This document shows positions 1 through 64,000 of a DNA stretch of 64,000 nt, piece by piece. The position numbers were made by a program, and so were the translations under genes. Where the stretch lies: assembly GCF_024972755.1 (NCBI RefSeq), contig NZ_CP087724.1, forward strand, positions 2,666,001-2,730,000, given 5' to 3'. The DNA comes from Halanaeroarchaeum sp. HSR-CO (lineage in GTDB: Archaea; Halobacteriota; Halobacteria; Halobacteriales; Halobacteriaceae). A model generated the notes under the pieces. The model ran no database searches. It was not told where the DNA came from and saw nothing but the letters and a program-made list of their open reading frames with translations. How positions within the stretch are numbered: the first letter of the stretch is position 1; each line of letters begins with the position of its first letter.

Positions 1-841
1 ACTTCCAGGGCAACTCGTTGTACGTGGCGTCCTCCCAGGTGACCTCCCGGATCATCTCCCCGCCGTAGAGGAACGGCGGCATCTCCTCGAGGAGGGCTTC
101 GCGGGCCCACAGCACACCGATACCGGTCGGCCCGGCCATCTTGTGCCCGGAGAAGGTGTAGAAGTCGACGTCGAGGGCGTCCACGTCGACCGGGCGGTTC
201 GGCACGGCCTGGGCGCCGTCACCCAGGACGAGCGCGTCGTGTTCGTGGGCCAACTCGGCCAGGTCGTCGAGCGGGTTGACGGTCCCGAGGACGTTCGAGG
301 CGTGGACCGCGCTCACGATTGCGACGTCGTCGTCGATCAGCGTGGCCGCGTGGTCCATATCGAGTCGGCCGTCCTCGGTGACGCTGATGTAGCGGACGTC
401 GGCCCCTGCCTGCTCGGCGATCTGTTGCCAGGTCACCAGCGAGGCGTGGTGTTCCATCTCCGTGAGGACCACCGCGTCGCCCTGCTCGAGGTTCGACAGG
501 CCCCAGGCGTACGCGACGAGGTTGATCGCCTCGGTCGTGTTCTTGGTGAAGACGATCTCCTCGCGACCGCCGGGCGCGCCGATCAACGCGGCCATCCGGT
601 CGTGGGCCTCCTCGTAGGCGAGTGAGGCCTCCTGGCTCAACTGGTGGATGCCACGGTGGACGTTGGCGTTGTACTCGCGGTAGTACCGCGAGATGGCCTC
701 GATGACCGGTTCGGGCGTCTGGGTGGTGGCTGCGTTGTCGAGGTACACCAGCGGCGTGTCCTCGGCCACCTCCCGGTCGAGAATCGGGAAATCGGCCCGG
801 ATAGCGTCGGTATCGAGCGGTGCTTGCTCGTAGGACTCCAT
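1..841 (-). CDS. sufS: Cysteine desulfurase, SufS/CsdA type (3' part outside window)
   Basis: This is the N-terminal 280 residues of a PLP-dependent cysteine desulfurase, which takes sulfur from cysteine as an enzyme persulfide for Fe-S cluster assembly. It reads leftwards and runs off the window edge. Visible family marks are the opening YLDNAATTQTP block, the EMEHHAS block and FSGHKMAGPTG, which carries the PLP-binding lysine. The catalytic cysteine of the family lies in the missing part, so activity cannot be judged. The ATG at 841 is chosen because it opens directly into the conserved N-terminus. The roughly 190 nt to the divergent kinase gene hold both promoters. No other suf gene is visible in the window. 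Confidence 0.93.
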   Translation of the reverse strand, partial: MESYEQAPLDTDAIRADFPILDREVAEDTPLVYLDNAATTQTPEPVIEAISRYYREYNANVHRGIHQLSQEASLAYEEAHDRMAALIGAPGGREEIVFTKNTTEAINLVAYAWGLSNLEQGDAVVLTEMEHHASLVTWQQIAEQAGADVRYISVTEDGRLDMDHAATLIDDDVAIVSAVHASNVLGTVNPLDDLAELAHEHDALVLGDGAQAVPNRPVDVDALDVDFYTFSGHKMAGPTGIGVLWAREALLEEMPPFLYGGEMIREVTWEDATYNELPWK

Positions 842-1031
842 TGAACGACAGTAGCGCGCCGACACATTACTTTCCTTCGGTGGAAGAAGGTCTCACGGCC
901 GCCGATACCCCTTCGTTTCGTGTGGAGAATCGAAGATTCCAGGCACGTCGACTACGGACCGACATCCGAACTGTCGCCCGCCGGTCGGAACGATATTATC
1001 AACGGGACGCAAATGAAAATTGACCGTATCG

Positions 1032-2687
1032 ATGGATCCGCTCTTCGTTGCCCACGTCGTCGCGTTCGCCGTCGCCGCCCTGGCGAGTTTCGCCACCGTG
1101 GGTCCGGCCAGTCGGGTCGACCATCCCGACACGCGATACGGCCTCGTGGGATTGCTGGTCACGAGCGGGATCTGGGGCAGCGCACAGGCGCTCTACCTCG
1201 TCGTTCCGGGCGTCGTTCTCAAGGAGGTGCTGTACATGGTCGGGCTCGTCGCGGGCATCGTCTCGGTGCTGACGTGGCTGTACTTCAGTGCCGCCTACAG
1301 CGGGCGGGCGCCTCGTGAGACACCCTACGCACGGGCAGTCGTGGGCATCGTCGCGATGTTCGTCCTCGTCAAAGTGACGAACCCCCTACACAACGGCTAC
1401 TTCACCGCCGAGATGGCGAGCGAGCCGTTCGCCCACCTCGCGATCCAGTATGGGATGGTTCACTGGATTGCGATGGGGCTGTCCTACGCGCTCGCGTTCG
1501 TCGGCTTCTACATGCTCGCCGAGCGCTTCGCTCAGGCCAGCGTCGGCACGCGACCGCTGGAGGCGCTCGTTTTGCTCACCGCGCTGCCACTGGGACTCGA
1601 CCTGCTCGCGCTCCAGACGCCGTGGTTACTGGCGCTCACCTACGAACCGCTGGGAGTCGCGGCGTTCGCGGTCGGCACGGTGACGGTGTACTTCGACCGG
1701 TTCCAGACCGTCCAGCTGGCCGCCGACGTCGACGACCCGGTCTTCGTCCTCGACGCGGAGGGACGGGTCGCCTCGGTCAACGACCAGGCCACGTCCCTGT
1801 TTCCCGACGCGGCCGACCGGATCGGGGAGCCGTTGGAATCCGTCGCCCCACAGCTCAGACGGGCCCTCGACAACGATCGAGTGCTCACGATGGAAGATTC
1901 CGGGGATCCCCGGTTCTTCCAGATCTCGACGAGCCCGTTCGTCGCGGGTTCGACCGAGACCGGCCGCGTGGTCATCCTCTCGGACGTGACCGAACGGGAG
2001 CGGTATCGCCGGGACCTCGAACGCAAGACCGAGCAACTCCAGTTGCTCAACCGCATCGTCCGTCACGATATCCGAAACGAGATGGCCGTCGTCATCGGGT
2101 GGGGCGAGACACTCGAGGAGCGGTTGGACGCGGACGAGATGAACGCGCTCGAACGGCTGCTCGGGGCCGCCACCAAGGTCGTCGACCTCACCGACGGTGC
2201 ACGCGAGTTCATCCGCGCCCTCGACGAGGACGAGCGACCCGAGACGACCGCCATCGACCTGGCAAGTACACTCGAGGCCGAGATCGATAAACAGCGCTCG
2301 GCCCACCCCGACGCCGATATCGCCATCGAGGGCGCGCTCCCCGAGACCACGGTCAGCGCCAACGAGATGCTCACCTCGGTGTTCCGCAACTTGATCGGCA
2401 ACGCCATCGAGAACGTCGATGCGGGACCAGCCACGATCACCGTCTCCGCCGAGGAACGGACCGAGACGGCAGTCGTCCGGATCGCCGATAACGGTCCGGG
2501 AATTCCCGACGACCGCAAGGAGAGCGTGTTCCGGATGGGTGAGAAGGGAGCGGATAGCGGTGGGACGGGCATCGGCCTCTATCTCGTACAGACCCTGGTC
2601 GACCAGTACGGCGGCACCGTCCGGATCGAGGACAACGAACCGCGGGGAAGCGTGTTCGTCGTCGAACTGCCGCTGGCCGCGCAGTAG
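1032..2687 (+). CDS. Sensor histidine kinase with 7TM input region and PAS domain
   Basis: A membrane sensor kinase of 551 residues. Residues 1 to about 222 are hydrophobic and fit the seven-helix histidine kinase N-terminal region common in haloarchaea. A PAS domain follows (about 228-320). The phosphoacceptor is in RIVRHDIRNEM (His345). The ATP-binding domain shows the N box (NLIGNAIEN), the G1 box (DNGPGIPDD) and a GTGIGL lid. An earlier TTG would add four residues, but the ATG at 1032 is preferred. The stimulus is unknown. No response regulator is adjacent, which is usual for orphan haloarchaeal kinases, so the partner must be elsewhere. Confidence 0.92.
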   Translation: MDPLFVAHVVAFAVAALASFATVGPASRVDHPDTRYGLVGLLVTSGIWGSAQALYLVVPGVVLKEVLYMVGLVAGIVSVLTWLYFSAAYSGRAPRETPYARAVVGIVAMFVLVKVTNPLHNGYFTAEMASEPFAHLAIQYGMVHWIAMGLSYALAFVGFYMLAERFAQASVGTRPLEALVLLTALPLGLDLLALQTPWLLALTYEPLGVAAFAVGTVTVYFDRFQTVQLAADVDDPVFVLDAEGRVASVNDQATSLFPDAADRIGEPLESVAPQLRRALDNDRVLTMEDSGDPRFFQISTSPFVAGSTETGRVVILSDVTERERYRRDLERKTEQLQLLNRIVRHDIRNEMAVVIGWGETLEERLDADEMNALERLLGAATKVVDLTDGAREFIRALDEDERPETTAIDLASTLEAEIDKQRSAHPDADIAIEGALPETTVSANEMLTSVFRNLIGNAIENVDAGPATITVSAEERTETAVVRIADNGPGIPDDRKESVFRMGEKGADSGGTGIGLYLVQTLVDQYGGTVRIEDNEPRGSVFVVELPLAAQ

Positions 2688-2758
2688 GACGTGCGTAACG
2701 GCCCAGTGCGGTCGACAATCTGCGATTTACGAAGCCCACTGGTCCGGTATCCGACGGT

Positions 2759-3103
2759 ATGCCTCGCCAGGACGGCCACCAGCCCTTCACCTCCCCGACC
2801 GTCCACCGGTGGGCCTGGGTCCTCGTCGCGGTCTTTTTCGTCGGCGGCGACTTCGTGACCACGAGCCTGGGGCTGAGCGTCGTGGGCGTCGTCGAGCGGA
2901 ACTCGTTTCTGGCTCCGCTCGTCGCCGAGTACGGCGTCGTCGTGATCCTCGTCCTGAAGGCGATCGTGGTCGGCACCGGCTACGCGGTCTACCGGCACCT
3001 CCCGCGGCCCCACGACGTCGGCGTCCCCCTCGGATTCGCCACGGTCGGCGTGGCAGTGACTGGCTGGAACGTCCTGGTCCTGGGGTCGGCGCTGCTGGCG
3101 TAG
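2759..3103 (+). CDS. Small membrane protein, DUF5658-like
   Basis: A 114-residue integral membrane protein with about three hydrophobic helices (roughly residues 18-40, 57-78 and 88-113). The pattern GGDFVTTSLGL...GVVERN...G...LVLKA resembles small DUF5658-type haloarchaeal membrane proteins, which carry a polar Asp-x-x-Thr at the start and a Lys in the second half. No enzymatic motif is seen and the function is unknown. It follows the upstream kinase by about 70 nt and reads in the same direction. Confidence 0.72.
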   Translation: MPRQDGHQPFTSPTVHRWAWVLVAVFFVGGDFVTTSLGLSVVGVVERNSFLAPLVAEYGVVVILVLKAIVVGTGYAVYRHLPRPHDVGVPLGFATVGVAVTGWNVLVLGSALLA

Positions 3104-3172
3104 CGAATCCGACACTCCACCCCTGCCCAAGGGGCCCGGAAATATTTGTTCCACCTCCCCGTCATGGACGGT

Positions 3173-3382
3173 ATGGCCCTCCAATCAAACAGGCTGGCAG
3201 TCGGACTGCTGGCTCTCGGCCTCGTCGCCGTCGTACTCCTGTACAGCGTCGTCGTGATGCGAGCCCCCCTCCAGATCCTCAGCGTGATCGTTCCGCTCGT
3301 CTTCCTCTATCTGCTCTGGCGATTCGTCAGGGCCCACGAGCGCATCGCCGCCGCCATGGAATCGGCGGACCGCGTCGAATGA
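3173..3382 (+). CDS. Small two-helix membrane protein
   Basis: A 69-residue protein made of two hydrophobic stretches (about residues 7-28 and 32-50) followed by a charged tail. In-frame starts exist at 3146 (TTG), 3164 (ATG) and 3173 (ATG). An AATATTT element at 3141-3147 lies about 26-32 nt upstream of 3173, the right spacing for a nearly leaderless transcript, so 3173 is preferred. Similar tiny membrane proteins are common in haloarchaea and have no assigned role. The gene ends just before the converging kinase gene. Confidence 0.7.
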   Translation: MALQSNRLAVGLLALGLVAVVLLYSVVVMRAPLQILSVIVPLVFLYLLWRFVRAHERIAAAMESADRVE

Positions 3383-3400
3383 GCGAGCCGGCCCTCCCGA

Positions 3401-5347
3401 TTACCCGAATTCGACTCCGGTGAACTCGAAGCGAGCGCCGCCATCCTTCCCAGCAGTGACCGTGATCTCCCAGTCGTGGGCCTCGGCACACCGCTCGACT
3501 ATCGAGAGGCCGAGTCCCGTCCCACCGGCGGTGGAATAGCCGGACTGGAGCACGTTGCCGCGCTCGCTCACCGGGATCCCCGAACCGTCATCCTCGATGT
3601 AGAAGCCGTCGTCGAGGTCGCCGACGGTTACCACCAAGCGCTCGCCCCCGTGTTCGACTGCATTCCGGAAGAGGTTCTCCAGGGCCTGTCGAACTCGCCC
3701 TGGAGCCGCCCGGATAGTCTGGTCCGTCGTGACCCGTATCGTCGCCGCTGCCGTGTCGACGGTCCGCCAGCTCTCCTCGACGATGGTCGAGAGATCGACC
3801 GCCTCGAGCGTCGGCGACCCATCCTTCTCACGGGCGAGCGCGAGGAGGTCCGCGATGAGCGTCTCCATCCGATCGAGCGAGCTATCTACCGCCTGGAGGT
3901 GGTCGCTATCGTGTTCCCCCCGGGCGAGTTCGAGCCGTCCCTGTGCCACGGTCAGCGGGTTCCGGAGGTCGTGGGAGACGACGCTCGCGAACCGCTCGAG
4001 TCGTTCGTTCTGCCGTTCGAGTTCGGCCTCGAACGCCTTGATGTCCGAGACGTCCCGCTGGATGGCGACGAACTTCCGCGGGGTGTCGTCCGCGTCGACG
4101 ATCGGCGAGATGGTCTGGAGGGCGTGATAGGTGGTGTCGTCCGCCCGGCGATTGACGATTTCTTCTTCCCACGTCTCACCCGAGCGGATCGTCTCCCAGA
4201 GCTCCCGGTAGTACTCCGGGTCCTTCTCGCCGGAGTGCAAAATGCTGGGCGTTCGCCCGATCGCAGCCGCGGCCTGGTATCCGGTGATCCGCTCGAAGGC
4301 GGGATTGACGTACTCGATGGTCCCGTCCGCGTCGGTGATGAAGACCGCGAGGCCGACGTGTTCGACGGCGCGTTTGAACTCCTGGAGTTCCCGCTCGCGG
4401 TCCCGACGCTCGGTGATGTCGGAGTTGATCGCCACGAAGCGTTCCACCTGCCCGTCCTCGCTCTCGACCGGCGCGATGGTCTGATCGATGGTGAACTGTT
4501 CGCCGTCGGTCCGCTCGTTGACGATTTCACCCTCCCAGGTCTCGCCGTCCAGGATCGTCTCCCAGGTGTCCCGGTAGAAGGCGCTGTCGTGGACGCCGGA
4601 TTGCAAGAGTCGTGGATTTCGGCCCACTGCCTCCTCGCTCGAATAGCCGGTGAGTTCCTCGAAGGCCGGATTGACGTACTCGATGGTCCCGTCCCGGTCC
4701 GTCCAGTAGATCGAATGGCCCGCGTTCTCCACGGCGGCCTTGAACGTCTCGAGTTCGCGTTCGCGCCGTCGGCGATCGGTGATGTCCCTGAAGACCCCGG
4801 TGACGACGGTGCCGGCCTCGGTCTCGAAGACGCGAGCGTTGATCTCGACGGGCACCCGCTCGCCTGCCCTGGTCTCGACGTAGATCTGCTCGCCATTCGG
4901 GAGTCGCGACACGGTCACGGGCTCGTCTTCGGCCGACGCCACGTGCTGTTCGAAGAGCCGACGGTACGACCGTTCTGCACCGGCTGGGTGAAGCTGCGTG
5001 ATGGACTCGCCCCGTAACGCTTCGCTCGAGTGGCCGAGAAGGTCGACCGTCGCGTCGTTGACCGCCAGCAGCGTCCCGGACTCGGCGTCGGCGATCAGAA
5101 CCGGATCGGGCGTCGTCTCGAAGAGGAACCGACACGAACTGGGGAGGGGTTCGTCCGCCGAAGCGTCGTGTGTCGATTCGGCTGCCCCCGAGTCCGTCGA
5201 AAGCAGCGCCCGAAGGCGGTGCAATGGACGCCCCCCGGTCAACGAGGTGACTGCGCCCATTGCTCGTGTGACAAACTCGTTCCCCGCCGATAGCGGGAAC
5301 GCTCCCGATGCCATCGTGATAGTGACCAAAATATCCAGGGACGGCAT
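3401..5347 (-). CDS. Multi-PAS sensor histidine kinase
   Basis: A 648-residue, probably cytoplasmic sensor kinase. Three PAS domains follow each other (about 73-195, 200-318 and 322-440), the last two being very similar ([15 protein letters not shown] in both). The H box is [10 protein letters not shown] with His459, and the ATP-binding domain shows [18 protein letters not shown] and GGTGLGL. The first 70 residues have no recognised domain, and a start at Met12 is possible. Its catalytic core closely resembles that of the kinase at 9446-12229 but lacks that protein's repeat insertion. It is transcribed divergently from another PAS kinase starting at 5515. Confidence 0.9.
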   Translation of the reverse strand: MPSLDILVTITMASGAFPLSAGNEFVTRAMGAVTSLTGGRPLHRLRALLSTDSGAAESTHDASADEPLPSSCRFLFETTPDPVLIADAESGTLLAVNDATVDLLGHSSEALRGESITQLHPAGAERSYRRLFEQHVASAEDEPVTVSRLPNGEQIYVETRAGERVPVEINARVFETEAGTVVTGVFRDITDRRRRERELETFKAAVENAGHSIYWTDRDGTIEYVNPAFEELTGYSSEEAVGRNPRLLQSGVHDSAFYRDTWETILDGETWEGEIVNERTDGEQFTIDQTIAPVESEDGQVERFVAINSDITERRDRERELQEFKRAVEHVGLAVFITDADGTIEYVNPAFERITGYQAAAAIGRTPSILHSGEKDPEYYRELWETIRSGETWEEEIVNRRADDTTYHALQTISPIVDADDTPRKFVAIQRDVSDIKAFEAELERQNERLERFASVVSHDLRNPLTVAQGRLELARGEHDSDHLQAVDSSLDRMETLIADLLALAREKDGSPTLEAVDLSTIVEESWRTVDTAAATIRVTTDQTIRAAPGRVRQALENLFRNAVEHGGERLVVTVGDLDDGFYIEDDGSGIPVSERGNVLQSGYSTAGGTGLGLSIVERCAEAHDWEITVTAGKDGGARFEFTGVEFG

Positions 5348-5514
5348 AAGTATTATTGTTTGTGCTATATCCCGAGATAGCCGGGAAAGAGCCGATACAT
5401 GCCCTCAAGGATACATATTGTATCATATATTTCTCATACATTGCGTTAAAACATACCAACAAATTCATGGTACGATGAATACTCCTCCCAGGTAATGACG
5501 GCCCGTCTCGAACG
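5348..5514. promoter_or_regulatory. Divergent promoter region between two kinase genes
   Basis: These 167 nt separate two divergently transcribed PAS kinase genes and are far richer in A+T than the flanks. Several TATA-like runs are visible (for example near 5350-5372 and 5412-5432). Both promoters must lie here, so the two kinases could be co-regulated. Confidence 0.6.
5410..5424. promoter_or_regulatory. Candidate operator: perfect 6-3-6 inverted repeat
   Basis: GATACA, a 3-nt spacer TAT, then TGTATC form a perfect inverted repeat in the shared promoter region of the two divergent kinases, 63 nt from one start and 90 nt from the other. The size and symmetry suit a dimeric winged-helix regulator. 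The binding protein is unknown. Confidence 0.4.
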
Positions 5515-7347
5515 ATGAGCGACTTGACCCCTCGGCAAACGCACCTCGCGCAGGCCCAGCAGATCGCCGACATCGGGAGCTGGTCGTTCGATTTCGAACG
5601 GGAGCAACTCGAGTGGTCCGAGGAGTGCTACCGTATCTTCGGTATGGACCCCGAAGAAACGGTCACCATGGATCGGTTCATGGGGTTCGTTCATCCAGAC
5701 GACGAGCCATACGTCCGGGAGCAGTGGGAGAGTGCACTCGAGGGTGCTGAGTACGACATCGAACATCGAATACGGGTCGACGGTGCGGTCCGCTGGGTTC
5801 GAGAACGTGCCGAACTCACCGTCGCGGAGGACGGAACGCCCCTGGAGGCTATCGGGGTAGTGCAGGACATCACGGACCGAAAACGCCGCGAACAGCGACT
5901 CGAAGAGACGAAAACACGGTATCGCTCGCTCCTGCGGGCGGCCCCGGATCCGGTCTTCGTCGCCGACGCCGAGACCGGTGAGATCGTCGAGGCCAACGAG
6001 GCGGCAGCGGACCTCCGCGATCAGCCTCGAGAAGAGATACTCGGGCTGCACCAGTCCGACCTCCACCCGGATGGAGAATCGGAGCGGTACCGTCGGCTCT
6101 TCGAGCGACACGTCGAGGAGGGGGGTGTGCTGTCGAAATTGGCGGACGGGGAGCAGGTATACGCCGTCACCGGTGACGGGGAGACGGTCCCCGTTTCGAT
6201 CAGCGTCGAGACGGTCGAACTCCCGCAGGGGCAGGTCGTCTACGGGATCTTTCGCGACGTCTCGGAACGAACGACCCGGGAGAAAGAGTTGAGCACTTTC
6301 CGGCAGGCGGTCGAATCGGCCGGCCACCCCATACTCTTCACTGACCGGGATGGGACCATCGAGTACGTCAATCCGGCCTTCGAGGAGACGACCGGCTATT
6401 CGGCCGAGATGGCCGTCGGTCGAACGCCCCGGTTATTGAAATCCGGGGAGATGGACGACGGATTCTACGAGGAACTCTGGGAGACGATCCTCTCGGGCGA
6501 GGTTTTCGAAGGAGAGGTCGTCAACCGCCGAGCGGACGGCGAATTCATCCACGTCGATCAGACCATCGCGCCGGTCGAGGACGATTCGGGCGAGATCGAA
6601 CGATTCGTCGCGGTCAACAGCAACATCACCGACCTCAAACGGCGCCAGGAACAGCTCGAAGAACAACGCGACCGGGCGCGAGACCTCCGTCAGCGACTGT
6701 CCGTGTTGAACCGGATCATGCGTCACGATCTCCGGTCGAGCGTGAATATCATCAAAGGCAATGCGGGACTGGCGTCGGCCAGACACGACCTCGAGATGCT
6801 CGAGACGATCCAGAATCAGGCCGACGAGATCCTCGAGATCGCCGAAAATGCGCGGCTGATCGAAGAGAGTCTGGCAACAACGGAGGACGCGAACACGGTT
6901 CAGGAGGTCACAGCACTCCTGCAGACCAAGATAGCGAAACTCCGCCGCGAACATCCGTCGGTATCCATCGATTCGACCCTCCCCGAAGCACTACCGGTCA
7001 GCGCTCACCATCGACTCGACGCAGCCCTCGAACAGATACTGCGGAATGCCGTCGAGCACAACGACGCCGACCGACCGGTCGTCCAGGTGCACCTACGAAG
7101 TCCGGGAACGGATCGCGTCGAGATCGTGATCGCGGACAACGGACCCGGCATCCCCGACGGCGAGATCGAACCACTGAATGCCGAGATCGAACACGCACTC
7201 CGTCACACGAGCGGGCTCGGTCTCTGGATCGCCTACTGGCTCGTCCACGAGTCCGGTGGCGACATCTCCTTCGGCGAAAACGACCCCCGTGGCACGACGG
7301 TCACCATTCGGCTACCACACGCCCAGCAAGCCGCACAGAATCGGTGA
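5515..7347 (+). CDS. Multi-PAS sensor histidine kinase
   Basis: A 610-residue sensor kinase without clear membrane segments. PAS domains lie at about 10-122 (PAS_3-like, with a FVHPDDEP motif), 133-252 and 257-375. The H box is RIMRHDLRSSV (His404). The ATP-binding part has ILRNAVEHN and DNGPGIPDGE, and its lid is HTSGLGLWIAYWLV, the HxSGLGLW type common in haloarchaeal kinases. The second PAS domain shares the LHPxGxxxRYRRLFExHV pattern with the divergent kinase at 3401-5347, so the two are partly paralogous. The ATG at 5515 is the only good in-frame start. No response regulator is adjacent. Confidence 0.91.
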   Translation: MSDLTPRQTHLAQAQQIADIGSWSFDFEREQLEWSEECYRIFGMDPEETVTMDRFMGFVHPDDEPYVREQWESALEGAEYDIEHRIRVDGAVRWVRERAELTVAEDGTPLEAIGVVQDITDRKRREQRLEETKTRYRSLLRAAPDPVFVADAETGEIVEANEAAADLRDQPREEILGLHQSDLHPDGESERYRRLFERHVEEGGVLSKLADGEQVYAVTGDGETVPVSISVETVELPQGQVVYGIFRDVSERTTREKELSTFRQAVESAGHPILFTDRDGTIEYVNPAFEETTGYSAEMAVGRTPRLLKSGEMDDGFYEELWETILSGEVFEGEVVNRRADGEFIHVDQTIAPVEDDSGEIERFVAVNSNITDLKRRQEQLEEQRDRARDLRQRLSVLNRIMRHDLRSSVNIIKGNAGLASARHDLEMLETIQNQADEILEIAENARLIEESLATTEDANTVQEVTALLQTKIAKLRREHPSVSIDSTLPEALPVSAHHRLDAALEQILRNAVEHNDADRPVVQVHLRSPGTDRVEIVIADNGPGIPDGEIEPLNAEIEHALRHTSGLGLWIAYWLVHESGGDISFGENDPRGTTVTIRLPHAQQAAQNR

Positions 7348-7358
7348 CGGCTGCGCTC

Positions 7359-7649
7359 TCAGAGTCGGAGGAACTGGGCGTGCAGGGTCGAATCGACCTC
7401 GAGGACGTTCGCCTCGTCGACGTAGCCGGCCTCGATGGCGAGTTCCACGACCTGACGCCCGACGAGGTTGGCCACGCTGGCGCGGGCCAGCGAGTCCACG
7501 ACGGCGTCCTCGTCGAGCGGTTCGCCCCCGTAGAAGTCCTCGCTGACCGTGAGCGAGACCTCGCCCTCCTCGAAGGTCTCCCCGAGAACCTCGGGGTCAC
7601 AGGCGGTGACGAGCAGTCCCTGGTCGGTCTCGCGCTCGGAGACGATCAT
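7359..7649 (-). CDS. DUF424 family protein
   Basis: A 96-residue protein matching the archaeal DUF424 family over its whole length. The family pattern is seen as LVTACDPEVLG, EGEVSLTVSEDFYGG, ARASVANLVG, the VELAIEAG helix and the ending STLHAQFLRL. The biochemical role is not established; the family is archaeal and has been linked by context to translation or RNA metabolism. The start overlaps the stop of the TPR gene by 4 nt, so the two are translationally coupled. The gene ends 11 nt from the convergent kinase gene. Confidence 0.88.
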   Translation of the reverse strand: MIVSERETDQGLLVTACDPEVLGETFEEGEVSLTVSEDFYGGEPLDEDAVVDSLARASVANLVGRQVVELAIEAGYVDEANVLEVDSTLHAQFLRL

Positions 7650-8404
7650 CGCTCGTCGACGAGGGCCGCTTCCTGCTCCTCGCGGATCGCTTCTGCACGT
7701 TCGGCGACCTCGCCGGCTTCCTCCTCACGGCCGAGGCCGTCCAGGGCGCGCGATTTCTCCTCGTAGACGTCGGCCTGCCGGAAGCCGAGGCGCATGGCGT
7801 TGTCGAAACACTCCAGGGCGTCCTCGTGTTGGCCGCGCTCGACCTGGATGAACCCGAGGTTGTACCAGGCGTGGCCCAGGCGCTCGTTCTGCCTGACGGC
7901 CTCCTCGGCGTGCTGGAAGGCCTCCTCGTCCTTGCCGAACTCCCAGAGGGCGTACGCCAGGTTGGTGTGCGCTTCGGCGGCGAAATCGCCGTCCTCAGCC
8001 ACGTAGAGGGCCTCGCGGTGGGAGTCGATGGCCGCCTCCCACTCCTCGAGTTCGGCGTGCGCGATGCCCTTTTCGACCCAGGCCTCCTGCTCGGTCGTCT
8101 CGTCGTCGGCGAACCGGGCGGCCCGCTCGAAGGAGTCGACGGCCTGTTCGTTTCGGTTGATACCCATGTAGTTGAGGCCCACGTCGATGAGGGCGTCGGC
8201 ATCGACCTGGTCGGAGGCGATGTTGCGCTCGTCGAGGTGGTCGGCAATTGCGTAGGAGTCAACCGGGTCGATCTTCGAGGGATCGACCGAGAGTTCGGGC
8301 GGGTCGAGGTCGAATCCCTCGTAAGGGTCGGAAAAGCCCTGCCCCTCCGAGAACCGGTGGGGGCGCTCGCCCTCACGCGGCGAATCCTCCTCGTTGTCGG
8401 TCAT
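7646..8404 (-). CDS. Tetratricopeptide repeat protein
   Basis: A 252-residue soluble acidic protein. After a charged N-terminal region of about 75 residues come four to five TPR units, with the consensus spacing visible in ALIDVGLNYMG, AWVEKGIAHAEL, AHTNLAYALWEF, AWYNLGFIQVERG and VYEEKSRALDGLG. TPRs form helical scaffolds for protein binding, and the partner is unknown. The ATG at 8404 is preferred over longer in-frame extensions, which would run into the divergent thpR gene. It forms an operon with the downstream DUF424 gene. Confidence 0.9.
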   Translation of the reverse strand: MTDNEEDSPREGERPHRFSEGQGFSDPYEGFDLDPPELSVDPSKIDPVDSYAIADHLDERNIASDQVDADALIDVGLNYMGINRNEQAVDSFERAARFADDETTEQEAWVEKGIAHAELEEWEAAIDSHREALYVAEDGDFAAEAHTNLAYALWEFGKDEEAFQHAEEAVRQNERLGHAWYNLGFIQVERGQHEDALECFDNAMRLGFRQADVYEEKSRALDGLGREEEAGEVAERAEAIREEQEAALVDER

Positions 8405-8458
8405 GGGCCGGCGTACGTGAGGGGGAGGGTTAAGGGCACCGCACCCAGAGGCACTGGC

Positions 8459-9013
8459 ATGCGACTGTTCGTGAGCGTCGACCTCCCACCCGAACTCGCA
8501 GACGAAGTCGCGGCGGTCCAGGAGCGGTTCGCCGACGCTGGCGGACTGGATTTCACCGATCCGGCGCAGGCACACGTGACGATGAAATTCCTCGGCGAGA
8601 CGCCCAACCATCGCCTCGAGGAGGTGACCGCGGCGCTCGAACGGGCGGTCGAGAAGTCCGGTGTCGGGCCGTTCGAGGCCACCTACGGCGACCTGGGCGT
8701 GTTCCCCTCCCTCGAGTACATCAGCGTCGTCTGGTTCGGCGTCACTCGCGGCGACCGCGAGTTCGAACGGCTACACGAGTCCATCGAGTCGGAACTCGTG
8801 GATATCGGCTTCGACGAGGCCGACCACGAGTTCACCCCGCACGTCACGCTCGCCAGAATGAATCACGCGGGCGGGAAGGACCTGGTCCAGCGAGTGGTTC
8901 GAGAGGAGTCGCCGGTCGTCGGTTCGACCACAGTCGATGCGGTCAGCCTCACCCAGAGCACGCTCACCCACGACGGACCGGTTTACGAGACGCTCCACCG
9001 GGTCCCCCTCTAG
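8459..9013 (+). CDS. thpR: RNA 2',3'-cyclic phosphodiesterase (ThpR/LigT, 2H family)
   Basis: A 184-residue 2H phosphoesterase that opens 2',3'-cyclic phosphates on RNA ends and may reseal 2'-5' linkages. Both catalytic HxTx motifs are intact: HVTM at residues 39-42 and HVTL at 128-131. Length and the MRLFVSVDLP opening fit the family. The ATG at 8459 starts directly on the conserved strand. The gene is divergent from the TPR gene with only 54 nt between starts, which contain a GTTAAG element. A link to tRNA intron processing is plausible but not shown here. Confidence 0.93.
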   Translation: MRLFVSVDLPPELADEVAAVQERFADAGGLDFTDPAQAHVTMKFLGETPNHRLEEVTAALERAVEKSGVGPFEATYGDLGVFPSLEYISVVWFGVTRGDREFERLHESIESELVDIGFDEADHEFTPHVTLARMNHAGGKDLVQRVVREESPVVGSTTVDAVSLTQSTLTHDGPVYETLHRVPL

Positions 9014-9034
9014 GATCGGCCCGCCGAGCGCCGG

Positions 9035-9421
9035 TCAGCCACGCCACTCCTCCAGGGTCCGCTGGACGGCCGTCGCCACCTTGTCGAACTGCTGGGTGCT
9101 CAGGCCATCCGTCGTGAGGAAGACGCCCTCGTTCGCCCCGGTCACCCTGAGCAGAAAGCCGTTCTCGAACGAGCGGATGGTGTACTCGTATTCGCCGAGT
9201 TCGGAGTCCCCGTAGACGTCGTGGGTCGTCTGGTAGGCTCGCCACTCGTGTCCGATGAACGTCGAGAGGTCCGCGTCCCGTTCCAGGTCGTCCCGGAGAT
9301 ACAGCTGTTCGAACTCGGTACGCGTGAAGTAGGTGACCGAACGGAGGCTGTCGCCCACCGACGTTCGACACGTGGCGACGAGTTGTTCGCGAGCGTCCTC
9401 GTCCAGCAGTGTATCGGCCAT
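9035..9421 (-). CDS. Conserved haloarchaeal protein of unknown function
   Basis: A 128-residue soluble protein with a mixed alpha/beta composition and no membrane segment or catalytic motif that I recognise. The sequence is acidic with a well-defined ATG at 9421, and it ends 21 nt from the convergent thpR gene. It resembles the small stand-alone haloarchaeal proteins currently carried under DUF numbers, but I cannot place it with certainty. No function is proposed. Confidence 0.75.
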   Translation of the reverse strand: MADTLLDEDAREQLVATCRTSVGDSLRSVTYFTRTEFEQLYLRDDLERDADLSTFIGHEWRAYQTTHDVYGDSELGEYEYTIRSFENGFLLRVTGANEGVFLTTDGLSTQQFDKVATAVQRTLEEWRG

Positions 9422-9445
9422 GGCGGCTCTACGAACGCCGGGTCC

Positions 9446-12229
9446 TTAACTATCCCTCGCCGCCGCGGGGACCGCCACACCCGTGAACTCGAAGCGCGCG
9501 CCACCGCCCCGACTCTCGGTGAGCGAGACGGTCCACCCGTGGGCCTGGGCGAGTTGCCGGACGATGGCCAACCCGAGTCCCGTCCCCGACTCGCTTTGGG
9601 TGTAGCCGGACTCGAAGACGCGGTCTCGGATCTCTTCCGGGATTCCCGGCCCCGTATCTTCGACGTAGAACCCGTCATCGAGGCCGCCCACGGTGATCTT
9701 TACGCCCTCGCCACCGTGTTCGACAGGATCCTCGCGAACTCGTGAGTGAGGGCTCGTGGAGCCACGCTCCTCGGCGTCCTCGTGGGCTTGCAAACGAGGG
9801 CTCGTGGAGCCATGCTCCACTGCGTTCCGAAAGAGGTTCTCGAGAATGCGACGGACTCGCCGGGCATCTGCGACGACGGTCGGGAGATCGTCGACCTCGA
9901 GGCGAGCGTCACCCTCGGGGACGGTGCGCCAGGCGTCCCTCGCGACCGCTTCGAGATCGACCGGTTCGGTCTCCTCGACCGACCCCCCATCTCGCGCTAA
10001 CGTCAACACGTCCTCGATGATCGCCTCCATCCGGTCGAGGGCCGACGCTGCGGCCTCGATGTGCTCGTCGTCGGCCGGGGAGAGGTCGAGGCGGCCGCTG
10101 ACGACGTTGAGCGGGTTCCGGAGGTCGTGGGAGACGACGCTCGCGAACTCCTCGAGGCGTTCGTTCTGTCGTTCCAGGCGGAGCCGGTACTCCTTGCGCT
10201 CGGTGATGTCCTGGTTGATGGCCACGAACCGTTCGATCTCCCCCTCGTCGTCGATGACCGGGGCGATGCTCTGATCGACGTGGACGAGGGTGCCATCCTT
10301 GCGCTCGTTGACGATCTCCCGTTCCCAGACCTCCCCCGAGAGGATCGTCGCCCACATCTCTTCGAAGAAGGACTCCTCGTGGGTTCCACTGTTGAGGATG
10401 GCGGGCGTCTCCCCGATGGCCTCCTCGCGTGCGTACCCGGTCTGGTCTTCGAACGCGGGATTGACCCACTCGATGGTCCCGTCGAAGTCGGTCACGTAGA
10501 TGCAGTGTGCCGCGTACTCGACCGCCTTCTCGAAGCTTCGGAGTTCGCGTTGGCGCTCTTTTTGCTCCGTGACGTCGTCGAAGGTGAAGACGATACCCTC
10601 GAGGTCCCCGTCCGAGTCGCGCAGTGGGGCCCCGTAAATCGAGAGCCAGATCGGGTCCGCGTGTGGTCGGTCCATCCGCAACTCGTCGCCATAGATGGAC
10701 TCCCCTCGGTTTCGAACGCGATTGAAGGGGTGTTCGTCGTCCGGGAGCGGTTCGCCGTCCTCGTCGACGAAGGTCCACGCCGCCGCCTCGTGGGTCTTGC
10801 CGACGATGGATCCGGCGTCTATCTGGAGGAGCGCCGACGCCCGTTCGTTGGCGCGCCGGATCGTCCCGTCCGGCGACAGAACGACGATGCCGATGGGACT
10901 GGTCTCGAACAGGCTCTCGAGCATCTCGGTCTCCGTCCGGAGCGCCGCTTCCCGTTCGATGCGGTCCGAGACGTCCACCTGGACCAGGACGAACCCGTCC
11001 AGTTCTCCCGTGCCGTCGAGGATGGGCGTGATGGTCTGTTCGGCGTGATACCGGTCGCCATCGCGGGTCGTGGCCACGAACTCCCGCTCCCACGCCATGT
11101 CATCGGTGGCCGCTTGACCGTTCGACCGCACCATCTCGGGACTCACGTCGACGACGTCGGCCAGTCGTCGACCGACGATCGCGGGCATTTCGTACCCCGT
11201 CTGGGCTTCGAACGTGGAGTTGACGTATTCGATCGTCCCGTCGGTTCCCGTCACCGCGATCGCCTGTCCAGCGGAGTCGACGGCCTGCCTGAACCGGCGA
11301 AGATCGGTTCGGGTCTCGATCGCAGCGATGGCGTGTCCCATGTCGTCACCGACAGCCGTGAGGAGGTCGCGCTCTTTCGCATCGAAGGCCCCGACCCGGT
11401 TCGCATAGATCGCGAGAAGTCCGTAGAGCCGATCGCCGTGGGTGATCGGGACGGTCGCGACGGCTCGGAAATTCCGCTGTTCGACCGCGGCTCGATACGG
11501 ATCGAACGCCTCGTCCGTGGAGACGTTCTGCGTGACCTGGAGTTCCCGCGTCTCGATCGCCTTCGGCCCCGGTCCGGTCTCCGGCAGCGTCTGGCCGTCC
11601 CCGACGGGGATCCGCTCGAGGAAGTCGGCGCCGACGCCCGCAGACGCGCGAGGCGTCAGCGAGTGAGCGGCCGCGTCGTATTCCCCGACCCAGGCGAACT
11701 GATATGGGGTGGAATCCGCGAATATCTCGCAGACCGCCTGTTCGAGGTCGGTCCGGGTCTCGGCGTGAACGAGCGCGGCGTTCACGTCCTTGATGACGGC
11801 CACGATGCGCTCTATCTCCGCTGTCCGACCGGTCGGTCCCACACGCTGGACCGCCGCCTCGATCCGCTCTGCGAGGCGATCGGGTCGAATCTCCCCGTCG
11901 GGTCGGGGAACGTACGCCGAGACGCCAGCGGCGATCGCCTCGCTCGCGATCGATTCGGAGCCGTCGGCCGGTGCGAGGACGAACGGGAGACGGTCGTCTC
12001 GGTCCCGAACGGCACGCAAAAACGACAGGCCGTCCATCTCGGGGAGGGCCAGTTCGCTCACAATGCAATCGACGGCCGCCAGTCGGTCGAGTGCCTGGCG
12101 TGGTGAGGCCACCGGGGTCACCGAGAGGGGAGACCGAGCGTCGTCGAGTCGAGATGCGACGGTCGCAGCACCGTCCTCGTCAGCGGACACGTACAGGACG
12201 TGAATCGGTCCAGCCTCGGAGGTGTTCAT
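9446..12229 (-). CDS. Hybrid sensor histidine kinase (receiver-like, GAF, three PAS, kinase)
   Basis: A 927-residue kinase. Domains in order: receiver-like (1-130), GAF (about 143-305), PAS (310-425), PAS (430-560), PAS (565-680), the H box [10 protein letters not shown] with His701, and the ATP-binding domain ([16 protein letters not shown]). Two oddities stand out. The usual phosphoacceptor Asp of the receiver is Glu59 ([12 protein letters not shown]). The N box [10 protein letters not shown] is followed by two tandem 16-residue repeats (about 805-836) before the fold resumes at [11 protein letters not shown]; the paralogue at 3401-5347 has no such insertion. The start ATG at 12229 is chosen over longer frames because the receiver begins there and a TATA-like element lies about 25 nt upstream. 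Confidence 0.9.
9748..9843. repeat. 48-bp tandem repeat (2 copies) inside the kinase N box
   Basis: Two copies of a 48-bp unit sit inside the kinase gene, the segment GAGGGCTCGTGGAGCCA recurring at 9748 and 9796. They encode two 16-residue units, one beginning EHGSTSP and the next ERGSTSP. The insertion ends by restoring EHG, so the reading frame and the N-box Asn survive. The positions of the outer edges are approximate. Confidence 0.8.
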
Positions 12230-12232
12230 ACT

Positions 12233-12250
12233 CCCCCTCCGTAGAGGGGG
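12233..12250. promoter_or_regulatory. Candidate operator: perfect 7-4-7 palindrome at kinase promoter
   Basis: CCCCCTC, the spacer CGTA and GAGGGGG form a perfect inverted repeat. It lies between a TATA-like element (ACTATTAAT on the minus strand, around 12252-12260) and the kinase start at 12229, so it covers the zone between TATA box and transcription start. This is a classical repressor position. As RNA it could also form a stem. Confidence 0.45.
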
Positions 12251-12310
12251 GATTAATAGTATCTGCCAATTACAGGTTTCGTACAATGGGGTCGACGGTT
12301 CGCGGCCACG

Positions 12311-12406
12311 CCGGCAGGCGAAGGACGTGCCGAGACTGCCATCGGCAGTTCGGCCGCGCCGGCAGGTGGCGGACGTACCGAGACTGGTGTCGGCGGGCCT
12401 GGTCGA
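12311..12406. repeat. 48-bp imperfect tandem repeat (2 copies), intergenic
   Basis: Two 48-bp units (12311-12358 and 12359-12406), both beginning CCGGCAGG and sharing an ACGT(G/A)CCGAGACTG core, lie between the kinase promoter and the eL39 promoter. About three quarters of positions match. No function is evident. The period equals that of the repeat inside the neighbouring kinase gene, but the sequences differ. Confidence 0.65.
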
Positions 12407-12439
12407 CCCCGAACCCGCACCGGATGCGCCCGAAACGAA

Positions 12440-12473
12440 CAAGGTTTTATGGCCGCCGGGGAGTAGAGGTGAG
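12440..12473 (+). promoter_or_regulatory. Promoter and ribosome binding site of the eL39 operon
   Basis: AAGGTTTTATGG (12441-12452) is a TATA-like element, and GAGGTGAG lies just upstream of the ATG at 12478 with good Shine-Dalgarno spacing. This start therefore appears to use a short leader rather than being leaderless. Confidence 0.55.
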
Positions 12474-12477
12474 CACT

Positions 12478-12630
12478 ATGAGCAAGAAGTCCAAGGCCAA
12501 GAAGAAGCGGCTGGCCAAACTGGAGCGTCAGAACAGCCGCGTCCCGGCCTGGGTCATCATGAAGACCAACCGTGACGTGCAGCGAAACCCCAAACGGCGC
12601 CAATGGCGGCGCAGCGACACGGACGAGTGA
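12478..12630 (+). CDS. rpl39e: Ribosomal protein eL39
   Basis: A 50-residue, very basic protein of the large ribosomal subunit that lines the exit tunnel in archaea and eukaryotes. The opening [15 protein letters not shown], the VPAWVIMKT core and the basic [10 protein letters not shown] tail match the family over full length. It starts a conserved archaeal operon with eL31 and aIF6, only 4 nt separating it from eL31. The basic charge in an otherwise acidic proteome is typical of this protein. Confidence 0.97.
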
Positions 12631-12634
12631 TCCC

Positions 12635-12916
12635 ATGAGTGCAAGCGACTTCGAAGAACGGATCGTCACCGTGCCCCTCCGCGACGTCCAGAAGGTCTCG
12701 AAGGGCGACCGCACGGGCAAGGCCATGAAACTCATCCGTGCGCACCTGGCCAAGCAGTTCGCCGTCGACCAGGATGCCGTCCGTCTGGACCCCTCGATCA
12801 ACGAGGCCGTCTGGGAACGCGGCCGGGGCAACCCGCCGAGCAAACTCCGCGTCCGCGCCGCCCGGTTCGACGAGGCGGGCGAATCCGTCGTCGAAGCGGA
12901 ATACGAAGCGGCGTAG
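12635..12916 (+). CDS. rpl31e: Ribosomal protein eL31
   Basis: A 93-residue large-subunit protein located near the tunnel exit. Family marks are RIVTVPLRDVQKV, the helix TGKAMKLIRAHLAKQF, DPSINEAVWERG and the PPSKLRVRAARFDE strand. The length is normal. It lies 4 nt after eL39 and 3 nt before aIF6, so the three are co-transcribed. Confidence 0.97.
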   Translation: MSASDFEERIVTVPLRDVQKVSKGDRTGKAMKLIRAHLAKQFAVDQDAVRLDPSINEAVWERGRGNPPSKLRVRAARFDEAGESVVEAEYEAA

Positions 12917-12919
12917 AGC

Positions 12920-13585
12920 GTGCTCCGCACTGCCTTCTTCGGCTCACCGTACGTGGGCGTCTTCGCGGAGGTCACCGACGAGTACGTCGTCGTCCGTCGC
13001 GATCTTGACGACGATATCGCCGAGGCGCTCGAGGAGGAACTCGCGGCGACCGCCGTCCCCACGACCGTCGGTGGCTCCGCGACGGTGGGCGCACTGCTGG
13101 CCGGCAACGAGAACGGCATTCTGGTGAGCAGTCGGGCCACGGACCGCGAGATGGACCGACTCGAGACGGCGACCGACCTCCCCATCGCGAAGATTCCGGG
13201 CCGCATCAACGCCGCGGGGAACGTCGTCCTGGCGAACGATAGCGGGGCATTCGTCCACCCCGACCTCTCCCGGGAGGCCGTCCAGGTCGTCAAAGACACC
13301 CTCGACGTCCCGGTGACGCGGGGCAACATCGCCGGCGTCCAGACCGTCGGGACGGCCGCCGTCGCGAACAACCGGGGGGCACTCTGTCACCCGAAGGCCA
13401 CCGACGACGAACTCGACGTGATCGAGGAGGCACTCGACGTGCACGCCGACATCGGCACGATCAACTACGGCGGCCCCCTGCTTGGCTCCGGACTCGTCGC
13501 CAACGACGCCGGCTTCGTCGTCGGCGAGGACACGACCGGACCCGAACTCGGCCGGATCGAAGACGCCCTCGGGTTCATCGACTGA
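12920..13585 (+). CDS. eif6: Translation initiation factor aIF6
   Basis: A 221-residue anti-association factor that binds the large subunit at uL14 and keeps the subunits apart. It starts with GTG at 12920, 3 nt after the eL31 stop. The pentein-fold repeats are visible as recurring GN..GxLxxxxAT units: [43 protein letters not shown] and [14 protein letters not shown]. The size is that of the archaeal family. In many archaea a small ribosomal protein gene (LX/eL20) follows; here it does not. Confidence 0.96.
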
Positions 13586-13752
13586 CGACCCCCCTCGACT
13601 GTTTTCTGCGCACGGTACGGCGCTTCCCTCGACCGTGTCGCGCTGCTTCAGACCGGTTTCCCCGCACGAGAGCCACTCGCGGCCGCCCGATTCGGGCGTT
13701 CGAGAGAACGACGATGAGAAGATACTTCCCGCTAAAGACCCGCAGTCAGCGT

Positions 13753-14211
13753 ATGAGTCTTGGCGGCGGAGGCGGTCAGCTCCAAGAGCTGTCTCAGCAG
13801 CTCCAGGCGATCGAAGAGCAGAAAGAACAACTCAACGAACAGATCGAGACCCTCCAGGCCGAGAAGGGCGAGATCGACGAGGCCAAAGAGGCCCTCGACG
13901 TGCTCGAGTCCGACGGAACCGTCCAGGTCCCGCTCGGCGGTGGCGCGTACGTCCGCGCAACCATCGAAGACGTCGACGAGGTCGTCGTCGACATCGGCGG
14001 TGGGTTCGCGGCCGAGCAGGACCGCGACGGCGCCAAGGAGACCCTCGAGAACAGAAAGGACATCCTCGATCAGGACATCGAGGACGTCCAGGCCCAGATC
14101 TCGGACCTGGACGAAGAGGGCCAGAAGCTCGAACAGCAGGCCCAGCAAGCCCAACAGCAGATGATGCAACAACAGATGGCCCAGCAGCAGGGTCAACAGG
14201 ACCAGGAATAG
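13753..14211 (+). CDS. pfdA: Prefoldin alpha subunit
   Basis: A 152-residue subunit of the hexameric prefoldin co-chaperone, which holds unfolded proteins with coiled-coil tentacles and passes them to the thermosome. The sequence shows an N-terminal coiled coil (about 5-50), the central beta-hairpin region QVPLGGGAYVRATIED...VVVDIGGGFAAE, and a C-terminal coiled coil ending in a Gln-rich tail of about 25 residues. The ATG at 13753 is preferred over an in-frame ATG 39 nt earlier because the family starts at the coiled coil. ftsY follows after 10 nt. Confidence 0.95.
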   Translation: MSLGGGGGQLQELSQQLQAIEEQKEQLNEQIETLQAEKGEIDEAKEALDVLESDGTVQVPLGGGAYVRATIEDVDEVVVDIGGGFAAEQDRDGAKETLENRKDILDQDIEDVQAQISDLDEEGQKLEQQAQQAQQQMMQQQMAQQQGQQDQE

Positions 14212-14221
14212 GGATCCGTCG

Positions 14222-15337
14222 ATGTTCGAGGGGTTGAAGGAGAAACTCGGGTCGTTCCGGGAGGACGCCGAGGAGGTCGCCGAGGAAGCGGCCGAAGATG
14301 ACACAGACCAGTCAGCCGCAGCGCCGGAGACCGCGGCGGCCCAGACGTCGTCGGACGCCGACGTCGACGACGAACTGCCGGTTGCCGACGAGGACGCGGC
14401 TGGCGGCGGGAGTGAGGAGGCGGCCGAATCGGACGCCGAGGACGACGGTCCCTCACTCGGAGAGAAGGCCAAGTCCCTGGCGACCGGGAAGGTCATCCTC
14501 GACGAGGACGACCTCGAGGGGCCGCTCTGGGACCTCGAGATGGCGCTCCTCGAGAGCGACGTGGAGATGAGCGTCGCGGAGGCCATCCTCGACACCATCG
14601 AGGCCGACCTCACCGGCGAGCGTCGTGGGTTCACCGAACGGACAGAGAACCTCGTCGAGGCCGCCCTCCGGGACGCGCTGCTCGAGGTCATCGCGGTCGG
14701 CCAGTTCGACTTCGACGAGTACGTCGCGGCGAGCGAGAAACCGGTCGTCATCGTCTTCACCGGGGTCAACGGCGTCGGAAAGACGACGACCATCGCCAAA
14801 CTGGCGAAGTACCTCGAGGAGCGCGGCTACTCGAGCGTGCTCGCCAACGGCGACACCTACCGGGCCGGGGCCAACGAGCAGATCCAGGAACACGCCGACA
14901 GGCTCGAGAAGAAGCTCATCCACCACGAGCAGGGCGGCGACCCGACCGCGGTCATCTACGACGCGGTCGAGTACGCCGAGGCCAACGACGTCGACGTCGT
15001 CCTCGGGGACACGGCCGGTCGACTCCACACGAGCAACGACCTGATGGCTCAGCTCGAGAAACTGGATCGGATCGTCGAGCCCGACCTGACGATCTTCGTG
15101 GACGAGGCCGTCGCCGGCCAGGACGCGGTGAACCGGGCGAAGGAGTTCGATTCCGCGGCGTCGATCGACGGCACCATCCTCACGATGGCCGACGCCGACG
15201 CGCAGGGCGGTGCGGCCATCTCCATCGCCTATGTGACCGGGAAGCCCATCCTCTTTCTTGGCACCGGCCAGGGGTACGACGACATCGAGAAATTCGACCC
15301 CGAAGGGCTCGTCGACGACCTGCTCGGCGAGGAGTGA
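14222..15337 (+). CDS. ftsY: Signal recognition particle receptor FtsY
   Basis: A 371-residue GTPase that docks the SRP-ribosome complex at the membrane. The first 95 residues are a highly acidic A region. The N domain follows, then the G domain with GVNGVGKTTTIAKLA (P-loop), GDTYRAGANEQ, DTAGRLHT and the late TGKPILFLGTGQGYDD motif. It is co-directional with prefoldin alpha, 10 nt apart. The SRP54 gene lies 750 nt downstream, separated by one gene on the other strand. Confidence 0.96.
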   Translation: MFEGLKEKLGSFREDAEEVAEEAAEDDTDQSAAAPETAAAQTSSDADVDDELPVADEDAAGGGSEEAAESDAEDDGPSLGEKAKSLATGKVILDEDDLEGPLWDLEMALLESDVEMSVAEAILDTIEADLTGERRGFTERTENLVEAALRDALLEVIAVGQFDFDEYVAASEKPVVIVFTGVNGVGKTTTIAKLAKYLEERGYSSVLANGDTYRAGANEQIQEHADRLEKKLIHHEQGGDPTAVIYDAVEYAEANDVDVVLGDTAGRLHTSNDLMAQLEKLDRIVEPDLTIFVDEAVAGQDAVNRAKEFDSAASIDGTILTMADADAQGGAAISIAYVTGKPILFLGTGQGYDDIEKFDPEGLVDDLLGEE

Positions 15338-15505
15338 CGGTTTCTCGGCGACGAGACCGACTCCCGTTTTAGCGACGAGGGCGGAGCTCTGCGAAGCGGG
15401 GCGAACAGGCGAGACGACCGACGCGCCGGGCGACGTCTCGCACACCCGCGACCCGCCCGGCGGTAGCATTCACCGCACGCCCAGCGCTTGTGCCGTCTTC
15501 CGGTA

Positions 15506-15988
15506 TCAACCCTCGGACGGGTCGTCCTCCAGGGTGACGGCGGGCGCGCTGGCGGCCACCCGACGCAGCGGCAGGCGACGACCACGGCGGTCGTACACCC
15601 GGACGTCATCGGACCCCCAGGGCGGTATCGCGACGAGGACCCGCGGCCCGAGGTCGTCGCTGCTGGAGAGGTCCGGGTCGGCGTCGGGATGCGAGACGAA
15701 CCGGCCCTGTGCGGTGTGTGCGGGCTGTCCGAGATCCACCCCGAAGACGCGGTTGACAGCCTCGCCGGCCCCTGGAAAGGAGAACTCCGCGAAGATGGGC
15801 GTCGACGGCGGGACCTCCCCCAGCGGGATGCCAGCCCCGTCGTTCGGCTCGAGATCGTCCGAGTCACGGGTGGCGAGCGGGACGCTCACCGGGTCTGGGT
15901 CGCGGTCCCGGGCGAGTTCGAGCAGGGCATCGAGGAGTGGGGCGGTCACGTAGACGGGATTCGACACGACCAGACGTCGGGGCTCCAC
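15506..15988 (-). CDS. Conserved haloarchaeal protein of unknown function
   Basis: A 160-residue soluble protein lying between ftsY and srp54 on the opposite strand. It starts with GTG at 15988 (a second in-frame GTG seven codons later is possible) and opens PRRLVVSNPVYVTAPLLDALLELA. It contains a Pro-rich segment and a final basic patch (DRRGRRLPLRR). I recognise no domain. Its coding character is supported by the acidic composition and by a plausible upstream element. A function cannot be proposed. Confidence 0.65.
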   Translation of the reverse strand: MEPRRLVVSNPVYVTAPLLDALLELARDRDPDPVSVPLATRDSDDLEPNDGAGIPLGEVPPSTPIFAEFSFPGAGEAVNRVFGVDLGQPAHTAQGRFVSHPDADPDLSSSDDLGPRVLVAIPPWGSDDVRVYDRRGRRLPLRRVAASAPAVTLEDDPSEG

Positions 15989-16086
15989 CCTAATAGTCGT
16001 GGCCTGGCACGGCCGGCAGCCGTCCTCGGGACGGGGCAGGGAGACAAGGCCTTTAATGGCCCGACGGCCTACGGAAGGGTACTACG

Positions 16087-17469
16087 ATGGTACTCGACGA
16101 CCTCGGGAGTTCCCTGCGGGGGACACTCGACAAACTCCGTGGGAAGTCCCGCATCAGCGAGGAGGACGTCGACGAGGTCGTCAAGGAGATCCAGCGGTCG
16201 CTGCTCCAGGCCGACGTCGACACGGGCCTCGTCATGGCGCTCTCCGAGGACATCAAATCCCGGGCCCTCGACGAGGAACCGCCCGGCGGGACCACCGCCA
16301 GGGACCACGTCCTCCGGATCGTCTACGAAGAACTCGTCGCCCTCGTCGGCGACTCCACCGAGCTACCGCTCGAAGAGCAGACCATCCTGCTCGCCGGCCT
16401 CCAGGGGTCGGGGAAGACCACGACCGCCGCCAAGATGGCCTGGTGGTTCTCGAAGAAGGGACTGCGCCCCGCGGTCATCCAGACCGACACCTTCCGCCCC
16501 GGCGCGTACGACCAGGCCAAGCAGATGGCCGAATCCGCCGAGGTCTCCTTCTACGGCGATCCGGACGAGGACGACCCCGTCACCATCGCTCGCGAGGGAC
16601 TCGAGGCGACGAGCGAGGCCGAGGTCCACATCGTCGACACCGCCGGTCGCCACGCCCTCGAAGAAGATCTCATCGACGAGATCGAGGAGATCGAGGCGAC
16701 GGTCGACCCGGACAACCGGCTGCTCGTCCTCGACGCGGCCATCGGCCAGGGTGCCAAAGAGCAGGCCCAGCGGTTCGACGACGCCATCGGCATCGACGGC
16801 GTCGTCATCACCAAACTCGACGGGACGGCCAAGGGTGGCGGGGCGCTGACCGCCGTCAACGAGACGGGCTCGACCATCGCGTTCCTCGGGTCGGGCGAGA
16901 CCGTCCAGGACATCGAACGCTTCGAGCCCTCGGGGTTCATCTCCCGGCTCCTCGGCATGGGGGACCTGAAACAGCTCACCGAGCGCGTCGAGCGCGCGAT
17001 GCAGGAGACCGAAGCCGAAGAGGAGGACTGGGACCCGGAGGACATGCTCCAGGGCGAGTTCACCCTCAAGGACATGCGCCACCAGATGAAGGCCATCGAC
17101 CGCATGGGCCCGCTGGGGCAGGTCATGGACATGATCCCGGGGATGGGCGGCAACGTCATGGACCAGTTGCCCGACGACGCGATGGACGTCACCCAGGAAC
17201 GGATGCGCTCGTTCGACGTCATCATGGACTCGATGACCGAGGGGGAACTCGAGAACCCGCGCTCCATCGGCCAGAGCCGCACGGAGCGTATCGCCCGCGG
17301 CAGCGGGACCACCGAGGACGACGTCAGGGAGTTGCTCGAGCAGTACCGGATGATGTCCCGCGCCATCAAGCAGTTCCAGGGGATGGGCGACAGCGATATG
17401 CAGCGGATGATGAAACAGATGGAAGGCGGCGGCGACATGGGCGACCTGGGCGGCAACGGTCCGTTCTGA
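16087..17469 (+). CDS. srp54: Signal recognition particle protein SRP54
   Basis: A 460-residue GTPase that binds signal sequences and 7S RNA. The N domain (1-85) is followed by the G domain with [35 protein letters not shown] and [11 protein letters not shown]. The Met-rich M domain from about 300 shows [15 protein letters not shown] and the [15 protein letters not shown]-binding motif, and the tail is rich in Met, Gln and Gly. A CCTTTAATGG element about 30 nt upstream supports the ATG at 16087. With ftsY it makes up the protein parts of the targeting pathway. Confidence 0.97.
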
Positions 17470-17520
17470 GAGTCCACCCAGGCCGTGGGCCTTTTTATCG
17501 TATCGCTGCGTTGTGCGCCC

Positions 17521-18096
17521 ATGAGCGTCCGCGAGGTGGTCGTGGAGAGCTTCCGGGAGGGAGCCGCCCCCATCGCCGCGAGCGCGGTCGGCGGGTTGAC
17601 CGCCGGCGTCATCCTCGGGGGGATGCAAGAGCAACTCGCCGCGCTCCCCGGCTTGCTCGTCCTCGTCCCCGCGCTGCTGGCGACCCGGGGAAACGTCTAC
17701 GGTGCGTTCGCCTCCCGCATCGCCTCCGGCCTCCACCAGGGGCTGATCGATTCTCACATCCGACCGGACGACCGGCTCCAGGCCGCCGTTATCGCCGCGA
17801 TGTCGAACAACATCCTCGCGAGTGGCTTCGCCGCGATGCTCACGGTCGTGATTCTCCGCTGGATCGACTATCCGGTCGCCGGGATGGCCGAGCTGTTCGG
17901 TATCGCCGTACTCGCGGCCTTCCTCGCGGGACTCGTGTTGACAGTCGTCGTGATCGTCGTCATGCTGCTCGGGTTCCGGCGCGGCATCGACCCGGACACC
18001 CTCGTGGGCCCACTGGTGACGACGACCGGGGACGTCATCGGTATCGGCTTTCTGTTGATCGCCGTCGAGATCGTCCTCGCGCTGGGGGTCGCGTAG
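17521..18096 (+). CDS. MgtE-type divalent cation transporter, membrane half 1
   Basis: A 191-residue membrane protein with five or so hydrophobic helices. VVESFREGAAPIAAS, LLVLVPALLATRGNVYGAFASR and the TTTGDVIGIGFLL segment match the membrane domain of MgtE magnesium transporters. Bacterial MgtE has cytosolic N and CBS domains, which are absent here. The partner half follows with no intergenic base, so the two probably form one transporter. A TTTTTATCG element about 30 nt upstream supports a leaderless start at 17521. Confidence 0.85.
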   Translation: MSVREVVVESFREGAAPIAASAVGGLTAGVILGGMQEQLAALPGLLVLVPALLATRGNVYGAFASRIASGLHQGLIDSHIRPDDRLQAAVIAAMSNNILASGFAAMLTVVILRWIDYPVAGMAELFGIAVLAAFLAGLVLTVVVIVVMLLGFRRGIDPDTLVGPLVTTTGDVIGIGFLLIAVEIVLALGVA

Positions 18097-18669
18097 ATGC
18101 TCGGTGGGCAGGGCACCCAGCAGTGGACCCTCCGTGGCATCCTCCGGGCGACCATGCCCGTCCTGCTCGTGCTCACGATCGTCGCGGTCGGGTCGGGACT
18201 CGTCCTCGGTGGGTTCGAAGACGCGCTCTACGAACACCCCTCGTTGCTCATCCTCGTCCCGGTCACCATCGGCACGGCAGGGAGTCTGGGGAGCTTGCTC
18301 GCCAGTCGACTCTCGACGGCGTTCCACCTGGGGACCCTCTCGTTCTCCCTGGATAACGAGGACCTGGTCGGGCACACCCTCGCGACGGTCCTGCTCGCCC
18401 TCAGCGTGTTCCCCATCGTGGGCGTCGGCGCGTGGGCCATCGTCGCCGGAACAGTCGGGTCCGAGCTCGGGCTCACAACCGTCCTCACCATCGCCACCGG
18501 GAGCGGCGCGGCGCTCTCGGTGTTGACCGTCGCCGTTACACTCGCGACGACCTACGGTGCCTACGTCCTGGGCCTCGACCCCGACGACGTGGTCATCCCC
18601 GTGGTCACGGTTACCTGCGACGTGCTGGGGGTCGTCGCCCTCTACGTGATGGTGACGTTGTTCGCCTGA
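18097..18669 (+). CDS. MgtE-type divalent cation transporter, membrane half 2
   Basis: A 190-residue membrane protein whose ATG follows directly on the stop of the first half. The motif LLILVPVTIGTAGSLGSLLASRLS mirrors LLVLVPALLATRGNVYGAFASR of half 1, and PVVTVTCDVLGV mirrors PLVTTTGDVIGI. The pair is therefore an internal duplication of one membrane domain. It lacks regulatory CBS domains, so gating by cytosolic Mg2+ as in bacterial MgtE is not expected. The ion transported is inferred from family only. Confidence 0.85.
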   Translation: MLGGQGTQQWTLRGILRATMPVLLVLTIVAVGSGLVLGGFEDALYEHPSLLILVPVTIGTAGSLGSLLASRLSTAFHLGTLSFSLDNEDLVGHTLATVLLALSVFPIVGVGAWAIVAGTVGSELGLTTVLTIATGSGAALSVLTVAVTLATTYGAYVLGLDPDDVVIPVVTVTCDVLGVVALYVMVTLFA

Positions 18670-18688
18670 CTGTCGGCAGCCCTCCGGC

Positions 18689-19108
18689 TCACTCGCCCGG
18701 ATACTCGGGTGGCTCGCCGTCCTCCGTCGCGGGCGCCAGGTAGTCGATGAACGCTTCGACGTCCGGTTCGTGGACGGTGATAGCCACCTGGACGTCGCCG
18801 AGTTCGTCGGGGTTGCCGACCGCGAAGTTGACCACGTCGTTCCGGGCGGCCTGTTTCGTGAGTTCGAAGGAGAACCCGTTTGGCCCCCGGTTCGCGAAGA
18901 ACTCCGACCGCGCGGTGTCCAGGATCCGCTGCTGGAAGAGCCGTTTGCGGAAATGCGAGACGTCGTGGGTCGTTGCGGTCACCCGGTCGCCGTGGGTCGC
19001 GACCTCGCTCTCGGGGAAGAGCGTCGTGATGGTCTCGACTACCCGCTCTTCGACCTCCGTGGGGTTGACCGGGGCTTCGAGTCGGACGGCTATCTTGTAG
19101 GTCGTCAT
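18689..19108 (-). CDS. UPF0201 family RNA-binding-like protein
   Basis: A 139-residue protein fitting the archaeal UPF0201/PF01877 family. It opens with a ferredoxin-like strand (YKIAVRLEAPVNPTE) and continues with FRKRLFQQRILDTARSEF and the QAARNDVVNFAV region. Family members are annotated as RNA-binding by fold only. The start overlaps the stop of the upstream UPF0200 kinase-like gene by 4 nt, a pairing conserved in archaea that suggests a common role. Confidence 0.83.
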   Translation of the reverse strand: MTTYKIAVRLEAPVNPTEVEERVVETITTLFPESEVATHGDRVTATTHDVSHFRKRLFQQRILDTARSEFFANRGPNGFSFELTKQAARNDVVNFAVGNPDELGDVQVAITVHEPDVEAFIDYLAPATEDGEPPEYPGE

Positions 19109-19659
19109 CGGTCTCGTTCCTCCTCGAGGAGCGTGCGGACGCGGTCGCGAAAGACCTCGAGGCTGTCCGTGTTCTCGATGGTGACGTCGGCCGCCTCGAT
19201 GGCGTCGTCCATACCGAAGCCCCGTTCGCGCTCGTCGCGCTCGGCCAGGGACTCACCGCCGTCGTCCTCGGCGGCATCACGTCCCCGGTCGGCGATCCGC
19301 TCCGCCCGGAGGTCGAAGGGCGCGAACACCTCGATCAGGGTGAACTCGTCGCCGAACGCCGCCTCGAAGACCGCGACCTCGTGGCCCGAGCGGATGCCGT
19401 CGACGAGAACGACCTCGCTGTCCTCGAGTGCCGACTCGATGATCGGGAGCGAACGGTCGGCGATGGCGGCGAGCCCGTTCTCCTCCCGCATCGCCTGCGC
19501 GACCCGTCCGTGATCCGAGGCGGGGTCGAGCCCCCGGTCCGCCGTCTCCGCTCGAACTACGTCACCCATCGTGACGACCGGGATGTCCATCTCGCGGGCC
19601 ACGGCCGCGGCTTCGCTCTTCCCGCTCCCCGGTAGTCCGACGATACCGATGACCTGCAT
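19105..19659 (-). CDS. UPF0200 nucleotide kinase-like P-loop protein
   Basis: A 184-residue P-loop NTPase. The Walker A is GLPGSGKSEAA (residues 8-18), followed by VTMGDVVRAE, the Walker B-like VVLVDGIRSGHEV and the lid-like region rich in Arg, Glu and Asp (DERERGFGMDDAIEAADVTIEN). The fold is that of dephospho-CoA and adenylate kinases, but the UPF0200 family has no proven substrate. Archaeal dephospho-CoA kinase belongs to another family, so that name should not be transferred. It is co-transcribed with the UPF0201 gene. Confidence 0.88.
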   Translation of the reverse strand: MQVIGIVGLPGSGKSEAAAVAREMDIPVVTMGDVVRAETADRGLDPASDHGRVAQAMREENGLAAIADRSLPIIESALEDSEVVLVDGIRSGHEVAVFEAAFGDEFTLIEVFAPFDLRAERIADRGRDAAEDDGGESLAERDERERGFGMDDAIEAADVTIENTDSLEVFRDRVRTLLEEERDR

Positions 19660-19700
19660 CGGGCCGACGTAGGTGGGCCCGGGCCTTTTGGATTCCGCTC

Positions 19701-21773
19701 TCAGTCGCCGCCCTCGCCACCGTGCGGGGCGGAGGGAGTGACCGCGGCCAGCCCCCGGGCGAAGTCCTCGGCCGTGACCCGGGGATCACCGCCCCGGCGG
19801 CCCTCGACGGCGGCCTCGATGGCGAGCAGACTCGCTTCTCGGACCACCGCCTCGATGTCGCTCCCGGTGTAGCCGGCGGTCTCCGCGGCGAGTGCGTCCA
19901 GGTTCACCCCTTCCATCGGCACCGAGGCGGTGTGGACGGTGAAGATGTCCCGGCGAGCGGCCCGGTCGGGCAGCCCGACCTCGACCAACTGTTCGAAGCG
20001 CCCGGTCCGGACCAGGGCGGGGTCGATGACGTCCGGTCGGTTGGTCGCGCCGATGACCACCACGTCGTCGAGTGGCTCCAGGCCGTCCATCTCGGTGAGG
20101 AGCTGGGAGACCACCCGTTCGACCACCTGGGTGCCGACGTCCTCGCCCCGCCGCGGGGAGATGGCGTCGACCTCGTCGAAGAACACCACGCTCGGGGCGT
20201 GCTGGCGGGCGGTCTCGAAGATGTCCCTGATCGCGCGTTCGCTCTCGCCGACCCACTTGTCGAGCACCTCTGGCCCCTTCACCGAGATGAAGTTCGCCTC
20301 GGTCGCGTGGGCGACCGCCTTCGCGAGCATGGTCTTTCCCGTCCCCGGGGGGCCGTAGAGCAGTATTCCACGGGGTGGCGTCGCGTCCATGTACTCGAAG
20401 AGGTCGGGGAACCGCATCGGCCACTCCACGCTCCGGACGAGCGCCCGCTTGGCCTCCTCGAGTCCGCCGACGTCCTCGTACGTGACGGTCGGGACGTCCA
20501 CGTGGTGGTCCCGCATCGCGCTGGGTTCGGCGACCGCGAGCGCCCGTTCGAAATCCCGGATGGAGACGGCGTCGGCGTCCTCGCGCCGCGCTGCGGCCAG
20601 CACCGCCTCCGAGACCAGCGCCGAGAGGTCCGCCCCGACGAACCCGTGTGTCCGCGCCGCGATCTCGTCGAGATCGACGTCATCGCCCAGGGTGACGTCC
20701 CTGGTCCGAACGTCGAGAATCTCCCGGCGTTCCTCGCTGGACGGCACCCCGAGCGAGACGTCGCGTTCGAGGCGACCGCCCCGGCGGAGTGACGGATCCA
20801 CGTCGCCGGGCTTGCGCGCGATACCGAGCAGGGCGACGCCGGATTCGGCCGCGAGCGCGTCGACGAGCGACCGGAGGTGGGCCGCGATCCGCTGGCTCCG
20901 ATCCGTCGACCGGTCGTCGGCCGGGGCGATCTCGTCGAGTTCGTCAACGACCACCAGTGTCGGTGCGTTGGCCCGGGCTTCGCGAACCACCTTCGAGCAC
21001 GCCTCGCCGACCGCTGGCGACCGCATGCCGGCGACGTCTGCACTGTCGAGCCAGACGACGTGGACGTCCATCTCCGTGGCGACGGCCTGCGCGAGGAGGG
21101 TCTTCCCACTCCCCGCCGGCCCGGTGAGGAGGACGCCGCCGACGCGGCGCTCGCCCAGTCGCTCGAATCGCCCGGGCTCGGTCAGTGGGCTGGTAATGGA
21201 CTCGCGGAGCGTGCCGATCGCGTCGTCGAGACCGCCGACGTCGTCGACGGTGATCGACGCCGACCCACCCTCGCGGACCGGTTCGTCCCGGACCAGGACC
21301 GTCGTCTGCTCGGTGAGCAACACGGGCTCGTCGGGTATCGTGTCGGTGACCACGAACGGGAGCGAGAGGGTCCCGTCGAGGAGTGTAGCGTCGACCGCGT
21401 CGCCCGACGAGACCGGCCGCCCCGCCAGTGCGCGGCCGAGTGGCACCTCGCCCTCCTGGACGTCCACCGCCCGCGTCGGGGCGACGGTGACCTGCGAGGC
21501 AGGTTCGAGAGTGGTCTTTGCCACCGTGACGCGGTCACCGGGGTCGACGGCGGCGTTCTCCCTGACCGCCGGACCAAGTGCGACGCCATCGGTGTCGACG
21601 CTGGCTCGAGAGACCGAGGCTACGGTCCGGTCGCGGCCCTCGACGGCGACGTACTCGCCCGGGGCGACCCCCAGGCGGCGCATGACCGCTCGTTCGATGC
21701 CGGCTTCGTCGGCGCGAGCGGGTTGGGGATCGGTCGTGACCACGAGGTCGAGGGTGTCGGCGTCGGTGCTCAT
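19701..21773 (-). CDS. CDC48/VCP-like AAA ATPase (divergent D1)
   Basis: A 690-residue double AAA ATPase. An N domain of double-psi-barrel type (about 8-150) precedes D1, with GPAGSGKT at 218-225 and VVVDELDEI at 274-282, and D2, with GPPGTGKT at 474-481, FFDEVDAISP and GATNRPDVIDPAL. D2 is fully canonical. D1 departs from the family: the sensor-1 Asn block, normally ATNRP, reads ARKPG, and the pore-loop segment is DVAGMRSPAVGE instead of VLDKWVGESE. Such proteins unfold substrates for the proteasome. This looks like one of the extra haloarchaeal CDC48 paralogues rather than the main one. Confidence 0.93.
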   Translation of the reverse strand: MSTDADTLDLVVTTDPQPARADEAGIERAVMRRLGVAPGEYVAVEGRDRTVASVSRASVDTDGVALGPAVRENAAVDPGDRVTVAKTTLEPASQVTVAPTRAVDVQEGEVPLGRALAGRPVSSGDAVDATLLDGTLSLPFVVTDTIPDEPVLLTEQTTVLVRDEPVREGGSASITVDDVGGLDDAIGTLRESITSPLTEPGRFERLGERRVGGVLLTGPAGSGKTLLAQAVATEMDVHVVWLDSADVAGMRSPAVGEACSKVVREARANAPTLVVVDELDEIAPADDRSTDRSQRIAAHLRSLVDALAAESGVALLGIARKPGDVDPSLRRGGRLERDVSLGVPSSEERREILDVRTRDVTLGDDVDLDEIAARTHGFVGADLSALVSEAVLAAARREDADAVSIRDFERALAVAEPSAMRDHHVDVPTVTYEDVGGLEEAKRALVRSVEWPMRFPDLFEYMDATPPRGILLYGPPGTGKTMLAKAVAHATEANFISVKGPEVLDKWVGESERAIRDIFETARQHAPSVVFFDEVDAISPRRGEDVGTQVVERVVSQLLTEMDGLEPLDDVVVIGATNRPDVIDPALVRTGRFEQLVEVGLPDRAARRDIFTVHTASVPMEGVNLDALAAETAGYTGSDIEAVVREASLLAIEAAVEGRRGGDPRVTAEDFARGLAAVTPSAPHGGEGGD

Positions 21774-21961
21774 CGGTGATCGGTGGGGATCGGCGGTCGG
21801 TTGCGTGGCGGAGCGGCGTGGCTGTTCGGCCCGTTCGAGGTGGTGAACGACTGGGTGGAGCGGGAGCGTACCTGCATGGCTACGGAGCGGGGGGAGGAGT
21901 GTGGATACCCGGAGACTGGACCGCCAGGACCTTAAAAGGGCCGTCGGGCGACGGGACAGGC

Positions 21962-21975
21962 CGATATATATAAAG
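21962..21975 (+). promoter_or_regulatory. TATA element of the tRNA-Arg promoter
   Basis: CGATATATATAAAG is one of the strongest TATA boxes in the window and is centred about 30 nt upstream of the mature tRNA 5' end at 22000. The spacing fits a stable-RNA promoter. Confidence 0.7.
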
Positions 21976-21999
21976 TTGGCACGGGCATAGCCGAGCGCA

Positions 22000-22104
22000 G
22001 GGCACGTAGCTCAGTCTGGATAGAGCGTCGGACTTCTATCCGCGGCAGCGTCGCTGTCGGGGGAAGACATCCGACGGTCGTGGGTTCAAATCCCATCGTG
22101 CCCG
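22000..22104 (+). tRNA. tRNA-Arg (anticodon UCU) with a 30-nt intron
   Basis: All arms can be drawn: acceptor GGGCACG/CGTGCCC, D stem GCTC/GAGC, anticodon stem TCGGA/TCCGA, T stem GTGGG/CCCAT around TTCAAAT, and discriminator G at 22104. CCA is not encoded. The anticodon TCT is at 22035-22037. A 30-nt intron (22039-22068) splits the gene at the canonical 37/38 site. CTTC (22033-22036) pairs with GAAG (22063-22066), flanked by two 3-nt bulges, giving a standard bulge-helix-bulge for the archaeal splicing endonuclease. Confidence 0.93.
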
Positions 22105-22106
22105 CT
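22091..22106. repeat. tRNA 3' end repeat, copy 1 (within tRNA)
   Basis: This 16-nt segment at the tRNA 3' end, TCCCATCGTGCCCGCT, recurs exactly at 22165-22180 and is the likely integration target (attB-like) for tRNA-specific integrases. Confidence 0.6.
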
Positions 22107-22164
22107 CGAAATCGGGGATTTCTCGCGGCCACGATTTAGTCCCGTTCGCGTCCGCTCACGGGAC

Positions 22165-22180
22165 TCCCATCGTGCCCGCT
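22165..22180. repeat. tRNA 3' end repeat, copy 2 (candidate att scar)
   Basis: An exact copy of the last bases of the tRNA plus two flanking nucleotides (TCCCATCGTGCCCGCT), 74 nt downstream of the original. The rest of the tRNA is not repeated here. Confidence 0.6.
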
Positions 22181-22260
22181 TTGCTGCGAGCACCGTTCGC
22201 GAGCAGCAAACGGCACCGGGATTTGAATCAGGGAGGGCGTGCGCAACGGAGTGAGCACGT

Positions 22261-22291
22261 CCGACCGTGGTTCAAATCCCATCGTGCCCGT
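22261..22291. repeat. tRNA 3' half fragment, copy 3 (candidate att scar)
   Basis: A 31-nt degenerate copy of the tRNA 3' half starts at TCCGACC and ends CATCGTGCCCG, with small deletions in the variable region. It is preceded by a short motif (around 22225-22241) that recurs with one mismatch at 22449-22465. Together these look like layers of past integration and excision at the tRNA. Confidence 0.6.
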
Positions 22292-23219
22292 CCACCTTTT
22301 TACTCGTCGGGTGCGCAAAGCGCACCCTCCTCGCAAAAATCTGGACCAAAAACGTCCTCGGTGCTCACTTCGTTCGCACCGAGTGAACCGCCTCGCTCCG
22401 CTCGGCGGATGCTGGCGTAACGACAACTGAGCCGGTAACAAGCGGGTTGATTCAGGGAGGGCGTGATTCGACAGAGCAGCGCTCTCTCGTCATCCCAGAA
22501 ATCTTCGAGTTTCGGGCGACAGCCCGAGATGGGTGCCAAGCGATCGACCGTTCGGGGGCGAGGGAAATATATTATATAGTTGGTAGTTACGTTGAACTAT
22601 CGATAAAAGTATATATTTGCATGGCGACATCCGCCGTGGATCACGGAACGGAAGCGCATACCGAGTTCGATCAGCCCGACAAACAGACTGTGCCGGCTGT
22701 CGACTTGCGATTCGACGGTTCTGAGCGGTAGAGTGTCCTCTTCGTTTCCCGGACAAGTTCGGTAGCCCGTACTGTTGCCGACAAAAACGGGCTTCATTAC
22801 CGCCCGTCCAAGGCCAACGGGAGCCTGCAATTGAAGAGGATGAGAGGCGTAGAAACGGGGTATTGGCGGTGAAACGCTCGGGTGCGACGAACGGTGCGAT
22901 TTGCCGCCTGCACCCCATTGCAGGCGGCCGATCTGGAACGAGTGTTTCCTAATATATCGGTTATATATAGTACCTATAAATTAGATATGTTGTCGAAATA
23001 TGAGAGTGTGAGGTTCACCGTCGTCGAGGGGTCGCTCACGAGCGATATACTCGAATTCGATCGGCACGTAATCAGCTCGAAGAGGCACGGGAGAGATTAT
23101 CACTCGAATCACCCGATCAGTAGCCACCCGAGAACCCGTCTTGGACCGACCCGAATGCTGCCCAGTAGCCACGATCGCCCTCACCGAACCTCGGGGGTCG
23201 AGAACCGCCGCAAACGCAC
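22292..23219. other. Gene-poor region next to the tRNA
   Basis: About 0.9 kb without a convincing gene. It contains a second copy of a short motif (22449-22465) and two strongly A+T-rich islands (about 22566-22620 and 22948-22985), unlike the surrounding sequence. A 36-codon frame starting at 22621 just after the first island (opening MATSAVDHGTE) has an acidic haloarchaeal composition but ends quickly at 22731. It could be the stump of a lost gene. I see no transposase or integrase. Confidence 0.5.
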
Positions 23220-24230
23220 TCAATACGGTGGGTGGCCGACCGTATCCAGTTGCTGTATCAGCCGACCCCACTCGTGATAGCTCACGGCGGAGTTCCAGTG
23301 GCCCGTCGCCATGCCCACGAGAACAGCCGTCCCGACGAGCACCACGATGGCGAGGCCGACGGCCAGCGGCGAAACCCGTCGGCCGAGCGTCGAATAGGTG
23401 AGCGCGTCCTCCGGACAGGTCTCGATACACGTGCTACACCGCGTGCACTCGAGGTTCGAGACGGTTTCGAGTTCGTCGATCGCGATCCGGTTCGGGCAGG
23501 CGCGCGTACAGGCGCCACAGTCGGTACACGCGGACCGATCCCGTTCCACGTCGATCGAGACGGGACTCACGCGCCCGACGATCGCGAGGAGCGCCCCGTA
23601 CGGACAGAGATACCGACACCAGACGTCTTCGACGAAGACCGTTCCGAGTACGAGGAGGCCGACGGTCACCACGACGGCGGGGGAGGGCGCGAGCCAGAAG
23701 TCGAGCATCTTCACGGCCGAGACGGCGTTATATGGCGACTGGAGGAATGCGATCGCGTCGGCCCCCGAGAAATCGAAGGCGATGACCTGCAGGAAGAACG
23801 CGAGAACGAGATACTTGATCGACCGCAGTCCCCAGTCCAGGAGCTCTGGTGGGCGGCGTCGGGAGATTCCTATCGACTCGGCGACCAGCCGGAGACGCTC
23901 CTGGAGGAACCCGACCGGACACGCCCAGCTGCAGACCCCCCGCTGGACGACCACGGCAGTCGCGAGAACGCCGACGAAGAGCACGAACGCCGCCGGGTGG
24001 ACTGCGGGCACGTATCCCGTCGACACCCAGGCTTTCACGCCGACGAGGGCACTGAGTGGCAGAAAGGCTTCGACGCTCGACGGCAGCGGTACGTACGGCG
24101 TTCCGTACCGGAAATGAGCGACCCAGGCGACGAACTGGAGACCGCCGACGGCCAACAGGACCGTAACGACCAGTTGCATTCGGGTTCGGACCCACGCCGT
24201 CGAAAGGCAGTCACACAAGCGACGGGACAT
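23220..24230 (-). CDS. NapH/CcoG-like membrane polyferredoxin
   Basis: A 336-residue membrane Fe-S protein. It has about five helices and two Cys pairs of the NapH/NosR type, CSWACPVGF and CRYLCPYGALL. Two classical 4Fe-4S ferredoxin motifs follow, CTDCGACTRACP and CTRCSTCIETCP, and a final helix near the C-terminus. Relatives pass electrons between quinol and soluble or periplasmic Fe-S or heme proteins. Its position near the multiheme cytochrome genes suggests a second electron entry point or a role in keeping the system reduced. The gene is oriented away from the cytochromes, so it is a separate unit. The ATG at 24230 is the first possible; Met18 is an alternative. Confidence 0.87.
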   Translation of the reverse strand: MSRRLCDCLSTAWVRTRMQLVVTVLLAVGGLQFVAWVAHFRYGTPYVPLPSSVEAFLPLSALVGVKAWVSTGYVPAVHPAAFVLFVGVLATAVVVQRGVCSWACPVGFLQERLRLVAESIGISRRRPPELLDWGLRSIKYLVLAFFLQVIAFDFSGADAIAFLQSPYNAVSAVKMLDFWLAPSPAVVVTVGLLVLGTVFVEDVWCRYLCPYGALLAIVGRVSPVSIDVERDRSACTDCGACTRACPNRIAIDELETVSNLECTRCSTCIETCPEDALTYSTLGRRVSPLAVGLAIVVLVGTAVLVGMATGHWNSAVSYHEWGRLIQQLDTVGHPPY

Positions 24231-24344
24231 CGAGTGAACGTGTCCGGCGAGACGACATAAATTCCGTCCGGCGTTTTCCAGACCTGAGACACCGGGCGAA
24301 GATATTCGGGAGTCTCCTTATCGGCTATGTGTCGCCCGGCCACG

Positions 24345-25622
24345 TTACTGTTCCGCGATGGCGGTCGCGGTCCGCTTTCCGTCGACGAGCCGGCCAACGA
24401 TCCCGGCGCGTTCGGTGAACGCTGTACAGAGGTGGATGTCCTCGGGGAGTTCGAGGGCGTCCAAATTGGTCCACGACCGGTCGTAGGCGGGCATTCCCGG
24501 CCGGAGCACGGTGACCTCGATCGGCGTCGCCGGCGCGCCCGTGATCTCCTCGAACTCGGTCGCCGCACGGCGCCCGAGGACCGACGGTTCGGTGGACAGC
24601 GTCGACGGATCGCCGCTGGCGACGTAGGAGGTGTAGATCCCCTCGCGGCCGAGCATGCTGTGGTTCCAGGTTGAGCCGCCGGTGATGTAGCCGTCGTCGA
24701 CGACGTGGAACCCGTGGCCGTGGCCGTCGTACGCCGAGTGGAGATGAACCACGCCGAGTGCGTTGTACGTGAGACCGGCAATTGCGTCCCCAGCCGCTGG
24801 CGCTACCGACTGGAGGAGACTGCCGGCCGTGGGCGCCGGCGTGGCGAGGACGACGGTATCCACAGGGTCGGTACCGTCTTCTGTGTATAGTCGATAGCCC
24901 TCCCCCGCCGTCTCCAGGTCAGTGACGGCCGTCCCCAGGTGGATGCTCTCGGCATGGCGGTCGTAAATCGCCGCCGGGAGCGTCTGGAGACCGTCGGTAA
25001 AGGTGATGATCTCGGGGATGTCGACGCCCTCGCGGAGCTTACCGAGGACAGACCGCAGGACGCTGCCTTCGATGCCGGCGTGCTCGAGGGCCTTGCCCAG
25101 GGAGTACCGGACGTACATCTCATCCGGATCGGAGCCGTAGAGGCCGCTGTACAGCGGCCCCATAAAGCGCGTCGCCGCCTCGCGGCCGAAGGCACGAGCG
25201 AGGTATTCCGCGACCGTCTCGTCGTCCTGGGGGGGACCGGTCAGCGGTTCCAGGAGGACACGTGCCTTGCCCCGCCAGGAGAGCAGGTCGGTAGTGATCG
25301 CTCGACGGACCGAGAGGGGCATTGGTCGCAGGGCACCGTCGAAGTACGCGAAGAGGGGTTGATCGTCGTCGCCGACGACGACCTCGTCGTGGAGGTCGTA
25401 GGCGTCGATGAAGGCCTCGACGGGTCCCGTCGACCGCAGGCGCTGTGGCCCGGTCTCGAGCACGTGGCCGTCCCGGTGGAGCGACGAGACGACCCCGCCC
25501 ACCTCGTCGTCGGCCTCGTAGACCACGACGTCGAACTCGTCGGGAAGATAGTGGACCGTCGCCAGCCCGGACATTCCCGCCCCGATAACGGCGATTCGGT
25601 GCTCCTCACGTGATCCCGACAT
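24345..25622 (-). CDS. Protoporphyrinogen/coproporphyrinogen oxidase-like FAD protein
   Basis: A 425-residue flavoprotein of the PPOX/amine-oxidase group, which oxidises porphyrinogens to porphyrins in heme synthesis. The FAD-binding VIGAGMSGLATVHYL lies at the N-terminus, with the GG and GP motifs in EVGGVVSS...VLETGPQRLR. The central PLYSGLYGSDPDEMYVRYSLG and the C-terminal block around PAYDRSW fit PPOX better than carotenoid desaturases. It is somewhat shorter than bacterial HemY. Haloarchaea generally make heme through the siroheme route, so the exact substrate is uncertain. The location beside c-type cytochrome genes supports a link to heme. Confidence 0.78.
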   Translation of the reverse strand: MSGSREEHRIAVIGAGMSGLATVHYLPDEFDVVVYEADDEVGGVVSSLHRDGHVLETGPQRLRSTGPVEAFIDAYDLHDEVVVGDDDQPLFAYFDGALRPMPLSVRRAITTDLLSWRGKARVLLEPLTGPPQDDETVAEYLARAFGREAATRFMGPLYSGLYGSDPDEMYVRYSLGKALEHAGIEGSVLRSVLGKLREGVDIPEIITFTDGLQTLPAAIYDRHAESIHLGTAVTDLETAGEGYRLYTEDGTDPVDTVVLATPAPTAGSLLQSVAPAAGDAIAGLTYNALGVVHLHSAYDGHGHGFHVVDDGYITGGSTWNHSMLGREGIYTSYVASGDPSTLSTEPSVLGRRAATEFEEITGAPATPIEVTVLRPGMPAYDRSWTNLDALELPEDIHLCTAFTERAGIVGRLVDGKRTATAIAEQ

Positions 25623-25921
25623 AGACAGTTGGAACTCGACGCCCGACCTACTTGAATGATGTCGCTTCCCGTCGTGGGTATGAGAGCTGATGGTGGGAAG
25701 TTAATGAGAGAGGGTGAGCCGCCAGGGTCCGCCAGGAGAGGCGCACCTTCGAGACTGGCGTGGGGAATGGTCCGCTCTATAAAGATCGATCACGCATCAA
25801 ACAACGATGAAGATGGGGTTACTTATTTAGGATGATTCCCCGTAGGTATACGTATAGTACATACGGCCCGAGGTGGCCCGCGTGCGGGTATACGATCGCC
25901 CGAGTCGATGAAAATCAACTC

Positions 25922-26581
25922 ATGCAGGAACCCTCGTCCAGCACATCGAAATTCGACGACGTGCCCGACGAACTCGGCCTCGACCCGATGGTCTGCGCAG
26001 ATGAGTGTGCTGTTCGGTTCCGCATCGAGATCGTTCCGAACGATGGGTGTTTGCTCGCAGAAGCCGACGAGCGCGTCGATGTCATCCAGCACAACTTCGA
26101 CGAGGACGAGTGCGACGTGGTTATCCGCCGGGCGGACGGGACCGACCGCCAGTTGTATCACGGCTCGACGAGCGACATCGCGGCGTGTCCGTTGGTCGTC
26201 ATGCGGGATTACGACGTCTCGCCGGCCGTCCACAGCGTCACGGCCGAAGGCTTCGTCGTCGACGGCTTCGTCTCCGATGAGGAGCGGGTCTGGCCGCTGA
26301 TCGACGAGCTTCGTGCCCTGTTCGATTCGGTGACCGTCCGTCACGTCATCCATCAGGACGAACTCGGGCAGTCGCCGACCATAGACACCGTGGACCTCGC
26401 GGAACTGACGGAGAAGCAACGGCGCGTCCTCGAAACGGCGTATCGGGAGGGCTATTTCGAGCGCCCTCGTGAGACCTCGCAGGCGGCCCTCGCGAAGCGG
26501 TTCGACGTCTCGAAACAGGCCGTCTCCCGGTTGCTCGCACGGGCCGAACGGACCATTCTCGACCAGCTCTCGCTCGACTAG
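25922..26581 (+). CDS. Bacterio-opsin activator-type (HTH_10) transcriptional regulator
   Basis: A 219-residue regulator. The C-terminal 55 residues (LTEKQRRVLETAYREGYFERPRETS and AALAKRFDVSKQAVSRLLARAER) are the HTH_10 DNA-binding domain of the haloarchaeal Bat/DmsR group. The upstream 140 residues would be the sensing part and contain a few Cys and His (VCADECAV, AACPLVV). An in-frame ATG at 25832 exists, but a TATA-like TTACTTATTTA element lies only 5 nt before it, so the start at 25922 is preferred. The gene converges on the SMC-like gene with overlapping stop codons. DmsR-type relatives control anaerobic respiration genes; the target here is unknown. Confidence 0.82.
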   Translation: MQEPSSSTSKFDDVPDELGLDPMVCADECAVRFRIEIVPNDGCLLAEADERVDVIQHNFDEDECDVVIRRADGTDRQLYHGSTSDIAACPLVVMRDYDVSPAVHSVTAEGFVVDGFVSDEERVWPLIDELRALFDSVTVRHVIHQDELGQSPTIDTVDLAELTEKQRRVLETAYREGYFERPRETSQAALAKRFDVSKQAVSRLLARAERTILDQLSLD

Positions 26582-28362
26582 ACGCCGGTGTCGACCGACT
26601 GGTCGCCCGAGACCACTTCCCAGTCACCGACGTCGATCTCGTGACCAGCGAACGCCGTATGCTCGGGGTAGGAAGTGAAAACGATGTACTCCGCCCGTGG
26701 CCGGAGCTGTTCAATGAGCGCCTCCACGTTCCGATCGGTGAGGACGCCGAGGTTGTCGAGTAATAATACGGGCAAGACCGATGCGACGTCGAAGGCCTCG
26801 TACCCGGCGATGCCCACGACGATCCCCAGGAGCTCACGTTCGCCCTGACTGAGGGCGTCGAGGTTCGTCTCGCGACCGTGGCGGGCCACCACCAGCTCGA
26901 AGCTGTCCGTGAGCCGCGCGGCCTCGAATCCCGTCTCGAAGACCTCGAGAAGCGCGTTCATCTGACGTTTGAACGCTTCCCGCGTTTCGCGCCGAACGCG
27001 CTCTTTTCGGGTTCGCAGGCGTTCGATCTCCGCCGTCATCTCGTCGTACTCCTCTTCTAAGGTCTCCAGACGGTCGGCTTCGGCCTCGAGGTCGGACAGC
27101 TCCTCGCGTCGGTCCGTCAGCTTCGATCGGGTGTACTTCAGCTCGCTCTCGACGTCGGTGAGAGCGTCCGTCTCCGTCTCGACGGCCGCGGAAAGGTCCT
27201 CGACCTTCGCCTCGAGCTCGGCGAGGCGGTCGCGAGCCGATTCGAGGCTCGCCGAACGGTCCGCCAGACGTTCCCGTAACGTCGCGATCTTCCGTTCCAG
27301 CTCATCCCGCCGGTTCCGACGCTTGGCGATCGATTCGCGACGGCTTTCGAGGCTTTCGAGCTGCTCGTCGTAGCTTTGCACCTCCTCCCGCAGGTCGGTC
27401 ACACGCTCGCCGAGGGTTTCGAGGGACGCCTCGATCGACGATCGATCGGCGGATTGGCCGCAGATCCAGCACTCGACGGTGTCGGCCAGCAAATCGTGTT
27501 GAACCGTCGCCAGCTCGTCGTGGGCGTCCGACTCGAAAAACCGCTTGTTCGCGGTGTAGAGGTCCTGGAAGAGGTCCGCCCGTCGTTCGACGGATTCGTA
27601 CTCCTCGCGAACGGCGTCGATCTCCTCCTCGAGGGCCGCCGGATCTTCGACCTCGAGGCCCTCCAGTTCCGCTCGATGGGCGTCGAGTCGCTCCTCGATC
27701 CGTTCGGTCGTGCTCTCGAGACGCTCGATCCGGTCGGCGATCCGGTCGCGTTCCGCTCTGGTTTCGCTCAACTCGTCGCGCGTGTCACTTCCCCCCTCGT
27801 CAGCCGGGATCGAGGCCTGCTGGTCCTCCAGGCTCTCGATCTCCGCTTCGAGGGAACCAATCCGCTCGCGAACCGCGGGGATTCGGTCGACGGCCTCCCG
27901 GGCGCGTTCGAGCTCCGTCTCGACTCCGCTTCGCTGGCGTTTTATCTCCGCGATGGATTCGTCGATCGCCTCGACGTCGAGCGGCCGGGTCAGGACCTCG
28001 TTCAGGTCGCCCCCCTCGCGAACCGCCCGCCGGATCGGGTTCGTCTCGTCGAGGGCCGCGAACAGATCGACCCGAACCCGGTCGTACTCCGATTCCAGCA
28101 CGGGCGCCCCTTCGCTGTGAACGCTCGTGCCGTCCCGCTCGAGGGCTATCGTCGAGGTCCAGTCGTCCGACTCGATACTGACTCGACCACGGTCGGCCCC
28201 CTCGGTCAGCGGACGCCCGATCCCGAAGGCGGCTTTGATCGCTTTGAGAAAACTCGATTTCCCCTGCCAATTCGAGGCTCGCACCGCGTTCACTCCCTCG
28301 TCCAGCGTCGCAGATCCCCGCTCGATACCCGCGATGTTCTCGATATCGATCGACCACGTCAT
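26578..28362 (-). CDS. Archaea-specific SMC-related ATPase (Sph/Rad50-like)
   Basis: A 594-residue SMC/Rad50-type protein. The Walker A is the variant form RASNWQGKSS (residues 28-37). A long coiled coil (about 135-500) carries a Rad50-like hook, CWIC at 298-301. The C-terminal head shows the signature LSQGERELLG and the Walker B VLLLDNLGVL. The usual catalytic Glu after the Walker B Asp is Asn here, as expected for this subgroup, which often has non-acidic residues at that place. The ATG at 28362 overlaps the upstream RdfA stop by 4 nt. Comparable pairs in Haloferax are linked to cell-shape control. Confidence 0.88.
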   Translation of the reverse strand: MTWSIDIENIAGIERGSATLDEGVNAVRASNWQGKSSFLKAIKAAFGIGRPLTEGADRGRVSIESDDWTSTIALERDGTSVHSEGAPVLESEYDRVRVDLFAALDETNPIRRAVREGGDLNEVLTRPLDVEAIDESIAEIKRQRSGVETELERAREAVDRIPAVRERIGSLEAEIESLEDQQASIPADEGGSDTRDELSETRAERDRIADRIERLESTTERIEERLDAHRAELEGLEVEDPAALEEEIDAVREEYESVERRADLFQDLYTANKRFFESDAHDELATVQHDLLADTVECWICGQSADRSSIEASLETLGERVTDLREEVQSYDEQLESLESRRESIAKRRNRRDELERKIATLRERLADRSASLESARDRLAELEAKVEDLSAAVETETDALTDVESELKYTRSKLTDRREELSDLEAEADRLETLEEEYDEMTAEIERLRTRKERVRRETREAFKRQMNALLEVFETGFEAARLTDSFELVVARHGRETNLDALSQGERELLGIVVGIAGYEAFDVASVLPVLLLDNLGVLTDRNVEALIEQLRPRAEYIVFTSYPEHTAFAGHEIDVGDWEVVSGDQSVDTGV

Positions 28363-28988
28363 GCGACGTTCGACCCCCTGGACTCCGAGCACTCGAACGA
28401 CCCGGCCAGCGCCTCCGACAGTGGGATCTGGTAGGGATCGTCCACGCAACGGACCTGGACCTCCACGTCGATCTCTACCGAATCGGGGTCCGGAAACGCT
28501 CCTTTCGCGGACAGCGACGAGAGAGCATCACGAATCCGACCCTCGGCCATGTCCAGCGTTAGGTCGATGCTACGACGTTCCCAGTCCGATTCGCCTGTCG
28601 AAGAGTCCTTGTTGCCGTTCAGACAGTCATTCAGGTGGCGTCGCATCGTACTCCGCGAGACGAACGCCTCCCGCACACGGGCCGGGTCGATCCCGTCGCT
28701 GGCGAGGTCGTCCTCGACCTCCGCCCGGAGCAATTCGTCCTCGCCCACGAGGGCTTCGTATTCGCTGTCCAGGCGCACGCCGAGGGTCTCCCGCCCCGCG
28801 TTCTCGTAGAAGTGTCCCAACAACTGCTTGTTGAACCACTCCGTCAGCGTCCCGTAGCCGTCGGCGGGCCGACCATCGTCGCCGCGCCAGCGGACGAGAA
28901 GGTACTCGTCGATGTCCTCGGTCGCACTCGTGGGTGCGGTCAGCGCGAACCGATCCGCCAGTGCGTCGATTTTACATCCGTCGCCCAT
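28359..28988 (-). CDS. rdfA: RdfA family protein (rod-determining factor)
   Basis: A 209-residue soluble protein matching the RdfA family. It has the N-terminal GCK-type motif (GDGCKIDALADRF), TLTEWFNKQLL, the AGRETLGVRLDSEYEALVG segment, DGIDPARVREAFVS and a final VEVQVRCV strand with a Cys near the end. In Haloferax volcanii RdfA is needed for rod-shaped cells and is encoded beside an SMC-like gene. The same order with a 4-nt overlap is seen here. I recognise no DdfA homologue in the window. The mechanism of RdfA is not known. Confidence 0.8.
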   Translation of the reverse strand: MGDGCKIDALADRFALTAPTSATEDIDEYLLVRWRGDDGRPADGYGTLTEWFNKQLLGHFYENAGRETLGVRLDSEYEALVGEDELLRAEVEDDLASDGIDPARVREAFVSRSTMRRHLNDCLNGNKDSSTGESDWERRSIDLTLDMAEGRIRDALSSLSAKGAFPDPDSVEIDVEVQVRCVDDPYQIPLSEALAGSFECSESRGSNVA

Positions 28989-29327
28989 TATTCGCTGGTA
29001 CCGGGTTGTCCGGTAAATACCTTCGCACTGTCAAGGGCGGCATCGTTCACTCACCGTTCTAATCAGATAGTCGATGATTTGGCATAGACAAAGGGTGTGT
29101 TTAAATGTTTGTTTAGTTATTATTAGTGTCCGGCCTGGTCGGGACGGTTTTGGCCGAGCGGGTCGGTCGTCGCCGGGTTCGACGGGGGTGGACAAGTTGC
29201 AACCCTGACGAGTCCACCCCGTTGACCTGACGAATCGTAAAGGCCTCAGCGGGCTCTTCACGGCCTGAGAAGCGAGGACAGGCTTTAAGGAGAGGCCATC
29301 ACTACTCCCGCATATGAGGTATCGACC
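28989..29327. promoter_or_regulatory. Divergent control region of rdfA and the octaheme cytochrome gene
   Basis: A 339-nt gene-free stretch between two divergent operons. It holds an A+T-rich segment (about 29095-29128, with TTTAAATG and TTATTATTAG), a perfect 9-bp inverted repeat (29185-29220) and a CTTTAAGG element at about 29282-29290, some 40 nt before the cytochrome ATG. The length and structure suggest regulated expression of the cytochrome. Confidence 0.55.
29185..29220. promoter_or_regulatory. Candidate operator or stem: perfect 9-bp inverted repeat
   Basis: GGGGTGGAC (29185-29193) and GTCCACCCC (29212-29220) are perfectly complementary and separated by 18 nt, upstream of the octaheme cytochrome promoter. 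Either a two-site operator or an RNA stem is possible. Confidence 0.45.
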
Positions 29328-31115
29328 ATGACTGAATACCCAGTCCGTACCGTGGCATGGGTGATCGGGTTGGCGGTGGTGGTCACCGTCCTGGTGGGCG
29401 CCGGCGCGGCTGCGCCGACCCTGGCTTCCGCGCAGCCCGCCGACGACACGTCGACAACCGTCGACGTGGCCGACGAGACGCTAGAGGAAGGGGCCCCGGT
29501 GGACAACGAAACGCAACGCTGTATCGCCTGTCACGAAGACAACCATCCCGGGATGGTCGAGGACTTCAAGACGAGTGCCCACTACGATTCGGGCATCTCC
29601 TGTCTCGACTGTCACGAGGCTGCTGACGACGAGCCGTCAGCACAGAAGCACTTCGGCAATGTCATCTCGCCGCTGGTGACGCCGAAGGACTGTTCGGACT
29701 GTCACGCCGAGGAGACCGAGGAGTTCCACGATAGCATGCACGACGAGTCGGCGTTCTACTCGGCGAGCGCACTTTCGAACGCCGACGCCGGCGACGCAGC
29801 GATGCCGACCGGGTGGAACGACAACGTGCTGTCGAACAACGCCCGAGCGACCGCCGAAATGGGCTGCCAGTCGTGCCACGGCGCCGAGCTGAAGGTCCTC
29901 GACGACGAGAACCCGAACGAGCCCGAGGACGACGTGACGATTCAGGGCTATCCGAACCAGGGAATGGGGCGGTTCAACCCCGACGGATCGATCGGTTCCT
30001 GTGCGGCCTGTCATCCCCAGCATAGCTTCAGTCTGGAGCAGGCTCGGTCGTCCGGCTCCTGTACCAAGTGTCACCTCGGCCCGGACCACCCCCAGAAGGA
30101 GATCTGGAAGGAGTCCAAGCACGGAAAGATGTACCACCACTACGAGGACGAGATGGACCTCGGGGCCGAGCAGCTGACCACCGACGACGTGAAGGCGCCG
30201 ACCTGCGCGGTCTGTCACGTGTCCGGCCTCAACGACAACGAGGCTACCCACGACGTGAGCTCCCGCCTGAAGTGGACCACGGAGACGGTCTACTCCTACC
30301 CGACCTCCGAGAAGTACATGACCGGCGAGTCGGACTACGAGCTCGATGACGAGGTGGCAGCTCACTACGAGGAGCAGTACGATCTCGAGGAGGGGACGCT
30401 GGATTCCGTCCCCGCCGGCGCGCCGAACCCGTTCGCCGCCCTCGAGACCCACCGTCCTGATCTCTACGAGGAGTACGTCGTAGAGAACGACGAACAGTAC
30501 CCACAGATCGACGAGGACTACGAGCCCACGCGCTGGGACTCCTACGACGGTGAATCCCAGGCTCCGGCGGAGGTCAAACGCGAACGCATGAAATCCGTCT
30601 GTACGGAGTGTCACTCCGAGACCTGGGTCAATCAGGAGTTCATGAAACGTGACGAGGTCATCGACCAGTACAACGCCGTGTTCACGGCCGCGACCGTGAA
30701 ATATTACGAGCCGATCAAAGACCAGGCTCCCGTCGCCTCCCCCTACGGCGAGAGCTGGGTCGACAAGATCCACTGGGAGATGTGGCATCACGAAGGTCGC
30801 CAGTGGCGGATGGGTGCGATGATGGGTGGCCCTGACTACGAACACTGGCACGGCTCCTACGAGGTAGAGAAAGACGTCCTGCAACTCGCCCACATGAAGG
30901 ACGTCATCGAGAGTACCGACGCGGGCACCGAGCCGAAAGAGGAAAAAGGAGAAGAGCAGGAGAGCGTGGACGACGAGTCGGTCGAGGAACAACGACCGGC
31001 AACGGTCGCGCCGCGCCTGCCCACCGGAATCCCCGGCATCGGTGCCGGAGCGATGGCAGGGGTCGGCGTCCTCGGTGTCGGGGCCGTGGGCCTCTACTGG
31101 CGCCGCGGCTACTGA
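29328..31115 (+). CDS. Membrane-anchored octaheme cytochrome c, hydroxylamine oxidoreductase (HAO) type
   Basis: A 595-residue extracytoplasmic cytochrome with a Sec signal (about 8-36). Eight CxxCH heme sites start at residues 65, 92, 122, 180, 225, 245, 293 and 425. The long gap before the last heme, GPDHPQKEIWKESKHG after heme 6, and the late blocks HWEMWHHEGRQWRMG and GPDYEHWHGSYEV are those of octaheme HAO-like proteins. Relatives oxidise hydroxylamine or hydrazine, or reduce nitrite; the reductive forms lack the Tyr that crosslinks the active heme, which I cannot decide without alignment. An acidic linker leads to a C-terminal helix (about 568-590), so it is anchored at both sequence and membrane level. 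NrfB/C/D-like genes nearby suggest reduction with quinol. Confidence 0.9.
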   Translation: MTEYPVRTVAWVIGLAVVVTVLVGAGAAAPTLASAQPADDTSTTVDVADETLEEGAPVDNETQRCIACHEDNHPGMVEDFKTSAHYDSGISCLDCHEAADDEPSAQKHFGNVISPLVTPKDCSDCHAEETEEFHDSMHDESAFYSASALSNADAGDAAMPTGWNDNVLSNNARATAEMGCQSCHGAELKVLDDENPNEPEDDVTIQGYPNQGMGRFNPDGSIGSCAACHPQHSFSLEQARSSGSCTKCHLGPDHPQKEIWKESKHGKMYHHYEDEMDLGAEQLTTDDVKAPTCAVCHVSGLNDNEATHDVSSRLKWTTETVYSYPTSEKYMTGESDYELDDEVAAHYEEQYDLEEGTLDSVPAGAPNPFAALETHRPDLYEEYVVENDEQYPQIDEDYEPTRWDSYDGESQAPAEVKRERMKSVCTECHSETWVNQEFMKRDEVIDQYNAVFTAATVKYYEPIKDQAPVASPYGESWVDKIHWEMWHHEGRQWRMGAMMGGPDYEHWHGSYEVEKDVLQLAHMKDVIESTDAGTEPKEEKGEEQESVDDESVEEQRPATVAPRLPTGIPGIGAGAMAGVGVLGVGAVGLYWRRGY

Positions 31116-31175
31116 TCGGCCCGTTCACGGTTTTCACGCCGTCTGCGCTGAGCATCATCGGCCCGCCGTGGGCAG

Positions 31176-31216
31176 GTTATTTAACCCCGGACTATCTAAT
31201 TACGCATATTGGTGAG
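31176..31216 (+). promoter_or_regulatory. Promoter and ribosome binding site of hemA
   Basis: GTTATTTAA (31176-31184) is a TATA-like element. GGTGAG (31211-31216) lies 4 nt before the ATG at 31221 and favours that start over the in-frame TTG at 31209 and GTG at 31212. Confidence 0.5.
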
Positions 31217-31220
31217 CAGC

Positions 31221-32465
31221 ATGGAAGCTCTGCATGGGGCATTCGTCACGCACAGGCGAGCCTCACTCTCGACGATCGAAGCCGCACGGTCGGTCGACGT
31301 GGAAGCGACGCGCGAGCGATTGCTGGCCCATGGTGCCAGCGAGGCCTTCGTCCTCCAGACCTGCAACCGGGTGGAGCTGTACGTGCGCGGCCCGCCGACG
31401 ACCATCGCTCGGGAACTCGACCGGATCGAGGTGCCCGAGGAGGTCGTCGACCGGGCCCAGGGCGAAGCAGTCGCACGGCATGCCCTCCAGGTGGCTGCCG
31501 GCCTCGAGAGCATGGTCGTGGGGGAGGACGAGATCCTCGGCCAGTTCTCGACGGCCACGGAGCAGGCCCGCGAGGACCTCGGCGGCCCGCTGGAAACGGT
31601 CCTCGATAAGGCCATTCGTACGGGCAAACGCGTCCGCTCCGAGACCGCGATAAACGAGGGGCACGCCTCGATGGGGACGGCGGCCGTCGATCTCGCAAAT
31701 CGACGATTGGAGGGGCTCTCGGGGGCGACGGCACTCGTGGTCGGCGCAGGGGAGATGGGGCGAAGCGTCGCCGGTCCCCTCGCGGATCGGGGGGCCGAGG
31801 TCCTGGTCACGAATCGGACCTACGAGACCGCACGCGAACTCGCTGACGCGGTCGGGGCCACGGCGACCTGTTTCGACTCAGTGGCGAGTCGGTTCCCAGA
31901 CGTCGACGTCCTGTTCAGTGCCACGGACGCTCCACACCGGATCTTTGAGTACGACGACCTCCACGGGGAGCGCTTGCTCGCGATCGACCTGGCGAACCCA
32001 CGGGACATCGACGATTCCGTCGCCGAGGCGAGTGGGATCGACCTGTACGACATCGACGACATCGGTGCCGCCGTCGACGAGTCTATCGAACGCCGGGAAT
32101 CGGTCCGCGATCGGGCAGAGGCGATCGTCGAGTCCGAACTCGACCAGCTGGCGGACCTCCTCAAACGTCGCCGCGCGGACGAGATGCTGGGCCGCATCTA
32201 CAGCGAGGCCGAGCGGATCCGTCGCGAGGAGACCGAGCGAGCCATCGACTGCGTCGACGCCGACGTCGACGAGGCGGTCTTCGAGCAGTTCGCCTCCTCG
32301 ATCGTCAACCGCCTGCTCGCCACGCCGACGAAGTCGATCAAGGAGGCCGCGGCCGACGACGACTACGAGACCCTCGAGACCGTCTCGACGGTATTCCAGA
32401 TCGGCGAGTCCGCCGGGCATCGATCCGAGAACGCCGCGTCCTCACCATCCATCGAGAACTCATGA
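31221..32465 (+). CDS. hemA: Glutamyl-tRNA reductase
   Basis: A 414-residue NADPH-dependent enzyme that reduces glutamyl-tRNA to glutamate-1-semialdehyde, the committed step of tetrapyrrole synthesis. The catalytic Cys48 lies in LQTCNRVELY. GLESMVVGEDEILGQ, the AIRTGKRVRSETAI helix and the nucleotide-binding VVGAGEMGRSVA follow, then the C-terminal dimerisation helices. The stop codon overlaps the ccmE start by 4 nt, so heme precursor supply and cytochrome c maturation are translationally linked. In most haloarchaea hemA sits with other heme genes, so this placement is notable. Confidence 0.95.
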   Translation: MEALHGAFVTHRRASLSTIEAARSVDVEATRERLLAHGASEAFVLQTCNRVELYVRGPPTTIARELDRIEVPEEVVDRAQGEAVARHALQVAAGLESMVVGEDEILGQFSTATEQAREDLGGPLETVLDKAIRTGKRVRSETAINEGHASMGTAAVDLANRRLEGLSGATALVVGAGEMGRSVAGPLADRGAEVLVTNRTYETARELADAVGATATCFDSVASRFPDVDVLFSATDAPHRIFEYDDLHGERLLAIDLANPRDIDDSVAEASGIDLYDIDDIGAAVDESIERRESVRDRAEAIVESELDQLADLLKRRRADEMLGRIYSEAERIRREETERAIDCVDADVDEAVFEQFASSIVNRLLATPTKSIKEAAADDDYETLETVSTVFQIGESAGHRSENAASSPSIENS

Positions 32466-32845
32466 AACGAACCCATCGCATCCTCCTGGGCGCCATCGTG
32501 ATCGCCGTCCTCGTCGGGGTCGTCTCGACCTCGATGGGGACGACCACCGCAAAGGTCTCCCCGGGCGACCTCCAGTCCGGAGAGTACGACGGCGAGTACG
32601 TCATCCTCGAGGGGCTGGCGACCGACGTCCGAATCGGGAATACCGTTACCCTGACCGTGGTCGGCAATAGCTCAGAGACGCGCACGGTCGACGATAACGC
32701 CACCGAGGCGAGTGTCCCCGCGGTAGTCACTGACGATTCGATCCCGGCGACCCTCGAATCCGGCCGAATCGTCGTCCTCGAAGGTACCTACGACGACGGT
32801 CGGTTCGAGGCTTCCTCCGTGATGGTCAAGTCCCACGAGCAGTAA
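32462..32845 (+). CDS. ccmE: CcmE-like heme chaperone (short form)
   Basis: A 127-residue membrane-anchored OB-fold protein. It has an N-terminal helix (7-25) and the CcmE order of strands, ending ESGRIVVLEGTYDDGRFEASSVMVKSHEQ-stop when read in pieces. The final K-S-H-E segment aligns with the KHDE of bacterial CcmE, whose His binds heme covalently (His125 here). The Tyr that follows four residues later in bacteria is missing because the protein ends first. CcmE accepts heme exported with CcmABCD and hands it to CcmF. The 4-nt overlap with hemA and the other ccm genes nearby support the call. Confidence 0.83.
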   Translation: MKRTHRILLGAIVIAVLVGVVSTSMGTTTAKVSPGDLQSGEYDGEYVILEGLATDVRIGNTVTLTVVGNSSETRTVDDNATEASVPAVVTDDSIPATLESGRIVVLEGTYDDGRFEASSVMVKSHEQ

Positions 32846-32960
32846 CGCGACGCCACCGCGGACCCAGACTCGGTTGCCGGCGTACCACCGGTGACGCGTT
32901 GAAGGAGCAGGCGGCACCGAACGCCGATTCGCGTGGCGATCGACACCGAAAACGAGTGGC

Positions 32961-33065
32961 CTACAGCCGTTCTTCGAGGCGGGACAGCGAGCGCTGCAGG
33001 TAGTACTGGTAGCCGACGATCAGGGTGAAGACGATGCCGTACGCGACGAGGAGTTTGAGGTACAT
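32961..33065 (-). CDS. ccmD: CcmD-like micro-protein (34 residues)
   Basis: A 34-residue protein starting at ATG 33065, 2 nt after the ccmC stop. It consists of one helix (YLKLLVAYGIVFTLIVGYQYYL) cut at residue 23 and a basic/acidic tail ending RLEERL. This is the design of CcmD, the tiny subunit that joins CcmC and CcmE in the heme-handling complex. It is easily missed because of its size. Position right after ccmC makes the call likely although similarity at this length is weak. Confidence 0.75.
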   Translation of the reverse strand: MYLKLLVAYGIVFTLIVGYQYYLQRSLSRLEERL

Positions 33066-33067
33066 GG

Positions 33068-33751
33068 CTATCGACCTCCGGTTGCACAAATGACGGTGTC
33101 ACGGACTCGATGCACGCGATACCTGACCGCAGCGAGCGAGACGAACAGCACGGTCACCGCGACGATGGCCAGGAGTAACGCGGTCGGTTCGATGACGGTC
33201 CCACTCGATTCGGCCCCGACCGTCGGATCGTGAAACGCCGGGTTCCACAGCCGGGTCGAGACGTAGGAGACCGGAATGGTGACGAACCCGAGCACGCCGT
33301 AAGCGGCGGCGAACCGGTCCTCGGAATCGCGTGTCGCCGCGAACACCAGCAGGTACCCGAGATAGACGAGCCAGGTGATGAACAGCGTCACGAGCCTGAC
33401 GTCGCCCCACGACCAGTAGGTCCCCCACATCTCGCTGCCCCAGATACTTCCCATCGCGAGCGTGCCGGTCAGGAACACGAAGCCGACCTCCCCGGTGCTG
33501 TGAGCCAGGAGGTTGAACCGGCGGGTTCTGGTGTGGAGGTACCACGCGCTCGCCCCGAAGGTGATCAGGAGTGCGACACCGCTCACCCAGGCCAGGGCGA
33601 TATGCCAGTACCCGATGTAGTTCACGGGGGCCACGACGCCGTACATGCGCGGAGTCGTGAACACGAACATCGCGACGAACGAGGCCAGCCCGAAGAGGAG
33701 CGCGCCGGCCGGGAGAACGGCGGTATCGCGAATGGTCTTCGATGCGCCCAT
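33068..33751 (-). CDS. ccmC: Heme-handling protein CcmC
   Basis: A 227-residue membrane protein of six helices. The Trp-rich WWD-type motif, IWGSEMWGTYWSWGD (about 103-117), binds heme and is flanked by external histidines (His50 in YWHIALAW, His84 in AHSTGEVG, His174 in NPAFHDP). CcmC loads heme on CcmE. The ATG at 33751 is preferred over a 15-codon longer form. It is transcribed with ccmD and divergent from the tetraheme cytochrome gene, with 82 nt between starts, so heme delivery and its client are probably co-regulated. Confidence 0.92.
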   Translation of the reverse strand: MGASKTIRDTAVLPAGALLFGLASFVAMFVFTTPRMYGVVAPVNYIGYWHIALAWVSGVALLITFGASAWYLHTRTRRFNLLAHSTGEVGFVFLTGTLAMGSIWGSEMWGTYWSWGDVRLVTLFITWLVYLGYLLVFAATRDSEDRFAAAYGVLGFVTIPVSYVSTRLWNPAFHDPTVGAESSGTVIEPTALLLAIVAVTVLFVSLAAVRYRVHRVRDTVICATGGR

Positions 33752-33759
33752 ACGCGAGA

Positions 33760-33772
33760 CGAGCGGGGCTCG
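33760..33772. promoter_or_regulatory. Candidate operator: 5-3-5 inverted repeat between ccmC and tetraheme gene
   Basis: CGAGC, GGG and GCTCG form a short perfect inverted repeat just upstream of ccmC in the 82-nt divergent region. In this GC-rich sequence it could be chance. Confidence 0.25.
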
Positions 33773-33801
33773 AAGGATAACGTTTGCCCCTCGCAACCGG
33801 A

Positions 33802-33811
33802 GTTTTATACT
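33802..33811 (+). promoter_or_regulatory. TATA element of the tetraheme cytochrome operon
   Basis: GTTTTATACT lies about 27 nt upstream of the ATG at 33834. This fixes the start there and implies a leaderless transcript for the operon of tetraheme, Fe-S and NrfD-like genes. Confidence 0.6.
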
Positions 33812-33833
33812 GAAGGCGGTACGTGGACGAAAT

Positions 33834-34532
33834 ATGGGCAGTCAGCAGGATCACCCAGCCGTAGTTACGACGTTCTTGCTGGTACTCGCCGTCGTCGGCG
33901 TGTTTACCGGCATCGCCACCGCAGGCGGTGGAACTGGCCCGCCCGGGGCGGGCGGCGAGGACGTCGCCACCCCGGACGCACACGCTACCGCGTTCGAAGA
34001 GGACTGGCCGTCGGCCGACGAGGAAGCGACGTGCGAGCGGTGTCACGCGACGATGGAGACGAACCGAACGCCTCGCGACCTCGAAAACGAGGTGAAATAC
34101 CAGCCCAACCACGAATTCGACCTCGAACACGCCGATGGACAGTGGTGTCTGGACTGCCACGCGGCGGACAACATGAACGAACTTCGGCTGCCGAACGGCA
34201 GCACCGTCGCGTGGACGACCGAAAACGAGACCAAGCAGTGTGCGTCCTGTCACGGCCCGGTCTACGAGGACTGGACCAACCAGGTGCATGGAAAGTGGAC
34301 GGGTTCCTACGAGGAGCCGGTCCCGGATAAGTACTGTACGGACTGTCACGACCCACACGATCCCGAGTTCCACGCGATCGAGCCAGACCCAGCCCCCGAG
34401 GAACCGCCCGCCGGCCCCGCGGTCGCCCAGGCCGTGTTGCCGGGTGGCTACTACGCGGCAGTCGGGCTCGCCGGGACGCTGATCGCGGGACTCCTCGGGT
34501 ACGCGGCACTCGATCTCAGGAGGCGACCATGA
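33834..34532 (+). CDS. Membrane-anchored tetraheme cytochrome c
   Basis: A 232-residue cytochrome with an N-terminal hydrophobic segment (10-30), four CxxCH heme sites at residues 67, 105, 136 and 168, and a C-terminal helix (about 204-226) ending in RRRP. It lies in one operon with an NrfC-like and an NrfD-like gene, with its stop overlapping the next start by 4 nt. That is the place of NrfB or similar small multiheme carriers, so it probably takes electrons from the Fe-S subunit and gives them to the octaheme enzyme. It does not look like an NrfH or NapC homologue, which have the hemes right after an N-terminal anchor. Confidence 0.88.
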   Translation: MGSQQDHPAVVTTFLLVLAVVGVFTGIATAGGGTGPPGAGGEDVATPDAHATAFEEDWPSADEEATCERCHATMETNRTPRDLENEVKYQPNHEFDLEHADGQWCLDCHAADNMNELRLPNGSTVAWTTENETKQCASCHGPVYEDWTNQVHGKWTGSYEEPVPDKYCTDCHDPHDPEFHAIEPDPAPEEPPAGPAVAQAVLPGGYYAAVGLAGTLIAGLLGYAALDLRRRP

Positions 34533-35560
34533 GTGATTCCACGACCGATCCCGGTGTACCGGACGCGGACGACGACGGCGTCGACGAGGACCGCCGACAC
34601 GTACTGAAAGCCACGGCCGGCGCGGCTACCTTCGCCATCGGCGGGGTAGCAGCGTCACAGCAGCCCGAAGCAGCCGATCTCCTCCAGAAACATTACAAGA
34701 AAATGGACGCGACGGAGCGAGAACAGCTCGTCGATAGACTGGAGTCGCGTCTCCAGGAGGAGTACGATACACCGGAGATCGAGGTCTCGACGACGAAGCC
34801 ACCTGACGACACCGTGTTCGGATACGCGTTGAACGTCGAGGCCTGTATCGGGTGCCGGCAGTGCGTGTACGCGTGCGCGGATGAGAACAATATCTCTCGT
34901 GAGACCGAGGAGAACCCGGCGTCGAACCAACTCCACTGGATCCGGGTCCTCCGCTTCGAAGACTCCGAGATCGAGGTCGACCCCGAGGGAGACGGGCCGA
35001 TCGGGATGGACGTCTCCAGCGAGTTCGGCGACGTCTCCGCCGGGGTCGACTGGGAGGAAAGCGATCACTACTACGATCCGGAGGCGGTGCCCGAAGAGGA
35101 CGCCTGGTATCTCCCCGTCCAGTGCCAGCAATGCGAGGACCCATCCTGTACCGAGGTGTGTCCGGTACAGGCGACCTGGAAGGAAAAGGACGGGATCGTC
35201 GTCGTCGACTACGATCGGTGTATCGGCTGCAAGTACTGTGTGACCAACTGCCCGTACGACGCCCGACGGTTCAACTTCAGCCACCCCGAACTCCCCGACG
35301 ACGAGGTCAACCCCGAGATGCATTATCTGGGGAACCGTCCCCGACCGGGGGAGGTCGTCGAGAAGTGCACGTTCTGCGTCCAGCGGACCCGCGAGGGGGA
35401 GTATCCGGCCTGCGTCGACGCGTGTCCGGTCGGGGCCCGAAAATTCGGCAACCTCCTCGACGAATCCGGCGAGATCCGGACGATCCTCGACGAGAAGCCG
35501 GTGTTCCGACTCCGTCCGGAACTCGGGACCGAACCGAAGTTCTTCTACTTCACGGAGTAG
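34529..35560 (+). CDS. NrfC/PsrB-like protein with four 4Fe-4S clusters
   Basis: A 343-residue electron-transfer subunit. A twin-arginine motif (EDRRHVLKATAGAAT) near residue 22 suggests export in folded form. The Cys groups are CIGCRQCVYAC, CQQCEDPSCTEVCP, CIGCKYCVTNCP and CTFC...CVDACP, enough for four 4Fe-4S clusters as in NrfC, PsrB and DmsB. There is an insertion of about 50 acidic residues between the first two groups. It overlaps the tetraheme gene by 4 nt and precedes the NrfD-like gene by 4 nt, so the three proteins form one quinol-to-heme electron path. Confidence 0.93.
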   Translation: MSDSTTDPGVPDADDDGVDEDRRHVLKATAGAATFAIGGVAASQQPEAADLLQKHYKKMDATEREQLVDRLESRLQEEYDTPEIEVSTTKPPDDTVFGYALNVEACIGCRQCVYACADENNISRETEENPASNQLHWIRVLRFEDSEIEVDPEGDGPIGMDVSSEFGDVSAGVDWEESDHYYDPEAVPEEDAWYLPVQCQQCEDPSCTEVCPVQATWKEKDGIVVVDYDRCIGCKYCVTNCPYDARRFNFSHPELPDDEVNPEMHYLGNRPRPGEVVEKCTFCVQRTREGEYPACVDACPVGARKFGNLLDESGEIRTILDEKPVFRLRPELGTEPKFFYFTE

Positions 35561-35564
35561 TACC

Positions 35565-36839
35565 ATGTCAACGCCACAGACCTCGACACGGAGTACCACC
35601 CGGCGCCTCGCATCGTTCCTGAAAGCCGGCGTGACCCACGCACTGACGGGTTCGACCCGCTATTACGCCTGGCTCGCCGCCCTCGCGATCGGGATCGTGC
35701 TCGGACTGTACACCTACGCCCAGCAGGTCCAGCACGGTCTCATCATCACGAGCGCCCGCCACCTGAACCCGTGGGCCACGCTCGCGTATGCCCAGTTCCC
35801 CTTCTTCGACGGGATCGCGGCCGGTGCGATCGTCGTCGTCGCCATCGCGTACGTCTACGCGCGGCCGGACTTCGAGTCGGTCGCGGTCTTCGGGTGGGCG
35901 CTGGCCGTCAGCGGAGCGATCGTCTCCATCGCGAGCGTTCTTTCGATGCTGGGAAGTCTGGAGCGACTCGTCTACATCTTCCCCATCGTGGGGACGCCGA
36001 ACTTCCCAATGTCGATGCTACCCTGGGACGTCGTCGTACTCAACGGCTTCCTGCTAGTCGCACTGGTCGTTCCCGGGTACGTGCTCTTCAAACGCTATCA
36101 CGGCGAACGACCCCATCCCTGGGTGCGATACGGGGCGTACCTCGCGGTGGCCGGTGCCCTGGCGCTGCAGGCGGTCGTCGCGGCGATCATCATCGTCAAT
36201 CCGATCCGGAGCCTGTGGTACACCGCGCTGATGGTGCCGCGATTCATCACGAGCGCGGCCGCCGCTGGGTCCGCTCTCGCCATCCTCGTGCTCCTGGCGA
36301 TCCGCCGGTCCGCGTCGGGGGCGCTCGCCCTGACCGACATCGACATCGAGGATCGGACCCTCTCGACGCTTGGCCACGTAGTTGTCATCGCTCTCGCGGT
36401 GAACGTCTTCGCCGTGCTCTCCGAGATATTCATGCTCACGTGGACGGGGACCGAACACGGCCTCACGATGCAGTATCTCCTCTTCGGTCTGGACCACGCC
36501 GGCACGACCTACAACATGCTGACGCCGGTCATGTGGCTCTCCATCGCGCTCGAGGTCGGGGCCCTCCTCCTCTTGCTCCATCCCCGCGCCCGGCGGCACA
36601 TCCGGACGCTCTCGATCGGGGCCGGAGCAGCCTTCCTCGGCGTCTTCCTCGAGAAAGGGGTCATCCTGTTCATCTCGGTGTTCGTCGTCTCGCCACTGGG
36701 CGAGGTGTACGAACCGTCCTTTACCGTCCCCGAAGTCGTCATGGCCGGGGCGATGTGGGCGCTCGGCGCGCTCGTGTTCACCCTGCTCGCGAAGGCGGCG
36801 ATCGGTATCAGGACCCGGGATTCGGCCGAAAACTTTTGA
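35565..36839 (+). CDS. nrfD: NrfD/PsrC-like quinol-oxidising membrane subunit
   Basis: A 424-residue membrane protein with about nine to ten helices, of the NrfD/PsrC/HybB type. Recognisable parts are FFDGIAAGAIVVVAIAYV in the second helix, the acidic residue in LSEIFMLTWTG, the ALEVGALLLLL helix and the LEKGVILFISVFV segment near the end. Such proteins exchange electrons between the quinone pool and a bound Fe-S subunit and may move protons. It has no heme ligands of a cytochrome b. The preceding Fe-S and tetraheme genes are its expected partners. A 66-nt gap separates it from the next gene. Confidence 0.92.
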   Translation: MSTPQTSTRSTTRRLASFLKAGVTHALTGSTRYYAWLAALAIGIVLGLYTYAQQVQHGLIITSARHLNPWATLAYAQFPFFDGIAAGAIVVVAIAYVYARPDFESVAVFGWALAVSGAIVSIASVLSMLGSLERLVYIFPIVGTPNFPMSMLPWDVVVLNGFLLVALVVPGYVLFKRYHGERPHPWVRYGAYLAVAGALALQAVVAAIIIVNPIRSLWYTALMVPRFITSAAAAGSALAILVLLAIRRSASGALALTDIDIEDRTLSTLGHVVVIALAVNVFAVLSEIFMLTWTGTEHGLTMQYLLFGLDHAGTTYNMLTPVMWLSIALEVGALLLLLHPRARRHIRTLSIGAGAAFLGVFLEKGVILFISVFVVSPLGEVYEPSFTVPEVVMAGAMWALGALVFTLLAKAAIGIRTRDSAENF

Positions 36840-36905
36840 AACGGTATTACCTTTCTTCGTACACGAGTCGGCAGTGGCGAGTCTTCACGCCGACGACGTA
36901 GAGAT

Positions 36906-37346
36906 ATGAATCGAAAACTAGTGTTGACCGGCGGTTTCGTCGCAGTGCTGCTCGTCCTGGCCATCGGCACCTCCATGACGATGCTCTCGGGAGAAGCCGA
37001 CAGGCACGGCGGTATCGACTGGGAAAGCGACGTCGACGCGGCACTGACGGAGGCGAACGAGACGGAGACGCCACTCCTATTGTACGTCTGGATGGACGAT
37101 TGCGGGGCCTGTGAGGACTTCGGCGCCCGTCTCGCGGAGGACCGACCGGCGGCCCTTGACGCGTACGTGCTCGCGGAGACCGACCTTGGCTCCGAATCCA
37201 CTGCGGAGCAGTACGGCGTCTCGGCCACGCCGACGCTCGTCGTGATCGCCCCAGACGGGACGAAGGTAACGACCATCAACCCGGTCGCGGTGGACGACCT
37301 CGACGAGCGGCTCGACCGGGCTCACGAGAACGCGAGTGACCCCTAA
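36906..37346 (+). CDS. Membrane-anchored thioredoxin-like protein
   Basis: A 146-residue protein with an N-terminal membrane anchor (about 6-27) and an outside thioredoxin domain. The redox pair is CGAC (Cys66, Cys69) in VWMDDCGACEDF, and the cis-Pro is in VSATPTLVVI. The gene lies 3 nt before ccmF, so it probably reduces or presents the heme-binding cysteines of apocytochrome, a job that CcmG and CcmH share in bacteria. It could also act like the DsbD C-terminal domain. No CcmH gene is visible, which makes this protein a candidate replacement. Confidence 0.85.
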   Translation: MNRKLVLTGGFVAVLLVLAIGTSMTMLSGEADRHGGIDWESDVDAALTEANETETPLLLYVWMDDCGACEDFGARLAEDRPAALDAYVLAETDLGSESTAEQYGVSATPTLVVIAPDGTKVTTINPVAVDDLDERLDRAHENASDP

Positions 37347-37349
37347 GTT

Positions 37350-39662
37350 ATGATCGGCACAGCATTACAGTACGGCGCGGCGGTAGCGGGATTCGGTGCG
37401 GTGATCGCCCTCTGGTACGCGAACCGGGAGGCCGAGTACGCCCGATACGGCGTCTACTTGCTCGGCACGGCGAGTCTCCTGGCGGTGCTTGCGCTGTTCT
37501 ACCTCGTCAATCAGTTCCTCGTCACCGACTACACGAACGGATACGTCTGGAACCACACCGCCGACTATCTCTCGACGCTCTACCGGATCACCGGTGTCTA
37601 CGCGGGCGTCGAGGGGTCGCTGTTGCTCTGGGCGACCCTGGTGGCGCTCATCGCGTACTGGGTCGTCCGCTCCGGGGTGGAAACCGCCGACGAACGCCTC
37701 GTCGCAGCCATCGTGACGACCGTGGCGACGGTCATCCTGGCGTACTCGATTACCCGTACGCCCTTTACCGCCCTGGACATCAGTGGGCGTGGGACGGCGT
37801 TCGGTCCTGTGGGGCTGAATCCGCTGTTGAAGAGCCCGTACATGATAATCCACCCGCCAGTGACCTTCGCAGGCTACGCGCTGACGACAGTCCCGTTCGC
37901 GATCGGGGCGGCCCACTTCATTCGGAAGAGCCGTGGCCGGGACGGAATCTTCGAGCAGAGGCTTCCCGAGGCGACCCGATGGCTCCGCCTCGCCTGGTGG
38001 TTTCTCACCGCCGCCGTGGCACTCGGCGCCCTCTGGTCGTACACGACCCTCGGCTGGGGCGGTCTCTGGGCCTGGGACCCCGTCGAAACCGCGATCCTCG
38101 TGACCTGGTTGTTCGTGACGGCCGCGATGCACGCCGTCTCCAACTACCGGTTACGTGGGGCGAATCCCGTCCTTGCTCCCGCGATGGCAACCCTCACCTT
38201 GCCGAGTGCCATCTTCGCGCGGGTGATTACCCAGTCGGGCACGTCGGATCTCCACTCCTTCGCCAGCGGCTCCCCGACAGTGCTGGTCGTCTTGCTGGCG
38301 GTGTCCCTCGCCATCGGCGTGGGACTGCCCTTCTACGTCTGGATTCGACGGCCGGAATCGCAAACGGAAACGACGGGGATACTCTCCCACCACCGGCTGC
38401 TTTACGCTGGAATCCTCACTATCGGCTTGCTCACGTTCGTCTCGTTCTGGGGGATCACCTTCCCCCTGCTACAGACGCTCCTCGGAGGCCCGGAGGTTAG
38501 CGTGGGCGTCGACTTCTACAACATGTGGAGTTTTCCCCTCGTGGTCGTCGTGTTGCTCGCGATCGGCTTTTACAATGATTTCGACGTCAGAGGCGAGGAC
38601 GCCGGTCGGCTGCTCGGGGCCGTCGTCGTGTTGTCCCTCGTGGCCGCCGTGATTCCGCTCTCCGAGTGGCAGTTCAACCCGGCGAAGACGGGCGGGTACT
38701 ACGGTCTCGTCGGGAGCCTCAACGCGTTATCCCTGTTTCCGCCGGCCGCCTATGCCATCGGCGCGACGCTCTCCAGGCTCGCCGTCCGACTGCCGTCGCT
38801 GCCCGATCGCGACCGCCAGCTGACCCTGGGGGGCGTCGGTCTCGTCCACATCGGGCTGGCGGTGATCGTGCTCGCGACGCCGTTCACCTACATGTTCGCG
38901 GTCTCCGGGTCCGGCATGGTTCCGGCAGTCTCGATGGGTCACGAGGACGGCGTGACCCTGGACGAATCGCCGTACACCGTCGCGGTCGAGAACTACTCCA
39001 GCGACTACATCGAAAGCGACCTGTCGCTCTCGGCGGTCGAACGCGAGGCGGTCCTCGATCGAATCGACGACAGGGCCTACCGGGCCGATTCGCTCCCCGA
39101 ATCGGCCAGCGGCGATCAGATCGTCTACGGATCCATCACGGACCTGCGGATAGAGGACGGTACCGGAATCGCGCAGCTCGACAACTCCTCCGTGTGGGTC
39201 GACGTCGGGCCGGCCGGTAACAACACGAGCGTCGAGGGCGTGCCGATCTACGCCCAGGGAACCATCAACCGGTCGATGGACGAGATGACCTTCGTGCGGA
39301 CCGACGGCATGTTCGTCGGCACGCAACCGACCGGGGCGATCGTCCCGGACAGCCGTGCGAGCGACCGCGAGGTCGAGTTCGTCGTCTCTCAAGGGAACGA
39401 GACCCTTGCTGTCGGCTCCACGGACGTCGAGACGTATCTCACCTACGGGGCCGTCGCGAACCCATACGTGGACCGCGGTCTGTTCTCGGACACGTACGTC
39501 GCGGCCAAGCAGGTGCAGTTCACCGGGGGCATGCCGGTAGTCTACATCCTCGTCAAGGAAGTGCCGCTGATGAGCGTGGTCCGCTTCGGCATCGTGCTAT
39601 TGCTCCTCGGCGGGGCGATGCTCGCCGCCGCGACCCCACGGAGCCGTCACGGGGGTGAGTGA
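37350..39662 (+). CDS. ccmF: Cytochrome c heme lyase CcmF
   Basis: A 770-residue membrane protein of at least twelve helices, the synthetase that joins heme to the CxxCH motifs. The heme-handling WWD motif GWGGLWAWDPVE is at residues 235-246. VWNHTADYLSTLYR, the EGSLLLW helix and the HPPVTFAGYAL histidine region follow the family order. A soluble outside domain lies near the C-terminus (about 525-730) before the last helix. The gene comes directly after the thioredoxin-like gene and before a lipoprotein gene. Length and motifs are complete, so this should be functional. Confidence 0.95.
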   Translation: MIGTALQYGAAVAGFGAVIALWYANREAEYARYGVYLLGTASLLAVLALFYLVNQFLVTDYTNGYVWNHTADYLSTLYRITGVYAGVEGSLLLWATLVALIAYWVVRSGVETADERLVAAIVTTVATVILAYSITRTPFTALDISGRGTAFGPVGLNPLLKSPYMIIHPPVTFAGYALTTVPFAIGAAHFIRKSRGRDGIFEQRLPEATRWLRLAWWFLTAAVALGALWSYTTLGWGGLWAWDPVETAILVTWLFVTAAMHAVSNYRLRGANPVLAPAMATLTLPSAIFARVITQSGTSDLHSFASGSPTVLVVLLAVSLAIGVGLPFYVWIRRPESQTETTGILSHHRLLYAGILTIGLLTFVSFWGITFPLLQTLLGGPEVSVGVDFYNMWSFPLVVVVLLAIGFYNDFDVRGEDAGRLLGAVVVLSLVAAVIPLSEWQFNPAKTGGYYGLVGSLNALSLFPPAAYAIGATLSRLAVRLPSLPDRDRQLTLGGVGLVHIGLAVIVLATPFTYMFAVSGSGMVPAVSMGHEDGVTLDESPYTVAVENYSSDYIESDLSLSAVEREAVLDRIDDRAYRADSLPESASGDQIVYGSITDLRIEDGTGIAQLDNSSVWVDVGPAGNNTSVEGVPIYAQGTINRSMDEMTFVRTDGMFVGTQPTGAIVPDSRASDREVEFVVSQGNETLAVGSTDVETYLTYGAVANPYVDRGLFSDTYVAAKQVQFTGGMPVVYILVKEVPLMSVVRFGIVLLLLGGAMLAAATPRSRHGGE

Positions 39663-39665
39663 CCG

Positions 39666-40412
39666 GTGCGGGACGTGGCCCTGGTCGCCCTCCTTGTCCT
39701 GGGTTTGCTCGCGGGCTGTGCGGGCGAGCCGACCACGGACGCGCCGGACCCCGAGTCCGTCGACTACCCGGACGGATTCGGTCAGGAGGGGATCACCGAC
39801 ACCGAGACGGCCTCCGAGACCCACCGCCAGTCGCTCGAGGAACCCTACCGGGTCGCGTTTCGGCTCAGACAGATCGATGCGCGCGGCGCGGTGACGACTA
39901 CCGGAAACGTCTCCGTACGGCCGGACGACCGTCGTTATCACGTCGAGGTCGATCAACGGGCAGCCACCGAGACCCAGGGTTACGAACGCTATCACGTCGA
40001 CGGCGCCGTTTACGTACGGACCTCGTCCGCTCAAGAGTCCGAATACGAGCGACGAAACGAGTCGTTCTCCCGGCCGGTGTACGCCGACCGCGAGACGTTC
40101 GTGACGATGCTGGCCGACCTCTCCCTCAACGCCACCGAGGTCAGGGTCGAGAACGGGACCGAACTCGTCGTCTACCGCGTGACGAACGTGAGCAGTCCCC
40201 GCATCGGGTCGACGACGGAGGCGGCGAACGGCACGGTCCTCGTGGACACCGGGGGGACGATCCGGTCGATGAACGTCTCCTTTACGCGGACGTCGCAGGG
40301 AATCGACCGGGAGACGACCTTCCGATACGACGTGACGACCGAGGCTGACGTGGAGATCGAGCGGCCGGGGTGGACTGACCTCGCCGAGACCGGCGATTCA
40401 GCGCAGGAGTGA
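39666..40412 (+). CDS. Haloarchaeal lipoprotein A, unknown function
   Basis: A 248-residue secreted lipoprotein. It starts with GTG 4 nt after the ccmF stop. The lipobox LLAGC puts the anchored cysteine at about residue 18. The domain carries pieces such as YRVAFRLRQIDARGAVTTTGN and a VYRVTNV strand that recall haloarchaeal DUF7537-type lipoproteins. The start codon position right behind ccmF suggests co-transcription and a possible role in cytochrome maturation or electron transfer outside the cell. A related protein lies at 41242-42180. No cofactor motif is seen. Confidence 0.8.
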   Translation: MRDVALVALLVLGLLAGCAGEPTTDAPDPESVDYPDGFGQEGITDTETASETHRQSLEEPYRVAFRLRQIDARGAVTTTGNVSVRPDDRRYHVEVDQRAATETQGYERYHVDGAVYVRTSSAQESEYERRNESFSRPVYADRETFVTMLADLSLNATEVRVENGTELVVYRVTNVSSPRIGSTTEAANGTVLVDTGGTIRSMNVSFTRTSQGIDRETTFRYDVTTEADVEIERPGWTDLAETGDSAQE

Positions 40413-41159
40413 GGCCAGGACTATCGGCAGGTGGGCCATCACGTGGCCGACCATGGCGACCTCTAGCGCGTACGCCCAGAACAGCCAGCCGAACACCAGT
40501 CCCGGAACCGCGTTCACAACGAAGACCCGGGCGGCGGTCGCCGCCCCGACGGCACCCGGAGCGGGGGCCATGAGCAGTGCGGCCCCGATGGCGACGACGG
40601 CGATCGACCCGATTGCAACCGTTCGCCCGGAGGAGTCGGAATTCGCGACGTCGAACCACCCGAACCCAAAGGACGCCACCAGGGAGACCAGCCCCCAGCG
40701 GAGGACCAGTTCCTGGCCCACACCGAGGTACACGAGCCGCCCGATCGCTGCGAGGGCGTACGCCAGCGGGCTACGGGCCCCGGTGCCCAGCGGCACGCCG
40801 GACGCCAGGTTCTCGGCGAGCACGACGAACCCGACGACGAGCCCCGCGCCGCCGCCGAGCACCCAGGCGCGCCCGTCGGGTACCTCGAATGCCCCCGACC
40901 GCCCCCACTCGTGGACGATGGAGTGAAAGCCGGTGTGATCTGCCACCGCGGCGCCAGCGAGAGCGCCCACGACGACTATCACCGCGGGGGCGGCCAGCTG
41001 ACTCAGGAGGGCCTGCCGTAGCAGACCCGTGCGAACGCCCGAGACGAAGGTCAGCTGGGCGAGGATCGTTGCCGCAAGTCCCATGACACCGAGCGCGGCG
41101 AGTGCGAGCATCGCGCCGTACCCCGAGAGACGCGACTGCAGTGCTGACGATGGCTGCAT
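40398..41159 (-). CDS. CPBP-family membrane protein (catalytic motif altered)
   Basis: A 253-residue membrane protein of about seven helices, of the CPBP/Abi family of intramembrane metalloproteases. The usual EExxxR motif reads QELVLR (Gln149, Glu150, Arg154), so the first glutamate is lost. The second site keeps its histidine-bearing helix, AMVGHVMAH near residues 235-243. A loss of the first Glu may make it a non-catalytic member. It lies between the two lipoprotein genes on the opposite strand, and its 3' end overlaps lipoprotein A by 15 nt. Whether it helps in maturation of the cluster's proteins is unknown. Confidence 0.78.
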   Translation of the reverse strand: MQPSSALQSRLSGYGAMLALAALGVMGLAATILAQLTFVSGVRTGLLRQALLSQLAAPAVIVVVGALAGAAVADHTGFHSIVHEWGRSGAFEVPDGRAWVLGGGAGLVVGFVVLAENLASGVPLGTGARSPLAYALAAIGRLVYLGVGQELVLRWGLVSLVASFGFGWFDVANSDSSGRTVAIGSIAVVAIGAALLMAPAPGAVGAATAARVFVVNAVPGLVFGWLFWAYALEVAMVGHVMAHLPIVLASLLR

Positions 41160-41241
41160 ACTCGATGGTCGGCCGACGCCGGCAAAAAGGCCCCGATAGG
41201 GACCACAAGTTCTTATTGAGCGGCGACCCTTGGACTACGCG

Positions 41242-42180
41242 ATGAATCGAGCGCGAGCCGCGAGTATCGCCGTCGTCGCGCTGGTGATCCTGGCCGGGTG
41301 TGCGGGCGGGGGCCCCGCCGACCCGTCGACCGGGACGACGACGGTATCCGAAGAGCAGGGATCGACGACTGACGAATCGGCCGATGACGGCGATGAGTGG
41401 ACGCTGTTCGAGTCGGAACCCACGTCGATGGACGGCGTCGACGACGCGGCGGTGAAGCGGGAGACGGTTCGATCGCTTGCCGCAGTCGATAGCTACCGGC
41501 TCAACGGGACCGTAGAGCGAACCCTCCGGATGCCGGGGGATTCGATCGAGTCGAAGGTTACCTCCCAGGGGGTCGTCGACCGGGAGTCCCGGTCGCTACG
41601 GCTCCACGAGAATACGACGGGACACATGCAGACCGTCGAGACGCGACTCCGCGTGGTCGACGGAGCACTCTATCAGTCCTACGACGCCCAGCACCACGAT
41701 TCCGACGGCGACTGGCAGCGGTCGTCCATCAGCGATTCCACCTTGCGGAGCCTCGACCCGCTCGCCCGGCAAACACGGATGCTCGAAAACGCGACGGTCG
41801 TGGTGACGAACACGACCACGATCGACGGCACCGAGGCGTACGTCCTCTACGCCGACGTGAACGAATCGGTATATGCGACAGAACAGGACCGGCAACTCGG
41901 AGACCAGCCCCTCCAGGTGACCGAGGTGACATACCGATATTACGTGGCGACCGACACCCATCGTCTGCTCGAGGCCGACGGGATCGTCCGCGGGACGGTC
42001 CAGAGCGGGAACGAGACGGTCGAACTCGCCGAACAATACGACATCGCGATCGCGGATTACGGGACGTCCGTCGACGTGACCGCCCCCGAAGTGACTGCCG
42101 AGGCGACGACCGCGAACGATACAGACGCCACCACCGCGACGGCCACGACGACCGCGAATCCATCGGCGAGCGCCGGGTGA
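41242..42180 (+). CDS. Haloarchaeal lipoprotein B, unknown function
   Basis: A 312-residue secreted lipoprotein. The ATG at 41242 is supported by a TTCTTATTGA element about 30 nt upstream. The signal ends at a lipobox LAGC, with the modified Cys at about residue 22. A low-complexity acidic linker is followed by a folded domain with YRLNGTVERTLRMPGDS and VDGALYQSYDA, and the protein ends in a Thr/Ala-rich stretch. It shares its design with lipoprotein A (39666-40412), so the two are probable paralogues. The function is unknown. Its 3' end is 8 nt from the convergent ccmB gene. Confidence 0.8.
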   Translation: MNRARAASIAVVALVILAGCAGGGPADPSTGTTTVSEEQGSTTDESADDGDEWTLFESEPTSMDGVDDAAVKRETVRSLAAVDSYRLNGTVERTLRMPGDSIESKVTSQGVVDRESRSLRLHENTTGHMQTVETRLRVVDGALYQSYDAQHHDSDGDWQRSSISDSTLRSLDPLARQTRMLENATVVVTNTTTIDGTEAYVLYADVNESVYATEQDRQLGDQPLQVTEVTYRYYVATDTHRLLEADGIVRGTVQSGNETVELAEQYDIAIADYGTSVDVTAPEVTAEATTANDTDATTATATTTANPSASAG

Positions 42181-42188
42181 GCGCTCGA

Positions 42189-42836
42189 TCAGGCGACCAG
42201 TTCTTCGAACACCAGCAGGCCGCCCGTGAACACGATTCCGTCGTAGCCGGCGAGGACGGTGAGCCAGTTCCAGCCCTCGGCACCGAACAGCGCGATGCCC
42301 GCCAGTAGCGCCGGGATAATGAGCGGAACGAGTAACACGGGAACGAGCAGATCGCTGATCGAGGTGTAGATCGTCATCGAGGCGATCACCACCGCGACGG
42401 CGGCGAACCCGACGGCGAACAGCACGACGACGAGAACGAGGACGGGGATCGGGGCCGCCGGCGCCGTCCCGAGGAACACGCGGGTCGCCAGTACGGTGAA
42501 CAGACCGACGAGCGAGACGTACACGGCCCCGCTCAAAACTTTGCCCACGTAGATGGCCGAGTACGGGACGGGAGCCAACAGCAATCCGTCGAGAGCGCCG
42601 TTTTCACCCTCGATGCCGACGCTCTGCATCACCCCCAGGGTGCCGGCGAACACGAACGCGACCCAGACGGCACCGGCGTGATGGCGGCCGTCGAAGGCGA
42701 ACGCGAAGACGACCACGACGAGCAGCGAGAGTGCCGCCGCCATGGGCAACGCGCGTTTCGCCCGCGCCTCCAATCGGAAGTCCTTCGCGGCGACGGCCCA
42801 GACCACGCGAGCGTACCGGCGGGCGTCCGCGATCAC
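42189..42836 (-). CDS. ccmB: Heme exporter membrane subunit CcmB
   Basis: A 215-residue membrane protein with six helices. The opening AVAAKDFRLEARAKRAL, the GIEGENGALDGLLLAPV segment after helix 2 and the final helices fit CcmB, the permease part of the CcmAB ABC complex that works with CcmC to release heme-loaded CcmE. It overlaps ccmA by 4 nt and follows it in one operon. The position on the strand opposite to ccmF and ccdA shows that the ccm set is spread over several units. Confidence 0.9.
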   Translation of the reverse strand: MIADARRYARVVWAVAAKDFRLEARAKRALPMAAALSLLVVVVFAFAFDGRHHAGAVWVAFVFAGTLGVMQSVGIEGENGALDGLLLAPVPYSAIYVGKVLSGAVYVSLVGLFTVLATRVFLGTAPAAPIPVLVLVVVLFAVGFAAVAVVIASMTIYTSISDLLVPVLLVPLIIPALLAGIALFGAEGWNWLTVLAGYDGIVFTGGLLVFEELVA

Positions 42837-43510
42837 GCGACGACCTCCCGATACCGATTCCGAAGCGTCTCGGGGCCGTCGACCGGGCCCTCGATCCGAG
42901 CGACGATCCGCCCCTCGTCGAGGACGAGATATCGCTCACAGAGTCGGGCACTGAGGTCCTGCTCGTGGCTGACCAGCACGACCGTCCGGTCGGCCATCAT
43001 CGATCGCAGTGTGGCGCGCGAGTGCTGGTCGAGCCCCGTGAACGGTTCGTCCAGAAGCAGGACCGCTGGATCCGCGAGCAACGCCCGGGCGAAGGACAGC
43101 CGTTTTTGCATCCCGTGGGAGAACTCCCGGGGAAAGCCGTCGGCCCGATCGGCGAGATCGACGGTCTCGAGGACCGCCCCGACCCGTTCGGCGTCGACGC
43201 CGAGGAGCCGGGCGTGAAACGCGAGGTTCTCCCGCGCGGTCAGGTCGTCGTAGAGCATCGATTCGTGGGAGAGATACCCGATCGACCCGTCGGCCCGCCC
43301 CGATCGACTGTACTGGTCGACGCCATCGACCGCGACGGTCCCCGAACTGGGGGTGGCGAGACCGGCGAGCATCCGGAGCAGGGTCGTCTTCCCCGAGCCG
43401 TTCGGGCCGAGTATTGCCACGGATTCGCCCGTCCGGACGGACAGCGAGACGCCGTCGACCGCGGTGAAGGGGCCGAACCGCTTCGACACCTCGTCGGCGA
43501 CGAGCTTCAT
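42833..43510 (-). CDS. ccmA: Heme exporter ATP-binding subunit CcmA
   Basis: A 225-residue ABC ATPase. It has Walker A GPNGSGKTT, the Q-loop segment YLSHESMLYDDLTARENL, the signature FSHGMQKRLSFARALL with a divergent first residue group (SHGMQ in place of SGGQ), Walker B VLLLDEPFTGLD and the switch His in VLVSHE. The SHGMQ signature and the ATG at 43510 are typical of CcmA. A longer in-frame opening upstream is rejected because homology begins at KLVADEV. It powers release of heme from the CcmC-CcmE complex. Confidence 0.92.
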   Translation of the reverse strand: MKLVADEVSKRFGPFTAVDGVSLSVRTGESVAILGPNGSGKTTLLRMLAGLATPSSGTVAVDGVDQYSRSGRADGSIGYLSHESMLYDDLTARENLAFHARLLGVDAERVGAVLETVDLADRADGFPREFSHGMQKRLSFARALLADPAVLLLDEPFTGLDQHSRATLRSMMADRTVVLVSHEQDLSARLCERYLVLDEGRIVARIEGPVDGPETLRNRYREVVA

Positions 43511-43544
43511 CGGTCGACGGTTCGTCCGCGGCGAACTTAAACAC

Positions 43545-43566
43545 CGGTTGATCGATGGGACAACCG
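43545..43566. promoter_or_regulatory. Candidate operator between ccmA and the zinc-motif gene
   Basis: CGGTTG and CAACCG form a perfect inverted repeat with a 10-nt spacer that itself contains ATCGAT. It lies directly upstream of a TATA-like TGTTTAAGTTC of ccmA (minus strand, about 43532-43542), the usual place for an activator or BRE-adjacent factor in haloarchaea. Confidence 0.4.
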
Positions 43567-43594
43567 TTAGGCGACTGGAAGTCGTCGTTCGACC

Positions 43595-44293
43595 ATGAAC
43601 CGCGACCCGCCATGGTTCGACGACGGGCCGCCGACCGACGTCCTCGAGACGATCCGCGATCGGCGGGATACCGCCTCTGCACACCGAGAAGCGTTCGAGG
43701 AGGCGATGGAAGCACAGGAGTACAGCGCCGCAATCGAGGCAAAGCGCGCTTACCAGTTGGCCGTCTTCAAACGACGGCAGGCCGAGGGCGAACTCCTCTG
43801 GACCGCACTCGGGCACGCCATCGCAGACGTCGCGGCGTCCTTCGATCCGGACGCGGCCGCCGTCGAACGTCGCGGTGCGGCCTTCGTCCGCTGGGCCATC
43901 GACGCCGACGTTCTCGCGTCGATCGACTCGCGTGATCGTCTCCTCCTGGTCGTCGCTCGTCGCTCGCCGACGCTACCCGCCGCGCACGCTCCCTACGCCG
44001 AATCCATGTTCGGCGTCTCACGTGAAGACATCGCGACCAAACGGGAGCGAGATCAGTCCCGGCTGAGTGCGGCGGGCTGGAAGCGCGAGACGGGGCGAGG
44101 CGGGGCGGTCGGTCTCGTGACCTGTCCCAACTGTGACGGCCGATTTCCTGTTCGTCGATCGACCGGGGCATCGGCGACGATCTCGGCCACTTTCGATGGG
44201 GGGGACGACGCGATGCACGAGTTCTGTCCACACTGCGAGAGCGACGTCTACGTGCGCATCTCGCCACCCGACCGTGAACGTAATGGCAAATGA
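43595..44293 (+). CDS. Unrecognised protein with C-terminal zinc-ribbon-like motif
   Basis: A 232-residue soluble protein without signal or membrane segment. The first 70 residues form a charged helical region (EAFEEAMEAQEYSAA). The C-terminal third has two CxxC pairs, CPNC at 177-180 and CPHC at 211-214, the geometry of a zinc ribbon. The gene is divergent from ccmA and is followed by the TlpA-like and CcdA genes within 16 nt, so it belongs to the maturation cluster by context. I know no family for it. It could be an RNA- or DNA-binding regulator, or a redox-sensitive zinc protein. Confidence 0.7.
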   Translation: MNRDPPWFDDGPPTDVLETIRDRRDTASAHREAFEEAMEAQEYSAAIEAKRAYQLAVFKRRQAEGELLWTALGHAIADVAASFDPDAAAVERRGAAFVRWAIDADVLASIDSRDRLLLVVARRSPTLPAAHAPYAESMFGVSREDIATKRERDQSRLSAAGWKRETGRGGAVGLVTCPNCDGRFPVRRSTGASATISATFDGGDDAMHEFCPHCESDVYVRISPPDRERNGK

Positions 44294-44309
44294 GTTCCAA
44301 CCGTCGGGT

Positions 44310-44822
44310 ATGAATCGGCGGGAGTACCTCCTCGGTGGAGCGGGCGCACTCGCCGCCCTCGCGGGAGGATACGCGTTTACGCGCGGACCGCTGGGGACGA
44401 CCCGCGTCGAAGCCCATTCGATCCCGGTGCTCGGGGATTCGGGGTGGACCTCGCAATCTATCCCCACCGCTGACGGCCTGACCCTCGTCGATTTCTTCTC
44501 GACGTACTGTTCGGGCTGTACGCGACAGATCGATGCACTGGAACCGGTCGTCGCGGATGCGCCGTCCGCAGCTTCGTTCGTCTCGGTGACCACCCAGCCC
44601 ATCGGTGAGGAGTTTACTCGGGCGGATCTCCGCGAATGGTGGGCGAGTCACGGCGGACCGTGGCCGGTCGGCATCGACGACGGCGCCCTCGCGAACGCGC
44701 TGGGGGTGGAGCGCCTTCCAACCCTCGTCTTGCTCGATGGGGTGGGGCGTGTGGAGTGGTCCCACGCCGGGGTTGCGGAGACCGACGCGATCCGGGAGGG
44801 GCTCGCGGAGGCGACGCGATGA
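44310..44822 (+). CDS. TlpA/CcmG-like exported thioredoxin
   Basis: A 170-residue thiol-disulfide protein. A Tat-like signal (NRREYLLGGAGALAALAGG) leads to a thioredoxin domain with redox pair CSGC (Cys67, Cys70) in DFFSTYCSGCTRQ and a cis-Pro in VERLPTLVLL. An alternative ATG at 44283 adds nine residues and would overlap the previous gene. The stop overlaps the ccdA start by 4 nt. CcdA feeds electrons to this class of proteins, which keep apocytochrome cysteines reduced before heme attachment. Confidence 0.88.
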   Translation: MNRREYLLGGAGALAALAGGYAFTRGPLGTTRVEAHSIPVLGDSGWTSQSIPTADGLTLVDFFSTYCSGCTRQIDALEPVVADAPSAASFVSVTTQPIGEEFTRADLREWWASHGGPWPVGIDDGALANALGVERLPTLVLLDGVGRVEWSHAGVAETDAIREGLAEATR

Positions 44823-45475
44823 TCGGGGGGGCCTCGTCGACCCTCTCGGCGTTCTCCGCGGGCCTCGCGACCTTCTTCGCCCCCTGTGCGTTCCCGCTGC
44901 TCCCTGGGTACGTAGGCTACTATACACGAACCGTCGACGAGGAGACGCCGCTCGCTGGGGCCGCGCTCCGGGGACTGGCGGGAAGCGTGGGGGTGTTGTT
45001 CGCGTTCGGCGGGATCGCGGCTCTGGTCTTCGCCCTCGGCCGTTCGATCGTCCGGGCGGTCTACGCGCTCGAGCCACTGGTCGGACTGGCCCTGGTCGGA
45101 ATCGGCGTCCTCCTGCTCGTGAACCGGTTTCCGACGCTGCACGTTCAGCTCCCCGAGCGACGCACGAGCGTCGCGGGATTCGCGCTATTCGGCACCGGCT
45201 ACGCCGTCTCGGCGACAAGCTGTTTCGCCCCGCTCTTTTTCGCCGTGGTCCTCGGTGCAGCAACGTCGCCGGTCGGGACCGTGACCGCCACGGCCGCCTT
45301 CGGGCTCGGGCTCGCGATCCCCCTATTCGTCGCGACGATCCTGGTCGGGATCGGCCACGACATAGGCGCGGGATCGATCCCCGCCTACGCCAACCGGGTC
45401 GAGCAGCTGGCCGGTATCGTGATCGTGGCCGCGGGACTCTGGCAACTCACCACTACCGTTCATCTCTGGCTCTGA
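44819..45475 (+). CDS. ccdA: Thiol-disulfide transporter CcdA
   Basis: A 218-residue membrane protein with six helices. The two transport cysteines sit in helix 1 and helix 4 in the family motifs FFAPCAFPLLPGY (Cys23) and SATSCFAPLFF (Cys135). CcdA passes electrons from cytosolic thioredoxin across the membrane to proteins such as CcmG. The 4-nt overlap with the TlpA-like gene gives a coupled pair, as in many System I and II clusters. Start ATG at 44819; the 3' end overlaps a small converging gene by 16 nt. Confidence 0.94.
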   Translation: MIGGASSTLSAFSAGLATFFAPCAFPLLPGYVGYYTRTVDEETPLAGAALRGLAGSVGVLFAFGGIAALVFALGRSIVRAVYALEPLVGLALVGIGVLLLVNRFPTLHVQLPERRTSVAGFALFGTGYAVSATSCFAPLFFAVVLGAATSPVGTVTATAAFGLGLAIPLFVATILVGIGHDIGAGSIPAYANRVEQLAGIVIVAAGLWQLTTTVHLWL

Positions 45476-45660
45476 GACGCGCCCGCACGGTAGCCACGGA
45501 GCCCCCGGAGGGTCATCCAGATCGCGACCACGTACAGGACCGCCGCGGTGATCGTCGACGCCCCACCGAGAAAGCGCGTTCCGAGCAGAGCGTGAAAGAT
45601 GCCGAGACCGACCCACATCGTGGATCGCGAGACGCCGAGCGACTCGCTCAGATCGAGCAT
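45460..45660 (-). CDS. Small membrane protein (possible)
   Basis: A 66-residue frame on the minus strand with two hydrophobic stretches (about residues 15-29 and 33-49) and a basic tail. Its 3' end overlaps ccdA by 16 nt. An upstream in-frame extension to 45762 exists but runs through A+T-rich non-coding-like sequence, so the ATG at 45660 is preferred. I recognise no family. Composition supports coding, but without comparison this stays tentative. Confidence 0.5.
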   Translation of the reverse strand: MLDLSESLGVSRSTMWVGLGIFHALLGTRFLGGASTITAAVLYVVAIWMTLRGLRGYRAGASQSQR

Positions 45661-46627
45661 ACGAACGGTGGTGGCCGGAGCGACTACACGGTTTCGTTCG
45701 TTCTGCCGAAACGCAACGATCGCAGAAAATAATAATATAAAATCAGAGTTGTTCATGATCATATCGAATATCTGTTATACCAGACCGGCCGATTTCCGTG
45801 CGGGTAGAAATCCGGAAATAGATGGACCAGGTTCCCCGGGGACGGGAGACTGTCTGCCCGAGTCATCTCCGAGTCGGTTCGCTCTCGGGGGCACCACCCG
45901 TCGAGATCCACAGCGACAGACGACGTTCCGTGACCGGTTATCGAATGCACGGCCTTGTCGTCTCGTTGCTCGGACGTTCGTATCGGTGACTGGTGGCTCT
46001 CCGCCACGAAATGACGGTATTCGGCGCAAAATTCGATCGTATAGACGACGAACTGCCTGATTTCACGACGGGATACGTTCGCTCAGGACCGATAAATGGG
46101 AATCTATCGGGCCCTGTTCCGGTTCTCCGCCCACCTGGTGAGAACCGGCGAAGGACTGACCATCGACGCAGCTGGATTCGGTCGGTTCGCGGGTAGCCGG
46201 CAGTACGCCACATCGACAGGTCACACCCCGTTCGGTCGGAGCGCCTGCCAATATTGGCCGTGATTAAATCGAATACTAGATATACATTAGTCGATGATAT
46301 GATTTCGCGAACCGCGGTTCGACTGGCGGGTGTTAGACTGGGATCGACACCGAGCCGAGACGATCGCCGCGGATATCGGAAATGACTGAGACCGGTGTTG
46401 TCGACATCACCGCAAGGAAGACACCAGACCACTCATCTATCGGCGAATGTTTCGCCTCCAGATGGTTCTCTCCCCGCTCGCTCGCAGGACCGCCACCAAG
46501 CACTGCCGGCTCCAGCCGAACGTCCCCGGGTCTCCGTGACCGCCACCTCGTGTTCGACGACGGACTCCTCGTCGCGGCAGTCGGCCGCCAGCACGACCTC
46601 GCCCAGAACCAGGACTCGAGTCGGTGG
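45661..46627. other. Gene-free region at the right end of the cytochrome cluster
   Basis: Almost 1 kb without a credible gene. There is an A+T-rich run around 45725-45750 and another at 46261-46305. Open frames on both strands have mixed composition rich in Arg and Ser and no acidic bias, so they look like chance frames. I see no tRNA, transposase or repeat. It may be decayed sequence or a long regulatory gap. Confidence 0.45.
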
Positions 46628-47734
46628 CTACCCCTCGAACCCGTTCTCGAACCAGAAGGTCCCGTTGCGCTGGACGACCTCGCCGTCCACCTCGATGCGG
46701 GAGTCCTCGGCCATGTCCACGATCATGTCGACGTGGGTCGCGCTCTCGTTGGTCGCGTTGTCCTCGCCGACGCACTCCTCGTAGGCCATGCCGACGGCCA
46801 TGTGGACGGTGTCGCCCATCTTCTCGTCGAAGAGCATGTTGTAGGTGAACCGGTCGATGTCGCGGTTCGTGCCGATGCCGAGTTCGCCGAGATACCGCGA
46901 TCCGTCATCGGTGTCCAGGACCTCGCCGAGGGTCTCCTCGTTCGTGTCGGCATCGTAGTCGACGACTTCGCCCTCCTCGAACGCCAGATAGGCGTTCTCG
47001 ACCTCGCGGCCCTGGTGGTAGAGTGGCTTGTCGAAGAGCACCTCGCCCTGGACGGAGTCGACGACCGGAGCAGTGAACACCTCGCCCGCGGGCATGTTGT
47101 GGCGACCGTAATCGTTGATGGCGACGTTGCCCGCGATGGACATGGTGACGTCGGTGGTCTCGCCGCTGACGATGTGGACCTCGCTGCCCTCGTTCAATCG
47201 GTCGACGAGCTGTGCCTGGAACTCGCGCTGAGCCGCCCAGTCCTTGTCGATGGCGTCCCAGACGAAGTTCTCGTATCCCTCCGTGCTCATCCCGGCGAGC
47301 TGGGCGTTGGCGGGGGTGGGGAACTGGGTGAGTACCCAGCGCGAGTCGAGCATCTCCGAGCGGGCCGCCTCAGCGGCGCGGCTGAAGGCGGCCATGGTGG
47401 CCGGTTCGACGTCGCCCTTCTCGGTCACGTTCTCGTTCGCGCGGGCGCGGATGATGACGTCGGTGTCGGCGAACAGGCCCTCGACGTGGTCGGGGTCGGG
47501 GATGGCGTCGCCCTCGATGGCGCGGAGGTACCCGCGAGTGGCGCGGTCGCTCCCGATGGGGGTGCCGCCCGACAGCATGACGGGGCGGGCACCGATCTCG
47601 CCGAGGCGTTCGTAGATGGCGACGGCGAGGTCTTCGGCGGCGGGCGGGACGCTGACGACGACGCGCTCGCCGGCCTCGATCTCGGTCGAGTGATCGACGA
47701 GGACGTCGGCGTGGCGGCGGATGCGTGGGTCCAT
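46628..47734 (-). CDS. M29-family aminopeptidase
   Basis: A 368-residue metallopeptidase of the M29 (aminopeptidase T/AmpS) family. It opens DPRIRRHADVLVDHSTEIEAGERVVV. Metal ligands are expected in the C-terminal half, where the family blocks NMPAGEVFTAPV, ELGIGTN (with an acidic residue before), HMAVGMAYEE and THVDMIVDM are present. It removes N-terminal residues from peptides in the cytosol. Length is normal. It is divergent from the threonine aldolase gene, with 89 nt between the starts. Confidence 0.93.
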   Translation of the reverse strand: MDPRIRRHADVLVDHSTEIEAGERVVVSVPPAAEDLAVAIYERLGEIGARPVMLSGGTPIGSDRATRGYLRAIEGDAIPDPDHVEGLFADTDVIIRARANENVTEKGDVEPATMAAFSRAAEAARSEMLDSRWVLTQFPTPANAQLAGMSTEGYENFVWDAIDKDWAAQREFQAQLVDRLNEGSEVHIVSGETTDVTMSIAGNVAINDYGRHNMPAGEVFTAPVVDSVQGEVLFDKPLYHQGREVENAYLAFEEGEVVDYDADTNEETLGEVLDTDDGSRYLGELGIGTNRDIDRFTYNMLFDEKMGDTVHMAVGMAYEECVGEDNATNESATHVDMIVDMAEDSRIEVDGEVVQRNGTFWFENGFEG

Positions 47735-47823
47735 GTGTGTTAGGGCGGTGACGGCGCGGATACGATTTTCGAACTGGAGTCCCGACCGCCATTCGTTTAT
47801 AGCGAAGCGGCCGGAATGAGACC

Positions 47824-48849
47824 ATGATCGACCTGCGAAGTGACACCGTCACCCTGCCGAGCGATGAGATGCGACGGGCGGCTGCCGACGCCGAGGTCGG
47901 CGACGACGTCTACCGGATGGACCCGACCGTGAACGAACTCGAAGCGCGAGCGGCCGAGATCGTGGGCAAAGAGGCCGCGCTGTTCGTGCCCTCCGGGACG
48001 ATGGGCAACCAGATCGCCGCCCGTGTACACACCGAGCACGGACAGGAGGCCCTCGTCGAGGCGGAGAGCCACGTCGTCCGGTGGGAGCTGGGCGGGTTCG
48101 CCGATCACAGCGGGCTGCAGGTCCGCACGCTCGACGGCGGTCCACGGGGCATCCCCTCGCCCGAGCAGGTCCGCGAGGGGTACGTCGAGGAGAGTCTCCA
48201 CCGGCCAGGCACGGGGCTGCTCTCCCTCGAGAACACTCACAACTACCGCGGTGGCATCGCCATCTCGCCCGAGAACCTCGCGGCGACCGCCGAGGCTGGT
48301 CGGGAGCTGGGTATCCCGGTCCACCTCGACGGCGCTCGCCTCTTCAACGCGGCACTGGCCCACGACGTGGACGTGACCGCGTTCACCGATTCGGTCGATA
48401 CGGTCATGTTCTGTCTCTCGAAGGGGCTGGGCGCCCCCGTCGGGTCGCTCCTCGCGGGTGACGAGGCCTTCATCGAGGAGGCTCGCCGGGTCCGGAAGCT
48501 CATGGGAGGCGGGATGCGCCAGGTCGGGATGATCGCGGGGCCCGGGCTCGTCGCCCTCGAGAACCGCGACCACCTCGCCGAGGATCACACGAACGCGAAA
48601 CGCCTCGCCGACGGACTCGCCGAAATCGACGGCCTCACCGTCCAGGAGCCGGAGACGAACATCCTGATGGTGGACACCGAGGGCACCGGGATGAATGCAA
48701 GCGAGTTCCGCGACCTGATCGAGGAGGTCGACGTCTACGGCGTCCCCCGCGACGGGACCGTCCTTCGGTTCACCACGAACTGGAACGTCGACGCGGACGA
48801 CATCGACGCGGCCGTCGAACGCATCGACGACGTGCTGGCCTCGCGCTAG
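47824..48849 (+). CDS. ltaE: Low-specificity L-threonine aldolase
   Basis: A 341-residue PLP enzyme that splits L-threonine and L-allo-threonine into glycine and acetaldehyde. The opening [53 protein letters not shown] and [12 protein letters not shown] are family hallmarks. The PLP lysine is in [14 protein letters not shown]. The C-terminal domain is complete. A TATA-like TTTATAG lies about 25 nt before the start. The 3' end overlaps a small membrane protein gene on the other strand by 4 nt. Confidence 0.95.
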
Positions 48850-48974
48850 TCCCGCCCGCGGTCCATCCCCTCGCGGAAGCCGACGAGGGTCCGCCGGATC
48901 ATGAGAAACAGAAAGAAGACGAACAGCAACAGCGCGCCGAGGATGAAGAGAAACGCCGGGTCCAGGGGTACCAT
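48846..48974 (-). CDS. Single-helix membrane micro-protein (42 residues)
   Basis: A 42-residue frame from the ATG at 48974 with one long hydrophobic helix (about residues 6-25), then [17 protein letters not shown]. The design, a helix followed by a basic patch and an EGxDxGR tail, recurs in small haloarchaeal membrane proteins. A longer in-frame version up to 49304 overlaps the next gene and is rejected. The function is unknown. Confidence 0.6.
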
Positions 48975-49091
48975 ACTCCATCGGTGGCCGTCGCGGGACA
49001 AAGGCGTTTCGTCCGTTTCGGGTCGAACGCCTGCCACGCGCGGTTTTGCTTGAAAAACAATTAAACAGTGGGCCGTCGTGATTCGAACGTA

Positions 49092-49772
49092 ATGTCCGGC
49101 CTCTTGCCCTCCAGTTCGGAGCCGGAGCCGCCCGACGGCGAACCCCGCGTCATCGGCGTGGACGAGGACGACGCCGAGGACGTCCTCGCCGCGCTCTCCT
49201 CGGAGACGGCCCGCTCGCTGTTCGCGGCCATCCACGACCAGCCATCGACGCCCTCCGAACTCGCCGACCGTACCGAGACGTCCCTGCAGAACGCCCAGTA
49301 CCACCTCGAGAAACTCGACGACGCCGACCTGATCGAAGTCGTCGACACCCGCTACTCCGCGAAGGGCCGGGAGATGAACGTCTTCGGCCCGAGCGGGGCC
49401 CCGGTCGTCCTCTTCGCCGGCGGGGATACTGCGGGGAGCGACGTCCGCGCGGCGCTCTCGAGTCTCCTCGGAGGCGTCGGCATCCTCGCCGTCGCCAGCC
49501 TCGCCGTCCAGGAGTTGTTCGGTGGCGGTATCGGGGCACTCCTCCCGTCCGGGAGCGGCGGGGACGGTGCGACCGCGCCACAGACCACCTCGGGCGGGGA
49601 CGCCGGCGCGATGGTAGTCCAGGAGGAGGCCGCGACGACCGTCGCAGAGACCACGACCTACCAGGCGGAGGCGGCGTCGGGAGCCGCGAGCCTCCCACCG
49701 GGACTCCTGTTCTTCGTCGGCGGGGCGCTCGTGCTCGGGCTGGCGGCCCTCTGGTGGTACGCCCGGCGGTGA
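49092..49772 (+). CDS. Membrane-anchored winged-helix regulator
   Basis: A 226-residue protein with an ArsR-type winged helix (about 20-95; LAALSSETARSLFAAI, TPSELADRTETSLQNAQYHLEKL, DLIEVVDTRYSAKGREM). Two hydrophobic segments follow (about 116-138 and 202-222), linked by a Gly/Thr/Ala-rich stretch. Several haloarchaeal regulators have this layout, which would hold the DNA-binding domain at the membrane. The ATG at 49092 is supported by AATTAAAC about 30 nt upstream. The signal it senses and the target genes are unknown. Confidence 0.85.
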   Translation: MSGLLPSSSEPEPPDGEPRVIGVDEDDAEDVLAALSSETARSLFAAIHDQPSTPSELADRTETSLQNAQYHLEKLDDADLIEVVDTRYSAKGREMNVFGPSGAPVVLFAGGDTAGSDVRAALSSLLGGVGILAVASLAVQELFGGGIGALLPSGSGGDGATAPQTTSGGDAGAMVVQEEAATTVAETTTYQAEAASGAASLPPGLLFFVGGALVLGLAALWWYARR

Positions 49773-49902
49773 GAAGTGGTGGTCGCCGGGTAACTACAAC
49801 GCGCGTTTGAGCATACGTCGAGTATTTGATAGTGCGCCCCGATTGTCTCGGTAGGGCATCGCGGGTCCGCCCACACCCGCGACGCCCGTGTCCCACGCCC
49901 CA

Positions 49903-50436
49903 CTACTGGCCGTCCCCACTGGCCGACCGGCCCTCCACCGCGATCCGGGACACCGCAGTCCCGTCGGTCGTCCGGATCGCCCCTTCTACACTGCCCTTTT
50001 CGACCGACAGCTCGGCGTACGTCCGATGCCCACCCCGCGGTTGCTCGTGGCTCCCTGGATTGACGAGGAGGAGGCCCTCCACCCGTTTCGCGAGCGGTCG
50101 GTGGGTGTGCCCCGAGATAACGACGTCCGCCCCCCGTTCCCGACCGAAGTAGACGAGTCCCATCTCCCCGCCCCGCTGGGTATGCGTCACCGCGAACCGA
50201 ACGCCGCCTTCCTCGAAGACGCGGGCTGGCGGCAGGCGCTCGGTGACCGTTGCATCGTCGGCGTTGCCGTGGACGGCGTACAGCCGGTCGGATTCGCGCT
50301 GGACGGCCTCCAGGGCAGCTTCGCTGGTGAAGTCGCCGGCGTGGACGACGGTCTCGGCCCGCCGAACCGACCGGGCGACGGCCCCGTCGAGGATGTACTC
50401 CCCATCCGCGTGCGTGTCGGAGACGACCGCGATCAT
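49903..50436 (-). CDS. YfcE/MJ0936-type metallophosphoesterase
   Basis: A 177-residue calcineurin-like phosphodiesterase. All metal-binding blocks are present: VVSDTHAD, VHAGDFTS, VHGNADD, VTHTQ (the usual HGH reads HTQ) and ISGHTHRP, followed by NPGSHEQPRG. The archaeal relatives hydrolyse phosphodiesters such as bis-pNPP and possibly cyclic nucleotides in vitro; the cellular substrate is unknown. The ATG at 50436 begins at the first strand. It is divergent from the cation-efflux gene. Confidence 0.92.
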   Translation of the reverse strand: MIAVVSDTHADGEYILDGAVARSVRRAETVVHAGDFTSEAALEAVQRESDRLYAVHGNADDATVTERLPPARVFEEGGVRFAVTHTQRGGEMGLVYFGRERGADVVISGHTHRPLAKRVEGLLLVNPGSHEQPRGGHRTYAELSVEKGSVEGAIRTTDGTAVSRIAVEGRSASGDGQ

Positions 50437-50517
50437 GGCAGACGGTCAGCGGCGGAGCCGTGAATGCGTTGCGCCCGGGCGAACGGTTTTGTGGGGGTCC
50501 CGCGAATGCCCGGATGG

Positions 50518-51462
50518 ATGGCAAGTAGCACGTCGGTCGTGATCGCCGCGCTGTTCGCGAACGCCGCCATCGCCGTGCTGAAGTTCGGCGGCTTCCTGTT
50601 GACCGGCAGTCCGGCGATGCTCTCGGAGACCTACCACTCCATCTCCGACACCGGCAACCAGGTGTTCTTGCTCGTGGGCATCCGGTATGGCGCCCAGGAC
50701 GCGACGCGAGCCCACCCCTTCGGCTACGGCAAGGCGCAGTTCTTCTACAGCTTCCTGGTGAGCGTGTTGCTGTTCGGCATCGCGGGCTGGGAGTCCGCAA
50801 AACACGGTTACCACGCCATCCTCGAGGGGCAGTCCGCCGCGCTCACCGGGACCGTCACGGTGTTGGGGAGTACGTTCCCCGCCGTCTGGGTCAACTACAC
50901 CGTCCTCCTCGCAGCCATGGTCTTCGAGGGGTACGCGTTCAAGAAGGCCTACCGGGCGATGGTCGTCGACATCCGCCGCCACGACTGGTCGGGCTTTCGC
51001 GAGGCGTTCCGCAAGACGAGCAACGTCACGACCCTGACAGCGTTCACCGAGGACACCATCGCGTTGCTGGGGCTGGGTCTGGCCTTTTTCGGCATCCTCG
51101 GTACGCAAGTGACCGGCAATCCCCTGTTCGACGCGACCGCCGCGTTCCTCATCGGTCTCCTGTTGATGGGCTTCGCTGTGGCGCTCGCCTGGGAGAACAA
51201 GCGCCTCCTCCTGGGCGAGAGCCTCCCGAAGACCGACGAGACCGCGCTCCGCCGGATCGTCGCCGAGTGGGAAGGAGTCACCGACGTCGTCGACTTCCGG
51301 ACCGTCTACTTCGGCCCCAACGACGTCCTCGTCACCGCGGACATCGAGTTCGAATCGGATCTCGACACCGAATCGATGGACGACGTCATCACCGACATCG
51401 AGGACGCACTCGTCGAGTACGACGAAGCCGTCTCGAAGGTCTACATCGAACCGGAATTCTGA
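50518..51462 (+). CDS. Cation diffusion facilitator family transporter
   Basis: A 314-residue membrane protein with six helices and a C-terminal ferredoxin-like cytosolic domain. Helix 2 carries the usual metal-site sequence in variant form (LSETYHSISDTGNQ), and helix 5 has EDTIALLGLG. The HPFGYGKAQFFYSFLVS block is characteristic of the family. These transporters export Zn2+, Mn2+ or Fe2+ against protons. The ATG at 50518 is preferred; 50506 is an in-frame alternative. A GGTTTTGTG element lies about 30 nt upstream. Confidence 0.92.
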   Translation: MASSTSVVIAALFANAAIAVLKFGGFLLTGSPAMLSETYHSISDTGNQVFLLVGIRYGAQDATRAHPFGYGKAQFFYSFLVSVLLFGIAGWESAKHGYHAILEGQSAALTGTVTVLGSTFPAVWVNYTVLLAAMVFEGYAFKKAYRAMVVDIRRHDWSGFREAFRKTSNVTTLTAFTEDTIALLGLGLAFFGILGTQVTGNPLFDATAAFLIGLLLMGFAVALAWENKRLLLGESLPKTDETALRRIVAEWEGVTDVVDFRTVYFGPNDVLVTADIEFESDLDTESMDDVITDIEDALVEYDEAVSKVYIEPEF

Positions 51463-51562
51463 GGGATCCGGAGTCGAGTATCGAGAGCGCTCCGACGCCG
51501 TGTCCCGAGAGCGGTCCCGAGTCCCGCAGTTTATACCCCAAGCCGTCCAATCACGGACCGAC

Positions 51563-53737
51563 GTGGCAACCGACGACTATCCCCGTTTCTTCCCGAAGCC
51601 GGAGCCCTACGAGAACCAGGGGCCCGCGATGGAGCGTATCGCCGAGTCCCTCGAGGAGGGCCGCGACGTGCTCTTCGAGGGAGCCTGCGGGACCGGGAAG
51701 ACGCTCGCGGCACTCGCGCCAGCCCTGGCGTATGCTCAGGCCAACGACAAGACGGTCGTCATCACGACGAACGTCCACCAGCAGATGCGCCAGTTCATTC
51801 ACGAGGCCCGCGAGATCAACGGTCAGCGACCCATCAACGCGGTCGTCTTCAAGGGAAAGTCCTCGATGTGCCACATCGACGTCGACTACGAGGAGTGTCA
51901 GGTCCTCCGGGACAACACTCACGACCTCGTCGACGCCCAGGCCGAACTCGAAGAGCTCCGGGAGCGCGAGCGCGAGTTGCTCGAACGCTCCCAGGCGGGC
52001 AGCGGCGAGGCGGCAGAGAGCCGACAGACGGTCCTCGAGGAGATCGATCAACTCGAGGCCCAGATCGAAGAACTCCAGTCCGCGAACACCTGCGAGCACT
52101 ACTACAACAACGTCACCCGGGAGGGCGACGCCTTCTTCGGGTGGCTCTACGACGACGTCCGCACCCCCGAGGACATCTACGACTACGCCGACGACCGGGG
52201 CTACTGCGGCTACGAGTTGCTCAAGGAGGGGATGGACGGCGTCGACCTCGCCGTCGCGAACTACCACCACCTCCTCGACCCGTCGATTAGAACGCAGTTC
52301 TTCCGGTGGCTCGGCCGGGACCCCGCCGAGGTAGTGGCCGTCTTCGACGAGGCGCACAACGTCGAGGACGCGGCCCGCGACCACGCGACGCGGACGCTCA
52401 GCGAACGAACGCTCGACGGCGCCCTCGACGAGATGGTCGACCGGGACGACCCCCGGGCCGAGGCGGCCCTTCGCGTGTTCCGCCCATTTCGGGCCGGCCT
52501 CGTCGAGACCTACGACGAGTCGTTCGGCTTCGGTGGTCGCGAAGCCATCGGGCCGAACTGGGAGGACGTCCCCGTGGCGAACGACGAGGGGCGGGACGAC
52601 CTCACCCTCGCCTTCCTCCAGCGGTACGAGGGGCCGGACATCGAGGACGACCTGCGTCTCGCCCAGCAGATCGGCGTCGACCTCGACAAACAGTACGAGG
52701 AGGCGTACAAGCGCGGCGAGGCGAACACCCGCGCGGAGAGCCAGACGCTCGCCGCGAGCGTCTTCATCGAGGCCTACCTGACCGAGGGCGACGAACTCGG
52801 CCAGTATCCCACCCTCGCGGTCCGCCGCGACGAGGGGCGCGACGAGGTCTACGGTCGAGCGGAGCTCTACACCTGCATCCCGCGGCGCGTCACCGAGCCC
52901 CTGTTCGACCAGGTGCACGCGTCGGTCCTGATGAGCGCGACGTTGCGCCCCTTCGACGTGCTCGCGGACGTCCTCGGCCTCGAGGACCCCGAGACCATGG
53001 CCTACGGGTTGAGCTTCCCGGAGTCCCGCCGACGGACCTTCGCCGTCGACGTCCCCCCACTGTTCGCGAGCAAGCGAGAGGACCAGTCCGTCCAGCGGAC
53101 CATCACCGACGCGCTGGCCGACGCCATCCGGTTCACCCCCGGGAACACCCTGCTCTTCTTCCCGAGTTACAGCGAGGCCGAGCGCTACCACGACCTGCTG
53201 GCCGACCGGACCGATTCGAGACGGTATCTCGACCGGCCAGGGGTCTCCGTGGAGGAGCGACGGTCGGAGTTCGTCGCGGAGGACGACGCCGTCATGTTCA
53301 CCTCGCTGTGGGGGACCCTGGCGGAGGGCGTCAGTTTCGACGGGGACGACGCTCGCACTGTCGCCGTCGTCGGCGTCCCGTACCCGCATCTGGACGAACG
53401 GGCCGATGCCGTCCAGACCGCCTACGCGGAGGCCTTCGGCGACCGCGCCGACGACGCTGGCTGGCGCTACGCGGTCGAGATTCCGACCGTCAGGAAGACC
53501 CGCCAGGCACTCGGACGGGTGTTGCGCTCGCCCGACGACTTCGGAGTCCGCGCACTGCTCGACCGGCGCTACACCGCCCGCAGTCGGACCGAGATGGGCG
53601 AGTACAGCGTCAACGAGACGTTCCCTCCAGAGGAGCGCGCCGAACTCGTCGACGTCCAGCCCCAGAAACTCAAGTTCGCGATGCTCAATTTCTTCCAGGG
53701 TCTGGACGCGTACGATGGCGACCCCCCGACGCCCTGA
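51563..53737 (+). CDS. XPD/DinG-like Fe-S superfamily 2 DNA helicase
   Basis: A 724-residue helicase. Walker A is EGACGTGKT (to residue 47) and motif II is VFDEAHNVE. Four cysteines in the right place for the 4Fe-4S cluster are Cys103, Cys112, Cys177 and Cys215. Between the second and third lies a predicted coiled coil (about 126-172, AELEELRERERELLERS). The late motifs MSATLRP, FFPSYSE, GTLAEGVSF and GRVLRSPDDFG are present. It starts with GTG at 51563, about 30 nt after a TTTATA element. XPD-type enzymes unwind DNA 5' to 3'. Confidence 0.93.
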   Translation: MATDDYPRFFPKPEPYENQGPAMERIAESLEEGRDVLFEGACGTGKTLAALAPALAYAQANDKTVVITTNVHQQMRQFIHEAREINGQRPINAVVFKGKSSMCHIDVDYEECQVLRDNTHDLVDAQAELEELRERERELLERSQAGSGEAAESRQTVLEEIDQLEAQIEELQSANTCEHYYNNVTREGDAFFGWLYDDVRTPEDIYDYADDRGYCGYELLKEGMDGVDLAVANYHHLLDPSIRTQFFRWLGRDPAEVVAVFDEAHNVEDAARDHATRTLSERTLDGALDEMVDRDDPRAEAALRVFRPFRAGLVETYDESFGFGGREAIGPNWEDVPVANDEGRDDLTLAFLQRYEGPDIEDDLRLAQQIGVDLDKQYEEAYKRGEANTRAESQTLAASVFIEAYLTEGDELGQYPTLAVRRDEGRDEVYGRAELYTCIPRRVTEPLFDQVHASVLMSATLRPFDVLADVLGLEDPETMAYGLSFPESRRRTFAVDVPPLFASKREDQSVQRTITDALADAIRFTPGNTLLFFPSYSEAERYHDLLADRTDSRRYLDRPGVSVEERRSEFVAEDDAVMFTSLWGTLAEGVSFDGDDARTVAVVGVPYPHLDERADAVQTAYAEAFGDRADDAGWRYAVEIPTVRKTRQALGRVLRSPDDFGVRALLDRRYTARSRTEMGEYSVNETFPPEERAELVDVQPQKLKFAMLNFFQGLDAYDGDPPTP

Positions 53738-53738
53738 G

Positions 53739-54224
53739 CTATCCGTGGGCGGCCAGATAGGTGACCGCCTGCTCGACCAGGGCCGGGTTCGGGGTCGCCA
53801 CGGGCCGGACGGCTCGTATCTCCGCTATCGCGTCGTCAAGCGATCGGTCCTCCTCCATGGCGATGGTCGTCGCCAGGAGGGTCGTGCTCCGCGAGACCCC
53901 CGCCTTGCAGTGGACGAGCAGCGACCCGTCCGCCCGATAGAGACGGCGGGTCGTGTCGACCGCTGCCTCGAAATCCGGCCACTCGTTCTCCGGGCCATCG
54001 ATCAGTGGGTGATGGTGTGTGGTCAGTGGATAGGACGTCTGGGTCGCCGAGACCACGTACTCGAACCGCCGGTCGTGCTGGGCCGAATCCGCCGACCGCC
54101 AGTTACCGATGAACAGCGGTCGATCGCCGATCCGGCGGATGACCGGGCGGTCCTCGACGTAGCCGACCGGTCGGACGACCGGTTCGTCGGACGCCGATCC
54201 AGGAGACCGCTCGTCGGTGGGCAC
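53739..54224 (-). CDS. Dual-specificity protein phosphatase
   Basis: A 161-residue phosphatase. The P-loop signature HCKAGVSRS (His105 to Ser113, nucleophile Cys106, Arg112) fits cysteine-dependent dual-specificity phosphatases, and the general-acid Asp is likely Asp76 in PLIDGPEN. The first 40 residues are a tail without known domain. It converges on the helicase gene with one base between stops. Substrates in haloarchaea are not known. Confidence 0.9.
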   Translation of the reverse strand: MPTDERSPGSASDEPVVRPVGYVEDRPVIRRIGDRPLFIGNWRSADSAQHDRRFEYVVSATQTSYPLTTHHHPLIDGPENEWPDFEAAVDTTRRLYRADGSLLVHCKAGVSRSTTLLATTIAMEEDRSLDDAIAEIRAVRPVATPNPALVEQAVTYLAAHG

Positions 54225-54275
54225 AGTTCGAGATGGGCACTGCTCGCTGATGAGCGTTCCCCCTGAACCGGCGTC

Positions 54276-54788
54276 TCACGCCGGTAGCGAGACCGATTCG
54301 ATGCGTTCGCCGTGGCGGGCGTCGTAGAATTCGAGTTCGTCGACCGTCCAGGAGACCGTCTCCAGCGGCGCGTTCCGGAGTCGCTCGAATGCCCTGTCGT
54401 CGCCACCGCGTGCGAGGGTGACGTGGGGGGTATACTCGTCACCCTCGAGGTCGGGGAGCGCCCCGAGCGCGTCGGCCAGTCGCTCGTGGAGCGAGCGGAG
54501 ACCCGGGCTCTCCACACCGAGATAGGCGACCGGACCGCGACCGTGCGGCGGGTCCTCGAAGACGCCGACCGAACCGATGCGGGCTTCGAAGGCGGGAGCG
54601 CCGCTGAGCGCCGCTCTGGCCCGTCGTTCGGCACCCAGGTACTCCCGGCGGTCGTCGGCGTCGAGTCGTTTGACGACCAGCGTCCGCGTGCGACCGTCCC
54701 GAATCCGGTCGAAGCCCACGAGCGCCGGTCGCAGCGCATCGACGGCCTCGTGGACCGCGGACGGCAACGGGACGTTCAGACTGTACAC
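54276..54788 (-). CDS. 2H phosphoesterase-like protein with degenerate first motif
   Basis: A 170-residue protein of the 2'-5' RNA ligase-like group. The second motif HVTL is intact (residues 122-125, TPHVTLARGG), but the first site reads RTRT (residues 33-36) where HxTx is expected, so one catalytic histidine is missing. The strand order and length otherwise fit. Thus it is either inactive or binds cyclic ends without cleavage. It follows the phosphatase at 51 nt. The second 2H protein of the window, at 8459-9013, has both motifs. Confidence 0.8.
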   Translation of the reverse strand: MYSLNVPLPSAVHEAVDALRPALVGFDRIRDGRTRTLVVKRLDADDRREYLGAERRARAALSGAPAFEARIGSVGVFEDPPHGRGPVAYLGVESPGLRSLHERLADALGALPDLEGDEYTPHVTLARGGDDRAFERLRNAPLETVSWTVDELEFYDARHGERIESVSLPA

Positions 54789-54849
54789 GGTCGGTGTTCG
54801 GCGTGGGGCGATTTGTGGTTGACGCTCGAATCGGTCGGCGACGGGCGAC

Positions 54850-55041
54850 TCAGAACCGGTCCAACAGCCAGAGGACGACCAGCCCCACGACGGCGACCGC
54901 GAGGAGGATGGGGAGAACCTCGAAGACGAACCAGAACGTCAACTGGAGGACGAGTTGCACGGCCCACAGTACGAGAATGACGACGAGCAGGAGGAGGGCG
55001 ACCCGCAAGAGGGTCGATCCGTCGAGGGATGGGCGGTTCAT
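54850..55041 (-). CDS. Small two-helix membrane protein
   Basis: A 63-residue protein with hydrophobic residues from 11 to 60, probably two helices separated near residue 35, and the opening MNRPSLDGSTLLR. Small proteins starting with MNRPSLD are common in haloarchaea and have no known role. Clear ATG at 55041. It lies 61 nt before the 2H-like gene and is divergent from the argG leader. Confidence 0.75.
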   Translation of the reverse strand: MNRPSLDGSTLLRVALLLLVVILVLWAVQLVLQLTFWFVFEVLPILLAVAVVGLVVLWLLDRF

Positions 55042-55108
55042 CGGGCATGCGTAGGCCTACCGTGACAATAAGCCTGTGGAACGGCGAGCGTTGCGCGCGA
55101 ACGAAGCG

Positions 55109-55116
55109 TTAATATA
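55109..55116 (+). promoter_or_regulatory. TATA element of the argG leader transcript
   Basis: TTAATATA lies about 27-34 nt upstream of the ATG at 55143 and more than 200 nt upstream of argG. It would start a transcript at about 55138-55142, giving argG an unusually long leader of nearly 190 nt. Confidence 0.55.
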
Positions 55117-55142
55117 CTGCCCCCAGTAACGACCCAATACCG

Positions 55143-55235
55143 ATGCACGCTCCGGCCAGCGCCGTGGGTTCGCCCGCCGCTAGCCAGGAGTCCGTCTCCA
55201 TTCTCGCGGTCCGACGACGACCGGGGTCCTTCTAG
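55143..55235 (+). CDS. Candidate arginine leader peptide (30 codons)
   Basis: A 30-codon frame that would begin almost exactly at the transcription start predicted from the TATA box. Near its end are three consecutive CGA arginine codons (55212-55220) in ILAVRRRPGSF. The TAG stop sits inside a perfect hairpin (55223-55240), and argG, an arginine synthesis gene, starts 94 nt further on. This is the layout of an amino-acid leader peptide in bacterial attenuation. Such control is not established in haloarchaea, and a chance frame is possible. Confidence 0.45.
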   Translation: MHAPASAVGSPAASQESVSILAVRRRPGSF

Positions 55236-55240
55236 ACCCC
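55223..55240 (+). promoter_or_regulatory. Hairpin overlapping the leader-peptide stop codon
   Basis: GGGGTC, a 6-nt loop CTTCTA and GACCCC form a perfect 6-bp stem starting 3 nt after the third arginine codon. The loop and the second arm contain the TAG stop. No T-run follows. The CGACGA of the arginine codons can alternatively pair with TCGTCG at 55265-55270 or 55282-55287, which lie closer to argG. Confidence 0.45.
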
Positions 55241-55328
55241 CTACCATTCCTCCATCGACCGGACTCGTCGCTCGTTGCAACTCGTCGCGGCACCGTCTCT
55301 CGATTACACCCCCACCAACCACACCACA

Positions 55329-56573
55329 ATGTCACAGGAAACCGTCGCACTCGCCTTCTCGGGCGGGCTCGACACCACGGTCAGCGTACCGCTGCTCAAA
55401 GAAGAATACGGCTACGACGACGTTATCGGCGTCACCGTCGACGTCGGCCAACCCCAGGCCGAGTTCGACGAGGCGACCGAGACCGCCGAGGCACTCGACC
55501 TCGAACACTACGTCGTCGACGCCACCGAGGAGTTCGCCGACGTCTGCTTCGACGCGGTCCAGGCGAACGCCACCTACCAGGGCTACCCACTCGGTACCGC
55601 CCTCGCACGCCCGGTCATCGCCCAGAAGATCCTGGACGTCGCCGAGGAACACGGCGCGACCGCCGTCGCCCACGGCGCCACCGGGAAGGGCAACGACCAG
55701 CTCCGCTTCGAGGCGGTCTGGCGCCAGTCCGACCTCGACGTCATCGCCCCCATCCGCGAACTCGGCCTCACGCGCGAGTGGGAGATAGAGTACGCCGAGG
55801 AGAAGGGCCTGCCAGTCGACGCCGGCAACGACGGCGAGTGGTCCATCGACTCGAACCTCTGGAGTCGCTCCGTCGAGGGCGGCGACCTCGAGGATCCGGC
55901 ACACGTCCCGACCGAAGACATCTACGACTGGACCGTCGCGCCCACGGCCGAGACGGAGACAGTCGAGATAACCTTCGAGGCCGGCGTGCCGGTCGCCGTC
56001 GACGGCGACGAGATGGCCCCAGTATCCCTCATCGAGTACCTCAACGACCTCGCCGGCCAGTACGGCGTCGGTCGCACGGACCTCATGGAAGACCGCATGC
56101 TCGGGCTGAAGGTGCGCGAGAACTACGAGCACCCGGCGGCCACCACGCTCCTCGCCGCCCACGAAGCCCTCGAAGGGCTGGTATTGACCAAAGACGAGCG
56201 CCAGTTCAAGAACTCCGTCGACCAGGAGTGGGCCGAGAAGGCCTACGAGGGGCTGCTCTCCGTCCCGCTCGTGAGCGCCCTCGACGGCTTCATCGCCGAG
56301 ACCCAGACCGCCGTAACCGGCACGGTGACCGTGAAGTTCGAGGGCGGCCAGGCTCGCCCCGTCGCCCGCGAGAGCGACTACTCGGTCTACTCCGAATCGG
56401 CCGCTTCCTTCGACACCGCGGGCGTCCTGGGCGACATCACGCAGGACGACGCAACCGGCGTCGCGAAATACCACGGCTTCCAGGGCCGCCTCGCCAACGC
56501 CGCGAAATCGGAGACCGAGACCACGAAGCCAACCCACGAACTGACCGCCGACGGCGGCGCTGACGAGGAATAA
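55329..56573 (+). CDS. argG: Argininosuccinate synthase
   Basis: A 414-residue ATP-dependent enzyme that joins citrulline and aspartate. The PP-loop LAFSGGLDTTVSVPLL is at the N-terminus. GATGKGNDQLRFE, the SIDSNLWSRSVEGG block and VGRTDLMEDRMLGLKVRENYE follow the family. The acidic C-terminal tail (TADGGADEE) is a halophilic feature. argH follows after 3 nt. A leader of nearly 190 nt lies upstream with a possible leader peptide. Confidence 0.97.
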   Translation: MSQETVALAFSGGLDTTVSVPLLKEEYGYDDVIGVTVDVGQPQAEFDEATETAEALDLEHYVVDATEEFADVCFDAVQANATYQGYPLGTALARPVIAQKILDVAEEHGATAVAHGATGKGNDQLRFEAVWRQSDLDVIAPIRELGLTREWEIEYAEEKGLPVDAGNDGEWSIDSNLWSRSVEGGDLEDPAHVPTEDIYDWTVAPTAETETVEITFEAGVPVAVDGDEMAPVSLIEYLNDLAGQYGVGRTDLMEDRMLGLKVRENYEHPAATTLLAAHEALEGLVLTKDERQFKNSVDQEWAEKAYEGLLSVPLVSALDGFIAETQTAVTGTVTVKFEGGQARPVARESDYSVYSESAASFDTAGVLGDITQDDATGVAKYHGFQGRLANAAKSETETTKPTHELTADGGADEE

Positions 56574-56576
56574 CGG

Positions 56577-58052
56577 ATGCACGAGGGCGACGACGGACCC
56601 GACTCGGTGGTGCGCCGCGACCGCTTCAGCGGCGGCCCCGCGCGCGAGTTCCTCTCCTCGATGGACGCGGACGAGCGCATCTTCACCGCCGACCTCGCGG
56701 TCGACCGCGCCCACGTCGCCATGCTCGCCGAACAGGACGTCGTCGCGGACGACGAGGCTGGGGCAATCTTCGGCGCCCTCGACGACGTCGAGCAAGCGGG
56801 CTTCGAGGCGCTCCCCGAGGGCGAGGACGTCCACGAAGCCATCGAGACCGCCGTCATCGACGCGGTCGGTGGAGTCGGCGGCAAGATGCACACCGCGCGT
56901 TCGCGCAACGACGAGGTCGCGACGTGCATCCGGTATCGCCTCCGCGACGACCTGCTCGAGGCCATCGCAGTCACAGTCGGATTCCGCGAGCAACTGACCG
57001 AGGTAGCGACCGCGCATACCGACACCGTGATGCCGGGCTACACGCACCTCCAGCCCGCACAGCCAACGACGGTCGCCCACTGGCTCTCGTCGTACGCGCA
57101 GGCGGCCGAGCGCGACACTGCCCGCCTGCTGGACGCCTACGATCGGACCAACCAGTCGCCACTCGGGGCGGCGGCCTTCGCGGGGACGCCGTTCGACGTC
57201 GACCGCGAGCGCACGGCCGATCTGCTGGGCTTCGAGGGCCTCGTGGAGAACTCGATGGACGCGGTCTCGGCCCGCGATTTCCTCGTGGAGTCTGTCGCCG
57301 CGCTGGCCGGCCTGTCGACCACGCTCTCCGGCCTGGCAGAAGATCTGATCGTCCTCGCGAACAAGGGACTCGTCGAACTGGACGACGACTACGCCTCGAC
57401 GTCCTCGATCATGCCCCAGAAGAAGAACCCGGATACGCTCGAACTCGTTCGGTCGACCGCGGGCGACGCGAGCGCGGCGCTCGACGGCTTACTGACCACG
57501 CTGAAGGGGCTCCCCCGCTCGTACAACCGCGATCTGCAGAACGCGACCGGCTACGCCTGGAACGCCGTCGACGCCGTGACCGCGGCGACCGAGGTGGCGG
57601 GTGGGGCGGTCGGCACGGCCACGTGGCCCGAAGAGCCGCTCGAAACCGCCGCCGGCGAGGGCTTCTCGACGGCGACCGGCGTCGCCGACCTGCTGGCGAT
57701 GGGTGGCCTGCCGTTCAGGACGGCCCACGAGATCGTCGCGCACGCCGCCGAGGCCGGCGCGGCACGCGACGACGAACCGGGCCTCGCCGACGTCGAGGCC
57801 GCCACCCGCGAGGTCACCGGCTCGGCCCTCGCCGAGTTCGCCGCTGCCGAGGCCGTCGAATCGGCGCTCGACCCGACAGAGAGCGTGTCGTCTCGCGATT
57901 CGCGGGGTGGCCCCGCCCCGGGTGCGGCCGACGAGACCCTCGACGACCTGACGTCGGCCGTCGCGGCCCATCGCGACGCGGTCCAGACGCGCCAGACGAA
58001 CCTCGACGACGCGGCGAAACGGCTCCAGGAGGTCGTGGCGAGCCATGAGTGA
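56577..58052 (+). CDS. argH: Argininosuccinate lyase
   Basis: A 491-residue lyase that splits argininosuccinate into arginine and fumarate, the last step of the pathway. It has MHTARSRNDEVAT, PGYTHLQPAQPTTVAHW and the signature SSIMPQKKNPDTLE. The C-terminal domain carries a Ser/Arg/Gly-rich segment (about 438-452, RDSRGGPAPGA) as in other haloarchaeal ArgH. It lies 3 nt after argG. The final bases overlap a tiny frame beginning GTG at 58049. Confidence 0.97.
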   Translation: MHEGDDGPDSVVRRDRFSGGPAREFLSSMDADERIFTADLAVDRAHVAMLAEQDVVADDEAGAIFGALDDVEQAGFEALPEGEDVHEAIETAVIDAVGGVGGKMHTARSRNDEVATCIRYRLRDDLLEAIAVTVGFREQLTEVATAHTDTVMPGYTHLQPAQPTTVAHWLSSYAQAAERDTARLLDAYDRTNQSPLGAAAFAGTPFDVDRERTADLLGFEGLVENSMDAVSARDFLVESVAALAGLSTTLSGLAEDLIVLANKGLVELDDDYASTSSIMPQKKNPDTLELVRSTAGDASAALDGLLTTLKGLPRSYNRDLQNATGYAWNAVDAVTAATEVAGGAVGTATWPEEPLETAAGEGFSTATGVADLLAMGGLPFRTAHEIVAHAAEAGAARDDEPGLADVEAATREVTGSALAEFAAAEAVESALDPTESVSSRDSRGGPAPGAADETLDDLTSAVAAHRDAVQTRQTNLDDAAKRLQEVVASHE

Positions 58053-58162
58053 GCGACGACCGCGCGGACCCGTCGTGGACCGACCTCGACGACCGCGACG
58101 AATCGCCGTGGCCCCTCGACGACCGCGACGAGAACCGCCCCGTCCCGGGGCACATATCATAA
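58049..58162 (+). CDS. Possible 37-residue acidic micro-protein
   Basis: A GTG-started frame overlapping the argH stop by 4 nt and ending at a TAA. The sequence is very acidic and contains a short internal duplication, LDDRDESPWP followed by LDDRDENRPV (from a 31-bp direct repeat around 58084-58140). The alternative frame from the ATG at 58045 gives an Arg/Pro-rich product, unlike haloarchaeal proteins, which speaks for the GTG frame. A GC-rich inverted repeat (58165-58181) follows. It could be a real small protein or simply repeat-containing spacer. Confidence 0.35.
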   Translation: MSDDRADPSWTDLDDRDESPWPLDDRDENRPVPGHIS

Positions 58163-58164
58163 TA

Positions 58165-58181
58165 CCGCCATTGGCCGGCGG
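58165..58181. terminator. GC-rich hairpin after argH (possible terminator)
   Basis: CCGCC, a 7-nt loop and GGCGG form a perfect 5-bp stem between the argGH unit and the lysW promoter. No clear T-run follows, so termination here is only a suggestion. Confidence 0.3.
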
Positions 58182-58262
58182 ATTACGAAACTGGGTCTTT
58201 GAAGGTTGAAACGTCGTTAGACGGTAGTCTGCTAGTTGTAATTATTCTGGTAGTATCGATAT

Positions 58263-58272
58263 CCTTAAGTAG
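58263..58272 (+). promoter_or_regulatory. TATA element of the lysW operon
   Basis: CCTTAAGTAG lies about 25-34 nt upstream of the lysW ATG at 58297. This suggests that lysW-argE form a transcript separate from argGH, with almost no leader. Confidence 0.5.
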
Positions 58273-58296
58273 ATACGTCCGGAACACACGATTGCA

Positions 58297-58461
58297 ATGA
58301 CAACGTGTCCCGAGTGTGGGGCCGACGTGGCCCTGCACGACGACCTGGAAGTCGGAGAGATCGTCGACTGTGCGACCTGCGGTACCGAACTGGAGGTCAC
58401 CGACGTGAGCCCGCCGGTCCTCGAGCGAGCCCCGGAGCTCGACGAGGACTGGGGGGAGTGA
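58297..58461 (+). CDS. lysW: Amino-group carrier protein LysW/ArgW
   Basis: A 54-residue carrier protein to whose C-terminal glutamate the substrate amino group is attached during arginine (and possibly lysine) synthesis. A zinc finger is formed by Cys4, Cys7, Cys25 and Cys28 (CPEC and CATC). The C-terminus ends in the required EDWGE motif. The gene is short and is easily overlooked, but it is in the right place, directly before lysX, with a 4-nt overlap. Confidence 0.95.
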   Translation: MTTCPECGADVALHDDLEVGEIVDCATCGTELEVTDVSPPVLERAPELDEDWGE

Positions 58462-59345
58462 CCGTGGACGTCGGCCTCCTCTACTCCCGGATCCGCCAGG
58501 ACGAAAAGCTCCTCCTCAACGAGCTACGCGAGCGCGGCCACGAGGTGCACAAGGTGGACGTCCGCAAACAGCAGTTCGGCCTGCAGGAGGCGAGCGTCGA
58601 CTTCGACGCGATGGACGTCGTCCTGGACCGCACCCTCGCGACCAGCCGCTCGCTGTACACCACGAGCTTCCTGGACGCCTACGACGTCCCCGTGGTGAAC
58701 GACGCGGAGACGGCCCGCGTCTGTGCCGACAAGGTCCAGACCACGCTCGCGCTCGCGAACGCAGACGTTTCCACCCCCGAGACCACGGTCGCCTACACCG
58801 TCGACAGTGCGATGGAAGCCATCGAGTCCTTCGGCTACCCCGTCGTGCTCAAGCCCGTCGTCGGCTCGTGGGGTCGCCTGATGGCCCGCATCGAGGACGA
58901 ACACGCCGCCGAGGCCATCCTCGAGCACAAGGCGACACTCGGCCACTACGAGCACAAGGTGTTCTACGTCCAGGAGTTCGTGGACAAGCCGGGCCGGGAT
59001 TTCCGCGTACTCGCCCTCGACGGCCAGCCAATCGCGGGGATGGTACGCTCCTCGGACCACTGGCTCACGAACGCCGCCAAGGGGGCCGAGACCGCCGAAC
59101 TCGAGATCACCCCGGAGATTGCAGACCTCGTCTCGCAGGCGAGCGCGGCCGTCGGCGGCGGCATGCTCGGCGTCGACATCATGGAGACCGACGACGGCTA
59201 CACCGTCCACGAGGTCAACCACACCGTCGAGTTCAAGGCGCTGACCGACGCCGTCTCCGTCGACGTTCCCGCAACGGTCGTCGACTGGCTCGAGGGGGAG
59301 GCCGCCCAGGCGGCCGACCCACACGCCGGCGAGGTGACCGCCTGA
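58458..59345 (+). CDS. argX: LysW-glutamate ligase (ArgX/LysX)
   Basis: A 295-residue ATP-grasp enzyme that attaches glutamate (or alpha-aminoadipate) to the C-terminus of LysW. The start is GTG at 58458, overlapping the lysW stop; a second GTG at 58464 is possible. The ATP-grasp parts are PVVLKPVVGSWGRLMARI, FYVQEFVDKPGRDFRVLALDG and the metal site VDIMETDDGYTVHEVNHTVEF. Because no lysine-specific genes are in the window and argG/argH are next door, the arginine role is more likely. Confidence 0.93.
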   Translation: MTVDVGLLYSRIRQDEKLLLNELRERGHEVHKVDVRKQQFGLQEASVDFDAMDVVLDRTLATSRSLYTTSFLDAYDVPVVNDAETARVCADKVQTTLALANADVSTPETTVAYTVDSAMEAIESFGYPVVLKPVVGSWGRLMARIEDEHAAEAILEHKATLGHYEHKVFYVQEFVDKPGRDFRVLALDGQPIAGMVRSSDHWLTNAAKGAETAELEITPEIADLVSQASAAVGGGMLGVDIMETDDGYTVHEVNHTVEFKALTDAVSVDVPATVVDWLEGEAAQAADPHAGEVTA

Positions 59346-60421
59346 TGGCGACGGGCGAGACCACCACGTCCAACGCGGACACCGCCGAGACGGTCACTGC
59401 CTCGGTCGTCGGTGGGAGTGGATTCACCGGGGGCGAGTTGCTCCGTCTGCTGGCCGGGCACCCGCAGTTCGCGGTGGCCCAGGCGACCAGTCGCGAGTAC
59501 GCAAATCGCACCGTCGGTAGCGTCCACCCGAACCTCCGCGGTCTCGACGTCCGCTTTTCCCACCCCGACGATCTGGAGCGCGTCGACGTGCTGTTCGCGG
59601 CGACACCCCACGGCGTCTCGATGGAACAGATCGACGAGTTCCGTGCCCTCGCCGACACCGTCGTCGATCTGAGCGCGGATTTCCGCCTCGACACGGCCGG
59701 GCAGTACGACGACTGGTACGACGGCCACGCGGCACCAGAACACCTCGAGGACGCGGTTTACGCGCTCCCCGAGCGCCACCGCGAGGAGTTGCCGGACGCC
59801 GAACTCATCGCGAGTGGCGGCTGTAACGCCACTGCGACCATCCTCGGACTCGGTCCACTGGCCGACGCGGGCCTGCTCGCCGACGCTGACGTGGTCGTCG
59901 ACGTCAAGGTCGGCTCCTCGGAGGGCGGGGCCGGTGGCGGCGCAGCGGCCTCCCACCCGGAGCGGTCAGGGGTCGTCCGCCCGTACGCCCCGACCGGCCA
60001 CCGCCACGAGGCAGAGATCGAACAGGAACTCGACCTGTCGGTCTCCTTCACCGCCCACGCCGTGGACATGGTGCGGGGCGCCGCAGCGACGAGTCACGTC
60101 CTCCTCGACGAGGTTCCATCGAAAGCGGAGCTCTGGGGCGCGTTCCGCGAAGCCTACGAGGACGAACCGTTCGTCCGTCTCGTCGCGGGCGGTGGTGGCG
60201 TCTATCGCTACCCCGAACCCAAGGCCGTCGCGGGGACGAACTACGCCGAGGTCGGCTTCGAGGTCGACGAGACCAACGGTCGGCTCGTCGTCTTCAGTGC
60301 CATCGACAACATGATGAAGGGCTCTGCCGGCCAGGCGGTCCACGCGGCCAACGTCGCGCTCGGCTTCGAAGAGACCGCCGGCCTCGACTTTCAGGGCCTC
60401 CACCCGGTGGGTGCGCCATGA
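59345..60421 (+). CDS. argC: LysW-gamma-glutamyl phosphate reductase (ArgC/LysY)
   Basis: A 358-residue NADPH-dependent reductase that converts the carrier-bound glutamyl phosphate to the semialdehyde. It has the nucleotide-binding SVVGGSGFTGGELLRLL, the catalytic Cys in ASGGCNATATILGL and the PTGHRHEAEIEQEL substrate block with its His. The start ATG is at 59345, overlapping the lysX stop by one base. An N-terminal extension of about 18 polar residues precedes the Rossmann fold. Confidence 0.95.
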   Translation: MATGETTTSNADTAETVTASVVGGSGFTGGELLRLLAGHPQFAVAQATSREYANRTVGSVHPNLRGLDVRFSHPDDLERVDVLFAATPHGVSMEQIDEFRALADTVVDLSADFRLDTAGQYDDWYDGHAAPEHLEDAVYALPERHREELPDAELIASGGCNATATILGLGPLADAGLLADADVVVDVKVGSSEGGAGGGAAASHPERSGVVRPYAPTGHRHEAEIEQELDLSVSFTAHAVDMVRGAAATSHVLLDEVPSKAELWGAFREAYEDEPFVRLVAGGGGVYRYPEPKAVAGTNYAEVGFEVDETNGRLVVFSAIDNMMKGSAGQAVHAANVALGFEETAGLDFQGLHPVGAP

Positions 60422-61233
60422 TCGTCGTGAAGATCGGGGGTGCCCGGGCGGTGGATCCCCAGGGCGCCATCGACGACGTCGCCACCCTGACCGAGGCCGG
60501 TGAGGACGTGATCGTGGTCCACGGCGGGTCGACCGCCGTCGACGACGCCCTGGAGGCCATGGGAACCGATCCGGAGTACGTCGAGACGCCCGGGGGCGTC
60601 GTCGGACGGTTCACCGACGCGGAGACGATGGACGTCTTCTCGATGGCGATGGGCAGGGTCAACACCGACCTCGTCACCGACCTCCAGAACGCCAACGTCG
60701 CGGCCGTCGGGTGTAACGGCGTCGACGGCGGCCTCCTCACCGGCACGCGCAAATCGGCCGTCAAGGTCCGCGAGAACGGGAAGACGAAGATCAAGCGGGG
60801 CGATCACTCGGGGACCATCACCGACGTGAACGACCACCTGCTCGAGACGCTGCTCGATGCGGGCTACACCCCCGTGGTGAGCGTCCCGATGCTCGCCGAG
60901 GACGGGGTCGCGGTCAACACCGACGCGGACCGCGCCGCTGCCGCCGTCGCCGCCGCGATGGACGCCTCGCTCGTGGTCCTGACCGACGTGGCCGGCGTCT
61001 ACGAGGACCCCGCGGACCCGTCGACGCGCATCGAGGCGGTCGACTCCCCGGCCGCCCTCGACGCCACGAAGGCGGCCGCGGAGGGGTTCATGACGAAGAA
61101 GGTCCTCGCGGCGACCGAGGCGCTCTCGGGCGGTGCGAGCGAAGTGGTTGTCGCCGACGCCACGACGGCGACACCGATCGTCTCGGCGCTCGACGGTGAC
61201 GGCACCCGATTCACCCCGGACGCGATAGCATGA
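60418..61233 (+). CDS. argB: LysW-glutamate kinase (ArgB/LysZ)
   Basis: A 271-residue amino-acid kinase that phosphorylates the gamma-carboxyl of LysW-bound glutamate. It opens IVVKIGGARAVD, with VIVVHGGSTAVDDAL and VNTDADRAAAAVAAAM later, and a final regulator-like part (GGASEVVVADA). The ATG at 60418 overlaps the argC stop by 4 nt. The archaeal LysZ form lacks an arginine feedback arm at the N-terminus, as here. Confidence 0.95.
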   Translation: MIVVKIGGARAVDPQGAIDDVATLTEAGEDVIVVHGGSTAVDDALEAMGTDPEYVETPGGVVGRFTDAETMDVFSMAMGRVNTDLVTDLQNANVAAVGCNGVDGGLLTGTRKSAVKVRENGKTKIKRGDHSGTITDVNDHLLETLLDAGYTPVVSVPMLAEDGVAVNTDADRAAAAVAAAMDASLVVLTDVAGVYEDPADPSTRIEAVDSPAALDATKAAAEGFMTKKVLAATEALSGGASEVVVADATTATPIVSALDGDGTRFTPDAIA

Positions 61234-62351
61234 ACGGCTTCGTCTTCTCCCAGAAACCCATCGAGATCGAATCGGGGTCCGGCCCGTACCTGACCAGCAC
61301 CGACGGGACCGAGTACCTCGACATGGGCGCGAGCTACGCGGTCGCGAGCGTCGGCCACAGCCATCCCGACGTCGTCGCGGCCGTCCAGCAGCAGGCCGAG
61401 GAGTTACTGTTCGTCCAGGGGTCGTACCCCGTGGCGGTGCGCCAGGCGCTCCGCGAGAAACTGGCCGCCATCGCGCCGGGCGACCTCGAGGACGTCTGGC
61501 TCGCGAACTCGGGCACCGAGGCGAACGAAGCCGCCCTCAAGTTCGCCCGCCACGCGACCGGCCGATCGAAGATCGTCGCCGCCAACCGGGCGTTCCACGG
61601 ACGGACCATGGGATCGCTGGCCGCCACGTGGAAGGGGAAGTACAAACAGGGCTTCGAACCCCTCGCCGGCGATTTCGTCCACGTCCCCTACGACGACCCC
61701 GAGGCGCTGGCAGCGGCAGTCGACGAGGAGACGGCGGCCGTCATCCTCGAACCCATCCAGGGCGAGGGCGGGATCCGCCCGGCCTCGACCGAGTACCTGC
61801 AGACCGCCCGCGAAGTGACCGCGGAGACGGGCGCAGCGCTGGTCTTCGACGAGATCCAGACGGGACTCGGCCGCACGGGGACGATGTGGGCCCACGAGAC
61901 GGCCGGCGTCGTCCCCGATGCGCTCACCGTCGCCAAGGGGCTCGGAAGCGGTCTGCCCGTCAGCGCCACCGTCGTCGCCGACTGGATCGCCGACGACCCC
62001 GGCAATCACGGGTCGACGTTCAGCGGGAGTCCAATCGTCGCCGCCGCCGCTGGGGCGACACTCGACGTCATCGAGGCCGAATCGCTCGTCGAAAACGCCG
62101 CCTCGGTCGGTGGCTACCTGCAGTCGAGACTGGCGGCCCTCGACGAACCCCGCGACGTCCGGGGCGAGGGGCTGCTCGTCGGTATCGAGGTGAAGCGGGG
62201 GGCGAACCGGCACCTCAAACACCTCGCGCTGGACCACCAGATCCTGGCGCTGCCCGCCGGCCGGACGGTCGTCCGCCTCCTCCCACCACTCGTGGTGGAC
62301 GAGTCACACGCCGACGAGACGGTCGATGCGCTGGCCGAGGTGCTGGCCTGA
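61230..62351 (+). CDS. argD: LysW-semialdehyde aminotransferase (ArgD/LysJ)
   Basis: A 373-residue PLP aminotransferase of the acetylornithine class. It contains the SGTEANEAALKFAR block, the VFDEIQTGLGRTGTMWA motif with the cofactor Asp, and the PLP lysine in LTVAKGLGSGLPVSA. It overlaps argB by 4 nt and argE by one base. It makes the carrier-bound ornithine (or lysine) form. Confidence 0.95.
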   Translation: MNGFVFSQKPIEIESGSGPYLTSTDGTEYLDMGASYAVASVGHSHPDVVAAVQQQAEELLFVQGSYPVAVRQALREKLAAIAPGDLEDVWLANSGTEANEAALKFARHATGRSKIVAANRAFHGRTMGSLAATWKGKYKQGFEPLAGDFVHVPYDDPEALAAAVDEETAAVILEPIQGEGGIRPASTEYLQTAREVTAETGAALVFDEIQTGLGRTGTMWAHETAGVVPDALTVAKGLGSGLPVSATVVADWIADDPGNHGSTFSGSPIVAAAAGATLDVIEAESLVENAASVGGYLQSRLAALDEPRDVRGEGLLVGIEVKRGANRHLKHLALDHQILALPAGRTVVRLLPPLVVDESHADETVDALAEVLA

Positions 62352-63373
62352 TGGACGACGCGCGGACACTCCTCACGGACCTCGTCTCGACCCCCTCTGT
62401 TTCGGGTGGAGAGAGCGAAGCAGCAAGAATCCTCGTCGAGGCCTTCGAACGCGCTGGTCGGGAGGTCTGGATTGACGAGGTCGGGAACGTCCGCGCGCCA
62501 GCCGACGATAGCGTCCTGCTAACGTCCCATATCGACACCGTTCCCGGCGAAGTGCCCGTGCGCGAGGAGGACGGCTTTCTCTGGGGACGCGGGTCGGTCG
62601 ACGCGACCGGGCCGCTGGCCGCCATGGCCGTCGCCGCAGTCGAAACCGGGGTGAGCTTCGTCGGGGTCGTCGAGGAAGAGACCACCTCGCGGGGGGCGCG
62701 CCACCTCGTCGAGACCCGGGACGCCCCCGACGCCGTCGTCAACGGCGAGCCGAGTGGGTGGGCCGGCATCGTCCTCGGCTATCGCGGGTATCACGCCGGC
62801 AGCTATCGCGTGGAGGTGCCATCCGCCCATACCGCGGTCGACGACCAGAACGCCATCGAGCGCGCGATGGACTGGTGGGACCGGGTCGAGGCGGCCGTCG
62901 GCGACGAAACGGCCCGGGACGCAACGGCGTTCGAGCGCGCGACCGCGAAACCCGTCGGCATCGAGGGCGGCGTGACCGAAGACGGTCTCGCGACCGAAGC
63001 GCTGGTGGACGCCCAGTTTCGGCTGCCCCCGGGAACGACCGGAACGGACGTTGAATCGACGGTCGACGCCGTGACGGAATCCGGTGCCGTCGCGTGGGAC
63101 GAACCCATCCCACCGGTCATGCGCAGCCCGAGGAACGCGGTCGCACGGGCACTCAGGGCGGGCATCCGGGCGGCAGACGGCGAACCGACCCACCTCCGCA
63201 AGACCGGGACGAGCGACATGAACCTCTTCGCCGAGGCCTGGGACGTCCCGATGGCCACCTATGGACCGGGCGACTCCTCGCTCGATCACGCGCCGGACGA
63301 GCGCCTCGAACTGGCCGAATTCGACCGGTCGGTCGCGGTGTTGACCCACGCCACCGCGGCGCTGGCCGAGTAG
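62351..63373 (+). CDS. argE: LysW-ornithine hydrolase (ArgE/LysK)
   Basis: A 340-residue M20-family metallopeptidase that frees ornithine (or lysine) from LysW. Zinc-ligand blocks are LLTSHIDTVPGE, GRGSVDATGPLAAM and the catalytic VVEEETTSRGARHLVE, followed by VVNGEPSGW and the late TSDMNLFAEAWDVP. The ATG at 62351 overlaps the argD stop by one base. It is the last gene of the arginine unit; a 74-nt gap with its own signals leads to threonine synthase. Confidence 0.94.
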   Translation: MDDARTLLTDLVSTPSVSGGESEAARILVEAFERAGREVWIDEVGNVRAPADDSVLLTSHIDTVPGEVPVREEDGFLWGRGSVDATGPLAAMAVAAVETGVSFVGVVEEETTSRGARHLVETRDAPDAVVNGEPSGWAGIVLGYRGYHAGSYRVEVPSAHTAVDDQNAIERAMDWWDRVEAAVGDETARDATAFERATAKPVGIEGGVTEDGLATEALVDAQFRLPPGTTGTDVESTVDAVTESGAVAWDEPIPPVMRSPRNAVARALRAGIRAADGEPTHLRKTGTSDMNLFAEAWDVPMATYGPGDSSLDHAPDERLELAEFDRSVAVLTHATAALAE

Positions 63374-63447
63374 CGCCGCCGCCTCCCTCGCCCTCCCGGT
63401 GGCCAGGTCCGACCCCTTTTTGCATTACCCGCTCCGAGGTGAACGCA

Positions 63448-64000
63448 ATGGTAGACCTCACCCTGGACACCGACCACGTGCCCGACGTCGCCGAGGACGG
63501 CGTCTGGCTCTCCTGTATCGAGTGCAACGAGACCTACGCTCCCTTCGACGACGTCATCTACGAGTGCGACGCCTGCGGCGGGCTTCTCGAGGCGCGCTAC
63601 GCCGACTATGCCACCTTCGACGACTTCGCGGGCGAGGGGGTCTGGCGCTACGCCGACGCCCTCCCCGTCTCGGGGAGCGTGAGCATCGACGAGGGCAACA
63701 CGCCGCTGTACGAGGTGCCCGGTATCGCCGAGGAGGTCGGCGTCGCGGACCTCCGCGTGAAACACGAGGGGATGAACCCGACGGGGAGTTTCAAGGACCG
63801 CGGCATGACCGTCGGCGTGCGGGTCGCCGAGCGCCTCGGCGTCGGTCGGCTCGTCTGTGCGAGCACGGGGAACACGAGCGCGGCCCTCGCCGCCTACGGC
63901 GCCCGGGCGAATATGGAGACGCTGGTCCTCCTCCCGGCCGGCAAGGTCGCCGCGGGCAAACTCGCCCAGGCGGGCCTCCACGGGGCGACGATCCTGGAGG
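63448..64000 (+). CDS. thrC: Threonine synthase (3' part outside window)
   Basis: The first 184 residues of a PLP-dependent threonine synthase, which turns O-phosphohomoserine into threonine. The N-terminal extension carries a zinc-ribbon-like pair (CIEC and CDAC). The PLP lysine is in MNPTGSFKDRGMTVGV, and CASTGNTSAALAAYGA binds the phosphate. GAGGTGA just upstream of the ATG at 63448 is a good ribosome binding site. The frame is open to the window edge. Confidence 0.95.
   Translation, partial: MVDLTLDTDHVPDVAEDGVWLSCIECNETYAPFDDVIYECDACGGLLEARYADYATFDDFAGEGVWRYADALPVSGSVSIDEGNTPLYEVPGIAEEVGVADLRVKHEGMNPTGSFKDRGMTVGVRVAERLGVGRLVCASTGNTSAALAAYGARANMETLVLLPAGKVAAGKLAQAGLHGATILE

Follow-up and report, generated by a model that had tools for sequence, protein, structure and literature searches.

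Haloarchaeal nitrate respiration has been described as denitrification involving Nar, NirK, Nor and Nos (PMC8966722). When archaeal cytochromes c were surveyed in 2015, haloarchaea yielded no multihemes (PMC4429474). In other organisms, several systems resemble the locus described here. IhOCC of Ignicoccus hospitalis (PDB 4qo5) is described as membrane-associated in the title of Parey et al. 2016 (cited in PMC8840924). Epsilon-HAO of the reverse-HURM systems (Nautilia, Campylobacter) and Kuenenia HAOr (6h5l) are HAO-family proteins without the cross-linking Tyr, a loss taken as the mark of a reductive HAO (PMC8940962, PMC2628731), and nitrite reduction has been proposed or shown for them. Enterobacterial NrfABCD combines quinol oxidation by NrfD with an Fe-S subunit, a small multiheme and a multiheme nitrite reductase at the outer face; NrfA is a CxxCK pentaheme, not of the HAO type, and NrfB is a soluble pentaheme. 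Finally, a nap-adjacent locus of thermophilic bacteria, likewise hypothesised to be a nitrite reductase, encodes a HaoA-homologous multiheme cytochrome, an NrfD-family protein, a 4Fe-4S protein and a membrane cytochrome c.

The locus studied here lies in a window of 64,000 nucleotides, which is the whole stretch of DNA that was analysed. It follows the same logic as NrfABCD and resembles the thermophile locus in gene content (not by sequence comparison). However, the latter occurs in bacteria with Nap, whereas the present one belongs to a haloarchaeon with pNar and includes ccm genes and a second hemA. Its predicted route from quinol, through a tetraheme, an Fe-S and an NrfD-type subunit, differs both from the NapC/cM552-type tetraheme of epsilon-HAO and from kustc0457, which is used by Kuenenia HAOr.

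An octaheme cytochrome of the HAO family

The central gene and its most distinctive segment are:
29328..31115, + strand, octaheme HAO-family cytochrome (IhOCC-type), 595 aa, 8 CxxCH
30303..30569, + strand, insertion of ~90 residues between octaheme hemes 7 and 8 (residues ~326-414)

The protein begins with a signal-peptide-like segment and ends in a hydrophobic membrane anchor. Profile search against the PDB returned full-length matches to the HAO family, led by 4qo5 (E=2.5e-114; HAO 1fgj, 3.7e-60). Foldseek, using a structure model with a pLDDT of 74.5, also ranked 4qo5 first (6.6e-20, TM 0.58/0.66), followed only by HAO/HDH entries; the S-layer undecaheme 6qvm reached merely E=0.2, so that the confident fold matches are solely to HAO-type enzymes. 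In the alignment, the heme-4 catalytic site C180-C183-H184 corresponds to C229-C232-H233 of HAO and the active-site pair D253-H254 to D267-H268. Taking profile, tree and fold searches together, there is little doubt that the protein belongs to the HAO family. Otr and ONR carry a CxxCK site (for ONR see also PMC8840924). In the octaheme the catalytic heme, like the other seven, is bound by CxxCH, and an identity as ONR or OTR was rejected, as only weak matches were obtained: ONR 3sxq at E=6e-9 over ~90 residues, and none to OTR in the profile search against the PDB.

At the column of the cross-linking Tyr467 of N. europaea HAO the octaheme has His506. None of the 102 new sequences aligned has a Tyr there, the sole Tyr being that of the N. 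europaea reference. Because His506 stands where oxidative HAO has its cross-linking Tyr, the octaheme is expected to reduce its substrate. With the Tyr absent and the Asp-His pair kept, it fits the sequence criteria of reductive HAOs (epsilon-HAO, HAOr, IhOCC-like). Reductive function is thus strongly indicated, although it is inferred, as is any nitrite or hydroxylamine reductase activity.

In the tree, the octaheme groups with proteins of a euryarchaeal MAG (L041) and of Nitrospirota (L042) with support of 100/96. This group falls within the archaeal IhOCC clade, together with Archaeoglobi-type and Hydrothermarchaeota proteins (100/99). The insertion between hemes 7 and 8 is common to the octaheme, L041 and L042 and is missing or far shorter in the other members inspected; IhOCC has a different one. 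IhOCC further differs in having Thr at the cross-link position and DV where the octaheme keeps the HAO-type DH, and in its pI of 7.9 compared to 4.3 for the strongly acidic octaheme. None of the homologues compared is as acidic as the octaheme (net acid of at most 0.110, versus 0.153). Because of this acidity, the position of the island within a 2.75-Mb contig and its normal GC3, contamination or a chimera was rejected. A viral-contig scan gave no match and a plasmid search only three distant records.

No octaheme was found in 391 other genomes sampled from the same order; weak matches in two of them (G324, G122; E ~1e-4) were confined to tail or N-terminal segments and are not octahemes. The genus sibling G101 lacks both the octaheme and ccmF.

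A quinol-dehydrogenase module within a cytochrome-c maturation island

Located 2.7 kb from the octaheme gene is an operon of three genes:
33834..34532, + strand, tetraheme cytochrome, 4 CxxCH, signal peptide, C-terminal membrane anchor
34529..35560, + strand, four-cluster Fe-S subunit, Tat signal RRHVLK, DsrO/ActB-C-terminal/NrfC superfamily
35565..36839, + strand, NrfD-fold quinol-dehydrogenase membrane subunit, DsrP/ActC-like, PF03916

The open frame of the tetraheme starts at 33645 (33645-34532), with ATG 33834 as the likely start; its structure model (pLDDT 50) was too poor for use. The Fe-S subunit contains four cluster motifs. Equivalog scores place the Fe-S/NrfD pair nearer DsrOP/ActBC (alternative complex III) than NrfCD: the Fe-S subunit scored 116 bits against a cut-off of 378 for NrfC and 178 against 200 for DsrO, and the best equivalog of the NrfD-fold subunit, DsrP, remained below cut-off (198/350). 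The nearest PDB profiles are ActB/ActC and PsrB. Both lines of evidence speak against naming the pair NrfCD. An identity as DsrOP or alternative complex III was also rejected, as the DsrO and DsrP cut-offs were missed and no DsrMK or Act partner occurs among the annotated neighbours. Likewise, the system is not NrfABCD: the NrfC/NrfD equivalog criteria are unmet, and neither a CxxCK pentaheme NrfA nor a further CxxCH cluster was detected in the genome.

Octaheme and module are both part of a cytochrome-c maturation island comprising ccmE, C, G, F, B and A and a second hemA, listed here with two further genes that lie nearby (the last two lines):
31209..32465, + strand, second glutamyl-tRNA reductase hemA, TIGR01035 290/209.6 bits
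32462..32845, + strand, CcmE-like heme chaperone, PF03100, 4-bp overlap with hemA
33071..33796, - strand, CcmC-like heme handling protein, PF01578; TIGR01191 81 bits, below cut-off
36906..37346, + strand, membrane-anchored thioredoxin-like protein in the CcmG position
37350..39662, + strand, CcmF heme lyase, PF01578 and PF16327; NrfE/CcmF 170-172 bits, below cut-off
42189..42836, - strand, CcmB, PF03379
42833..43816, - strand, CcmA ABC ATPase, TIGR01189 139.2/131.6 bits
23220..24230, - strand, NapH/NosR-like polyferredoxin membrane protein, possible accessory, link inferred from position only
24345..25622, - strand, protoporphyrinogen oxidase, heme supply, TIGR00562 126/98 bits, link inferred from position only

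The second hemA starts 93 bp after the octaheme gene; the other copy is located at G000:C1:2330120. The HxxxY or CxxxY normally present at the C-terminus is missing from the CcmE-like protein. The open reading frame of CcmA is probably over-extended at its start.

A sequence-only reading of this region had proposed an HAO-type octaheme with eight CxxCH motifs and a C-terminal anchor, an operon of tetraheme, four-cluster Fe-S protein and NrfD-like subunit 2.7 kb away, and the rarity of multihemes in haloarchaea. All of these held, the last by the survey of the order and PMC4429474. Its NrfC/NrfD label had to be corrected to a pair nearer DsrO/DsrP and alternative complex III, and the tetraheme has not been shown to be the NrfB that its analogy implied. 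The hemA and ccm genes between and after the two gene sets had gone unmentioned.

Probable coupling of octaheme and module

In 11 loci of other organisms the same Fe-S and NrfD genes adjoin an octaheme gene, and in nine of these loci a matching tetraheme was detected as well. Among these are tetraheme-FeS-NrfD-octaheme operons of Phycisphaerales, Verrucomicrobiota and a Campylobacterota MAG (L079, L085, L095, L103, L105, L108, L118), whose subunits are homologous to those of the island (46-53% identity for the Fe-S subunit, 32-36% for the NrfD-fold subunit). The island fits this operon type with three homologous subunits and a nearby octaheme; however, the four genes are usually contiguous in the bacteria, while here hemA-ccmE-ccmC separate the octaheme from the module. 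Genome-wide (2.79 Mb), the CxxCH DNA pattern matched 100 times, and clusters were confined to the octaheme and tetraheme genes, with the exception of one ferredoxin-type subunit. The operons kept in other phyla and the status of these proteins as the only multihemes of the genome strongly indicate that the octaheme is coupled to the Fe-S/NrfD module, as the sequence-only reading had supposed.

The two parts appear to differ in ancestry. The octahemes of the bacterial operons form a separate clade, and joining the haloarchaeal protein to them was rejected (lnL 99 lower). In contrast, the Fe-S subunit groups with the bacterial octaheme-operon set (99/99), separately from the PsrB-type paralogues of haloarchaea and from subunits of the Archaeoglobi type. 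Because octaheme and Fe-S genes differ in their nearest relatives, the system appears to be a mosaic. The pairing itself also appears mosaic, since no tetraheme/Fe-S/NrfD module was found in the flanking stretch examined of the clade mates L041 and L042.

Nitrite as the favoured substrate

NapA-like proteins adjoin 10 of 100 octaheme loci. In L103, L109 and L054 they exceed the curated NapA cut-off, and L103 has the order tetraheme-FeS-NrfD-octaheme-NapA with a bona fide NapA; those adjoining L042, L081 and L154 reach 630-700 bits and so fall short of the curated cut-offs (904-931). L042, the closest bacterial relative, lies in a napA-G-H-octaheme cluster. At the other 90 loci, including the methanogen-like (f19) loci examined, no NapA was found in the flanking stretch.

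The genome itself has a haloarchaeal pNar-type operon ~0.53 Mb from the island. As its type II Mo enzyme is below the NarG equivalog cut-off (553 versus 1084), this assignment rests on haloarchaeal operon synteny. Family searches of the genome yielded no NirK above cut-off, no NIR_SIR match for a siroheme nitrite reductase, no NO reductase (the one COX1 is of the aa3 type) and no Hcp. The prismane match is CooS, and reverse-HURM with Hcp was rejected on this ground. Only these targeted family searches underlie the apparent lack of other nitrite sinks.

Context and gene content thus make nitrite the probable substrate. This remains inferred, as the acceptor was in the sequence-only reading. That reading had named beforehand two checks, the cross-linking Tyr and the position of the octaheme in a tree; the Tyr is absent and the octaheme does not group with any protein of proven other function, and so the nitrite model was not refuted. 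Ammonium as the product is likewise an inference, held at about even odds.

Proposed pathway and alternatives

We propose, with a probability of roughly 0.6, menaquinol-driven reduction of nitrite outside the membrane, most likely to ammonium; electron path, direction, substrate and product are all inferred. The NrfD-fold subunit would oxidise menaquinol. The four-cluster Fe-S subunit, exported by Tat, and then the membrane-anchored tetraheme would relay the electrons to the octaheme, itself anchored, which would reduce nitrite at the outer face of the membrane, most likely taking six electrons to ammonium. The pNar nitrate reductase would supply nitrite on the same side, and the neighbouring ccm genes, together with the additional hemA, would serve to build the cytochromes. 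Several points weigh against this proposal: the distance of the pNar operon and the sub-cut-off score of its Mo enzyme, the mosaic pairing of octaheme and module, the many octaheme loci without a NapA neighbour, the low scores of some NapA-like proteins, the slow formation of NO by Kuenenia HAOr, and the reliance on family searches for the lack of other nitrite sinks. A bolder reading, which we put forward only tentatively, is a haloarchaeal respiratory DNRA (nitrate to ammonium) located wholly at the outer face, combining pNar with an HAO-family octaheme: a mosaic of archaeal-type octaheme and bacterial-type quinol dehydrogenase, accompanied by dedicated genes for heme synthesis and maturation.

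The best surviving alternative, which is possible, retains the electron path with NO (as in Kuenenia HAOr) or hydroxylamine as the product, or assigns the system to detoxification of NO and hydroxylamine without a role in growth. The Tyr-less Kuenenia HAOr turns nitrite into NO, slowly (PMC12485887), hydroxylamine has been proposed as the product in Nautilia reverse-HURM (PMC2628731), and the octaheme of L042 adjoins a NorB-resembling heme-copper protein and a diheme cytochrome. However, no NO reductase or Hcp was found that would clear NO or hydroxylamine, and a dedicated quinol module with a hemA/ccm island would be costly for detoxification alone.

It is unlikely that the anchored octaheme serves extracellular electron transfer or another acceptor, delivering electrons to external Fe(III), tetrathionate, sulfur or a different sulfur compound. 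In favour of this reading, the genome holds several Psr/Ttr-like Mo enzymes, and sulfur respirers occur in the probable genus (PMC5437934). The family is also broad, with many members that have no N-cycle neighbours; subunits of the NrfD and Fe-S kinds are frequent in sulfur metabolism (DsrOP), and a sulfur role was likewise left open by Slobodkina et al. for a similar locus (PMC5276818). Against it stand the genus sibling without octaheme and ccmF, the recurrence of NapA as a neighbour, the fold matches confined to HAO-type enzymes with 6qvm failing, and CxxCH throughout where Otr and ONR have CxxCK.

An oxidative HAO or HDH, which would oxidise hydroxylamine or hydrazine and feed the quinone pool via the module in reverse, is compatible with the HAO fold and D253-H254 but can be all but dismissed, as the required Tyr is missing here (His506) and in all 102 new sequences.

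Implications

Nitrite reduction by the octaheme outside the cell would be a respiratory step not known from haloarchaea, and the island, maturation genes included, is a candidate system for turning nitrite into ammonium at salt saturation. It also links the archaeal octahemes of the IhOCC type, which are poorly understood, with a defined quinol module, and their direction and substrate therefore become testable. As the octaheme and electron-input genes of this HAO-type system have different nearest relatives, the finding bears on how multihemes of the N cycle have spread.

Multiheme cytochromes of the source genome

Octaheme and tetraheme/Fe-S/NrfD genes had been proposed from sequence alone, and these gene calls held: the octaheme ORF at 29328-31115 and the tetraheme, Fe-S and NrfD ORFs ending at 36839 are present in the window (G000:C1:2666001-2730000; source genome of 2.79 Mb on two contigs). 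The tetraheme reading frame extends back to 33645, and alignment with homologues places its natural start at about ATG 33834. The CxxCH DNA pattern matched 100 times in the whole genome. Runs occurred only in the octaheme (eight) and the tetraheme (four), and one further pair lies within a ferredoxin-type subunit. Since the runs are confined to these two proteins, they are likely the complete multiheme inventory of the organism, as judged from the genome-wide pattern. A 2015 survey did not find multiheme cytochromes in haloarchaea (PMC4429474). The genus sibling lacks the octaheme, as do all 391 further genomes in the order-level sample, where the two formal matches are short tail or signal segments only. 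Beyond this sample, its known distribution is a lower bound.

Identity of the octaheme cytochrome and direction of the reaction

A profile built from 18 archaeal proteins (that of the window and 17 homologues) matched the structure of IhOCC, the Ignicoccus hospitalis octaheme cytochrome c (PDB 4qo5), at 2.5e-114 and HAO at 4e-60. A fold search with the AlphaFold model (pLDDT 74.5, pTM 0.74) likewise gave 4qo5 as the best match, the other confident matches being HAO/HDH structures only. A mixture-model tree (44 proteins) placed the haloarchaeal protein with those of a euryarchaeal MAG (L041) and Nitrospirota HyVt-545 (L042) at 100/96, nested at 100/99 in a clade with IhOCC, family f21 and Hydrothermarchaeota proteins. 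We take f21 to be Archaeoglobi-like and family f19 to be methanogen-like; both are our inference. The haloarchaeal protein has a long end branch, so the support values overstate the certainty of its exact position. Independent support for the grouping comes from a segment of 90 residues inserted between hemes 7 and 8, which the three proteins have in common; in the other members inspected it is missing or much shorter.

In an alignment of 105 sequences, His506 occupies the column of the cross-linking Tyr467 of N. europaea HAO, and Tyr occurs there in this oxidative reference only (1/105). The active-site Asp-His pair is retained (D253-H254). Loss of the cross-linking Tyr in the HAO family has been read as favouring reduction (PMC8940962, PMC2628731).

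Coupling to the Fe-S/NrfD module

Among 100 octaheme loci scanned from other organisms, 11 carry Fe-S and NrfD genes beside the octaheme gene, nine of them with a detected matching tetraheme. Their Fe-S subunits are 45-52% identical to that of the window (BLAST, ~255 residues). In the Fe-S subunit tree, the window protein fell with this octaheme-operon set (99/99) and was separate from the haloarchaeal Psr-type paralogues and the Archaeoglobi-type subunits. The octaheme itself, however, did not group with the octahemes of these bacterial loci, and forcing them together cost 99 log-likelihood units. Because the two trees disagree in this way, octaheme and electron-input module may have been joined from different sources, or ancestral archaeal partner genes may remain unseen; either is possible.

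Two further arrangements were observed. Two Phycisphaerales MAGs have a gene for a 13-heme cytochrome immediately ahead of the tetraheme-FeS-NrfD-octaheme operon (L079:1054-2787, L080:1098-2783). In several phyla, the gene next after a short-form octaheme gene encodes a pentaheme protein of ~490-500 aa (L087, L089, L090, L093, L106, L113); that of L090, the only one of the six scanned, has an NrfH-like core under the family cut-off.

Nitrate reductases and nitrite sinks

A NapA-like nitrate reductase adjoins the octaheme gene in 10 of the 100 loci, exceeding the curated NapA cut-off in three (L103, L109, L054). The gene order is tetraheme-FeS-NrfD-octaheme-NapA in L103 and napA-napG-napH-octaheme in L042, the closest bacterial relative; in L081 (Hydrothermarchaeum) and L154, the NapA-like gene lies immediately 3' of the octaheme gene. 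In the source genome, a type II Mo enzyme is encoded in an operon (Rieske, cytochrome b, alpha, beta, a further ORF and a TorD-type chaperone) whose gene order is that of the pNar-type operons of Haloferax larsenii and Halarchaeum; the further ORF sits where an ethylbenzene-dehydrogenase-related gene is expected. Several Psr/Ttr-like enzymes are also encoded. Targeted family searches, on which all absences rest, found in the source genome no NirK over the cut-off, no siroheme nitrite reductase, no NO reductase (the single COX1 is aa3-type) and no Hcp. Given these absences, the octaheme is the only nitrite sink found, provided that pNar makes nitrite outside; this is an argument by elimination, not proof, and no biochemical data support it.

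The source genome also encodes, besides its aa3-type oxidase, an anaerobic CO dehydrogenase, CooS (L198, G000:C1:861826-863538; 594.6 bits, cut-off 478). Neither CooS nor Hcp was matched in the genus sibling.

Heme supply, maturation and the closest precedent

Genes for heme supply and cytochrome maturation surround the multiheme genes.

23220-25622: protoporphyrinogen oxidase and adjoining NapH/NosR-like polyferredoxin protein, 4-6 kb upstream
31209-32465: hemA, glutamyl-tRNA reductase, between octaheme and tetraheme, in the octaheme-ccmE run
32462-32845: ccmE, between octaheme and tetraheme
minus strand, within the island: ccmC
after the tetraheme/Fe-S/NrfD genes: thioredoxin-like ccmG, then ccmF
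farther along, beyond ccmF: ccmB and ccmA

This hemA is one of two full-length glutamyl-tRNA reductase genes in the genome, the other lying at G000:C1:2330120-2330533. CcmF was not found in the genus sibling and, of 25 family members, occurred in only one other (G151, two copies); genome G095 has ccmF solely as a fragment with stops.

The CcmE-like protein ends in VMVKSHEQ, without the expected heme-binding HxxxY or CxxxY, and no continuation was found in another frame. The rod-determining factor RdfA is encoded, together with a long SMC-like coiled-coil partner, between the protoporphyrinogen oxidase gene and the octaheme (26578-28988); a Haloferax larsenii plasmid (L199) has a similar pair close to its pNar operon. 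Two lipoprotein-like DUF7537 proteins (39666-40412 and 41230-42180, the latter scoring just under the family cut-off) are encoded between ccmF and ccmBA.

Slobodkina et al. (2017) described a locus of HaoA homologue, NrfD, 4Fe4S protein and cytochrome adjoining nap in two thermophiles, both without NrfA, and proposed nitrite reduction for it (PMC5276818). Judged by described gene content, not by sequence comparison, the haloarchaeal island is the same kind of locus; what is new relative to that precedent is its haloarchaeal setting.

Follow-up and report, generated by a model that had tools for sequence, protein, structure and literature searches.

How heme is attached to c-type cytochromes in archaea that lack CcmH was still open in 2022, when it was asked whether the protein had been replaced by an unrelated one or was not needed at all (PMC9084895). 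The genome of Halanaeroarchaeum sp. HSR-CO (2.79 Mb in 2 contigs, 100% complete) raises this question in a specific form. In the window, i.e., the 64,000-nt stretch of this genome analysed here, a first-pass annotation had described a nearly complete System I cytochrome c maturation set without CcmH, and had suggested that the thioredoxin encoded directly upstream of ccmF, or else some unrecognised protein, took over the missing step. Pfam and NCBIfam searches identified CcmABCEF, a second thioredoxin and a TlpA/CcdA pair in the window, and a CcmD-like ORF was recognised by its position, length and hydropathy (Table 1), with CcmA, CcmB, CcmC, CcmE and CcmF occurring together as in System I, and thus the described gene set was borne out; its coordinates were correct within the choice of start codons. 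The stop of hemA and the start of ccmE overlap by 4 nt. The TlpA-like protein scored 26 bits against TIGR00385 (dsbE; cut-off 123), while the CcdA-like protein, predicted from a DsbD_TM match, is the weakest family call of the set. An octaheme cytochrome gene adjoins the ccm genes; its nearest structure is 4qo5 (6e-52), which we take to be the Ignicoccus hospitalis octaheme protein, and it had no match in the other 145 relatives. Also beside the ccm genes are those for NrfD, an iron-sulphur protein and a tetraheme cytochrome; the two cytochromes are putative substrates of the maturation set.

Table 1. Features of the cytochrome c maturation locus (positions within the window).
Feature	Position	Strand	Evidence
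hemA, glutamyl-tRNA reductase	31209..32465	+	TIGR01035 290 bits, over cut-off
ccmE, 127 aa	32462..32845	+	PF03100 28.8 bits, above cut-off
ccmD-like 34-aa membrane ORF, directly after ccmC	32961..33065	-	position, length, hydropathy
ccmC, WWD-type heme handling membrane protein	33068..33751	-	PF01578 86 bits; TIGR01191 81 bits, below cut-off
Membrane-anchored thioredoxin, CGAC (Cys66/Cys69)	36906..37346	+	PF13899
ccmF, 770 aa	37350..39662	+	PF01578 + PF16327; 6zmq 4e-54
Predicted OB-fold insert, last extracellular domain of CcmF, residues ~571-660	39060..39329	+	AlphaFold model
ccmB	42189..42836	-	PF03379 55 bits
ccmA	42833..43510	-	TIGR01189 139 bits, over cut-off
TlpA/ResA-like exported thioredoxin (CSGC), CcmG candidate	44283..44822	+	PF08534
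CcdA-like membrane electron transporter (predicted)	44819..45475	+	PF02683 DsbD_TM 19.9 bits, below cut-off

Archaea were reportedly found to lack CcmH as early as 2006 (Allen et al.), and since this has been in print from that time on, its absence here is ordinary rather than new. Among archaea, CcmH was later found only in Ferroglobus (Kletzin 2015, PMC4429474), and its lack in archaea was described together with System I* (Stevens 2011, PMC3601427); among ANME it was assigned to ANME-2d only (Chadwick 2022, PMC9012536), and its archaeal lack was restated by Gupta 2022 (PMC9084895), where a possible replacement of CcmD, H and I was left undecided. The genome-wide search called for by the first-pass annotation confirmed this for our organism: PF03918 matched nothing in the whole genome (controls positive) or in 146 relatives (control genomes matched), and an archaeal CcmH profile matched neither this genome nor any of 19 named haloarchaea, although the same profile found CcmH in two Methanoperedens-type genomes searched together with the 19. 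In this respect the locus resembles System I*, in which CcmH is absent, and not System I, in which a PF03918 protein is present. It is highly improbable that a CcmH diverged beyond recognition is encoded elsewhere in the genome: CcmH is a small protein whose archaeal copies proved divergent in this analysis, but the two profiles that return nothing from this genome do detect CcmH in Methanoperedens and Archaeoglobi genomes.

The thioredoxin gene is a constant companion of ccmF in the haloarchaeal loci examined. Its stop lies 3 nt before the ccmF ATG in the window, and among relatives with a ccmE gene every ccmF on the contig had a thioredoxin encoded directly 5' in the 20-kb neighbourhoods read, whereas the other ccm genes were shuffled and lay on either strand. 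In an alignment-based scan for CcmF across 84,980 species genomes, which gave 80 loci, the same placement was seen in 19/19 haloarchaeal loci as well as in Methanoperedens, other Methanosarcinales, Hydrothermarchaeota and one Nanohaloarchaeon. The comparison of archaeal ccmF neighbourhoods, also proposed in the first-pass annotation, thus found no haloarchaeal ccmF locus, among those examined in about 30 genomes, that is not immediately preceded by the thioredoxin. The CxxC motif is invariant in all 59 ccmF-partner thioredoxins, the window protein being a divergent member with CGAC instead of WCxYC. By profile, the best solved relative of the family is the DsbD C-terminal domain (5e-13), and the model of the window protein (pLDDT 83) matched DsbD-gamma and 3f9u in structure comparison (Z 13-14), with Z ~13 for DsbD-gamma, no better than for other thioredoxin-fold proteins (Z 13-14), and Z 14 for a Bacteroides cytochrome-biogenesis-related domain; TIGR00385 (CcmG/DsbE) was not among the matches of the protein (36906-37343). 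Fold, CxxC and closeness to the DsbD C-terminal domain all mark it as DsbD-gamma-like, and it is most likely a reductant of this type. A natural CcmF-thioredoxin fusion was looked for and none was found. Taken together, gene order and sequence conservation support the view of the thioredoxin as a conserved partner dedicated to one CcmF clade. Another protein performing the CcmH step, e.g., the DUF7537 lipoprotein (39666-40412) whose start lies 3 nt downstream of the ccmF stop, is a very remote prospect, as no relative of this lipoprotein adjoins ccmF in other haloarchaeal loci.

The CcmF that accompanies the thioredoxin is itself unusual. Its WWD motif (GWGGxWAWDPVE) and H168, H261, H302 and H500, presumably the four heme ligands as judged from E. 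coli CcmF, are present in the alignment, and by these positions it is a predicted heme lyase homologue. However, long and short CcmFs differ in the last extracellular domain, with a median of 164 vs 49 residues between two anchors. In the window protein this domain was predicted with pLDDT 78; the host domain corresponds to the Thermus CcmF periplasmic domain (6zmq 513-607, Z 9.4) and appears to be interrupted at domain residues 51-140 by an OB fold, which reached Z ~9 with the OB domains of AspRS, AsnRS and Stn1 (VIA-align; Stn1/Ten1, tRNA synthetases). The insert (~90 residues) shows the five-stranded OB arrangement in the model; Foldseek by itself gave a weak signal (best E 1.7e-3). As CcmE is also an OB protein, descent of the insert from CcmE was considered and rejected (hhalign probability 29%, E 6e-4); nor did CcmE appear among the structural matches listed for the insert. 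When 392 genomes were drawn evenly from the phylum, some of them shared with the earlier sets, a thioredoxin preceded ccmF at 15/15 insert-bearing loci vs 0/15 insert-free ones among the best-matching CcmF loci (15 with the insert, the next 15 without), counts that are not independent because the loci share common descent. The CcmF tree shows that insert and thioredoxin go back to one origin and have been kept together, rather than having met in many independent events.

Phylogeny and neighbourhoods both separate this CcmF from the one encoded beside CcmH. In the CcmF tree, a single group with one loss unites the thioredoxin-linked rows (SH-aLRT 98), and a separate group the CcmH-linked rows (SH-aLRT 99). 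A thioredoxin lies 5' of 57/64 long CcmFs vs 0/15 CcmH-linked ones, the latter not being a random sample of short CcmFs, because their loci were retrieved via CcmH; in these 15 cases with a readable neighbourhood, CcmH follows directly 3' of a short, insert-free CcmF (646-677 aa). Among loci with a readable neighbourhood, CcmH never adjoined a thioredoxin-linked CcmF. Moreover, several Methanoperedens genomes hold both a short CcmF with CcmH and a long CcmF with the thioredoxin, and in one case (L066) thioredoxin, long CcmF, CcmE, short CcmF and CcmH all lie within 6 kb. Gene order thus shows the thioredoxin and CcmH alternating as CcmF neighbours. However, many archaeal and some bacterial CcmFs adjoin neither CcmH nor a thioredoxin, and in three Argoarchaeum/GoM-Arc1 genomes CcmF and its insert are intact while the upstream thioredoxin is truncated or interrupted by stops.

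These exceptions bear directly on the suggestion that the thioredoxin took over from CcmH. The part that stands is that of a conserved partner of one CcmF clade alternating with CcmH; the takeover of the step itself does not follow, given the CcmFs with neither partner and the broken Argoarchaeum copies, and because of these a reductant is the simpler reading. The broken genes imply that strict anaerobes, at least, tolerate loss of the thioredoxin, as would be expected of a reductant rather than of a presenter that CcmF cannot do without. A true replacement, in which thioredoxin and OB insert stand in for CcmH and the thioredoxin binds the apocytochrome through a mixed disulfide to present it to CcmF, would be in line with the invariant CxxC and with the mutual exclusion of CcmH and thioredoxin as CcmF neighbours even within one genome; we nevertheless consider it unlikely, since Argoarchaeum has no intact copy next to ccmF and the CcmFs with neither partner indicate that this step can sometimes be dispensed with. 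The same two observations weaken the idea that the thioredoxin merely compensates for the loss of CcmH. They would instead suit a streamlined CcmABCEF pathway, in which archaeal CcmF is a complete synthase by itself and the thioredoxin an accessory reductant, of importance only when conditions are oxidising, and CcmABCEF is indeed sufficient in Methanosarcina, where deletion of ccmG and ccdA gave no phenotype (PMC9084895). Such a reading is possible, though rather less probable than one in which the thioredoxin belongs to the machinery, as its pairing with one CcmF clade survives where the other ccm gene order is lost and coincides with a structural insert in CcmF that a general reductant would not need.

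The heme chaperone of this pathway differs as well. The window CcmE ends in ...VMVKSHEQ* and has neither Cys nor Tyr in its motif. All 32 distinct haloarchaeal CcmEs carry (V/I)(R/K)(A/S)H(E/N), lack the Cys and have no Tyr at position +4, and so display neither HxxxY nor CxxxY, whereas CxSKY is found in 33/34 other CcmE sequences of the set. In an ungapped profile alignment, with the structures 8ce8, 1sr3 and 2kct also aligned, the position of E. coli CcmE His130 is Ala or Ser in haloarchaea, and the next residue is the invariant His. In the window this is His125 (32834-32836), after which the protein ends within two residues, the extreme of the set. The Ser at the His130 position might suggest a CcmE that had lost its heme residue, a reading set aside in view of this His, invariant in the relatives one position later; the displaced His would then bind heme. 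An HxxxH form has reportedly been seen in two halobacteria (Allen 2006), and the second His is not general among the 32 sequences. Directly after ccmC, a small CcmD-like one-helix ORF was present in 39/44 loci, as compared with 0/110 after ccmF, 2/41 after ccmB and 1/64 after the thioredoxin. Pfam CcmD (PF04995) matched none of the haloarchaeal ORFs, with one Archaeoglobal ORF reaching 16.8 bits, below cut-off, and such ORFs may therefore have been overlooked. Gupta 2022 (PMC9084895) described archaeal CcmE as universally CXXXY and CcmD as universally absent; our results correct both statements: the haloarchaeal CcmEs depart from this motif, and many archaea do have CcmD-like ORFs.

Given these results, we consider it probable that the locus encodes a haloarchaeal variant of System I built around a distinct CcmF, with the thioredoxin in place of CcmH and acting as a reductant at CcmF. 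Weighing against this reading are the single origin of the insert-thioredoxin association, the broken Argoarchaeum copies, the lack of effect of ccmG and ccdA deletion in M. acetivorans with its split CcmF (PMC9084895), the divergence of the window thioredoxin and the negative result of the fusion search. CcmABC and the CcmD-like subunit would load heme onto CcmE via the displaced His, and CcmE would pass it to CcmF, the protein families being established and the transfer deduced from them. In DsbD, the gamma domain receives its electrons from a membrane domain resembling CcdA, and by analogy we propose that electrons run from the cytosol through CcdA and the DsbD-gamma-like thioredoxin to the apocytochrome CxxC, which the thioredoxin would keep reduced at CcmF. 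As insert and thioredoxin coincide, the OB insert is a plausible and likely docking surface for the thioredoxin. The TlpA protein beside CcdA, a CcmG candidate, could share the reductant task. Only tentatively, and as a rather unlikely extension, we also envisage a second archaeal cytochrome c synthase, in which an OB-domain CcmF and an obligate thioredoxin subunit perform the CcmH step by a different chemistry together with a displaced-His CcmE, and which some Methanoperedens might run beside CcmF-CcmH for different cytochromes.

What appears to be new here is the combination of an OB insert in CcmF with a thioredoxin gene directly 5', in a CcmF branch never found beside CcmH; neither the pairing nor the insert was found in the freely accessible literature. 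The branch falls outside the accessible published studies, because the organism tested experimentally has a split CcmF of the kind that lacks both features (PMC9084895). It hence offers a named candidate partner and a domain of CcmF, and the Methanoperedens genomes with both versions constitute a natural within-genome control.

Among known systems, System I* of Desulfovibrio and many archaea, with CxxxY CcmE and no CcmH (PMC3601427), shares the CcmABCEF core and the absence of CcmH with our locus but differs in that the window CcmE has a displaced His and neither Cys nor Tyr, and in that the window CcmF bears an OB insert and is paired with a thioredoxin of its own. Methanosarcina acetivorans, with CcmABCEF1F2, a split CcmF, CxxxY CcmE, no reported CcmD and no effect of ccmG and ccdA deletion (PMC9084895), likewise has an archaeal envelope and no CcmH/CcmI, whereas split CcmFs of its type had neither OB insert nor adjacent thioredoxin in our evenly drawn sample. 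E. coli System I (CcmABCDEFGH and DsbD) has in common with the window the CcmF core and WWD motif, a CcmD after CcmC, electron supply of the CcdA/DsbD type and a His-type CcmE; in the window, however, CcmH is missing, the thioredoxin is DsbD-gamma-like rather than CcmG and sits with CcmF, the CcmE His is shifted by one and the Tyr is absent. The ANME CcmF paralogues also comprise several versions per genome, with CcmH known in ANME-2d, but the accessible part of that report (PMC9012536) does not mention the thioredoxin pairing or the OB insert, both of which mark the clade described here. Finally, the DsbD C-terminal (gamma) domain (4ip6/2fwe) is nearest to the partner thioredoxin family by sequence profile and ranks with its nearest folds, but it is fused within DsbD, while the partner thioredoxin is a stand-alone, membrane-anchored protein encoded with ccmF.

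In the Argoarchaeum/GoM-Arc1 loci L062, L072 and L079, the OB-CcmF (the long form with an OB-fold insert) is intact, while the thioredoxin gene 5' of it is truncated or interrupted. The CcmF of another locus (L024:2388-4775) carries PPP in place of the conserved HPP, the histidine being replaced, which reflects either a sequencing error or a variant. Five Methanoperedens clusters (L155, L156, L160, L161 and L163) possess two CcmH-family genes, separated by approximately 2 kb, behind the insert-free short CcmF, and one haloarchaeal replicon (G023:C2) harbors two very similar ccm clusters (L019 and L020) about 166 kb apart.

Features of the window around the ccm genes
Feature	Position	Remark
Octaheme cytochrome c	29328-31115	8 CxxCH; best solved relative 4qo5
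hemA-ccmE	31209-32845	4-nt overlap
Tetraheme cytochrome, iron-sulphur protein, NrfD	33834-36839	consecutive genes
First DUF7537 lipoprotein	39666-40412	starts 3 nt past ccmF stop
Second DUF7537 lipoprotein	41245-42180	

The first lipoprotein gene is not kept beside ccmF in the other haloarchaeal loci, and hemA was not found adjoining ccmE in the relatives' loci read; the overlap of these two genes may couple heme synthesis with the heme chaperone. The tetraheme cytochrome, iron-sulphur protein and NrfD genes, located between ccmC and the thioredoxin-ccmF pair, likely encode a quinol-linked module serving the octaheme enzyme. The octaheme cytochrome c itself has no match in any other of the 146 relatives, and its presence contrasts with the description of haloarchaea as missing multiheme cytochromes (PMC4429474).

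Follow-up and report, generated by a model that had tools for sequence, protein, structure and literature searches.

The arginine operon of Halanaeroarchaeum sp. HSR-CO is preceded by a leader that is best explained, with a probability of about three in four, as a ribosome-mediated attenuator sensing charged arginyl-tRNA; this reading is built on sequence comparison. It appears likely that leader-peptide attenuators form a widespread class in haloarchaea, present at argG and ilvB and characterized by a leaderless upstream open reading frame (uORF), rare sensor codons and a stop codon located in a hairpin, with a Phe leader of different layout at pheS. If so, they would be the first example of charged-tRNA-sensing attenuation in Archaea; they would be free of both antiterminator and U-tract, and would probably couple translation to factor-dependent termination.

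The leader and the operon genes of the window, which is the whole 64,000-nucleotide stretch of DNA analyzed, are listed in Table 1. The genes follow in the order argG-argH-argW-argX-argC-argB-argD-argE; in Haloferax volcanii, the arginine gene cluster runs from argG (HVO_0049) to argF (HVO_0041) (PMC8305020). As the original prediction had described, the TATA element, the 30-codon frame at the predicted 5′ end, the CGA triplet near the end of the frame and the stop codon within one perfect 6-bp hairpin can all be read directly from the DNA. It had also placed the transcript start about 190 nt in front of argG, in agreement with an argG ATG fixed at 55329 and a predicted start at about 55140; the uORF ATG follows the TATA box by about 31 nt. 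A start close to the argG ATG had been named as an observation that would refute the prediction, and as judged from the sequence, the window contains no TATA element there. Between 54800 and 55600, Rfam gave no match at or above the gathering score, the sub-threshold matches being due to chance.

Table 1. Coordinates of the argG leader and of the downstream arginine operon in the window
Feature	Position	Strand	Basis
TATA element of the leader promoter, TTAATATA	55109..55116	+	read directly
Leaderless uORF, 30 codons and stop TAG, arginine leader peptide MHAPASAVGSPAASQESVSILAVRRRPGSF	55143..55235	+	read directly
Hairpin H0, within the uORF, 5′ of the Arg codons	55149..55191	+	folding; own versus swapped halves
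Sensor codons CGA CGA CGA (Arg24-26)	55212..55220	+	codon counts
Hairpin H1, GGGGTC-CTTCTA-GACCCC, perfect 6 bp, uORF stop in loop and 3′ arm	55223..55240	+	compensatory changes
uORF stop TAG inside H1	55233..55235	+	read directly
G-poor, pyrimidine-rich stretch 3′ of H1, candidate termination or factor-loading region (putative role)	55241..55265	+	base counts
TCGTCG sites, two	55265-55270 and 55282-55287	+	read directly
argG, argininosuccinate synthase, first gene of the controlled operon	55329..56573	+	Pfam PF00764 and PF20979
argH, argininosuccinate lyase	56577..58052	+	Pfam PF00206 and PF14698
argW, LysW-like amino-group carrier, 54 aa, Zn-ribbon-like ORF MTTCPECGADV...	58297..58461	+	identity inferred from cluster order (PMC8305020)
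argX, LysX-type ATP-grasp ligase, start codon approximate	58449..59345	+	Pfam PF22626 and PF08443
argC, argB, argD, argE, remaining arginine operon in the window	59345..63373	+	Pfam semialdehyde dehydrogenase, amino acid kinase, class III aminotransferase, M20 peptidase

To follow the leader among relatives, we compared the 330 nt upstream of argG in public haloarchaeal genomes, which gave 88 non-identical loci. A match in the first test was an ATG frame of 15–60 codons with at least three Arg in five codons near its end, ending 60–200 nt before argG. The test was passed by 81 of the 88 loci, compared to 5/88 for the reverse complement and, averaged over dinucleotide shuffles, 3.25/88 (maximum 7); among other upstream stretches, 11/399 passed. 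With the test for a stop codon inside a hairpin, the leader was found in 84 of the 88. The remaining four loci (L019, L033, L035 and L036) are all from Natrialbaceae; they keep the Arg run and the hairpin, the stop codon in H1 is lost and the frame continues for about 20 codons beyond H1. The leader is also present in each of the 27 haloarchaeal loci of a hold-out set, where the strict test detects 23 and the other 4 were recognized by eye; in one hold-out locus (L086) the strict match is spurious and the true leader is nonetheless present. Conservation of the frame and its Arg run in relatives, on which the original prediction depended, was thus found in 84/88 loci and in the hold-outs. Twenty argG loci from outside the haloarchaea (other groups of the phylum and a basal lineage of the order) gave no convincing leader, and the single match among them was rejected as an AT-rich chance match. 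Because the hold-out loci are positive and these 20 loci are not convincingly so, the element is, by sequence, a feature of the class Halobacteria.

The leaders vary in length from 23 to 51 codons, and in 83 of the 84 the uORF begins at the first ATG past the TATA element. The best TATA-like 8-mer of these loci is located 25–35 nt, mostly 31–32 nt, before the uORF ATG; owing to this tight distance, the start codon is predicted to sit at the 5′ end of the transcript. There are no in-frame stops, whereas the other two frames contain stops in 16 and 10 loci, respectively; the frame entered the leader selection itself, though 84/88 passed. Before the tail, in the N-terminal part of the leader, pN/pS is 0.98; conservation of the peptide is highest in its C-terminal RRRPG. 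A frame that is kept around a neutral peptide argues for selection acting on the translation of the leader and not on its product.

Across the leaders, the final 12 codons include 383 Arg codons, of which 275 are CGA, 58 CGG, 31 CGT, 17 CGC and 2 AGG. The share of CGA is 72% in this tail versus 1.6% (19/1214 Arg codons) in argG of the same genomes; in the long ORFs of the HSR-CO genome it is 14%. The genome stretches read contain one tRNA-Arg(UCG) gene. The presence of rare codons in the run suggests sensing via a particular isoacceptor.

Besides the leader promoter, a second TATA element is located about 30 nt before argG in 45 of the 88 loci, including L024, L044, L047, L060, L071 and other Haloferacaceae and Natrialbaceae, so leader-free transcription of argG would be possible in those clades. 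The sequence upstream of this argG-proximal TATA element is conserved (TATAGGCATCT in Haloferacaceae), and element and sequence together suggest two promoters. The leader may thus control just one of the two in Natrialbaceae and Haloferacaceae. Halobacterium and Halorussus, like HSR-CO, are without the argG-proximal promoter.

MAFFT alignment followed by RNAalifold returned no pairs, since the hairpin is misaligned between clades. Instead, nearly all pairs of leader segments were tested for pairing with partners from their own species versus partners swapped between species. Among the tested segment pairs, only the arms of H0 and the arms of H1 gave clear species-specific pairing. The H0 halves pair with −28.0 kcal/mol in their own combination and −22.0 kcal/mol when swapped, and they are 6.2 kcal/mol better in the segment-pair test. 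For the H1 arms, the advantage of own over swapped partners is 2.8 kcal/mol in the segment-pair test, where the arms were preselected by pairing; the unbiased window test gave 15.6 for own versus 12.7 (maximum 13.4) for swapped partners. The position of H1 is conserved with compensatory changes. It starts right after the last Arg codons, so that its 5′ arm would be covered by any ribosome that pauses on them.

Mutually exclusive terminator and antiterminator structures of the classical trp type were not observed, as no conserved competing structure was present among the segment pairs tested. Pairing of the leader segments with the downstream segment is not conserved beyond −0.8 kcal/mol. The original prediction had also proposed a switch in which the Arg codons pair with the two TCGTCG sites. 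The letters are present, but comparison between species gives this pairing no support (mean z of −0.19 versus shuffles, −0.8 kcal/mol versus swapped partners). Of the predicted Arg attenuator, the conserved Arg leader peptide that begins at the predicted 5′ end and ends in a hairpin is thus supported, whereas the switch between hairpin and TCGTCG pairing is not.

None of 78 loci contains a run of at least five T within 30 nt after H1; therefore, H1 is not a bacterial intrinsic terminator. The 25 nt past H1 in these 78 loci are 9% G, 43% C and 27% T, with 70% pyrimidine. The distance from the uORF stop to argG varies widely across the loci, from 77 to 184 nt, and the argG start in the window has no Shine-Dalgarno-like sequence. 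Taken together, the comparisons indicate that conservation extends to the reading frame, its rare CGA codons, its stop codon and the two hairpins.

Like argG, ilvB is preceded by a leader of this layout. The ilvB leader of the HSR-CO genome, MQTTTVPTGSRLPSGAAVGIRAIIVGV, is located at about 2,355,640 of C1 (L155:1236-1319); its tail is IIVGV, with ATT ATT GTA as sensor codons, and its stop codon lies within a hairpin. All 30 haloarchaeal ilvB loci (L162–L191) carry the leader, 28 of them with a TATA element. In the leader tails, ATT accounts for 43 of 59 Ile codons versus 35/645 in ilvB itself, and GTA for 35 of 53 Val codons versus 13/1277. At both argG and ilvB, the sensor codons, as read from the sequence, match the product of the operon. 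Phe-run uORFs ending in GFGFFF or similar were observed before pheS in 22 of 30 haloarchaeal loci (L312–L341; L319 for the HSR-CO genome); they are followed by GGTGGA...GAAACC, a layout different from that of the argG and ilvB leaders, and the Phe-codon region pairs with the downstream sequence no better for own than for swapped partners. In H. volcanii, long 5′-UTRs with uORFs have been mapped by experiment; the entries of the published table include one uORF of 26 codons before pheS and one of 23 codons before the tryptophan tRNA ligase gene HVO_A0127 (PMC4983044, Table 2). The twin design at ilvB with its matching codons, together with the Phe-run leaders at pheS, strengthens the attenuator reading.

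We also scanned about 2.4 Mb, or about 87%, of the HSR-CO genome (C1:1-2,340,500 plus the window) for a leaderless uORF with its stop codon in a hairpin and a G-poor stretch; the same scan recovers 71/88 argG and 21/30 ilvB leaders. Within the window it matches argG alone, and it matches ilvB when that locus is scanned. In the 2.34 Mb of chromosome outside the window, the scan detected no leader of the argG architecture. Inspection of the sequences upstream of trpC, trpE and leuA in the HSR-CO genome showed no candidate leader of the argG/ilvB kind.

Based on these comparisons, it is very probable that the leader peptide senses charged tRNA. Transcription would begin about 26 nt past the TATA element, with the uORF ATG at or beside the 5′ end, and a ribosome would load immediately on this leaderless start. 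It would then unfold H0 and arrive at the rare CGA run directly before H1. With ample arginine, the ribosome would clear the run, terminate at the stop codon within H1 and depart; H1 and the G-poor pyrimidine stretch would be exposed, leading to an early stop of transcription, possibly via FttA/aCPSF1, or the message would otherwise be prevented from expressing argG. When arginine is scarce, the ribosome would wait on CGA and its front would cover the 5′ arm of H1, so that H1 would stay open and the operon would be on. Direct occlusion of H1 by the waiting ribosome is our working model, as the most economical one. Comparison between species supports the frame, the rare sensor codons, both hairpins, the stop codon in the hairpin and, at argG and ilvB, the match of codons to operon product; we infer that the ribosome stalls and occludes H1 and that the output is termination. 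Provided that charged tRNA is sensed, we somewhat favor premature transcription termination as the main output and regard translational control as doubtful. FttA is a candidate for this factor, since a role in policing the coupling of transcription to translation in archaea has been proposed for it (PMC11616081; PMC8116511). However, a preference of FttA for U-rich RNA has been reported (PMC11616081), and the stretch past H1 is C-rich; its involvement at the argG leader is a guess.

The main rival is that the leader and the operon are co-transcribed with no early termination and that translation of, or stalling on, the uORF alters how well ribosomes reach the argG start, by way of reinitiation, 30S passage or message stability. 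The absence of a U-tract past H1 fits such a scheme, and so does an argG start where initiation would be unusual anyway, as it has no Shine-Dalgarno-like sequence in the window and lies 77–184 nt past the uORF stop. However, H1 does not overlap the argG start, no pairing from the leader to the downstream sequence is conserved beyond the −0.8 kcal/mol mentioned above, and the spacer between uORF and argG is highly variable in length; as an account of the whole leader, we regard it as unlikely. Arrest of the nascent peptide by free arginine, which would lower expression in the manner of the fungal arginine attenuator peptide, is in line with RRRPG being more conserved than the remainder of the peptide. 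It is highly improbable, since the other parts of the peptide evolve neutrally, the strong preference for rare synonymous codons would be needless for arrest at the amino-acid level, and at ilvB the layout is retained although the residues differ.

The conserved unit might also be a binding site for a protein on DNA or RNA, or a riboswitch-like RNA, in which the reading frame is incidental. Both H0 and H1 covary, the CGA run is conserved as a nucleotide motif too, and the lack of an Rfam match at the gathering score leaves room for an undescribed RNA. Against this, the first ATG past the TATA element is the in-frame start in 83/84 leaders despite lengths of 23–51 codons, in-frame stops are absent, and the sensor codons switch to Ile/Val at ilvB while the layout is unchanged; we give this explanation very little weight. 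That the uORF gives rise to a functional small protein rich in arginine, produced from a separate short transcript, is scarcely credible: argG has its own TATA element in 45/88 loci, where the leader might form a unit by itself, and small proteins are common in haloarchaea (PMC4983044), but pN/pS is about 1 outside the tail and the lengths range from 23 to 51 residues. Compared to these alternatives, a ribosome-mediated attenuator that senses charged arginyl-tRNA remains the best explanation.

Leader-peptide attenuation of amino-acid operons is textbook bacterial biology. We found no description of it for archaea in the literature searched, which was thin on subscription journals, and older reports are possible. 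The H. volcanii table of 5′-UTR uORFs does not include argG or ilvB among its entries, all of which have low isoelectric points, and we found no proposal of attenuation in that survey (PMC4983044). If a conserved archaeal version exists, transcription-translation coupling would serve regulation in archaea, and haloarchaeal sensing of arginine and branched-chain amino acids would be explained. It would also provide a natural test bed, genetically tractable in Haloferax, for the proposed policing of coupling by FttA.

Like the enterobacterial trp, his, leu, ilv and pheST leaders, the haloarchaeal leaders consist of a short ORF with a run of end-product codons before the matching biosynthetic or synthetase operon. 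They also share with bacterial ribosome-mediated attenuators, of which the ilvB uORF of Corynebacterium is one (PMC10272879), the rare codons in the run, the hairpin after it and an otherwise unconstrained peptide. Different from the bacterial attenuators, the haloarchaeal leaders have a TATA promoter, a leaderless uORF and a stop codon inside the hairpin, and they have neither a conserved antiterminator nor a U-tract. The classical trp-type attenuator combines an antiterminator with an intrinsic terminator that carries a U-tract. In Escherichia coli pyrBI, the leader ORF likewise enters the hairpin region, and the position of the ribosome blocks the hairpin without any competing antiterminator; however, pyrBI senses UTP through the speed of RNA polymerase, whereas the haloarchaeal codon run points to charged tRNA. 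At tnaC, the ribosome stalled at the leader blocks access of Rho, and to our knowledge archaea have no Rho; a waiting ribosome that shields RNA from a termination factor may be the common logic. Different from the haloarchaeal leader, which precedes an arginine-making operon, tnaC is a tryptophan-induced nascent-peptide arrest at a catabolic operon. The fungal arginine attenuator peptide, encoded by the arg-2/CPA1 uORF, is likewise located before an arginine biosynthetic gene; its own sequence is essential and arginine causes the arrest, whereas in the haloarchaeal leader the peptide is neutral and the codon choice is conserved. Taken together, these comparisons suggest that the haloarchaeal leader works like a bacterial attenuator, minus the two classical features tested, the antiterminator and the U-tract.
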